A DNA stretch of 27,950 nt, taken from IMG/VR virus record IMGVR_UViG_3300043772_001626, positions 1-27,950 of that record; one strand, 5' to 3'. Both the position numbers and the translations under genes were made by a program. The DNA is from a virus. Positions 1-27,950 of the stretch are shown one piece after another. A model generated the notes under the pieces. That model was not told where the DNA came from. It saw nothing but the letters and a program-made list of their open reading frames with translations, and did no database searches. Each line of letters starts with the position of its first letter. Positions within the stretch are counted from its first letter, which is position 1.

Positions 1-618
1 ACCATCTACTCTATAACAGGTTGTATATTCACCTGTGCAATAGAATTTGGGAAAGTGTTTTGTGATTGCTTGTAAAAATACTCTATCTTGTCCCCAACCA
101 CCATGCCAAACACTTGCAATTTTATTTGCTACTTCTGTTTTAATGAAGTAACAATTAGTATCTATATGATGAACCCCATGATATGTTGGCCAAATACCTA
201 ACGATTCACAGTCATCAAAGGAAACAAACTTACCTGCTTTATTATAAACTTGTCGTAAAGAATAACACCAATCTAAACTTCGTGTATTGATGGTTTTAAT
301 ACAATTTTCAACATGAGACCGATATAACCAATTGTCTTGGTCGAGATAGGCAACATATTGTGTATTGACTAGGTGTGTAAAAGCAGCATAGATACGGTGA
401 CCATAAAATCCATTGGCACCGACATTGATTGGTAAAGCACAGATATGAACTCTCACATCATCTACAGCTGAACCCAATGCCTCTAATGTTTTGTCCATGT
501 GTTCAACACCATCAACGACAACATAACATTCAGTAGGATAACTTTGGTTTAAAACGGATTCAACGGCAGTTTTTATCTCTGGCGAACCAGTAGTTGGTAT
601 AATCACAGTAGCGGACAT
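1..618 (-). CDS. Family 2-type glycosyltransferase, C-terminus cut by window edge
   Basis: The reading frame starts with ATG at 618 and stays open for 206 codons to the window edge, so the C-terminus is missing. The N-terminus MSATVIIPTTGSPEIKTAVE is the first beta-strand and nucleotide-binding loop of a GT-A fold, followed by SVLNQSYP and YVVVDG. A DQDN motif around residue 98 (VAYLDQDNW) sits where the metal-binding DxD of GT2 enzymes lies. A later HGGWGQDR matches the usual acceptor-site ED/QD region. It probably transfers a sugar from a nucleotide sugar, either to a virion protein or to host surface glycan; the substrate cannot be read from sequence. It lies directly downstream of two unknown genes on the same strand. 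Confidence 0.8.
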   Translation of the reverse strand, partial: MSATVIIPTTGSPEIKTAVESVLNQSYPTECYVVVDGVEHMDKTLEALGSAVDDVRVHICALPINVGANGFYGHRIYAAFTHLVNTQYVAYLDQDNWLYRSHVENCIKTINTRSLDWCYSLRQVYNKAGKFVSFDDCESLGIWPTYHGVHHIDTNCYFIKTEVANKIASVWHGGWGQDRVFLQAITKHFPKFYCTGEYTTCYRVDG

Positions 619-621
619 AAT

Positions 622-903
622 TTAATCTCTAGTTAATTTCAATATTCTTTCAATTTGTTTTTCAATAATCGGTTTACGATTAGGCCAATATATGTATTCT
701 TTCTCTCCAGTAGAATGTAATTTCTGAAGAAAAGGAATAATCATCTTTTCTACTTCAGCCAAACGAGTTTTATAATCGTCTGCTGTTTCGGCTGTCTTAT
801 TAACGACAGCATTATATTCTGCTTCCGATACGGCAGAGAAACCAAAGTCATCTTCAACATTGGCATATTCTTTCATTACTCGGTCAAAGTCTACTAATCC
901 CAT
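622..903 (-). CDS. Conserved small phage protein of unknown function
   Basis: This 93-residue acidic/basic mixed protein has no signal peptide and no membrane segment. It begins MGLVDFDRVMKEYANVEDDFG, has a likely helical middle part (residues 38-62) and ends in a basic helix (KQIERILKLTRD). It lies 3 bases upstream of the glycosyltransferase start and 9 bases downstream of the 384-residue gene, so the three are probably co-transcribed. I recall similar proteins in marine T4-like phages without an assigned role, but I cannot name a family. Function is unknown. Confidence 0.7.
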   Translation of the reverse strand: MGLVDFDRVMKEYANVEDDFGFSAVSEAEYNAVVNKTAETADDYKTRLAEVEKMIIPFLQKLHSTGEKEYIYWPNRKPIIEKQIERILKLTRD

Positions 904-912
904 ATTTTAACC

Positions 913-2067
913 TTAATATAATTTTCCAAAAGGACCAAATCCTTTACCACGTTTTTCAGCTAAAAAGAATAGGTCAGTTATAAAACCTTCTAGTTTTTTC
1001 TTAGGAAGAGCAACTAGTTCATCTAAAAATTTCATCTGCATCAATTTTGAATTTGCTGTACCATAATTATTTTCATCCATCATCATCTTTAAAATGTTTT
1101 CTGAGAATACTTTATCAGAATCAATTTGAGTTTCAACATTATTCTTTATTGAATTGAACATATCTTTATACTTTTTATCTTCTGTATTAAACTCAACAGT
1201 AGAAGATGGAAATTTATGCCAGTCATTTACAAAATCAATTTTATATTTTTTAGCTGCTTTCTCAACCAATTCTACTGGTGCTTTTCCTATTTGAGCGGAT
1301 CCTCCCGGCTCTTGAAATTCAAATATTAAATTGCCTGGTCGATAAGTTCTACCAGAAGTTCTAATAGTTAATGTATAATTGACTTTTTCTTTAGAATATA
1401 CAACAATAAAAGAAATCCTAGTATCATTTGCTTTGAATGTGCCATCTTCTCTTAATTTTAAATCACATTTTATATTGTTTATAGTAAAATTTGGATTTTT
1501 ACCGCTAACAAATAAAACACCATCTTTAATGTTTACTTCTTGATACCGAGCTTCAGGTACTCTTTTATCAACTAGTTTTAAAGATATTCCAACAACTTTT
1601 CTTTCTTTAAAAAGTGTTCTTAATGTAGCATTTAATTTTTCAATGTCATTACTATTTTCAACAGATTCTTTGATAATCTTAACAACTTCTCTTTCGTTTT
1701 GAATACACCAAACGTCAGCTGGATCCCAAGCGTCTTTTTTATTGATGCCATATTTTTGGTTCACTAATTTAGAAACGAAATCCATGAATCCTTCTTTGAC
1801 ACTAAATTCTTTAAATTTAGCATCAGAGAACTCATCTAAAAATCTTTTTTGTTGTTTATAGAAACTATTAACCCATTCCAATGTAACAAAAGGATAAAGG
1901 CCTTTTTTGGAATTTGTTCCAATAATTTCTTTTTTAAATTTGGCATCATTTAAAATATCTTCTGCATTTTTGTATCGTTTATTATAATTTAAAGCTTGGT
2001 CAAAAATCCATGCAGAAGTTTTTTCTTGCATTTCTGTTAATTCTGTTGCTGTTGGTTTTGTGGCCAT
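913..2067 (-). CDS. Unknown 384-residue phage protein, possibly late-expressed
   Basis: This soluble, lysine-rich protein of 384 residues has no signal peptide or clear membrane segment. The N-terminal half is helical and charged. The middle part (about residues 170-260) has alternating hydrophobic residues suggesting beta structure, such as GISLKLVDKR and INNIKCDLKL. It ends in FGPFGKLY. The start at 2067 lies one base after the upstream DUF4338-like gene, and a TATAAATA box sits about 88 bases upstream, so late expression is possible. I do not recognise the family; a structural or internal virion protein is only a guess from the expression signal and neighbours. Confidence 0.75.
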   Translation of the reverse strand: MATKPTATELTEMQEKTSAWIFDQALNYNKRYKNAEDILNDAKFKKEIIGTNSKKGLYPFVTLEWVNSFYKQQKRFLDEFSDAKFKEFSVKEGFMDFVSKLVNQKYGINKKDAWDPADVWCIQNEREVVKIIKESVENSNDIEKLNATLRTLFKERKVVGISLKLVDKRVPEARYQEVNIKDGVLFVSGKNPNFTINNIKCDLKLREDGTFKANDTRISFIVVYSKEKVNYTLTIRTSGRTYRPGNLIFEFQEPGGSAQIGKAPVELVEKAAKKYKIDFVNDWHKFPSSTVEFNTEDKKYKDMFNSIKNNVETQIDSDKVFSENILKMMMDENNYGTANSKLMQMKFLDELVALPKKKLEGFITDLFFLAEKRGKGFGPFGKLY

Positions 2068-2068
2068 T

Positions 2069-3178
2069 TTACCTAATGATTTGAATTTCTTTACCTGAAG
2101 TCCAGATTTCTAATTCTGTTCTTAATCTACCCTCAGATTTGAGAGTTTCGTATCTATTTATAGCTTTGCTCCGCCACCATTCAATGACATTGGATAACTC
2201 ATGTTTCTCATAATTTTCACCAGGTAAAAGTTTATCTGTTTTACAATTCATATAATCAACAGTATTCTTAAATCCATAATCAGAAATATAATATCGTTTT
2301 TTTTCTGTCAACTTTTTGGCATTCTGAATCGTTAAAGAGAAATCATCTCCTTCAGGTGTTCCTTTTAATGCTGCTTTGGTGAGAGCAATAATTTTAGTAA
2401 ATGTCCTGAGTTTTCTACTAGTTGTTGAAGTATCTCCACCCAACAAATCTCCAGTTATATCTTCCACATACTTTTTCAAATCTATATATCTTTGGCCGTG
2501 CATCATTGGTACAATATCAGATTCGGTCAAACCTTTAAAACGAATATATGGTTTCATACCATCATATTGTGATACTGATTTGGTACTTCCATATAAACTG
2601 GTAGTTTCAAATAAACAGATATTCATATCATATTTTTTATTACAGATTTCTCTTACAGTATGACTGGTACAAATGGCTGATAGAAGTTTACCGCCTAGGT
2701 AATTAAAACCAAATGGTTGAGATGGTACAATTACGAAACCCATAACACAAGCTGTATTGAACCGCTTGGCAGTATCTTCATTTTGAATCCAAACTTGTCC
2801 TAGGTAGTCGTTACGAGGTTTCATATAGATGACTGGTGAACCTAAACGAATGAATCCTAGAATCTTTCCTGAGTTTCTTTCTTTGACTGCCAATTGAATA
2901 TTCTTACCAACTGGTGCTTTATTAATGTGTGAACTGGTAATGGCAAGTAATGGTTCCCAAACATCATTTGGTATTTCACATACTTCAATATCCATATCTT
3001 TTGGGTGCATTGTGAAATCGGAGAACAAATCATCTTCAATTGGAAATAAAGAAGATGGCATATCAGCCACATTCTTTAGTTTCTCATCACGCATGTATTC
3101 TTCGGTACTTCCAATGTTACTAAAGTAATCATGAAAGGCCTTAGCACAATACAAACCATTTTCTCTGGAGATTATCAT
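2069..3178 (-). CDS. DUF4338 (DruA-type) family protein
   Basis: This 369-residue protein shares a core with the protein at 26546-27811. About residues 105-225 contain GFIRLGSP, then PRNDYLG, a PSQPFGFNYLGGKLL block and ETTSLYGSTKSVSQYDG. This order (a 'G+i.+ S' strand, 'RD..iGW', a hydrophobic block and then 'T.sLYG...Y.G') resembles DUF4338, the family that includes DruA of the Druantia defence locus. I base that on memory of the pattern, not a search. No DruE-type helicase lies nearby, so this is not a Druantia system. The gene overlaps the gp41 start by 4 bases (ATGA), suggesting coupled translation. Molecular function is unknown. Confidence 0.65.
   Translation of the reverse strand: MIISRENGLYCAKAFHDYFSNIGSTEEYMRDEKLKNVADMPSSLFPIEDDLFSDFTMHPKDMDIEVCEIPNDVWEPLLAITSSHINKAPVGKNIQLAVKERNSGKILGFIRLGSPVIYMKPRNDYLGQVWIQNEDTAKRFNTACVMGFVIVPSQPFGFNYLGGKLLSAICTSHTVREICNKKYDMNICLFETTSLYGSTKSVSQYDGMKPYIRFKGLTESDIVPMMHGQRYIDLKKYVEDITGDLLGGDTSTTSRKLRTFTKIIALTKAALKGTPEGDDFSLTIQNAKKLTEKKRYYISDYGFKNTVDYMNCKTDKLLPGENYEKHELSNVIEWWRSKAINRYETLKSEGRLRTELEIWTSGKEIQIIR
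2155..2162 (-). promoter_or_regulatory. Possible T4-type late promoter box (TATAAATA)
   Basis: The minus strand reads TATAAATA here, the core of T4-type late promoters recognised by a gp55-like sigma. It lies inside the 3' end of the DUF4338-like gene and about 88 bases upstream of the 384-residue gene, which would be read from it. In DNA this AT-rich a few such 8-mers are expected by chance, so position is the main support. Confidence 0.35.
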
Positions 3179-4566
3179 ACTTTAAATCCACTAAATGATT
3201 TCTTTTGTTTTTCTTCTCTTGTACCAAATGTGTTTAGTGGCTTATCATGGCCAGCATCTGCGATACCCATCTGTGCAGCCTGCTCAACATCATATAATTT
3301 CATTTTGGCTCTATCAACACCAAGAGTAAATCGTTTATGAAATGTTGGATCATTATATCGATTCTTCAATTGTTTAACCATGATTTGACCAAGTTCTTCT
3401 AGTTCTTCAGAAGAAATTAAAGCAAACATCAAGTCTGCGGTGGCGGGAAGTCCGAACGACTCGCTCGTGTCCTCAAGTCCCGGATCACTGGAAGTAAATC
3501 CTGAACGGGTAGTTTGTGTAGCAGATACAATAGGAACATTATACTCAACAGCAAGGCCTCGTAGTTCTTCTGCAATTGCTTTAACGTAGGTGTAGGAATT
3601 AATATTCGCACCAGCTTTAATACGAGCAGAACAACAAATATTGAGATAGTCAACGAATATAATGTCAGGTACAAAAGACCTCTTGAGATTAAGTTCATTT
3701 AATAGTGTCCTAAAATGAATGGTTGATGCTGAAGCGGTTGGATATTCTTTGATAATAAGTTTGCCTGTGGTCTTTTCACGAACACGAGAAACTTTCTTAT
3801 CATACATATCTTTTGGTAGTTCAATCAAATCATCAATAGTAACATTCAACAGATTGGCATCGATTCGTTCTGCAATCTTTTCTTCACTCATTTCCAAAGT
3901 GATGTAAAGAACATTTTTACCTTGAACCATACACGAAGCAGCCACATGACACATAAAAAGAGATTTACCAACACCAGTCCCCGCCAAAGCAATATTGAGT
4001 GTTTTAGCTGGTAAACCACCTTTGGTGATTTTGTTGAAGTAGTCGAGGTCGAATGGGATTCGTTCTTCTTTTCTGTGATAGAATTCATATCGAGCATCCG
4101 AGTCCTGTAAATAATCGTGACCTACTGAGTTATCAAATGAAACGGCTAAGGCGTCTGATAATATCTTGGGAATCTGGCCCTTATCATGAGTTTTATCTTT
4201 GCCATCGAGAATTGAAATAGACCCCAATACTGCGTTGTAGATGGCTTTCTCTTGACAGAATTGTTCGGTTTTGTCAACAAGCCATTGAACCTCGGTTTCT
4301 GTAGACTTAATCTTCTCAATCTCTGATAGATAATTTTCGCATCTCTGAACTTCATCAGCTGTGAGATTTCTCTTTTCTTTGACGGCAATACTAAGTGCTT
4401 CAATCGTTGCCGTGTTATTGTAAGTCTCCGTGAATGATGTAATTTCATTAAATAAAGTTCTCTCTACACTATCACTAAAATATTCCGTCTTTAAAAATGG
4501 TAAAACTTTCCGTAGAAAGTCCTCATTATAAATCAGGTTTTTTAATATCGTCTGTTCCAGTTTCAT
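3175..4566 (-). CDS. 41: Replicative DNA helicase gp41 (DnaB-like)
   Basis: This 463-residue protein is the hexameric 5'-3' helicase of the T4-type replisome, which unwinds the fork and recruits primase. The N-terminal region is a DnaB-like helical domain. The RecA-like core has Walker A GTGVGKS at about residue 196, YITLEMSEEKI just after it and a Walker B strand IIFVDYLNIC. A VSATQTTRSG motif follows, typical of DnaB/gp41 motif H3. Length matches T4 gp41 (about 475 residues). It overlaps the upstream 106-residue gene by 41 bases. The position downstream of uvsX and 43 is the usual arrangement in marine T4-like phages. Confidence 0.93.
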   Translation of the reverse strand: MKLEQTILKNLIYNEDFLRKVLPFLKTEYFSDSVERTLFNEITSFTETYNNTATIEALSIAVKEKRNLTADEVQRCENYLSEIEKIKSTETEVQWLVDKTEQFCQEKAIYNAVLGSISILDGKDKTHDKGQIPKILSDALAVSFDNSVGHDYLQDSDARYEFYHRKEERIPFDLDYFNKITKGGLPAKTLNIALAGTGVGKSLFMCHVAASCMVQGKNVLYITLEMSEEKIAERIDANLLNVTIDDLIELPKDMYDKKVSRVREKTTGKLIIKEYPTASASTIHFRTLLNELNLKRSFVPDIIFVDYLNICCSARIKAGANINSYTYVKAIAEELRGLAVEYNVPIVSATQTTRSGFTSSDPGLEDTSESFGLPATADLMFALISSEELEELGQIMVKQLKNRYNDPTFHKRFTLGVDRAKMKLYDVEQAAQMGIADAGHDKPLNTFGTREEKQKKSFSGFKV

Positions 4567-4846
4567 CCACTATTTCCTGCTCAATATTATTTGACATCAA
4601 TTCAACAAGTAAATCACCTAGGTAATTTTTAAACTTGTCATCTTTTTCCAAATTCTTGGGTTTATCTACTGTAGATTCTAACACATCATAAGCAAAAAGT
4701 AAATACATTTGTTCATTTTCTTCTTTGAACTTTACCTTACCATATTTGAATACGGTATCTTTATATGGTCCTTGTAAGAACCTTATGTGTACCGCTGTTG
4801 AATCATCTTTAGGATAAATGAAACAATAATCTGTACCTTCAATCAT
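4526..4846 (-). CDS. Conserved small phage protein upstream of gp41
   Basis: This 106-residue acidic protein has a beta-rich N-terminal half (YCFIYPKDDSTAVHIRFLQG, then FKYGKVKF and YLLFAYDVLE) and an acidic helical tail. There is no signal peptide or membrane segment. It starts within the last bases of a 55-residue gene and overlaps the gp41 start by 41 bases, so the three are translationally linked. The beta pattern could be a small barrel, but I cannot assign a family. A role near the helicase is inferred only from the conserved position. Confidence 0.75.
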   Translation of the reverse strand: MIEGTDYCFIYPKDDSTAVHIRFLQGPYKDTVFKYGKVKFKEENEQMYLLFAYDVLESTVDKPKNLEKDDKFKNYLGDLLVELMSNNIEQEIVDETGTDDIKKPDL

Positions 4847-5006
4847 ATAGAGACCTTAAAGATATTGATGATTCGAGATCCTCAGAACGGCCTTTATCTT
4901 CTTTTCTAGTAATCACTACACAAGACCCGTCCCAATCAGATTGTCCTCGGCCTTCCCAATGTTCTGGACCATCGTGATTTATTTTTTTGTATTGATTATC
5001 AATCAT
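4839..5006 (-). CDS. 55-residue phage protein in overlapping gene chain
   Basis: This short frame runs from ATG at 5006 to TGA at 4839 and encodes MIDNQYKKINHDGPEHWEGR and so on, ending SISLRSLYD. It fills the gap between the CxxC gene (its start overlaps that stop region by 8 bases) and the 106-residue gene (its end overlaps that start by 8 bases). Overlap at both ends in a chain of leftward genes supports real translation. The middle GQSDWDGSCVVITRK suggests a small beta hairpin. Function is unknown. Confidence 0.65.
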   Translation of the reverse strand: MIDNQYKKINHDGPEHWEGRGQSDWDGSCVVITRKEDKGRSEDLESSISLRSLYD

Positions 5007-5241
5007 TATTCACCTCAAATCTTTTTTCTTGTATGGTCTTTTCTTTCCATACTTTTCTAGGGTTACCACACATTACACATTCAGGATTACCACAGTCCAT
5101 TGCATGGTGTTTGGCAAATTTGTGTGGTTCATCTACCGGCATACCATGTGATTTGGCAATTTTAGTTTGTTTCTTAATTTGATTTTGAGTTTTTTGAATA
5201 CGCTTAGAATGTTTTAATTTAGCATCTTCATTACTCATCAT
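4999..5241 (-). CDS. Small basic zinc-ribbon-like phage protein
   Basis: This 80-residue protein has a lysine-rich N-terminal half and a C-terminal HHAMDCGNPECVMCGNPRK segment, followed by VWKEKTIQEKRFE. The two cysteine pairs' spacing (C-x4-C-x2-C plus nearby histidines) suggests metal binding. I remember this HHALDCGNP.C..CGNPRK pattern as widespread in T4-like cyanophages, always without an assigned function. It overlaps the uvsX stop by 11 bases. Nucleic acid binding is plausible from charge and motif but unproven. Confidence 0.8.
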   Translation of the reverse strand: MMSNEDAKLKHSKRIQKTQNQIKKQTKIAKSHGMPVDEPHKFAKHHAMDCGNPECVMCGNPRKVWKEKTIQEKRFEVNND

Positions 5242-6307
5242 CTACTCCGTTCGTTGTCTCCACTTCAAATGCTTGGTCAACATCTCCTTGCATAATATTA
5301 CCTGAAGCAATTTGGTAAGTGTTCTGCACAAAATCTTGGAAGGATTTTTGTTTGAGAATTGGTAACCAAAAATCTGATGATTCGGTTTCTTTAATGCGGT
5401 ATTTTTTATCTTCTATAACACCATCGGCGTCCACTTTGCTGTACCAACCATTGGACGGCTTAACAACATGACCCGATTCAAGAGCAAGGTCAAGTAACCC
5501 ACTCCACTTACTAATGCCACCATCGTGACGAACCGTAACAGGAATTTTAGACTTTTCTTTAACATATCGGGATTTCTCTACATTAATAATGAAGTTGTAA
5601 CCAACAACCTCAGTACCTTCTTTTTCTTGCTGGCGTCCAATAATAAAGATATTATCAGCAGAATAGTATGAACCCGTTCCACCACCAACGATTGCTTTAG
5701 GGAACATACCAATTTCCATGTAGGTATGATTTACTACAATCATTGGAATATCTTTAAGATTTAAATGAGGAGTTATCATTCTGAATAATGATTTCACTTG
5801 TTTTGCTCTTGACATATCGGCAACAGACTTTTCTGCCAAGGCATCTTCAACTTCTTTCTTTGAAGCCAAATTACCAATCGAATCAATAATAATAATTAAC
5901 TTATCATTACGTTCTAATTGGGTTAATTGTTGCATAACATCAAACTTTAATTGTTCAATATCAGTAAGAGGTGTATGTAGAACTCTACTGGTATCAATAC
6001 CAAAGCTGTCAAAATAAGACTGAGGAGTGCCAAACTCCGAATCATAGAATAGTAACGCTGCATCTTCATATTTGTCCAAATAACTTTTTGCCATCAATAA
6101 CGAAAAGGCGGTCTTAAAGTGTTTTGATGGACCTGCCCACATTGTAAGACCGGGTGTTAAACCACCATCTAATTTACCGGACAACGCCACATTAATAATG
6201 GGAACTGCCGTTGGTATCATATCTTTGTCAGTAAAGAACTTTGATTTAGAAAGAATTGCTGATTCTTTAATACTACTGTTCTTTTTAATTTTATCTAATA
6301 TACTCAT
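5231..6307 (-). CDS. uvsX: UvsX RecA-like recombinase
   Basis: This 358-residue protein is the strand-exchange recombinase of T4-type phages, used for recombination-dependent replication and repair. The N-terminal part contains LSGKLDGGLTPGLTMWAG followed by a Walker A of the UvsX type, GPSKHFKTAF (about residues 58-67). The Walker B strand is KLIIIIDSIGNL, and MIVVNHTY follows. The C-terminal tail is acidic, as in UvsX. Length fits the family (about 340-390 residues). It lies 11 bases downstream of the membrane protein gene and in the usual 43-uvsX-41 order. Confidence 0.94.
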   Translation of the reverse strand: MSILDKIKKNSSIKESAILSKSKFFTDKDMIPTAVPIINVALSGKLDGGLTPGLTMWAGPSKHFKTAFSLLMAKSYLDKYEDAALLFYDSEFGTPQSYFDSFGIDTSRVLHTPLTDIEQLKFDVMQQLTQLERNDKLIIIIDSIGNLASKKEVEDALAEKSVADMSRAKQVKSLFRMITPHLNLKDIPMIVVNHTYMEIGMFPKAIVGGGTGSYYSADNIFIIGRQQEKEGTEVVGYNFIINVEKSRYVKEKSKIPVTVRHDGGISKWSGLLDLALESGHVVKPSNGWYSKVDADGVIEDKKYRIKETESSDFWLPILKQKSFQDFVQNTYQIASGNIMQGDVDQAFEVETTNGVDDE

Positions 6308-6318
6308 AATTCACCTTT

Positions 6319-7239
6319 TTAAAAGTCACCACCATCTAATCTTTTTTCTTTAAAAGCAAGTTCTGCTTTCTCATCATATTTACTTATGCGATCCGCCTCA
6401 CGCCTCGGAAAGCCCTTCTTTTTATTTTTAGGTGCCTCATCCTCCTCGATTGCAACCAAGTTCTCTTTGGGGATTTCAACCGTATTACTCGGCGATTCTT
6501 TAACTGGCGAAACTGTTTTTCGCCTCTGCTTAGTAGGCCTAGGTACCGAAATGGGAAGTGAACTCTTGCTTCCATATTTTTCCTTGTAAGATATGTTTCC
6601 TGCTATCAATAATAACACAGCTAGAGGGTCAAATACAAGCATAATCATGAAGATTACCAGTCTTACAGCCTTATCTAAGGCACCGTCACCACTACCAAAG
6701 AATATGTCTGCCACATATTTGATTGGACCAACATCTGCCACTAATTTATTTTCTTCTTTAAGAAGTGGTAACTTTTTCTTGTTGATTTCGGCCAATTCTT
6801 TTTGTGTTGTTTGAATCTGTCTATCAATTTGAACAGAAGCAGTTTCAGGATTACCGGCACGCTTGAGTAAATATTCTAGTCGTTGTTCGGCAATCTTCTG
6901 TTGTGAATTGAGTGTTTTGAGTTCGGCAGTATTTGCACCAGCATCTAATGTAGAATCAATATGTGATTTGGCCAAGAAACCAAAAATACCCATTGAAGTA
7001 ATAAACATTAAGATGACAACGGCAGCCGTCAAGTATGACTTCAATAAAATATTAGTTTTCTGCCAATTATTATATAGCCATGATGCAGTAATTAATTTGG
7101 CAAATTCAAGTGTTGAACCCATAATAACAACTGGCCAAAATGCGCCAGAGAATATGAGTGCAAGACCAATAACTGAATAATAAGCAGCAGTACCAGATAA
7201 TAAGAATGCCGCTAAGAATGTTAATATGATTAGTATCAT
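6319..7239 (-). CDS. Multi-pass membrane protein with coiled coil
   Basis: I choose ATG at 7239 because it overlaps the polymerase stop in an ATGA (4-base overlap) and has AGAGG about 10 bases upstream. An in-frame ATG at 7290 has no ribosome site and lies inside the polymerase frame. The 306-residue product has hydrophobic segments near residues 1-22, 25-48, 62-85 and about 190-215. A charged helical region between them (about 100-170) is likely a coiled coil (LNSQQKIAEQRLEYLLKRA). The C-terminal tail is basic and polar. It should sit in the inner membrane. Similar genes lie between 43 and uvsX in marine T4-like phages; function is not known to me. Confidence 0.8.
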   Translation of the reverse strand: MILIILTFLAAFLLSGTAAYYSVIGLALIFSGAFWPVVIMGSTLEFAKLITASWLYNNWQKTNILLKSYLTAAVVILMFITSMGIFGFLAKSHIDSTLDAGANTAELKTLNSQQKIAEQRLEYLLKRAGNPETASVQIDRQIQTTQKELAEINKKKLPLLKEENKLVADVGPIKYVADIFFGSGDGALDKAVRLVIFMIMLVFDPLAVLLLIAGNISYKEKYGSKSSLPISVPRPTKQRRKTVSPVKESPSNTVEIPKENLVAIEEDEAPKNKKKGFPRREADRISKYDEKAELAFKEKRLDGGDF

Positions 7240-9776
7240 GAGAAGAAATCCTCTATTGAACTTGTTTTTTCTGTTTTCCAGCCCATACAATCCAGAATAA
7301 CTTTAATTGGTTCTAAGAATGCCTTATCAAATTGCATATCATAATCAATATACTCTTGCAATTCGAATTCTTTTGGTAAACGAGATGGATACGAAATGAC
7401 CGTATCTTTAAATGGATTAGGCATCTTTAGGTAAGTAAACTTAACCTTTTCACCTTCTTGAATGAGTTGATATTTCTTGGTTAGATTCTTTTGTTTTAGA
7501 TTGTGATTATAAAGAATGGCACCTTTAACATGAATTGGTGTTCCTTTTTTATACAATGTTAATGCATCAGAATAGGTATTTAGGCCATTAAGACCACGAG
7601 GAAAAGAGATTTCTTCTACAGGTAATGTTTTGAATTCTTTTCTAAAATCTTCAATAAATTTATATACATCTTCCTGTGTACCATTTACCATTAACTGAAT
7701 GGCTTCTTTCATTCTCTCACGGATGGCAGATGGTGTCGATGATTTAATCATTTCAAGACCCATGACTTTCATCTGTGGTTCTTTATATTGAACACCTTCA
7801 TTATTATACACATTCAGAATGTATCGTTTCTTGGCAGTCCAGATGCCTTTGTTGGATAGACCTTCTCGTTTCATTTCCATTTTTTGCTGATAGGCGTGAA
7901 CATACTCAGCCAGTTCTTTATATGACTTATCGATATATGGTTGAATCTTTTCTTCACAGATTTTATCCATGAGAGAGATTACCTTCTGTTTGTCTGATGT
8001 GTCTTTAATAAATTTATTGACGAGCTCGCCCATGCGCAAATAGATTGAATCAGTATCAGAAGCAATTACATAATCCTTATCTTTTGTATCAAGTATCTTG
8101 TTCATCCAAAGGTTAATTTTATTTTCAATCCAACGAATACTTAATTGGCCAGCAGTAGTGACGCCAAGAGCCATCCGCAAATCGTAGAAACGGAAATACT
8201 GAGAACCCAAAGCACCGTAAGCAGAATTAAGGGAAACTTTCTTTGCCAATTGTATGTTGTTGTATTTGGCGATTCGTTTTTCAATTTCATATTTCTTCGA
8301 GCTATCCGTTTCATTTTCATACTCCTGTTTTGCTTGTAACATCAATTTCTTAAACTTACTTCTGTCTGTATACATTTCTTCCATCATCTTAGGCAAGAAC
8401 CCCCGAATATCGGTACGAAAGAATTGGCCATTAGGTGTTAGTGTTGCACCTTCTAACTGTGATGTGTTGATTTCTTTTCTTAACATTCTATCAACAGAAA
8501 CACCTTGTTCAAGTATCTCACGCATTGCATCAGTATAATTCTCTGGTTCAATAAGAGTTTCTGGTGAAATATTATATTGCATCATCAAATGTGGATACAG
8601 AGAGTTTAAGTCAAATGAGGCAACCCAATCATGTAAACCAACTTGCGGTATTTTAACATAGGCACCTTCAAATGCTGCATCTTTATCTTTGACCACTCGT
8701 GGTGGAACAATAATATTTTTCTCACGCAAGTAAGAATAAGTCATCGCATCCCACATACGAGTTTGTGCAAAAATATCTTCATAGTTGGATTTTGTATCGT
8801 AGGCCAGAGTTACACCTAGTTCCAACAGTTTTAATTTTTCTTCAAGTCGAACAATCAACTCAACGTCTTTAATGTTATACTCAATAAACTTTTGATAGTT
8901 TAAACGATACAAGGCATGTAGATTATCATATTCATCATAGGCAATCTTACCTTCACCCAATTCAACCTGTGCAATGTTATCTAAACGATATGATTCTTGT
9001 GACTTACCGCCTGGTGCATACCATTTGTACAGTTCAATATAATCGAGTGCTGCGACACCAACAATGTCATAAGCAATTAGTTCACGGCCATTGATTCGTG
9101 TTTTTCTTTCGGTAAGATATTTCCAAGGAGATAAGGTTTTGGTTTCATCTTCACCTAGAATTTTGCGGAAACGATTGATGATGTATGGTACGTCAAAGAA
9201 CTTGGTGTTCCAACCAGTAAGAATATCAGGACATACTTTTGTCCAGAGTGCCATGAATTGTTTACATAAAGAATATTCATCTTTACACTTCACATAAACT
9301 TCTTCACCTTGCGTGACATAATCACCACAACCAAACACATAAGTTTTGCCGTTAAGATACTTAATTGCAATTGCTGTGATAGGTTCGTTTGCTTCATATG
9401 GATCAGGAAAGCCATTTTCTGAACCGACCTCGATATCGATTACAGCAATTAAGACCTTATCTTGGTCATAGTCAACCATGCCTTGGTGTTGATCGGCAAT
9501 AAAGGCATATTCAAATCGTGTTTGGCCATAGACCTTAGAGGCACCAGACACACCATCGAATTGCTTGATGTAATCTCTTGCCTCTTTAGTTGTACCAAAT
9601 ACTTTTTGATCTAGATAATCACCAGTAAGTGTGGTGAAATTAGTAACTCGTTTGGATGGTAGAAAAAGAGAAGGAGAATATTCAATTCTCTGTTTTACTC
9701 TTTTGCCATCCTGAATGCCTCGATAAAGTATATTACTACCGAAACATTGAACATTAGTATAGAATGATGAACTCAA
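7236..9776 (-). CDS. 43: DNA polymerase gp43, family B
   Basis: This 846-residue replicative polymerase has both the 3'-5' exonuclease and polymerase domains. Exo I is VIDIEVGSENG (D114, E116), Exo II is LTGWNTKFFDVPY and Exo III is YNIKDVEL. Polymerase motif A is SFDLNSLYPH (about residue 390), motif B is KKVSLNSAYGALGSQY and motif C is IASDTDSIYLR (about 574). All catalytic aspartates are present. The C-terminus ends SSIEDFFS, which resembles a clamp-interacting tail like that of T4 gp43. Length is slightly below T4 gp43 (898). No intron or intein is visible. Confidence 0.97.
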   Translation of the reverse strand: MSSSFYTNVQCFGSNILYRGIQDGKRVKQRIEYSPSLFLPSKRVTNFTTLTGDYLDQKVFGTTKEARDYIKQFDGVSGASKVYGQTRFEYAFIADQHQGMVDYDQDKVLIAVIDIEVGSENGFPDPYEANEPITAIAIKYLNGKTYVFGCGDYVTQGEEVYVKCKDEYSLCKQFMALWTKVCPDILTGWNTKFFDVPYIINRFRKILGEDETKTLSPWKYLTERKTRINGRELIAYDIVGVAALDYIELYKWYAPGGKSQESYRLDNIAQVELGEGKIAYDEYDNLHALYRLNYQKFIEYNIKDVELIVRLEEKLKLLELGVTLAYDTKSNYEDIFAQTRMWDAMTYSYLREKNIIVPPRVVKDKDAAFEGAYVKIPQVGLHDWVASFDLNSLYPHLMMQYNISPETLIEPENYTDAMREILEQGVSVDRMLRKEINTSQLEGATLTPNGQFFRTDIRGFLPKMMEEMYTDRSKFKKLMLQAKQEYENETDSSKKYEIEKRIAKYNNIQLAKKVSLNSAYGALGSQYFRFYDLRMALGVTTAGQLSIRWIENKINLWMNKILDTKDKDYVIASDTDSIYLRMGELVNKFIKDTSDKQKVISLMDKICEEKIQPYIDKSYKELAEYVHAYQQKMEMKREGLSNKGIWTAKKRYILNVYNNEGVQYKEPQMKVMGLEMIKSSTPSAIRERMKEAIQLMVNGTQEDVYKFIEDFRKEFKTLPVEEISFPRGLNGLNTYSDALTLYKKGTPIHVKGAILYNHNLKQKNLTKKYQLIQEGEKVKFTYLKMPNPFKDTVISYPSRLPKEFELQEYIDYDMQFDKAFLEPIKVILDCMGWKTEKTSSIEDFFS

Positions 9777-9777
9777 T

Positions 9778-10089
9778 TTAGCCTGTAATTAATTGTTTTG
9801 TTGGAGGAAGAACGATACCAGAACCGAAAATTTGATTGTAGTTCGTGATAAAATCTTCCGCAGGAACATAGGAGTATACTACATTCTTCTTGGCTAAGGC
9901 AACCACCGCACCTGATTTTTGTTCGGCATGAATGGGAAATGGTGCGAATCCGACACTTGGTTTACCATCAGGACCACGAACCACAGCGATACCAACAGGA
10001 TTGGTTATCACAAATTCAGTTTCGGATTCAGACTCAATTTCTCCAAGAACATCTTCACCAGTTATTAGTTTAAGTGCTAAAATTTTCAT
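9778..10089 (-). CDS. Small conserved phage protein, Sm-like pattern
   Basis: I choose ATG at 10089, giving MKILALKLITGEDVLGEIES, because CTGGAG lies about 10 bases upstream. A longer in-frame start at 10140 adds a segment that looks like untranslated leader. The 103-residue product has a strand-rich N-terminus with LKLITGEDVLGEI and EFVITNPVGIAVV, which resembles the Sm-fold pattern. This type of small protein is frequent in T4-like marine phages and has no assigned role that I know. It is the first gene behind the leftward early-type promoter at 10188-10216 and lies directly upstream of the polymerase gene. Confidence 0.75.
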   Translation of the reverse strand: MKILALKLITGEDVLGEIESESETEFVITNPVGIAVVRGPDGKPSVGFAPFPIHAEQKSGAVVALAKKNVVYSYVPAEDFITNYNQIFGSGIVLPPTKQLITG

Positions 10090-10145
10090 AGTTATTATCT
10101 CCAGAGCGAATATATTTAAAAGTTGTTTAATGCACATCAAATTAG

Positions 10146-10153
10146 TATAAATA
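10146..10153 (+). promoter_or_regulatory. T4-type late promoter for the rightward cassette
   Basis: The plus strand reads TATAAATA, the exact T4 late promoter core, 71 bases before the first rightward gene at 10224. It is the only candidate promoter I see ahead of the 7.6-kb rightward cassette. Transcription would start about 6-7 bases downstream of the box. One such 8-mer can occur by chance in AT-rich DNA, but its position at the head of the strand switch is persuasive. Confidence 0.65.
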
Positions 10154-10187
10154 AGTATGTATTGAAACTTATATTGATGATTTACTG

Positions 10188-10216
10188 ATTATATAACAAT
10201 AACCAACGATTGTCAA
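10188..10216 (-). promoter_or_regulatory. Early sigma70-type promoter, leftward
   Basis: On the minus strand TTGACA (10216-10211) and TATAAT (10193-10188) are separated by exactly 17 bases, a perfect bacterial sigma70 promoter. The start site would be near 10181. It reads leftward into the small Sm-like gene, DNA polymerase and the genes beyond. It faces the late promoter at 10146. Confidence 0.8.
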
Positions 10217-10223
10217 TATAAAA

Positions 10224-10502
10224 ATGGACTTTTTTAAGATTGTTGCCGAATTAGGTTTCCCAATAGCCGCTGCGTTTGCTGCAGGTTATTTTGTGTTCCT
10301 AACTTTAAAATTTATTCTGGCCGGTGTTACCGGTTCTGTCAAAAGTTTAAGTGGTATTATTACCGCCTTAGACAATCGTGTTAAAACAATGAACCATGAT
10401 GTTATCAGAATTGATACTCTAATGTCAAGCGCTATGGGTGTCAAACCTGATATCGACCGTATTGCTCGTGCAGACGGCAAGAACGATGCTAGGAGAGATT
10501 GA
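10224..10502 (+). CDS. Holin-like small membrane protein, copy 1
   Basis: The 92-residue product has a single N-terminal membrane segment (about residues 8-32, FPIAAAFAAGYFVFLTLKFI). A polar helix with LDNRVKTMNHDVIRIDTLMS and a charged tail follow. This layout resembles BhlA/UviB-type small phage proteins with holin-like activity, but identity cannot be proven. A paralog lies at 10899-11177 with the same plan (V..YGFPI / I.LIDRV..LDNDLIRL). It is the first gene after the late promoter and overlaps the next small gene (TGATG). It could be a lysis protein or an anchor for the envelope proteins downstream. Confidence 0.65.
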   Translation: MDFFKIVAELGFPIAAAFAAGYFVFLTLKFILAGVTGSVKSLSGIITALDNRVKTMNHDVIRIDTLMSSAMGVKPDIDRIARADGKNDARRD

Positions 10503-10663
10503 TGCCCGCTTATCTTGAATTAGACGATTTGGAAGATTTGGTTATTCACTTCCATGACGTTGCCAGAATGATAGAACGTGAAATAGGTACTGGTGAATTG
10601 ACGAAAGACATTAGAAGTTGTGGTGACCGATTAAAAGAATTACTCAAAGAAAGAATAGAGTAG
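10502..10663 (+). CDS. 53-residue acidic protein in late cassette
   Basis: The frame opens with ATG at 10502, overlapping the previous stop (TGATG), and ends with TAG at 10661-10663. The product, MPAYLELDDLEDLVIHFHDV and so on to RLKELLKERIE, is charged and helical with one cysteine. It has no membrane segment. The tight overlap and adjacency to the next ATG support translation. Function is unknown. Confidence 0.6.
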   Translation: MPAYLELDDLEDLVIHFHDVARMIEREIGTGELTKDIRSCGDRLKELLKERIE

Positions 10664-10666
10664 TTG

Positions 10667-10855
10667 ATGTATGTTGATGGTTACCTACTTTTAGTAATTT
10701 ATTTGATTGCGGTGTTAGCGGCAGCAATTAGTGTATACGCTTTATGGACTTTAAAAGAAGTTGAAGAACAGTTAAAGAAAAAAGATAAACCTAATAAACC
10801 TAATAACGCTTGGGATCATTATCACAATACTGCAAATCAAAAAAAAACATTCTAA
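10667..10855 (+). CDS. Single-pass small membrane protein
   Basis: I choose ATG at 10667, with an alternative TTG one codon earlier. The 62-residue product has one strong membrane helix at about residues 6-27 (LLLVIYLIAVLAAAISVYAL). A lysine-rich tail follows, with KKKDKPNKPNNAWDHYHN. A short membrane anchor with a polar cytoplasmic tail among late genes could be a lysis accessory protein, but there is no family evidence. It starts 4 bases after the 53-residue gene. Confidence 0.6.
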   Translation: MYVDGYLLLVIYLIAVLAAAISVYALWTLKEVEEQLKKKDKPNKPNNAWDHYHNTANQKKTF

Positions 10856-10898
10856 AGATAAAGCAAAAGGTTATTTCGATAACCTATAAGGAAATATT

Positions 10899-11177
10899 AT
10901 GGATTTAGTAGAAATAGTTAACAAATATGGTTTTCCAATTGTTGCAGCTGGCGGCATGGGATACTTCATTTATTATGTGTGGACTTGGGTAACAAAAGAA
11001 ATTAAACCTGTATTGAGTGAAGCAAGTTCGGTATTAATTGCTTTGATTGACCGTGTCAGGATGTTAGATAATGATTTGATAAGATTGAATCAGAAAATTA
11101 ACATCGTATTAATGATGCGAGAAATTAAAGAAGATGAAAAACACAAAAAAGATTCTAGTAACCCTCCTACTGATTAG
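10899..11177 (+). CDS. Holin-like small membrane protein, copy 2
   Basis: A clear ribosome site (AAGGA) sits 7 bases before ATG 10899. The 92-residue product has one membrane segment (about residues 10-31, YGFPIVAAGGMGYFIYYVWTW). A helix follows containing LIALIDRVRMLDNDLIRLNQ, parallel in plan to the protein at 10224-10502, so the two are likely paralogs. The C-terminal tail is charged. The stop overlaps the csgF start by 44 bases, coupling it to the curli genes. A holin-like role is possible. Confidence 0.65.
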   Translation: MDLVEIVNKYGFPIVAAGGMGYFIYYVWTWVTKEIKPVLSEASSVLIALIDRVRMLDNDLIRLNQKINIVLMMREIKEDEKHKKDSSNPPTD

Positions 11178-11580
11178 TTCAAATTTATACGCAGCTGAGT
11201 TAATCCACCAATTTAATTCTCCATCCTTTAGTGGTATTGGTTATTCCAACCATGTTATAACCATTGAGCAATTAGAATCTCAACGCAAACAAAAAATAAG
11301 AGATGAAGCTAAATCGGCAGCTGATGCAGCTGAACGGGCAGCAAAAAATACCAATTTAGCTAAATTTTTAAATAATGTGGAATCTCGCATTTACGCACAA
11401 CTATCAAAACAGTTGGCCGACCAAATGTTTGCCGAAGGTGGTGCAACACAAGGAACAATGGATTTTCAAGGCACACAAATGTCTTGGGTTAACCTTGGTT
11501 CGGAAGTTCAACTAACAATTACTAATCCTGATGGCACACAAACAATAGTAACAGTACCTATTGGAACATTTGGTTTCTAA
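11134..11580 (+). CDS. csgF: CsgF-like curli assembly factor
   Basis: The 148-residue product starts with a signal peptide (MKNTKKILVTLLLISSNLYA, cleavage near residue 20). The mature N-terminus ELIHQFNSPSFSGIGYSNHV matches the CsgF pattern 'F.nPnFgG.p.ng', the segment that inserts into the CsgG pore in E. coli. The middle part is an alanine-rich helix and LNNVESRIYAQLSKQL. The C-terminus VQLTITNPDGTQTIVTVPIG matches the CsgF beta-sheet end. CsgF couples curlin nucleation to the CsgG exporter. It lies directly before csgG (TAAATG), the same F-G order as in bacteria. Confidence 0.85.
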   Translation: MKNTKKILVTLLLISSNLYAAELIHQFNSPSFSGIGYSNHVITIEQLESQRKQKIRDEAKSAADAAERAAKNTNLAKFLNNVESRIYAQLSKQLADQMFAEGGATQGTMDFQGTQMSWVNLGSEVQLTITNPDGTQTIVTVPIGTFGF

Positions 11581-12234
11581 ATGAAAAAAACACTTATAGT
11601 TTTAACCATTTTATTTTTAACAGGCTGTGCTCAATTGCATATGCACTTTGCACAAGAAGAACCTGTGGAATTAAAACCAAAAGAAAATTTAATAACCAAA
11701 TTACCAAAGTTGGATGGTCCACCAATTACTATTGCAGTATATGGTTTCTTAGATAAAACAGGACAAAAGAAACCTGGTGATAAAATCGCATTGTTCTCTA
11801 GTGCCGTCACTCAAGGTGCAGAAGTATTCTTAATTAAATCATTACACGATTCACGAAATTGGTTTAAAGTGGTTGAACGAGTTGGTTTGGATAATTTAAT
11901 TAAAGAACGACAGTTAATACGCAACCAAAGAGAAGTCTATGAAGGCAAAAATGCTACGCCATTGAAACCAATGACGGTTGCTGGAGTAATTATTGATGGT
12001 GGTATTATTGGTTATGATAGTAATATACGAAGTGGAGGTAATGGTGCTCGATTTCTTGGTATTGGTGGTTCACAACAATATCGAGTTGATGAAGTAGTTA
12101 TCTCTCTTAGGTTGATTAGTGTTAATACCGGAGAAATATTAATGACAAATGCCGTGTCAAAAACAATTTTTAGTACGGCACACAATGTGGGTGTTTTTCG
12201 TTTTGTTGACCAAGGAACGAAATCGCTTGAATGA
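11581..12234 (+). CDS. csgG: CsgG-like outer-membrane curli secretion pore, frameshifted
   Basis: This lipoprotein begins MKKTLIVLTILFLTGCAQ, with a lipobox LTGC at Cys16, and continues as CsgG: ITIAVYGFLDKTGQ, then WFKVVERVGLDNLIKERQLI, GVIIDGGIIGYDSN, then VVISLRLISVNTGEIL. In E. coli CsgG forms the nonameric outer-membrane channel for curlin subunits. The frame ends at TGA 12232-12234 after GVFRFVDQGTKSLE. The conserved C-terminal helix (NEPTTYAVRVAIEQAVYDMI ... KGLWKF) continues only in the +1 frame to 12340. Compared with E. coli, about 7 residues between 'LLE' and 'NEP' are also absent, so a short deletion is likely. Whether the truncated 217-residue product works is uncertain. Confidence 0.85.
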   Translation: MKKTLIVLTILFLTGCAQLHMHFAQEEPVELKPKENLITKLPKLDGPPITIAVYGFLDKTGQKKPGDKIALFSSAVTQGAEVFLIKSLHDSRNWFKVVERVGLDNLIKERQLIRNQREVYEGKNATPLKPMTVAGVIIDGGIIGYDSNIRSGGNGARFLGIGGSQQYRVDEVVISLRLISVNTGEILMTNAVSKTIFSTAHNVGVFRFVDQGTKSLE

Positions 12235-12340
12235 ACCCACAACATATGCAGTTCGAGTAGCAATAGAACAAGCTGTGTATGACATGATAATTAATGGAGA
12301 AAAAAAAGGTCTTTGGAAATTTAAACAAGAGGAAAAATAA
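12235..12340 (+). pseudogene. csgG: Displaced C-terminus of CsgG in +1 frame
   Basis: From the stop of csgG to TAA at 12340 the +1 frame encodes EPTTYAVRVAIEQAVYDMII followed by KKGLWKFKQEEK. This matches the CsgG C-terminal helix (NEPV..A...AI...V...I..G...GLW). There is no start codon of its own with a ribosome site in this frame. It is therefore either lost by a frameshifting deletion, restored by +1 frameshifting, or an assembly error. Confidence 0.7.
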
Positions 12341-12342
12341 AA

Positions 12343-12936
12343 ATGAAACTTAAAGCAATTGCTCTAATTATGGCGATTCTTGGGTTTAATTATGCTGTAG
12401 CAAATGATGTTTATGTTGAACAAGTTGGTAGTAGTTCAACCGTAACAATTACACAAGAAGGTACAGGTAACCAAGCTGGAAACTCAACCGATTCACTTTA
12501 TATTGGCTCTGGATCCAATGTCGTTACAATTGACCAAATAGGTGACAGTAACATTTTAGCCATGGTTGTTAATGGCGCTTCGGCCGATGTAACAGTTAAC
12601 ACCACGGGTAGTGGTAATCAACAAACGATTGATTGTGGTACAACTAGCTCTGCTGGATGTTCTGGTAGCACAATCACGCAAATTGTTGACGGTGATGATA
12701 ACACCATTACACAAAGCTTAGGTGCAGGTGCAAATCACACCAGTAACATTACAGTAACAGGTAGTGATAATGCAGTAACACATACCAGCACCGCAACTGG
12801 TACAACATCAATGAACGCAACGATTACTGGTAGCACAAATACTGTTGGTGTTACACAATCTGGAATGACTACACAAAATGTTACGATTAACTCAACTGGT
12901 AATAGCAACACTATTACTGTTAACCAGTCAAACTAA
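12343..12936 (+). CDS. Curlin-repeat (CsgA/CsgB-like) amyloid subunit
   Basis: A ribosome site (AGAGGA) precedes ATG 12343. The 197-residue product has a signal peptide (cleavage near residue 20, AVA|ND). A low-complexity region rich in N, Q, T, G and S follows. Curlin-type strand-turn-strand units such as SNVVTIDQIGDSN, STITQIVDGDDNTITQ and QNVTINSTGNSNTITVNQS carry the Asn/Gln/Gly ladder of CsgA and CsgB. Two cysteines (IDCGTT.. AGCSGS) could form a disulfide. The protein would be secreted through CsgG and form a surface or periplasmic beta-solenoid fibre. The final 59 bases also encode the start of the FecR-domain protein in another frame. Confidence 0.85.
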   Translation: MKLKAIALIMAILGFNYAVANDVYVEQVGSSSTVTITQEGTGNQAGNSTDSLYIGSGSNVVTIDQIGDSNILAMVVNGASADVTVNTTGSGNQQTIDCGTTSSAGCSGSTITQIVDGDDNTITQSLGAGANHTSNITVTGSDNAVTHTSTATGTTSMNATITGSTNTVGVTQSGMTTQNVTINSTGNSNTITVNQSN

Positions 12937-13963
12937 TTTTGCAGCTGTAGGCAAAGTTACGGAACAATCTGGTCCAACAGAAATAGTTCGCAATAAAAAA
13001 TCAATACCTAGTGTGATAAACACTGGTGTTGAAATGAATGATACAATAGTGACAGCGAAAGCGAAAGCCAAGCTGACTTTTCAGGACAACACGACAGTCA
13101 ATATTACCGAACAATCAAAATTGGTAATAGATGACTTCGTGTATGATCCGAATAAGGGCACAGGAAAACTGGCAGTTAAGGTTGCCCTTGGTACTGCACG
13201 ATATACTTCAGGTCAAATAGCTAAGAATAGTCCACAATCAGTAAGTGTTCAAACACCAACTGCTACGGTTGCAGTTCGTGGTACAGACTTTTCAATGACC
13301 GTAGATGAATTGGGTCGGTCTCTAATTATGTTATTGCCATCATGCGACAAAGATAAAAAGAAATGCGTTACTGGTGCCATCGCAGTTAAAAATGATGCAG
13401 GTGAAGTTTTTATGAATGAAGCATACCAAACTACTTTAGTTATTTCAACAAGTATATCACCATCGGCACCTGTTATAGTTAACATAGACCAAGCCAACAT
13501 TAATAATCTTTTGATTATATCTCCACCAAAAGAAGTCAAAGAAACTTATGTTGAATCTAAAACGGCTTTAGATGTAAACTTCTTGTCCTTAGACCTTTTA
13601 AAATTTACTGGTTTAGATGAAAATCAACTAGAAAACTTTAAAGAGCTGGACATGAATTTATTGGACATTGATTTATTAGGCAATCTTTTGGATGCTGAAA
13701 ATGCGGCGCTTGCTGCGAACCAAGAGGTATTATCGGTTGAAACAAAACTATTACCAGGATACAATGCGGCTTCTGGTGCTCGATACTTTCTTAACGATGA
13801 CCAATCCAAAATAAGTTATTGTAAATATGGTGGTAGTCACACCGCTTGTGTTATTGCATCGGCAGACGAAAGTAAAACTTTATCATTTAATCAAGATGGT
13901 TCACCACTAATACAAAACATCAATAAAGGTGGAGATTCAAATATCACCATAATACAAAGATGA
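12878..13963 (+). CDS. FecR-domain periplasmic protein with curlin-like tail
   Basis: The 361-residue product opens with a convincing signal peptide (MLRLTQLVIATLLLLTSQTN, cleavage near AA at residue 23). The whole signal peptide is encoded inside the end of the curlin gene. Residues about 23-150 form a FecR domain: VGKVTEQSGPTEI, then AKLTFQDNTTVNITEQSKL, GTARYTSG, and the signature TPTATVAVRGTDF. The rest is acidic and unrecognised, with a Cys pair (YCKYGG...TACVI). The last residues, IQNINKGGDSNITIIQ, look like one curlin unit. FecR-domain proteins sense or scaffold in the periplasm and are often neighbours of CHASE2 cyclases in bacteria. It overlaps the next gene by ATGA. Confidence 0.82.
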   Translation: MLRLTQLVIATLLLLTSQTNFAAVGKVTEQSGPTEIVRNKKSIPSVINTGVEMNDTIVTAKAKAKLTFQDNTTVNITEQSKLVIDDFVYDPNKGTGKLAVKVALGTARYTSGQIAKNSPQSVSVQTPTATVAVRGTDFSMTVDELGRSLIMLLPSCDKDKKKCVTGAIAVKNDAGEVFMNEAYQTTLVISTSISPSAPVIVNIDQANINNLLIISPPKEVKETYVESKTALDVNFLSLDLLKFTGLDENQLENFKELDMNLLDIDLLGNLLDAENAALAANQEVLSVETKLLPGYNAASGARYFLNDDQSKISYCKYGGSHTACVIASADESKTLSFNQDGSPLIQNINKGGDSNITIIQR

Positions 13964-15144
13964 AAAAATTATTTTTGTTTCTAATGATGATATGCAGTAT
14001 TGCTCGAGCAGATATTTTAGACTTGAAGGTTAGTACCGCACAGATATTTGATGTGCAATGGTATATTTCAGGTAATACATTGTATGCCAGTGGTTTCAAT
14101 TATATTTACGCTTCTGTGAATTATGCAACACAGACTACTAGTGCGGCCCGTTGGACTGCGGCTCAAACAACAGACGCTGGTGCTAACGGCCGTTATATAG
14201 GATTCTTCAACAGCACAACCAATCCTGGCACTTACGGTATGGCCGTGTTCAATAGTAATGGCACCAGATACAAAACTATCAACAACACCGGATCGTTTAG
14301 AGCGTTGGCCAACGGCGCCATCTTTTATAACGGTAACGGTATGTGGGGTACATTAATAACTACGGGACAAGGTTATAACTACGGGCAAAGCGGATCGTGG
14401 GCAGTGACGCAGAGCAATCCAACTAACACACAATTGCAAGCTTATGTTCCTCCAAGTTCAACACCTTTATCTGCTGGCCAAACCGCAGCACCTCCAGCGC
14501 CAACATATTCAGCCACAATAACAACAGAACAACAAAATAAAATTAATGAGGCACGAGCAAGACAAACATATAAGAATGAAATTAATATTGACCAAATAGG
14601 ACATTACAATAATATTGATGTTATACAATCTGGATATTATCATTTAATCGATATTAATGTTAATGGTGATACAAATCTAATTGATGTTGCACAATACGGA
14701 ATCAAAAACTATGCCAAAGTTCAAACAACAAATGGCAATAATAATTCAGTAAATATATTTCAACACAATACAGGCGGCGCTCAGGTACTTGGTCATTTCT
14801 CGGAAACATTAATTTCTGGAAGTAATAATACAGTAACTTTAAATCAAACGGGTGATGGAGAAAAAAGAAATTTTACTAATGTAAGTGGTAATTTAAATAC
14901 CATTAATCATTTACAAAATGGCACCGGTACAAAATACTCTGACATAAAAGCCACTGGAAACGGCCATACGATCACACTAGACCAAAAAGACGGTGGTGCT
15001 CACGCAGCTCGGATTGAAGTAACAAATAATGGCGGAGCTTCTACTGTAAACGTATCTCAACAAGGCAATACCAATCAAACTTATTCTGTTCAACAACTTT
15101 GTGCTACCGTAAGTGGATGTTCAGTCGGTATTCAACAGCAATAA
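13960..15144 (+). CDS. Large two-part curlin-repeat protein
   Basis: The 394-residue product has a signal peptide (about residues 1-17, ending SIARA). The N-terminal domain (about 18-170) is rich in Tyr, Gly, Asn and Thr (SGFNYIYASVNYATQTTSAA, NSNGTRYKTINNTGSFR) and resembles no family I know. A proline-rich linker (YVPPSSTPLSAGQTAAPPAP) joins it to a C-terminal curlin-like array (about 205-394). The array contains INIDQIGHYNNIDVIQSG, VNIFQHNTGG, SGSNNTVTLNQTGDG and STVNVSQQGNTNQ. A Cys pair lies near the end. It may be a nucleator or cap (CsgB-like role) or carry a displayed N-terminal domain. It overlaps the FecR-domain gene by 4 bases. Confidence 0.8.
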   Translation: MKKLFLFLMMICSIARADILDLKVSTAQIFDVQWYISGNTLYASGFNYIYASVNYATQTTSAARWTAAQTTDAGANGRYIGFFNSTTNPGTYGMAVFNSNGTRYKTINNTGSFRALANGAIFYNGNGMWGTLITTGQGYNYGQSGSWAVTQSNPTNTQLQAYVPPSSTPLSAGQTAAPPAPTYSATITTEQQNKINEARARQTYKNEINIDQIGHYNNIDVIQSGYYHLIDINVNGDTNLIDVAQYGIKNYAKVQTTNGNNNSVNIFQHNTGGAQVLGHFSETLISGSNNTVTLNQTGDGEKRNFTNVSGNLNTINHLQNGTGTKYSDIKATGNGHTITLDQKDGGAHAARIEVTNNGGASTVNVSQQGNTNQTYSVQQLCATVSGCSVGIQQQ

Positions 15145-15154
15145 ATAATTTACT

Positions 15155-17161
15155 ATGAAAAAAATATTATTCTCTCCATGGACGGCCGTAATCACATTGT
15201 TGGTATTACTTGCAATCCGGATTGCAGACCCTATGTTTTTGGAATCTGTTCGACTTCGTTATTTTGACCAATTAATAACCTCAAAGGAGACAACTGTATC
15301 TCAACAGGTACACGTTGTAAACATAGATGACGAAACTATTCGACAAAAAGGACAATTCCCGTTCCCTCGTAGAGAATATTCCAAACTTATTACTGATGTT
15401 TATGCTCGTGGTGCTGGGCTGGTTGTCTTTAATATCTATATGCCTGAGTCTGACCGTTTTGGCCAAGATTTGGATTTAGCACAAACTTTTAAAAAATATC
15501 CTGTTGTATTACCACAAACAGGAACAAATGATAATTTAAAATCAAAATATCCACCATTCAGGCCAGGTGTTTCTGTGATTGGTGGTGAAGATGTAGGAAT
15601 AAAATATGAAAACATTGAACCCAATATACAACCATTCAATTCAACTGCTGCTGGTATTGGTATTGTTAACACCTTACCAGAACTTGATGGCGTTACCAGA
15701 CGAGTTCCTATGGTCGTCAGCTCACAACAAAAGTTGTATCCGAGCATTAGTCTTGAAACATTGCGGGTCGCAAGTGGAGACCCAAGCTTCCAAGTCAAAG
15801 TCACCGAATACGGAATCGAAGCCGTCAGAATTCCAAAATTTGGTAAAATTACAACAGACAACGTGGGTCGAATTTGGGTTGACTGGTCAACAAAACCAAT
15901 TCAACATAGTGCCAACAACTTACCCAATGATTTCAAAGGAGGAATCGCCATCATCGGTGTTACCGCAAAAGGTCTTAACAACCCTGTCGGAACATCTATG
16001 GGGGCAGTCTATCCACATTATTTACAAGCAGCTGTATTAGATACTGTAATTTCAGGTACTAATATATCTCGAACAGATTATGCTGACGGTGCAGAAATAT
16101 TATATACATTTATTGCTTGCCTATTAGCTCTTTTCTTTACGAGATATACACATGGATACATTGCACCAATCACGATTGCCGTATTTACTTACTTTGGCAC
16201 CAAGCAATTATTTTTGGGACACCAGTACCTTTTTGATGCTGTATTTCCTATACTCACCATTACGCTTTGCTACGCTCATGGATACACAGTCAAATTTTTG
16301 TCCGAGCTCAAACAAAAGCTCCAAATCAAAAAACAATTTGGAACATATTTGTCTCCAGCACTAGTAGAAAAATTGCAGAAGAATCCAGAACTGTTAGTTC
16401 TTGGTGGAGAATCAAGAGAACTTTCTATTATGTTTACGGATGTTCGTGGATTTACAACAATTTCCGAACACTATGGTAAAGATGTTCAAGGTCTTACTAA
16501 GATTATGAATCGATACATGACTGCAATGACAGCAAAGATTATAGAGAACAATGGAACATTAGACAAATATATTGGTGATGCTCAAATGGCATTTTGGAAC
16601 GCACCTGTAGATGAAACCAATCATGCTAAGATGGCAGTTAAAACTGCATTACAGATGATGAATAGTTTGGATGAATTCAATAGAGAAATTGAACAAGAAG
16701 GTATTCCTGCTTTTGGTATGGGTTTAGGTATCAATACAGGCACCGTTGTTGTTGGTAATATGGGTTCAAGTCAACGATTTGATTATACTTGCCTTGGTGA
16801 TTCGGTTAATTTGGCATCAAGACTTGAAGGACAAAGTAAACCCTATGGTGTTAAAATTATTCTTGGACCACTCACAGCTGAACAAGTAAAGGATGAATAT
16901 CCTGTTGTTGAATTGGATTGTATTGCAGTTAAAGGTAAAAAAGAAGGAGTTAAAATATACACTTTAGCTCCAGATAATGAACTACACCAACAATGGTTGA
17001 ATTTATATTATCGTGGTCAATGGAACAAAGCATTGCTATTAATAGAACAACTAATTAATGTTACTCCGGAATTACAACATTATTATGAAAACATGTCAGA
17101 AAGATTAAAAGAAGGAGTACCTTCTAATTGGGACGGCACATATCGAGCTACGAATAAATGA
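15155..17161 (+). CDS. CHASE2-domain class III adenylate cyclase
   Basis: The 668-residue product has an N-terminal membrane helix (about residues 8-28), a CHASE2 sensor domain and three membrane helices (about 308-385). The CHASE2 domain spans about 30-290 (DQLITSKETTVSQQVHVVNI, FPFPRREYSKLITDV, MPESDRFGQD). A cytoplasmic class III cyclase domain follows. Its active site is intact: metal-binding Asp in FTDVRGFTTISE (about 427) and YIGDAQMAFW (about 474), adenine-selecting Lys in DKYIGD, and DYTCLGDSVNLASRLEG with the Asp, Asn and Arg used in catalysis. It should make cAMP from ATP in the host in response to a periplasmic signal. It lies between curlin and desaturase genes, overlapping the latter by ATGA. 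Confidence 0.92.
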   Translation: MKKILFSPWTAVITLLVLLAIRIADPMFLESVRLRYFDQLITSKETTVSQQVHVVNIDDETIRQKGQFPFPRREYSKLITDVYARGAGLVVFNIYMPESDRFGQDLDLAQTFKKYPVVLPQTGTNDNLKSKYPPFRPGVSVIGGEDVGIKYENIEPNIQPFNSTAAGIGIVNTLPELDGVTRRVPMVVSSQQKLYPSISLETLRVASGDPSFQVKVTEYGIEAVRIPKFGKITTDNVGRIWVDWSTKPIQHSANNLPNDFKGGIAIIGVTAKGLNNPVGTSMGAVYPHYLQAAVLDTVISGTNISRTDYADGAEILYTFIACLLALFFTRYTHGYIAPITIAVFTYFGTKQLFLGHQYLFDAVFPILTITLCYAHGYTVKFLSELKQKLQIKKQFGTYLSPALVEKLQKNPELLVLGGESRELSIMFTDVRGFTTISEHYGKDVQGLTKIMNRYMTAMTAKIIENNGTLDKYIGDAQMAFWNAPVDETNHAKMAVKTALQMMNSLDEFNREIEQEGIPAFGMGLGINTGTVVVGNMGSSQRFDYTCLGDSVNLASRLEGQSKPYGVKIILGPLTAEQVKDEYPVVELDCIAVKGKKEGVKIYTLAPDNELHQQWLNLYYRGQWNKALLLIEQLINVTPELQHYYENMSERLKEGVPSNWDGTYRATNK

Positions 17162-17862
17162 ACATTATACTTTACACACTCATAGTAACACACATAACAA
17201 TTATATCAGTAACGCTATATCTACATCGTAGTCAAACACATCGTGGAGTTACATTTAATCCTGTAGTAAATCATTTTTTTAGATTTTGGTTATGGATGAC
17301 TACTGCAATGGTTACCAAGCAATGGGTAGCAATACACCGTAAACACCATCAGTATAGTGATGTAGAAGGAGACCCACATAGTCCTAAATTATTTGGCATT
17401 AAAAATATATTATTTCGTGGAGTTTATTATTACTATGTTACGGCCAAAGATGCGAGAATGACATTATCTTATGGTAAAGGAACACCAGAGGATTGGATAG
17501 AGAAAAATATATATTCAAAATATAACTATGCCGGTGTTTGTTTGATGTTGATAATCAATGTCGTATTATTTGGATGGATTGGTCCTATAATTTGGTTGAT
17601 TCAAATGTTATGGATTCCATTTTGGGCAGCTGGTGTTATCAACGGAATAGGACATTGGTTTGGGTATCGTAACGGAACAACTAGAGATAATTCTCACAAC
17701 ATACTTCCAATAGGCATTTGGATTGGTGGAGAAGAATTACATAACAATCATCATTTGGATCCAGCAAATCCAAAATTGAGTAAGAAGTGGTTTGAATTTG
17801 ATGCTGGTTGGTTCTACATTAAAGTATTAGAAAAACTCAAACTAGCAAAACTTAAGCATTAA
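17158..17862 (+). CDS. Membrane fatty acyl desaturase
   Basis: The 234-residue product has the three histidine boxes of acyl-CoA/acyl-lipid desaturases: HRSQTH (residues 23-28), HRKHH (60-64) and HNNHH (195-199). It also has membrane segments near residues 3-20, 40-55 and around 122-160. These boxes bind the di-iron centre that inserts a double bond into an acyl chain, usually at position delta-9. It is short relative to bacterial desaturases (about 280-380) but complete in motifs. It overlaps the cyclase stop by ATGA, so it belongs to the same late transcript. A role in adjusting host membrane fluidity is inferred. Its 3' end overlaps the convergent Fe-S carrier gene by 11 bases. Confidence 0.9.
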
Positions 17863-18175
17863 AAGAAGAACCGCAACCACAGGTAGATTTGGCATTTGGG
17901 TTACTAATAACAAACTGTGAATTGAATTTTTCTTCTTTATAATCCAATGTTGCGCCTTGTAGATATTGTGAAGAAATTATATCAACGACCACTTTGATGC
18001 CTTCATTTTCAATCACAAAATCATCTTCATTAATTTCTTCATCAAAAGTAAATCCATATTGATAACCAGAGCAACCGCCGCCTTGCACAAACATTCTTAA
18101 AGCTCCATTTGGTAGTTTTTCTTCAACCAACAAATCACGAACTTTATTAATTGCACTACTGGTTATTTGAATCAT
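17852..18175 (-). CDS. A-type iron-sulfur cluster carrier (IscA/ErpA family)
   Basis: The 107-residue product matches the IscA/ErpA/HesB family in length and in its three cluster-binding cysteines at C35 ([12 protein letters not shown]), C99 and C101 ([11 protein letters not shown]). These proteins receive Fe-S clusters and pass them to apo-enzymes. In a phage this may support host or phage iron enzymes during infection; A-type carriers occur in many marine T4-like phages. Whether it corresponds to IscA or ErpA cannot be decided. Its 3' end overlaps the desaturase gene on the other strand, and its start overlaps the 56-residue gene by 20 bases. Confidence 0.9.
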
Positions 18176-18326
18176 TTTGTTGTTCTATCCGTTTAAATTC
18201 TTCATCTTCTGCAATAGCATCATCAATTTCTTTTGGTTCAGGTGGTTCAACACCAGTGCATGAACCCTTATTTATGAACCACAACTCCATGGCTTGTTGA
18301 CGATACTTTTCTAAATCGGATGTCAT
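18156..18326 (-). CDS. 56-residue acidic phage protein
   Basis: The frame runs from ATG 18326 to TAG 18156. The product starts [20 protein letters not shown], then [14 protein letters not shown] and a strongly acidic helix. There is no membrane segment. It overlaps the upstream 40-residue gene by ATGA and the downstream Fe-S carrier gene by 20 bases, which supports translation as part of one polycistron. I recall similar small proteins in cyanomyophages without function. Confidence 0.65.
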
Positions 18327-18445
18327 CGGCCTCTACCCACCTTTCGCATTACAGTCATCTTAGGAACAAATGTTTGTTTTGGTTTTGGTGTAGGTGGAGT
18401 TTTTGTTTTAGGTAATGTTATTGCTGGCTTTTTTGGTTCAGTCAT
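18323..18445 (-). CDS. 40-residue basic proline/lysine-rich protein
   Basis: ATG at 18445 is preceded by a strong ribosome site (AAGGAGATATT). The product MTEPKKPAITLPKTKTPPTP continues to a C-terminal [11 protein letters not shown]. It is basic, has no hydrophobic segment and is probably disordered. The stop overlaps the next start (ATGA). The strong ribosome site and overlap make it a likely real micro-gene. Function is unknown; nucleic acid binding is possible from charge. Confidence 0.6.
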   Translation of the reverse strand: MTEPKKPAITLPKTKTPPTPKPKQTFVPKMTVMRKVGRGR

Positions 18446-18458
18446 AATATCTCCTTGT

Positions 18459-18533
18459 TGGTTGCGGGGGAAGGAATCGAACCTACGGCCCCTGGATTAT
18501 GAGTCCAATGCTCTACCTCTGAGCTACCCCGCT
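18459..18533 (-). tRNA. tRNA-Met (CAT anticodon), initiator-like 1:72 mismatch
   Basis: The minus strand folds as a cloverleaf: acceptor AGCGGGG with CCCCGCA, a GCTC/GAGC D-stem, an anticodon loop CTCATAA on a 5-bp stem and T-loop TTCGATT. It ends with an encoded CCA (18461-18459). The anticodon is CAT. Position 1 (A) and 72 (A) do not pair, a hallmark of initiator tRNAs, and the 3' end CCCCCGCAACCA is identical to that of E. coli initiator tRNA. The anticodon stem lacks the initiator GGG/CCC pairs, so elongator Met or Ile2 stays possible. The T-stem has one U-U mismatch. Confidence 0.85.
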
Positions 18534-18584
18534 TCAGTATATATGTTGAAAACTAAAATGACTTTTTTATATCTTGAAATCGTA

Positions 18585-18607
18585 GGAAAAAATTTCGGAG
18601 GCTCCGA
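18585..18607 (-). terminator. Weak intrinsic terminator after GroES-like gene
   Basis: On the minus strand TCGGA-GCC-TCCGA forms a 5-bp hairpin (18607-18595) followed by AA and six Ts. It lies 14 bases downstream of the GroES-like stop. The stem is short, so partial read-through into the tRNA-Met is likely. Confidence 0.4.
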
Positions 18608-18620
18608 CTGGCCAACCTTT

Positions 18621-18857
18621 TTAGTAAATAAAGATAACTTCGTTGATGGGAACAATATAATTTTCATCTTCAATTTTTACTGCTCTGTTCCAATTTAATA
18701 ATACTTCATCATCGACTGAAACTTCATCAACTTTAGGACCAAGAGAAACAACTTTTGCACGGTCTGGTGCTTCAGTATGTTTCAATATGATACCCGATTC
18801 GGTTTGTTTTTCTGCAGCAATTCGTGTTACGATAATGTTATCTCTTAACGGTTTCAT
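18621..18857 (-). CDS. Short GroES-like co-chaperonin
   Basis: The 78-residue product begins MKPLRDNIIVTRIAAEKQTE, then SGIILKHTEAPDRAKVVSLG, in line with GroES: 'RPL.DrviV.r...e..saGGIvL......a.. G.V.avG'. The GI-I-L tripeptide needed to dock on GroEL is present. It ends IVPINEVIFIY, matching the GroES last strands. It is about 18 residues shorter than GroES, mostly in the roof-loop region. T4-like phages use such proteins (gp31, CocO) to help GroEL fold the capsid protein. Whether this one partners host GroEL is inferred. Confidence 0.8.
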   Translation of the reverse strand: MKPLRDNIIVTRIAAEKQTESGIILKHTEAPDRAKVVSLGPKVDEVSVDDEVLLNWNRAVKIEDENYIVPINEVIFIY

Positions 18858-18873
18858 AATTTATTCTTTATAG

Positions 18874-18947
18874 TGGTGCCTCTTGATAGAATCGAACTAA
18901 CAATTCAAGATTACAAATCTAGCGTTATACGATTTAACTAAAGAGGC
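18874..18947 (-). tRNA. tRNA-Thr (TGT anticodon)
   Basis: The minus strand gives a 7-bp acceptor stem GCCTCTT/AAGAGGC, a GTT/AAC D-stem and an anticodon loop TTTGTAA with anticodon TGT (Thr, ACA codons). The T-loop is TTCGATT and an encoded CCA follows discriminator A. The anticodon stem and T-stem each contain one T-T mismatch, so it is somewhat degenerate but probably functional. Its first 10 bases overlap the 3' end of the 57-residue gene upstream. Confidence 0.85.
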
Positions 18948-19111
18948 CGAGAGGTTAGTGTTGTAATGCGTTTTTGAATTTTGGCTTTATCTTTTGGTCT
19001 GCTAGACTTTTCCAACATATCATTAAGTTGTTTGAGATTGAGAGTTCCTAATCTTGGCTTACCGTTTTTGGTTAACATAGGATTTTTCTTTTTTGATTTC
19101 GAAACTGCCAT
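18938..19111 (-). CDS. 57-residue basic phage protein
   Basis: ATG at 19111 is preceded by AAGGA 8 bases upstream. The product MAVSKSKKKNPMLTKNGKPR continues LGTLNLKQLNDMLEKSSRPK and ends in a basic helix. It is strongly basic, with no membrane segment. I recall similar proteins in marine T4-like phages, of unknown role. Its stop codon lies inside the tRNA-Thr gene (10-base overlap). It is the first gene behind the promoter and tRNA-like leader at 19131-19234. Confidence 0.7.
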   Translation of the reverse strand: MAVSKSKKKNPMLTKNGKPRLGTLNLKQLNDMLEKSSRPKDKAKIQKRITTLTSRPL

Positions 19112-19133
19112 GATATAGTCCTTAAAAATTGGA

Positions 19134-19199
19134 GCGGTGCCACTGCTATGCTCAGGTAATACAAGAGGGTATCTTATATCGTGCTATCACTCACCGCAT
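19134..19199 (-). ncRNA. tRNA-like leader RNA or degenerate tRNA
   Basis: The minus strand starts GCGGTG and ends CACCGC followed by TCCA (19133-19130), a 6-bp acceptor-like stem with a CCA-like end. Inside, three arms can be drawn: GTG-ATAG-CAC, a GATAC/GTATT hairpin with loop CCTCTT, and CCTG-AGCATAG-CAG with a 7-base loop and one bulge. It lacks the GG of the D-loop and the TTC of the T-loop, so it is not a standard tRNA. The predicted start site of the promoter at 19206-19234 falls at about 19199, immediately before it. It could be a 5' regulatory leader, a tRNA mimic or a decayed tRNA. Confidence 0.35.
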
Positions 19200-19205
19200 G
19201 AAACA

Positions 19206-19234
19206 AGTATAACATTATATAGGCTGATTGTCAA
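19206..19234 (-). promoter_or_regulatory. Early sigma70-type promoter before tRNA-like leader
   Basis: TTGACA (19234-19229) and TATACT (19211-19206) are spaced by exactly 17 bases on the minus strand. The start site would be near 19199, at the edge of the hairpin-bounded leader. It overlaps the 3' end of the metallopeptidase remnant and drives the 57-residue gene, tRNA-Thr and the GroES-like gene. Confidence 0.7.
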
Positions 19235-19502
19235 TAGTTATTTGTGGTATATTTTTCCATCCTAAAGGTTCTGTTTCAATTTTTGTATCTGGATTACTGA
19301 CGCCTTCAAATACTTGCCAAAGTTTTTCTTTAATAGCAAATTTGGTAAATAAACCGGCTTCATATCCGTATGCTTCTATTTCCCAAGGTTGGATCCAATA
19401 ATCAACCGTATCAGAATCAACCCTTTCACCTTTCCAACGAGTCAATTTCTCATTGGTTTCACCATAAACATATTGTTTAATGTGAACAAATTCATGTGCC
19501 AA
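19215..19502 (-). pseudogene. C-terminal part of zinc metallopeptidase-like protein (HExxH)
   Basis: This frame carries HEFVHIKQYVYGE, an HExxH zinc site, and 27 or so residues later PWEIEAYGYEAGLF, which supplies the third zinc ligand glutamate as in gluzincin-type peptidases. There is no ATG or ribosome site at its upstream end. The preceding beta-strand region is in another frame at 19442-19717. The two halves together resemble a conserved phage metallopeptidase of about 170-180 residues. A short deletion with frame change between EFEIK and TLAHE best explains the split. Confidence 0.6.
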
Positions 19503-19717
19503 AGTTTTATTTCAAATTCTCTAGGTTTGCCACTATCATTATAATCTTCTACAGAGGCGTATCCGTAAGCATCTAAAGCTTTATTAAATTTTACTCTAAC
19601 AAATATATTATCTAGCATTTTTTCTGATAACAGTTCTTTAGCGTAAAACTGTGCGGCCCGTTTTACAAACGGCCTAAAGCGTTTTTTATCGGGACATCCA
19701 ACTATACTGAGTTGCAT
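19442..19717 (-). pseudogene. N-terminal part of zinc metallopeptidase-like protein
   Basis: I choose ATG at 19717 (MQLSIVGCPDKKRFRPFVKR), which has AGGAG 9 bases upstream, over an ATG at 19756. The frame reads FVKRAAQFYAKELLSEKMLD and GKPREFEIKL, a beta-strand typical before the HExxH helix, then passes into nonsense (WHMNLFTLNNM) to the stop at 19442. The catalytic helix continues in the frame of 19215-19502. The junction lies at about 19503-19515. Confidence 0.6.
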
Positions 19718-19771
19718 CTGAGGTTTCTCCTGTAAAAACCAATTAACACTTCTCAAATATTTAGGTACTAT

Positions 19772-20218
19772 CTACTTTTCACCAGGTGAAATTTGTTCTA
19801 CTAAAATACCACAATGATTTAAGAAGTCTATGCCGATGGTATCTCGATACGAATTACGGTAATATACCTTTTTAATACCAGCGGTATAGACTTGTTTTGC
19901 ACAATGAATACACGGTGCATGGGTCAGGAACATGGTGGAACCATCTCCAGATTCACTACTCTTGGCCAGTTTAGCGATGGCATTAGCTTCTGCATGGATC
20001 ACTTCATCCTTGGTTTTGGTGGTAGTTCCCCCATCTTCTAGGTATTCTACCACTTCCTCACATTCGTTGGTCCAGCCAGCTGGCATACCATTATAACCGA
20101 TAGATATAATTCGGTCATCTTTTACTACAATGGCACCGACCTGTAGTCGTTTTGCAGATGACAATTTAGCAAATCGGTCTGCAACATCCATGTAAGCGTC
20201 AATAAATTTTTGTTTCAT
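19772..20218 (-). CDS. cd: dCMP deaminase
   Basis: ATG at 20218 is chosen, because an upstream in-frame ATG would translate part of the tRNA gene. The 148-residue product has the cytidine/deoxycytidylate deaminase zinc site: HAEANAI (His and catalytic Glu) and PCIHC (two Cys). SIGYNGMPAGW is typical of dCMP deaminases. The enzyme converts dCMP to dUMP, feeding dTTP synthesis, and balances AT-rich phage DNA production. An additional zinc site known in T4 Cd is only partly suggested here (NECEEVVEYLE). It lies just downstream of the tRNA-Ile2-like gene. Confidence 0.92.
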   Translation of the reverse strand: MKQKFIDAYMDVADRFAKLSSAKRLQVGAIVVKDDRIISIGYNGMPAGWTNECEEVVEYLEDGGTTTKTKDEVIHAEANAIAKLAKSSESGDGSTMFLTHAPCIHCAKQVYTAGIKKVYYRNSYRDTIGIDFLNHCGILVEQISPGEK

Positions 20219-20229
20219 AATTATAAATT

Positions 20230-20306
20230 TGGTGGGCCTTGTAGGACTCGAACCTACGACCAAAGGATTATGAGTCCTCTGCTCTAACCAACTGAGCTAA
20301 AGGCCC
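20230..20306 (-). tRNA. tRNA with CAT anticodon, Ile2-like
   Basis: The minus strand forms a complete cloverleaf: acceptor GGGCCTT/AAGGCCC, D-stem GCTC/GAGC with loop AGTTGGTTA, anticodon loop CTCATAA, T-arm GTAGG-TTCGAGT-CCTAC and encoded CCA. The body GAGCAGAGGACTCATAATCC followed by TTTGGTCG closely resembles bacterial tRNA-Ile2 (GAGCAGGCGACTCATAATCG and CTTGGTCG), so the C34 is probably changed to lysidine and reads AUA. Elongator Met is the alternative. It starts 6 bases after the 186-nt structured element. Confidence 0.9.
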
Positions 20307-20311
20307 AAGTT

Positions 20312-20497
20312 ACCATAATTGAGAATACTGTTGTGTGTTTAAGATGGCTTTAAAAACCCATCTCCTAGACTTCACGCTTTCATTCTACTTTTGGGATAGT
20401 AGAACATCTCCGGATAATGGATGCGGTATTGCTAGGATGGTTAATCTCCCTAACAGTTGGGATTCCTATTTCTTTCGCTCACATTCTCAATTATGGT
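20312..20497 (-). ncRNA. Candidate 186-nt structured RNA closed by 15-bp stem
   Basis: The arms 20312-20326 (ACCATAATTGAGAAT) and 20483-20497 (ATTCTCAATTATGGT) are perfect 15-bp inverted repeats. Read on the minus strand, further pairings nest inside: ACTGTT with AACAGT next to the closing stem, CCATCCTAG with CTAGGAGATGG (9 bp with a 2-base bulge), CGC with GCG, hairpin TTCTACT/AGTAGAA (7 bp) and hairpin CATCC/GGAGATG. AGATGG/CCATCT is an alternative hairpin that competes with the 9-bp stem. No credible gene lies in the stretch. It sits between a 56-residue gene and the tRNA, and recalls the stable non-tRNA species in the T4 tRNA cluster. The family is unknown. Confidence 0.55.
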
Positions 20498-20503
20498 TGC
20501 TGG

Positions 20504-20674
20504 TTACCAACTTCCGTCATCAAACCAAACACGAATTGTGATTGGTAAAAGTTCTAATATAAAAGCATCTTGTTCCCATGCTTCATTGGTTTTGAAGTAT
20601 GCACAATGTAATCTCCAATGAAACGGATTTAATTTCAAAGTAATATTGCAACCTGAATATTTTAACCAGTTCAT
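20504..20674 (-). CDS. 56-residue tryptophan-rich phage protein
   Basis: ATG at 20674 overlaps the preceding stop (ATGA) and the frame ends with TAA at 20504. The product starts MNWLKYSGCNITLKLNPFHW and ends ITIRVWFDDGSW, with alternating aromatic and hydrophobic residues suggesting a small beta-sheet. I recall proteins of this pattern (WSG....LNPW.W ... WIDDGSW) in marine T4-like phages, of unknown function. Its stop lies 7 bases before the structured RNA element. Confidence 0.7.
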   Translation of the reverse strand: MNWLKYSGCNITLKLNPFHWRLHCAYFKTNEAWEQDAFILELLPITIRVWFDDGSW

Positions 20675-20901
20675 TTTAAGATTTCTGCCGTGAGTTCTGG
20701 AATGTTGAATTGACTACGAATATATTTGTCTTTTAACATTTCTGGAATAATTGTATGTGGCTCTTCTAAAAGAAAAGGACACGGTCCGTTCCATTTATTA
20801 GTAATCAAAAATGTTTTAAATATCTCTATATCTTTTTTACTTTTTGGATTAAATTTTCTTTTTTGGTTTTGCACCAATTGATGGTTTGTAAGAATAGTCA
20901 T
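20671..20901 (-). CDS. 76-residue phage protein of unknown function
   Basis: The product starts MTILTNHQLVQNQKRKFNPK and contains SKKDIEIFKTFLITNKWNGP then CPFLLEEPHTIIPEMLKDKY. It is soluble, with a likely helix-strand mix and one cysteine. It overlaps both neighbours by 4 bases (ATGA type), so it belongs to one translational chain starting at the promoter at 21129-21157. I do not recognise a family. Confidence 0.7.
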   Translation of the reverse strand: MTILTNHQLVQNQKRKFNPKSKKDIEIFKTFLITNKWNGPCPFLLEEPHTIIPEMLKDKYIRSQFNIPELTAEILK

Positions 20902-21122
20902 TTCACATACTCCACATTATCTTTACGAAGATAATGAACCATTTGATATTCATCATTGAATGATTTCACCACAGGAATAAAAGTAATGCCCTCAATCTCT
21001 TTGGTTTCCCAATTTGAATAGGTGTAATAGATATCCGAGTTCATTTTTGAACGAACTTTTTTGAGGATGGCTTTACCACCAGTGGTACTGGCAATATAAC
21101 CTGGTCTTAGATTTTTTTTCAT
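20898..21122 (-). CDS. 74-residue basic phage protein, possibly leaderless
   Basis: I choose ATG at 21122 (MKKNLRPGYIASTTGGKAIL); an ATG six codons upstream would start inside the -10 element of the promoter. The predicted transcription start (7 bases after TATAAT) coincides with this ATG, so the mRNA may be leaderless. The product includes KKVRSKMNSDIYYTYSNWET and a beta-rich end with ITFIPVVKSF. No family is recognised. Its stop overlaps the next gene by 4 bases. Confidence 0.65.
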   Translation of the reverse strand: MKKNLRPGYIASTTGGKAILKKVRSKMNSDIYYTYSNWETKEIEGITFIPVVKSFNDEYQMVHYLRKDNVEYVK

Positions 21123-21128
21123 GATATG

Positions 21129-21157
21129 ATTATAACTCAAAAATAGGGGGTTGTCAA
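21129..21157 (-). promoter_or_regulatory. Consensus early promoter with -35 in a terminator loop
   Basis: TTGACA (21157-21152) and TATAAT (21134-21129) are spaced by exactly 17 bases on the minus strand, a perfect sigma70 promoter. The -35 lies in the loop and right arm of the terminator hairpin at 21139-21168. It drives the three small genes down to 20504, the structured RNA and tRNA-Ile2. Confidence 0.85.
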
Positions 21158-21168
21158 GAACCCCCTAT
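21139..21168 (-). terminator. Strong intrinsic terminator of the hsp20 transcript
   Basis: ATAGGGGGTT and AACCCCCTAT form a perfect 10-bp stem with a 6-base loop, followed by TTTTT on the minus strand. It lies 5 bases after the stop of the 20-residue micro-gene. It ends the RNA coming from hsp20 while hosting the next promoter. Confidence 0.85.
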
Positions 21169-21172
21169 ATTA

Positions 21173-21235
21173 TTACCGACTTTTTGGATAATTCAACTGT
21201 TCCCATTCCTCATCGGTTACGGGCCACCAGTTCAT
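21173..21235 (-). CDS. 20-residue micro-protein coupled to hsp20
   Basis: ATG at 21235 overlaps the hsp20 stop (TAATG) and the frame ends with TAA at 21173, just before the terminator. The product is MNWWPVTDEEWEQLNYPKSR, rich in tryptophan and acidic residues. The coupling and the neat fit between stop and terminator suggest real translation, although such a short frame can arise by chance. Function is unknown. Confidence 0.45.
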   Translation of the reverse strand: MNWWPVTDEEWEQLNYPKSR

Positions 21236-21696
21236 TATTGACTCTTTTCTTTAATGGCAATCTTTTTAATGGTATCTTGAGTCTGCACAAGATTTTCTAA
21301 CCAAACTTTTAACATACCATTTACCATTTCTGCCTGGTCAATTTCAATCTTGTCAGCCAATGTAAATGAACGTGTAAAGTTGCGGTTAGCGATTCCTTTA
21401 AAGAGGAAATTTTCTTCTTCTTTAAGTTCATCTTCTTTTGCAGAGCCTTTAATAACCAATTTATTACCTTCAAGAGTTACTTCAATATCAGACTTGGCAA
21501 AACCAGCAACTGCCAATTCAATGACGTACTTGTTCTTGCTTACTTGTTTGATATTGTATGGGGGATACGATGGTACATTCTTTGCAATATTTTTGGTTAC
21601 TTCTTCAATGTCTTTGAAAAAGTTATCGTAACCAACGGTGAATGGATCCAACGTTTTATGAAAGTCAAATAGACTTGGTAATAGACTTGTAGTCAT
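21235..21696 (-). CDS. Hsp20 small heat-shock protein
   Basis: The 153-residue product has an alpha-crystallin domain at about residues 40-140: YPPYNIKQVSKNKYVIELAV, then AGFAKSDIEVTLEGNKLVIK, then FLFKGIANRNFTRSFTLADK and the GMLKVWLE strand. It is an ATP-independent holdase that binds unfolding proteins; small HSPs are common in marine T4-like phages. AGGAG lies 9 bases before the ATG. It is preceded by nested early and late promoter boxes (21761-21789), so it may be made through the whole infection. Confidence 0.92.
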   Translation of the reverse strand: MTTSLLPSLFDFHKTLDPFTVGYDNFFKDIEEVTKNIAKNVPSYPPYNIKQVSKNKYVIELAVAGFAKSDIEVTLEGNKLVIKGSAKEDELKEEENFLFKGIANRNFTRSFTLADKIEIDQAEMVNGMLKVWLENLVQTQDTIKKIAIKEKSQ

Positions 21697-21730
21697 GTGT
21701 AGTGCTCCTTAGTTAAGCGAGTTAATCAAA

Positions 21731-21752
21731 AATTGCGGTCTCATTGAGCCCC
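21731..21752 (-). promoter_or_regulatory. 5' leader hairpin of hsp20 mRNA
   Basis: Near the start of the hsp20 leader the minus strand reads TGCGGGGCTCAATGAGACCGCA, where TGCGG pairs with CCGCA and CTC can pair with GAG inside. It lies a few bases after the predicted start site and about 35 bases before the ribosome site. It may stabilise the message or sense temperature, but no thermosensor motif is evident. Confidence 0.35.
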
Positions 21753-21760
21753 GCACCATT

Positions 21761-21789
21761 AGTATACTATTATTTATACAACTTGTCAA
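21761..21789 (-). promoter_or_regulatory. Nested early and late promoters of hsp20
   Basis: TTGACA (21789-21784) and TATACT (21766-21761) are spaced by 17 bases on the minus strand. Within the spacer lies TATAAATA (21778-21771), a T4 late core. Early RNA would start near 21754 and late RNA near 21765. Confidence 0.65.
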
Positions 21790-22193
21790 TAGTCCTGTGT
21801 TTTCTTACCAATATTATATTTTGGTACTAATTGCCAGTCATCCTTCTCTTTATGTGAAAGAATCTTAATTTGACTGAGGAATATGGGTGGTGGATTTTCA
21901 ATCTGTTGTTTTCGGACAACAGTTACCAGGTTCCAATCTTCCAATAGCTTTATTATGGCATTCCTACGGGACAAGTCGTTTTCGGTAATATCGGTTGGTT
22001 TACCATCTAAGGCAAATAATTCTTTGAAGTGGACAATATAATATTGACCTCTTTTGTGTAGTATATGACACGATTGGAATAAGGTTTGGTCTTTTTTTGA
22101 AGCCACTCCAATGCGTGTTAATGTTTCTCTGACTTTGAGGAAATCATCATTCTCATTCAAAGTTACTTCAACTAAATCAGTAATATTAATCAT
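21786..22193 (-). CDS. regA: RegA translational repressor
   Basis: The 135-residue product matches T4 RegA closely: VRETLTRIGVASKKDQTLFQ, then SCHILHKRGQYYIVHFKELF, RRNAIIKLLEDWNLV and WQLVPKYNIG. RegA binds ribosome sites of many early phage mRNAs and blocks their translation. It lies directly after gene 62 (4-base overlap), the same 44-62-regA order as in T4. Length is slightly above T4 RegA (122), with a short C-terminal extension. Its end overlaps the hsp20 promoter. Confidence 0.95.
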   Translation of the reverse strand: MINITDLVEVTLNENDDFLKVRETLTRIGVASKKDQTLFQSCHILHKRGQYYIVHFKELFALDGKPTDITENDLSRRNAIIKLLEDWNLVTVVRKQQIENPPPIFLSQIKILSHKEKDDWQLVPKYNIGKKTQDY

Positions 22194-22573
22194 ATTCCGC
22201 CTTTATCTGTTCTTCTTTTTATTTCAGCGATTTGGTCATCATTAAGAATTCGTAAAGCTTCTTTAGCCTTCTGGTTAGAATAACCAAAGTAGGTCTTTAC
22301 GCAATCTATGTTCTTATCGGTCTCTGTTTTCTGCCACGGTTGAAATTTCCGTTTCATTGACCTGATGGTATTTAGAAGATATTGATATTGAAGGTCTTTT
22401 TCCAACTCTGGATAAAGGTTCATCTCGTTGGCATATAGAACACAATCCATATGATATGACAAGGCACGATTGACCACAAAAGGTGTATAGTCTTTTGCAT
22501 CAATGTCATCATGTATTACAGACTTCTTGGTTTGAAGTATTGAGGGAATAATCTCTTTGAACAAGTCAGGCAT
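22190..22573 (-). CDS. 62: Clamp loader small subunit gp62
   Basis: The 127-residue helical protein lies between a nuclease-like gene and regA. It has the gp62 pattern: MPDLFKEIIPSILQTKKSVI, then YTPFVVNRALSYHMDCVLYA, NEMNLYPELEKDLQYQYLLN and KRKFQPWQK. It is one subunit of the gp44/gp62 clamp loader that places gp45 on DNA. It is shorter than T4 gp62 (187), as is usual in marine T4-like phages. It overlaps regA by 4 bases. Confidence 0.92.
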   Translation of the reverse strand: MPDLFKEIIPSILQTKKSVIHDDIDAKDYTPFVVNRALSYHMDCVLYANEMNLYPELEKDLQYQYLLNTIRSMKRKFQPWQKTETDKNIDCVKTYFGYSNQKAKEALRILNDDQIAEIKRRTDKGGI

Positions 22574-22574
22574 A

Positions 22575-23036
22575 TTAATATCCTGATACGGTATACTTTT
22601 GTAACTCAGCCATTTCTTGTTCAGTCATTTTTCTAACTGGCTTTAAAGCTTCTTGTTCTCTATCAATTAGAATCATATTACGACCATCTTTGGTTATATA
22701 GTTTCTTGTTTTAAAGTTTTTTGGTTCTACTCTAAAAATCCATCCAGCCCACTTATCTTGATGCCGTGGAGGTGGTACCGAAACAAAATAAAGAACATCA
22801 ACTGACCTACATTTGTTTAATTGATTTGGTTTAAATGTAAAAGCGTTTTGCATAATAAAAGGTACTTGAGTTTTGACTTCAACTTTTTTATCATTAACTA
22901 ACAAATCTTTTTCTGAATCAAATTTATCAACAGAAGTTTTAATTCTACAACCTTCTTCACTCAGCATATTAATGATAATTTTCTCTCCGGCTAAACCGAG
23001 TTCATTCATCATTTCTTCTTTGGTCATGTTTTTCAT
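22575..23036 (-). CDS. PD-(D/E)XK nuclease-like protein
   Basis: The 153-residue protein has an N-terminal helix (ELGLAGEKIIINMLSEEGCR) and then KFDSEKDLLVNDKKVEVKTQ. This carries the D...ExK pattern of PD-(D/E)XK nucleases (Asp in EKDLLV, Glu-Val-Lys). A Gln follows in the next helix-like region. A strand with DVLYFVSVPP and a WAGWIFRVEP segment complete a small alpha/beta fold. Homologs between 44 and 62 occur in marine T4-like phages, usually unannotated. DNA cleavage or repair at the replisome is plausible but unproven. It overlaps the gp44 stop by 4 bases. Confidence 0.65.
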   Translation of the reverse strand: MKNMTKEEMMNELGLAGEKIIINMLSEEGCRIKTSVDKFDSEKDLLVNDKKVEVKTQVPFIMQNAFTFKPNQLNKCRSVDVLYFVSVPPPRHQDKWAGWIFRVEPKNFKTRNYITKDGRNMILIDREQEALKPVRKMTEQEMAELQKYTVSGY

Positions 23037-23965
23037 TTGAACTCACAATCTACCATGATTTCAGTTAGACAAGCGATGAGATTAATTTCGGAGTCAGCAA
23101 CAAAGGCTGCTTGATATTGATACTTAGCAAGAACCAAAACCAACTGTGGAACAGATTGTGGTTTTAACGATTCATATAAACTGTCGTATAGTTTACGGAA
23201 GATTCTGGCTGGGTCGTTGTCGAGATTGTTGGTGACCCATTTCCTGGCGGCCGCAAAGTCTTTTTCTTTGAGAGCTCGAAGTAAATCAGCAAGTTGTATA
23301 TCACTAACACTAGAAAGAATACCTTTGTCAATTGTACCAGCAACCGAATATCGTTGAAGTTCATTAAGAATTCTACGATTATCCGGAAAGTGTTTCGTGA
23401 TAATAGCGGCGACCACTTCTTTGTCGTATGTAACTCCTTCTTGCTGAAGGATGTTTTCAACTCGTTTAAAGAATTGTGCAGCCAGTTTTGGTTTAGAACC
23501 ATTGATTTTAAAATCGATAACAGAACAACGGGAGTGAATCGGATCAATGATACGATTTTTGAAATTGCAAGTGAAAATGAATGAGCAGTTTGAGGCAAAT
23601 TCTTCAATGGCTCCCCGTAGAGCAGGTTGAGTTGAATTTGGATTAAGATAATCAGCCTCATCAATGATGATAACTTTTCTGCCGCCCATAAGAGAAACTG
23701 ATGAAGCATAGTTTTTAATTTTGTTGCGAAGGACATCAATGCCAGACTCGTCAGAACCATTGATGATAATGTAATCGCAACCAACCTCATTACACAATGC
23801 TTTAGCAACTGTTGTTTTTCCAACACCTGCCGTACCAGATAAAAGAAGATTTGGTATCTCTTTTCTCTTGACGAACTCCTGAAAAGTTTCCTTGATGCCA
23901 TCTGGAAGAACACAATCTTCTATTCTAGCTGGTCGATACTTCTCGACCCACAATAAATGTTCCAT
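23033..23965 (-). CDS. 44: Clamp loader ATPase subunit gp44
   Basis: The 310-residue AAA+ protein has WVEKYRPARIEDCVLP at its N-terminus, Walker A GTAGVGKTT (residues 44-52), Walker B KVIIIDEADYLN, sensor 1 FIFTCNFKNRI and the arginine-finger motif SRC (PIHSRCSVIDF). With gp62 it opens gp45 and loads it on DNA at primer ends. Length agrees with T4 gp44 (319). It heads the 44 - nuclease-like - 62 - regA chain. Confidence 0.96.
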   Translation of the reverse strand: MEHLLWVEKYRPARIEDCVLPDGIKETFQEFVKRKEIPNLLLSGTAGVGKTTVAKALCNEVGCDYIIINGSDESGIDVLRNKIKNYASSVSLMGGRKVIIIDEADYLNPNSTQPALRGAIEEFASNCSFIFTCNFKNRIIDPIHSRCSVIDFKINGSKPKLAAQFFKRVENILQQEGVTYDKEVVAAIITKHFPDNRRILNELQRYSVAGTIDKGILSSVSDIQLADLLRALKEKDFAAARKWVTNNLDNDPARIFRKLYDSLYESLKPQSVPQLVLVLAKYQYQAAFVADSEINLIACLTEIMVDCEFK

Positions 23966-24001
23966 TTCACATACCTCATAATAAAATATACAACTAAAAT
24001 A

Positions 24002-24193
24002 CTACTCAATTTGTCCCTGAAGGACACCAACAACATCAATTTGTGATTCTTCTACAACAATATTACCATTCGTTAATCCAACAACAGTTTTACCTTTCAT
24101 TTCACCATCAGGTAAAACAAATACAATCATAACAAACTTTGGATTAATGGCAACTTTTTGTTGATTGGTTGCATCAGTAAAATATACTAGCAT
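24002..24193 (-). CDS. Small FlbD-like protein between gp45 and gp44
   Basis: The 63-residue product MLVYFTDATNQQKVAINPKF continues with IVFVLPDGE and TVVGLTNGNIVVEESQIDVV. The order 'N/G..v.inp..i..i .... t.i.ltnG....V.Es...V' is that of FlbD-type small proteins, which fold as small beta-barrels. Its role in phages is unknown. It lies 2 bases after gene 45 and 36 bases before gene 44, so it is part of the replisome transcript. Confidence 0.7.
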   Translation of the reverse strand: MLVYFTDATNQQKVAINPKFVMIVFVLPDGEMKGKTVVGLTNGNIVVEESQIDVVGVLQGQIE

Positions 24194-24195
24194 AA

Positions 24196-24870
24196 TTATC
24201 CTTCAAATTTAGATTCTTTAGATTCTGTTGCAATCCAGTATTGAATGTCAACGGACTTGTTTTTAAACGAGGCAAGGCCTTTTGATGAAATTTCAACATC
24301 ATAGGCACCAGGAATCATTTTAAGATTTTCAGTTAAGAATACCATCTTAAATTTCTTTCCGTTACCACTACCTACTTCAATGTGATTTGTGTGAGCAGAA
24401 TCATCTTTTGCATTAAAGGTTGTCAAAACAATTTTATCATCTTTTGACAATACAGCAATGTGTGGAGATTGTAGAACAGAAGCACTCTTTAATAAATCAG
24501 CCAAATCTTCTTTGGCCAAAGAAAAAGCAATGTCAACTGATGGTAAAGAAAGTTCTTTGTCTGGTGCCGTGACAATCATTTCTTTGACTGTCTTACGATA
24601 AGTGGTCGACTTTTTTGGACCAAATTTGAAAATCACATTCTTATCATCAAAATCGATTTCCGTATTATCGAACATCGAATGAACCGAAAGAAACTGATTC
24701 AAATCATAAACACAAAAGTCTTGTGGGAACTCATCCTTTAAAGATGCTTTGGCAAGAACAGTTTTGCCAGAGGACATGGTACGAATTGTATTGCCTTTTT
24801 TAAATTCCATACCAGAATTAATTGAGGCAAAGTTTTTTAATACATCAAGTGTATCTTTTGATAATTTCAT
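24196..24870 (-). CDS. 45: Sliding clamp gp45
   Basis: The 224-residue protein matches gp45 in length (T4: 228) and position. Its pattern includes LSKDTLDVLKNFASINSGME, then VLAKASLKDEFPQDFCVYDL, FLSVHSMFDNTEIDFDDKNV and the C-terminal VDIQYWIATESKESKFEG. Trimeric gp45 tethers gp43 to DNA. In T4 it also activates late transcription with gp33 and gp55, which ties it to the TATAAATA boxes in this window. It is preceded by a promoter at 24896-24924. Confidence 0.93.
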   Translation of the reverse strand: MKLSKDTLDVLKNFASINSGMEFKKGNTIRTMSSGKTVLAKASLKDEFPQDFCVYDLNQFLSVHSMFDNTEIDFDDKNVIFKFGPKKSTTYRKTVKEMIVTAPDKELSLPSVDIAFSLAKEDLADLLKSASVLQSPHIAVLSKDDKIVLTTFNAKDDSAHTNHIEVGSGNGKKFKMVFLTENLKMIPGAYDVEISSKGLASFKNKSVDIQYWIATESKESKFEG

Positions 24871-24895
24871 TTAAATCTCCATCATGTAAAATTTA

Positions 24896-24924
24896 ATAAT
24901 ACTACATTCAAAAACATTTGTCAA
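24896..24924 (-). promoter_or_regulatory. Early promoter of gene 45
   Basis: TTGACA (24924-24919) and TATTAT (24901-24896) are spaced by exactly 17 bases on the minus strand. The start site would lie near 24889, 19 bases before ATG 24870. Confidence 0.7.
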
Positions 24925-24925
24925 G

Positions 24926-25288
24926 TTATTCTTTGGAATACTTAACATCATGTTCATACAAAAACATCAAACAACACATGGCATGAGCCAAATGATGTTT
25001 GCCTGATTCAGGATCAGTAATTTCTCCTTCTTTCCAAGCCCATAAATGCCGTTGCATGGCATCAAAATATCTACGCTTAGAATCAGGAACAAATTTCCAA
25101 TTATCAGGTTCATACTTCTCTGCACCAAAGGTGAGAATTTCTACTGTTGCTTTGAGTGCAAGTGGAGGAATTAAACCATACTGTAATTTGCCCCCATCAA
25201 ACTTCCGGCCACCAGTGGTTACATTTTGTGAAGCTTTTACAACATCAACAAAATTAACAGGAGCGGTTATTTTTGAGGTAATTTCCAT
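24926..25288 (-). CDS. DUF5664 (dATP/dGTP diphosphohydrolase-like) protein
   Basis: The 120-residue product contains GGRKFDGGKLQYGLIPPLAL, then FGAEKYEPDNWKFVPDSKRR, then DAMQRHLWAWKEGEITDPES and GKHHLAHAMCCLMFL. This is the signature of DUF5664, a MazG-like all-alpha pyrophosphohydrolase-type family in many phages. The conserved E..K and H..D residues could bind metal and nucleotide. Members of this group are thought to trim dNTPs, but the substrate here is unknown. It overlaps the upstream glycosyltransferase stop (TAATG). Confidence 0.85.
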   Translation of the reverse strand: MEITSKITAPVNFVDVVKASQNVTTGGRKFDGGKLQYGLIPPLALKATVEILTFGAEKYEPDNWKFVPDSKRRYFDAMQRHLWAWKEGEITDPESGKHHLAHAMCCLMFLYEHDVKYSKE

Positions 25289-26106
25289 TACATTTCTCCG
25301 ACAAAATTAGCAACAGCTGGCATATCTCCTTGAAAGTGATATGTGCCAATATGTGATGTTTTCATCCAAGGACACAACCAAATTGAACCACCCATCTTAC
25401 GCCACATCTGACAGAACATATAATCTTCTGACAGGTAACGATCTGAGCCGCCACCAGTGATTGAATCTTTCGTATCAATGACCGTATCAAAGAAAGCATG
25501 AATGTATCGTGAACCATCAAAATTAGCTTGGCCAACATGGTCTGGTTTGTAACGGATTGTTGGATACTGTGCAGTCATTTTTTCAAATACCTCACGGCGA
25601 ATCATCATGAATCCAGTGCCAATCTCTAATACTTCAAGTGGTTCTGTAACCGAGAATTGTGCGGTACCTTTAACTGGATTAAAAACATAATCACCAGTAA
25701 CTTTTTCTAAGGTTTGGGCTTCAATGTCTGGTTTTTTTTCTACAGCTCTTTTTACTGATTTCCACTTAATCGCTTTCTTGGGATAAGGTCCTCCTACAAC
25801 TTCTTTGTCAAGTGCCAGTAGAGCAATAACATCTTGTGGATTAAATGAGATATCCGAATCAAGAAACAACATATGAGTACACCCAGAACGGTGAATAAAT
25901 TCATCAACCAAATAGTTTCTTGCACGAGTAATTAGTGATTCATTGAAAAGAAATGAAAATTTAATCTGTACACCATATTGTAAACATAGCCCCTGTAAAT
26001 CAAGGCAGGCTTTCATGTAGAGACCGTGATTCATGCCGCCATACATTGGTGTGGCGACAAATAGACTCTTTTTTTGTAATTCTTCTTTTTTAATTGAAAT
26101 TTCCAT
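25288..26106 (-). CDS. GT-A fold glycosyltransferase-like protein
   Basis: The 272-residue product starts its fold with SLFVATPMYGGMNHGLYMKA. It has a FNESLITRARNYLVDEFIH helix and a clear DxD metal site in MLFLDSDISFNPQDV (about residue 84). GGPYPKKAIKWK and GTGFMMIRREVFE follow, with LSEDYMFCQMWRKMGG as the acceptor/catalytic region. Homologs are widespread in T4-like marine phages. The target may be virion protein, host glycan or modified DNA base; sequence does not decide. It is separated from the HTH gene by a strong terminator. Confidence 0.85.
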   Translation of the reverse strand: MEISIKKEELQKKSLFVATPMYGGMNHGLYMKACLDLQGLCLQYGVQIKFSFLFNESLITRARNYLVDEFIHRSGCTHMLFLDSDISFNPQDVIALLALDKEVVGGPYPKKAIKWKSVKRAVEKKPDIEAQTLEKVTGDYVFNPVKGTAQFSVTEPLEVLEIGTGFMMIRREVFEKMTAQYPTIRYKPDHVGQANFDGSRYIHAFFDTVIDTKDSITGGGSDRYLSEDYMFCQMWRKMGGSIWLCPWMKTSHIGTYHFQGDMPAVANFVGEM

Positions 26107-26116
26107 TTGTTCTCCG

Positions 26117-26157
26117 AAAAATAAAAAAAAGGGAGTTACGTTATTAAACGAACTCCC
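26117..26157 (-). terminator. Strong intrinsic terminator after HTH gene
   Basis: On the minus strand GGGAGTT-CGTT-TAAT-AACG-T-AACTCCC forms an 11-bp stem with one bulged T, followed by eight Ts, an A and more Ts. It lies 14 bases after the stop of the HTH gene and before the glycosyltransferase start. Confidence 0.9.
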
Positions 26158-26171
26158 TGATAAGCAATAGC

Positions 26172-26441
26172 TTAGTTGAAACTATAACCAGCAGACAATG
26201 CTGCACGAACCATAGCTTTGGTTGGTTTACCCATACGATAGGCACGAACTTTTGTACCATCACCACGGCGAACTGTGTTGGTGTAAATGCAGTGACCTTC
26301 TTGGCGTAACTCGTCAACACGAGCAGATACGTTTTGAATACCAAAACGTGCACGAGCTTGTGATACAGTTAAAGTGTTGTAACCTTCAGATTTGCTCAAG
26401 TAATTGAGGATCTTTTGTTTAGCGGATAATTGCTTCTTCAT
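26172..26441 (-). CDS. Small winged-helix/HTH DNA-binding protein
   Basis: I choose ATG at 26441 (MKKQLSAKQKILNYLSKSEG), because the in-frame ATG four codons upstream is itself part of the ribosome site (ATGGAG). The 89-residue product has a helix-turn-helix: TLTVSQARARFGIQNVSARV then DELRQEGHCIYTN, and a basic beta-wing (TVRRGDGTKVRAYRMG). It would bind DNA, perhaps as a transcription regulator. Similar proteins are common and abundant in marine T4-like phages. It forms its own transcription unit with promoter upstream and strong terminator downstream, which suggests high expression. Confidence 0.85.
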   Translation of the reverse strand: MKKQLSAKQKILNYLSKSEGYNTLTVSQARARFGIQNVSARVDELRQEGHCIYTNTVRRGDGTKVRAYRMGKPTKAMVRAALSAGYSFN

Positions 26442-26471
26442 ATAAAACTCCATAGTAAGTTAATAAAATAA

Positions 26472-26524
26472 CCTTGCTTGTTGCAAGTATTCACATCATA
26501 ACATTATATATGTGTGTGTGTCAA
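26472..26524 (-). promoter_or_regulatory. Promoter and leader hairpin of the HTH gene
   Basis: TTGACA (26524-26519) and TATGAT (26500-26495) are spaced by 18 bases on the minus strand. The transcript would begin near 26488 with a hairpin CTTGC-AACAA-GCAAG (26486-26472), about 30 bases before the ATG. A short CA/TG dinucleotide run lies in the spacer. A 5' terminal hairpin would protect the message. Confidence 0.6.
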
Positions 26525-26545
26525 GTATATTTGTGGTATACTTTT

Positions 26546-27811
26546 TTATCTGCCAACTTGTGGCAGATATTTGGCCTTGGTTTCTTCCCAAGATATTTTG
26601 ATTAGGTCGTTATAGAAAAGTGTTTCATATGAAACATTGTTCTTTTTCTGTAATTGCCTAATTCGACCTTTGGCATATTTTGTTTTCCAAATGTTTGCCA
26701 AAGATTCTTCACTGGTATCAAACGACTTTACCAGTTTATCTTCTGTAATTTCTTTGCGGAGAAATTCATTAGTATTATTATAGAGAGGACTAAAATAGAT
26801 ACCTCTCTGATGTTCGGTACGAATCAATTCTTTTGGTATTTGTAGCTTAGAATAAGCAAAATTCAATGAACGATTTTTGTGGTCACGTTTGAGTGGCAAG
26901 CCTTGTGTATTCTTGGCTTCCCACCATTCAAAATATTTACGAGTATGATTCTCTTTAATCCAATCAAATACAATTCTTTTGGTTGCTCTAGATGGTTCAA
27001 ATGCAACTGAGCCTGATGAGAATCCCATTGGTGTCCAATGTTCAAGTCCATCATATTGTGATAGGCCGCCTGCTTTTGTTTTGCCATACAATGATGTTGT
27101 GGTAACTCCAGCAAGAACATCACCATATTGCCGTTTCCAATCTTTCTGAACTGTATCAGATAAACACATTAAAGCAAGCAATTTACCACCCATGTAATTA
27201 AAACCTAGTGGTTGTAACGGAACGATGGTGGATCCAATCGCTGTGTGATTAATCATGTGTTGCTGTGTCTTAACATCTCTTGACCATCCGATTGCGTTAT
27301 CTCTAGGAGTCAAGTCCAGGAAGTCTGAGGAAATACAGATAACACCAAGATACTTGCCTGTAACTTCATCGGTAAGAATGTAGAATAGATTACGGCCAAT
27401 ATTAGAATTGTTTTTCATTGTAGATGAGAATGTGCGAATGGCATTCCATCTTTCTGCTTCAGGTCCATTTGATAGAACCATAATTGGTTTTAGTTTTTCA
27501 AAATCATCAGGTTCTTGTGGCATCCAGAATTTAGATTTAACATCATTAATCATTTCTTCTTGTTCAGGATTAACCATTTGAATTTCATCACCAAATAGTG
27601 TAGATACCTCATGAACAGGATATCTTTCTTTTACTTCACACCATTTTTGGTATAAAGTATATTCACGAACATCCATTTGAGAAGCGTATGTTAAATCCTC
27701 AACGAGGACTTTTTTCATATGTTCTTCATCAATGTGTTCAAAACCATCGGCAGGATTTTTATCTTGCCAATCTTGCCATTGTTTTTCTACAAACTCAATA
27801 GGTGTTGCCAT
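26546..27811 (-). CDS. DUF4338 (DruA-type) family protein, second copy
   Basis: The 421-residue protein shares its central block with the protein at 2069-3178: KYLGVICISSDFLDLTPRDN, then IGWSRD, STIVPLQPLGFNYMGGKLLA and TTSLYGKTKAGGLSQYDGLE. This fits the DUF4338 pattern (PRDN.IGWS, a hydrophobic core strand and LYG). The N-terminal 100 residues and the basic C-terminal region (KYAKGRIRQLQKKNNVS) are specific to this copy. Sequence divergence from the other copy suggests distinct roles or old duplication. No partner defence gene is adjacent. It overlaps the deformylase stop by one base (TAATG). Function is unknown. Confidence 0.65.
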   Translation of the reverse strand: MATPIEFVEKQWQDWQDKNPADGFEHIDEEHMKKVLVEDLTYASQMDVREYTLYQKWCEVKERYPVHEVSTLFGDEIQMVNPEQEEMINDVKSKFWMPQEPDDFEKLKPIMVLSNGPEAERWNAIRTFSSTMKNNSNIGRNLFYILTDEVTGKYLGVICISSDFLDLTPRDNAIGWSRDVKTQQHMINHTAIGSTIVPLQPLGFNYMGGKLLALMCLSDTVQKDWKRQYGDVLAGVTTTSLYGKTKAGGLSQYDGLEHWTPMGFSSGSVAFEPSRATKRIVFDWIKENHTRKYFEWWEAKNTQGLPLKRDHKNRSLNFAYSKLQIPKELIRTEHQRGIYFSPLYNNTNEFLRKEITEDKLVKSFDTSEESLANIWKTKYAKGRIRQLQKKNNVSYETLFYNDLIKISWEETKAKYLPQVGR

Positions 27812-27950
27812 TATTTTTTAATCTTCGCCAAGTTTTTTTGCATTTTCTTAACCATCTTAAACATTTTATCTCGCTTCTTCATAGCCATTTCAAATGCTAG
27901 AGGTTTTACACGACTAGTATACACTATTCCATTCATATGGTCAAGCTCGT
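27811..27950 (-). CDS. def: Peptide deformylase, C-terminal end only
   Basis: Only the last 46 codons are in the window. They begin ELDHMNGIVYTSRV, and the preceding two bases (AC) fit a His codon, giving HELDH, the third zinc/catalytic motif (HExxH) of peptide deformylase. A basic helical tail follows (MAMKKRDKMFKMVKKMQKNL). The enzyme removes the formyl group from new proteins; marine T4-like phages often carry it. Motifs I and II lie outside the window. Confidence 0.85.
   Translation of the reverse strand, partial: ELDHMNGIVYTSRVKPLAFEMAMKKRDKMFKMVKKMQKNLAKIKK

Follow-up and report, generated by a model that had tools for sequence, protein, structure and literature searches.

A widespread phage curli module carries exchangeable tip domains on its second curlin

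INTRODUCTION

A curli gene set has already been published for SAR11 and OM43 phages (PMC7029224, PMC9599517, and PMC9004378), in agreement with our initial annotation, which noted curli-like clusters in pelagimyophages. Why phages of some very abundant ocean bacteria carry such genes is a question posed since 2020 (PMC7029224), and the module as a whole has been inferred to move between virus families (PMC9599517). The type VIII module of HTVC008M and of HTVC023P-type podophages runs in the order CsgF, CsgG, curlin, FecR, curlin, cyclase, like the locus described here, which HTVC008M carries gene for gene. One of the two papers on this module (PMC7029224, PMC9599517) places histidine kinase genes before csgF. 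The curli operon of Methylophilales phage Melnitz (PMC9004378) is the same module, including the pair of small proteins that we call TMa and TMb (the TM pair); in our comparison, its second curlin has only a short N-terminal part. The authors of the Melnitz paper propose a pinholin or secretin and observed no clumps in either cytograms or TEM (PMC9004378). That paper describes curlins as missing, contrary to the phage record, which annotates two curlin-repeat genes, the second with a PF07012 match.

RESULTS

Gene content of the locus

We analyzed a 27,950-nucleotide stretch of viral DNA (the window; positions 1 to 27,950 of IMG/VR record IMGVR_UViG_3300043772_001626) and compared relatives at 276 loci. 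As initially annotated, a rightward block of largely abutting or overlapping genes lies in a T4-type genome, with DNA polymerase, UvsX, helicase, and clamp loader on the opposite strand. Pfam confirmed each family that had been named, at its expected place, but two module proteins of 92 amino acids (10224-10502 and 10899-11177) had been overlooked. The features are as follows (E values from Pfam).

10146..10153, + strand: TATAAATA, T4-type late promoter-like element 5' of the module (from sequence and relatives)
10224..10502, + strand: TMa, 92 aa, PHROG 18771, one hydrophobic span (Kyte-Doolittle)
10499..10663, + strand: small ORF, 54 aa, seldom conserved
10664..10855, + strand: small ORF, 63 aa, without a match outside this species in the locus comparison
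10899..11177, + strand: TMb, 92 aa, TMa paralogue, overlapping csgF by 44 nt
11134..11580, + strand: CsgF, signal-like N terminus (PF10614, 6.1e-17)
11581..12234, + strand: CsgG pore, N-terminal 217 aa, lipobox-like start, frame interrupted (PF03783, 8.5e-45)
12149..12340, + strand: frame with the C-terminal remainder of CsgG
12343..12936, + strand: curlin-repeat protein 1 (Curlin_rpt, PF07012, 9.7e-7)
12878..13963, + strand: FecR-domain protein, curlin-like C-terminal end (PF04773, 5.7e-12)
13960..15144, + strand: curlin-repeat protein 2, tip domain plus repeats (Curlin_rpt, PF07012, 1.8e-9)
14011..14493, + strand: curlin 2 tip domain, no known family
15155..17161, + strand: CHASE2-class III adenylate cyclase (CHASE2, PF05226, 7.5e-36; Guanylate_cyc, PF00211, 7.1e-22)
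17158..17862, + strand: fatty acid desaturase, neighbor of the conserved module (FA_desaturase, PF00487, 4.8e-16)

With CsgF, CsgG, and curlin repeats in one operon, and with FecR and adenylate cyclase genes 3' of them, the locus has the makeup of the phage (type VIII) curli module. A histidine kinase gene 5' of csgF, which one paper includes in type VIII, was not found in the window. The genes at this place in HTVC008M and in the window encode 92 to 93 amino acids without a kinase domain and, to judge from position, TMa and TMb are what that paper calls histidine kinases. The TM pair, CsgF, CsgG, FecR, curlin, and cyclase were all together in 33 of 33 CsgG-centered loci, the two 92-amino-acid proteins always as a pair. 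The desaturase, initially counted as a cassette member, was present in only 2 of 43 module loci; we rejected it as a module part and regard it as a local neighbor. A desaturase homologue anywhere on the locus was found in 12 of 276 loci, these including 3 of the 9 flanked loci of the curlin 2 scan. Nothing pointed to a chimeric join; a close relative (L002) has the block together with its two flanks as a single continuous stretch.

The window copy of csgG is not intact. Its frame stops at 12234, and the rest of the C-terminal part is encoded in a different frame (12149-12340); the protein matches CsgG in the PDB at an E value of 8.5e-43. L002, otherwise 99.8 to 99.96% identical over window positions 5178 to 24977, has 23 more bases at the break, giving an open frame. 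Since the missing stretch is flanked by two TTGAAT copies, the gap could be a true slippage deletion or an error of assembly. The desaturase and the broken csgG are unsafe ground to build on.

TMa and TMb are probably a phage-specific membrane pair. Among six proteins that we compared, TMa showed the strongest conservation (mean pairwise identity, 0.70). TMb had no 19-residue window above 1.6 on the Kyte-Doolittle scale, and its membrane span is not clear by hydropathy. Against Pfam, TMa matched no family up to an E value of 1, TMb matched only TM140 (under its cutoff), and the HTVC008M pair matched no family up to 0.1. Among PDB sequences, the best E value for TMa was 0.017, and TMb had no match up to 5. 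The pair is a concrete unknown within a widespread phage module.

The second curlin carries exchangeable tips

Curlins were called by slot, in place of an initial caller with overly strict criteria. The resulting tip set held 45 second curlins of at least 300 amino acids, with L054 and L258 excluded by name as false calls. The N-terminal domain was of the F5/8-C type in 10 of the 45 and PA14 in 8, and the second curlin of cultured phage HTVC008M likewise consists of PA14 plus curlin repeats. When second curlins were compared pairwise, the repeat parts were alike in 975 of 990 pairs, versus 185 of 990 for the N-terminal parts. The contrast can be sharp within single pairs: L038 and L272 share 211 of 222 repeat residues (95%), while their tips were left unaligned by BLASTP, and the CsgF, CsgG, and FecR proteins of L038 and L273 are 97, 95, and 92% identical, with tips that do not align. 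The tip is not obligatory: among 114 loci whose FecR and cyclase genes share a strand, 48 had no recognized second curlin and 32 were called tipless, by a caller that misses some tips and made two false calls.

The window tip had no Pfam or PHROG match, and up to an E value of 0.5, Pfam found only Curlin_rpt in curlin 2, with neither PA14 nor F5/8-C. Phage records gave no match to this tip, nor did 274 genomes of one bacterial class in a search run without a positive control. Relatives have this tip type attached to curlin repeats, next to F5/8-C, or on an autotransporter-like barrel; Foldseek matched this last carrier part to autotransporter NalP (2.5e-6). AlphaFold2 gave low confidence for the fold of the window tip in both runs. 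It modeled the curlin 2 repeats (residues 211 to 340) as a beta solenoid (block pLDDT, 71 to 95), and the best structural matches of this model were beta-solenoid-type chains, e.g., SufD (Z = 18.5). The predicted solenoid is compatible with a cross-beta amyloid fiber.

The FecR frame begins within the curlin 1 gene, and the putative FecR signal peptide is thereby overprinted on the final 59 nt of curlin 1. The same overprinting was found in 61 of 127 loci. This signal peptide is a clear candidate for an overlapping gene.

Exchange between phages

In aligned 200-nt bins, one relative (L003) shared 91 to 98% identity with the window over positions 8800 to 11200 and 90 to 100% in the cyclase, versus 67 to 81% over positions 11200 to 13543 (one 63-base piece, 86%); L003 lacks a curlin 2 between its FecR and cyclase genes. 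On this sequence evidence, phages exchange the CsgF-FecR stretch. Other parts of L003 diverge from the window as well (68 to 88% identity between 6000 and 8800), and the module is thus one mosaic piece among several.

Distance correlations were 0.66 for TMb and cyclase and 0.28 for TMb and CsgF. When only pairs with a cyclase distance under 0.45 were used, the TMb-cyclase value dropped to 0.26, near that of TMb and CsgF (0.19). Approximately unbiased (AU) tests, run with 1000 replicates (few, according to the program's warning), rejected every cross-pairing of the three trees, TM versus cyclase included. A simple two-part history, with TM pair and cyclase set apart from CsgF, CsgG, and FecR, is suggested by the first two correlations but was rejected in view of these tests and the correlation drop, and we therefore claim only the CsgF-FecR exchange and no firm TM-cyclase unit. 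DNA polymerase as a backbone reference was available for only 13 loci and gave no clear result.

Late promoter element and cyclase residues

The TATAAATA motif, initially annotated ahead of the block, stands 78 nt 5' of TMa, in the position of a T4-type late promoter before a transcription unit. The window contains three copies versus 3.2 expected; this frequency equals chance, and we rejected the lone motif as evidence. The evidence is instead its conserved position in relatives, as TATAAATA lies ahead of the module in 62 of 142 loci versus 1.8% of random 200-nt windows. This enrichment supports the suggestion that the module is used late in infection. In 34 of the 62 loci, the motif begins only 10 to 19 nt before the called start, a spacing that is odd unless the true start is located further downstream.

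Five of seven catalytic positions were invariant in 115 cyclases, the two metal Asp residues, the substrate Lys, and an Arg among them (115 each), and the other two, the substrate Asp and an Asn, were kept in 100. We take the metal and substrate roles of these positions to be those general for class III cyclases. The window enzyme has all class III residues (two metal Asp, substrate Lys/Asp, and Asn/Arg) and belongs to that class.

DISCUSSION

What the module may do

We give a probability of roughly 50% to the reading that a late-expressed curli unit without detectable CsgE displays adhesive amyloid fibers on the infected cell. CsgG would form the outer membrane pore, with CsgF docking on it, and the first curlin would make up the fiber body. 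The second curlin, where present, would be a fiber subunit able to carry an exchangeable N-terminal binding domain. FecR and the CHASE2 cyclase may be a periplasmic/inner-membrane sensing pair that reports export or envelope state via cAMP, and TMa and TMb would be a phage-specific, probably membrane, pair needed by the unit. Such a fiber would be adhesive, its tip binding surface sugars or proteins of neighboring cells, debris, or virions shortly before lysis. Signal-like N termini, curlin repeats, and tip domains all speak for the envelope role proposed at the outset.

A more specific version, which we hold tentatively and at somewhat less than even odds, is that of late surface display in which the exported amyloid serves as a generic handle for tips that are swapped in the manner of tail-fiber tips, together with the phage-specific TMa/TMb part and the module's own cAMP sensor; the same tip could then move onto an autotransporter-like barrel. 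Counted against the display model were the lack of clumping with Melnitz (PMC9004378), the nonobligatory tip, the broken csgG of the window, a window tip without a known fold, the odd TATAAATA spacing, and the several mosaic pieces. If display is correct, the module would provide the phage with its own adhesin platform, used to catch the next host or to shut out rivals. With exchangeable binding tips, the question of what phage curli are for becomes testable.

Swappable tips favor adhesion or exclusion over a lysis pore. Superinfection exclusion, already proposed in PMC9599517, would use the same machinery to another benefit: fibers or tips would cover receptors or compete for them, or would enclose the cell, and so block late rival adsorption. 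An arms race over surface receptors is expected to produce the exchange of tips and of the CsgF-FecR stretch, and a cluster of three proteins in the slot between FecR and cyclase, with signal-like N termini, is of the DNA/RNA nonspecific endonuclease type (L060 and L081 by Pfam; L080 looks similar) and could destroy incoming DNA. However, late expression would give only short-lived protection, no tip here was shown to resemble a tail fiber or receptor-binding protein, and we consider exclusion rather unlikely. Control of lysis, with CsgG as a pinholin-like pore, as proposed for Melnitz (PMC9004378), or TMa/TMb as a holin/antiholin pair that times lysis, appears improbable. TMb does match a PHROG holin weakly (0.015), as do 2 of 14 TMb relatives YvrJ (best, 0.36), and L276 has a T4 lysozyme-like ORF 0.4 kb from TMa, with relatives of this ORF 1.1 to 1.9 kb from the TM pair in 4 of 276 loci. 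Yet CsgG homologues are located in the outer membrane, holins are usually less conserved than TMa, and curlins, tips, FecR, and cyclase would be superfluous for lysis; moreover, the Melnitz record contains curlins, against the statement of the paper (PMC9004378).

Uptake of nutrients for phage production through an ungated CsgG pore, put forward in PMC7029224 and PMC9599517, fits the failure to find CsgE in 14 of 14 records searched but leaves the curlins, exchangeable tips, and late promoter element unexplained, and we regard it as very unlikely. That these are passenger genes functionless in the phage, as the interrupted csgG of the window might suggest, is hardly credible with all module families in 33 of 33 CsgG-centered loci and with the cyclase positions invariant (five of seven) or kept in 100 of 115 enzymes (the other two).

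Comparison with known curli systems

CsgG, CsgF, and curlin repeats are common to the phage module and to bacterial curli (E. coli csg and loci from the class of a Rhodobacteraceae bin). The CsgE gate of E. coli-type curli, in contrast, was found in 0 of 14 phage records (the window fragment and whole HTVC008M and Melnitz among them), with a positive E. coli control. The module had been called a reduced export unit; the absence of CsgE held, and the reduction to export did not, since fiber subunits are present. With phage profiles, three curli loci of that bacterial class showed no FecR, cyclase, or TM pair within about 10 kb. CHASE2-class III cyclases of the same class are mostly about 35 to 45% identical to the phage enzyme, and a relative at 1e-60 or better was present in 100 of 289 genomes, in one of them owing to phage-like contigs. 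FecR lay beside bacterial CHASE2 loci in 3 of 30 cases (phage profile, about 1.5-kb flanks), whereas it was present in 33 of 33 CsgG-centered phage loci. The available portions of the pelagiphage papers (PMC7029224, PMC9599517) make no mention of exchangeable tips, within-module exchange, an overprinted signal peptide, or a promoter. New here are the constant association of the TM pair with the module and its lack of a kinase domain, the swappable tips, the CsgF-FecR exchange, the overprinted signal peptide, the promoter enrichment, and the substantial conservation of the cyclase residues.

The curli module of the window and its sampling

The window is a virus record of 27,950 bases of the T4 type, possibly a fragment. 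The initial annotation had placed CsgF, CsgG, two curlin-repeat proteins, FecR, a CHASE2 cyclase and a desaturase in one cassette, and all of these families were matched by Pfam. The gene order is TMa, two small open reading frames (ORFs), TMb, CsgF, CsgG, curlin 1, FecR, curlin 2, CHASE2-cyclase and desaturase, with TMa and TMb being a pair of 92-aa proteins. The csgG frame is interrupted; in the near-identical locus L002, the gene is 23 bases longer and its frame is open.

About 12230-12237: 23-nt deletion breaking csgG, flanked by two copies of TTGAAT (comparison with L002)
18459-20306, minus strand: three tRNA genes (Met, Thr, Met), just past the cassette

The window and L002 also differ in length near 19502-19508.

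Related loci were collected by scanning viral contigs with the cyclase, curlin 2, TMa, the CsgG of pelagiphage HTVC008M and a PA14-curlin, which gave 80, 25, 80, 80 and 8 loci, respectively, with few overlaps. Since only the best 80 were taken of at least 562 cyclase, at least 589 TMa and 194 CsgG relatives, the sample is biased toward close relatives of the queries. Together with phage records and genome contigs, the scans yielded 276 loci, window included (195 clusters at 97% over 1,500 bases). In four loci (L012, L071, L144 and L167), the contigs that carry all or most of the module measure 236 to 344 kb and exceed HTVC008M and the Methylophilales phage Melnitz in size.

The TM pair accompanies the module

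Among the 195 representatives, many of them short or cut, two TM genes were found in 163, one in 8 and none in 24. When a TM gene had 6 kb on both sides (43 loci), cyclase and curlin were always present (43/43 each), as were CsgG and FecR in 42, CsgF in 41 and the desaturase in 2. Three loci were incomplete: L144 and L151 end at the site of the missing genes, and L180 has no called FecR. Each of 33 CsgG-centered loci had precisely two TM genes along with CsgF, FecR, cyclase and curlin. With 6-kb flanks, TM genes accompanied 20/20 cyclase-scan, 7/7 CsgG-scan and 8/9 curlin-2-scan loci (two copies in 7; none seen on L092), and TMa-scan loci held the cyclase in 22/22 and CsgG in 21/22. With 3-kb flanks, the TM counts were 34/37, 15/15 and 8/9 for the cyclase, CsgG and curlin-2 scans.

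The six annotated phage records with TMa are those of HTVC008M and Melnitz, in which the greater part of the cyclase is present as well; a Salmonella phage record of 1.5 kb has a CsgG relative alone. A pattern scan of one genome per species (84,980 bacterial and archaeal species) returned three relatives, and one of these bins has further phage-like contigs with TM genes adjoining CsgF and CsgG. In a Rhodobacteraceae bin, one phage-like contig has the following ORF close to TMa:

L276, 2881-3375: ORF resembling T4 lysozyme (family by resemblance, not Pfam)

Three bacterial CsgF loci from the class of this bin have CsgG and curlins, and the phage profiles recognized no TM, FecR or cyclase gene there. 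We found no kinase domain in TMa or TMb. The hydrophobic span is clear in TMa; because TMb falls below the usual hydropathy threshold, its putative membrane location is based on its resemblance to TMa.

Upstream element, cyclase residues and FecR start

In 62 of 142 loci, the candidate late promoter element TATAAATA precedes the first TM gene at a distance of up to 200 nt; it was seen in 1.8% of random windows drawn from these loci and in 2.4% of upstream stretches after shuffling. Of the 62 loci with the element, 34 have it starting just 10 to 19 nt ahead of the called start. All 115 cyclases keep both metal Asp residues, the Lys, a further Asp and the Arg, and 100 keep the substrate Asp and Asn. 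Of 130 complete FecR proteins, 81 have a C-terminal end that looks curlin-like by a loose pattern applied without a control. The FecR and curlin genes overlap by at least 30 nt in 76 of 127 loci, and in 61 the overlap contains the whole N-terminal hydrophobic core of FecR (start codons inferred). In the window, the codons for the Leu-rich FecR stretch yield chiefly T, I and V when read in the frame of the curlin.

12878-12936: FecR signal peptide, second frame over the curlin gene end (start codon inferred)

Mosaic exchange and curlin tips

Compared with locus L003, the window shows 91 to 98% identity in the bins that align between 8800 and 11200 (DNA polymerase end plus TM genes) and 90 to 100% in the cyclase; between CsgF and mid-FecR, by contrast, almost every aligned bin is at 67 to 81%. 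Curlin 2, the FecR end and the greater part of curlin 1 had no match in L003. As identity is also lower (68 to 88%) between 6000 and 8800, the CsgF-FecR stretch is one of several mosaic pieces. For the 89 loci that are complete, distances agreed at 0.52 to 0.62 among CsgF, CsgG and FecR, versus 0.28 to 0.35 between these and TMb. Cross-pairings of the trees were all rejected by AU tests.

The second curlin lies between FecR and the cyclase. In 114 loci with these two genes on the same strand, a tip (100 or more N-terminal residues ahead of the repeats) was called in 34, of which L054 and L258 look false, and not called in 32, some of which are missed tips (L037, L039, L104 and L151); 48 had no second curlin. 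Among 45 second curlins with 300 or more residues, matches at an E value of 0.001 were to F5/8-C (10), PA14 (8) and Curlin_rpt (17). Repeat parts matched in 975 of 990 pairs of second curlins, and N-terminal parts matched in 185. The PA14 curlin of L038 is 95% identical to that of L272 over 222 repeat residues and 82% identical to that of L273 over 226, with no alignment between the tips in either pair. The window tip recurs beside F5/8-C in L091 and ahead of a different C-terminal part in two loci on which no curli module genes were found:

L103, 1507-3357: window tip domain ahead of a different C-terminal part whose model resembles an autotransporter barrel
L105, 7986-10826: window tip domain ahead of a different C-terminal part

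The AlphaFold2 model of the L103 part has many long strands (mean pLDDT, 50.7), and its Foldseek match was to autotransporters. Five loci have ORFs of 617 to 691 aa between CsgF and CsgG that are barrel-like, as judged from their C termini only; by eye, the tip of the one in L020 resembles that of the L039 curlin. The FecR-cyclase slot also holds other cargo.

L060, 4096-4875; L080, 6978-7736; L081, 9227-9982: DNA/RNA nonspecific endonucleases with signal-like N termini (Pfam for L060 and L081; L080 by likeness only)
L006, 8008-8685: Gcw_chp protein
L038, 6414-7160: calcineurin-like phosphoesterase
L039, 7023-8015: glycosyltransferase

Possible use and comparison with described phages

Export, fiber formation and binding are predicted from family membership. 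We favor late, adhesive amyloid display, at a probability of about 0.5. The main rival, exclusion, would be another use of the same machine and seems rather unlikely to us. Our literature searches, whose scope excluded F5/8, preprints and most subscription papers, returned no paper on tip-bearing phage curlins.

The phage curli gene set itself is already published. A 2020 report described them in pelagimyophages and floated sibling capture as a bold idea (PMC7029224). A later paper, covering podo- and myophages, added curlins, FecR, cyclase and "HK" to the set and inferred module transfer between virus families (PMC9599517). For Melnitz, a lysis pore was proposed and csgA and csgB were said to be missing (PMC9004378); contrary to that statement, the Melnitz GenBank record annotates two curlin-repeat proteins.
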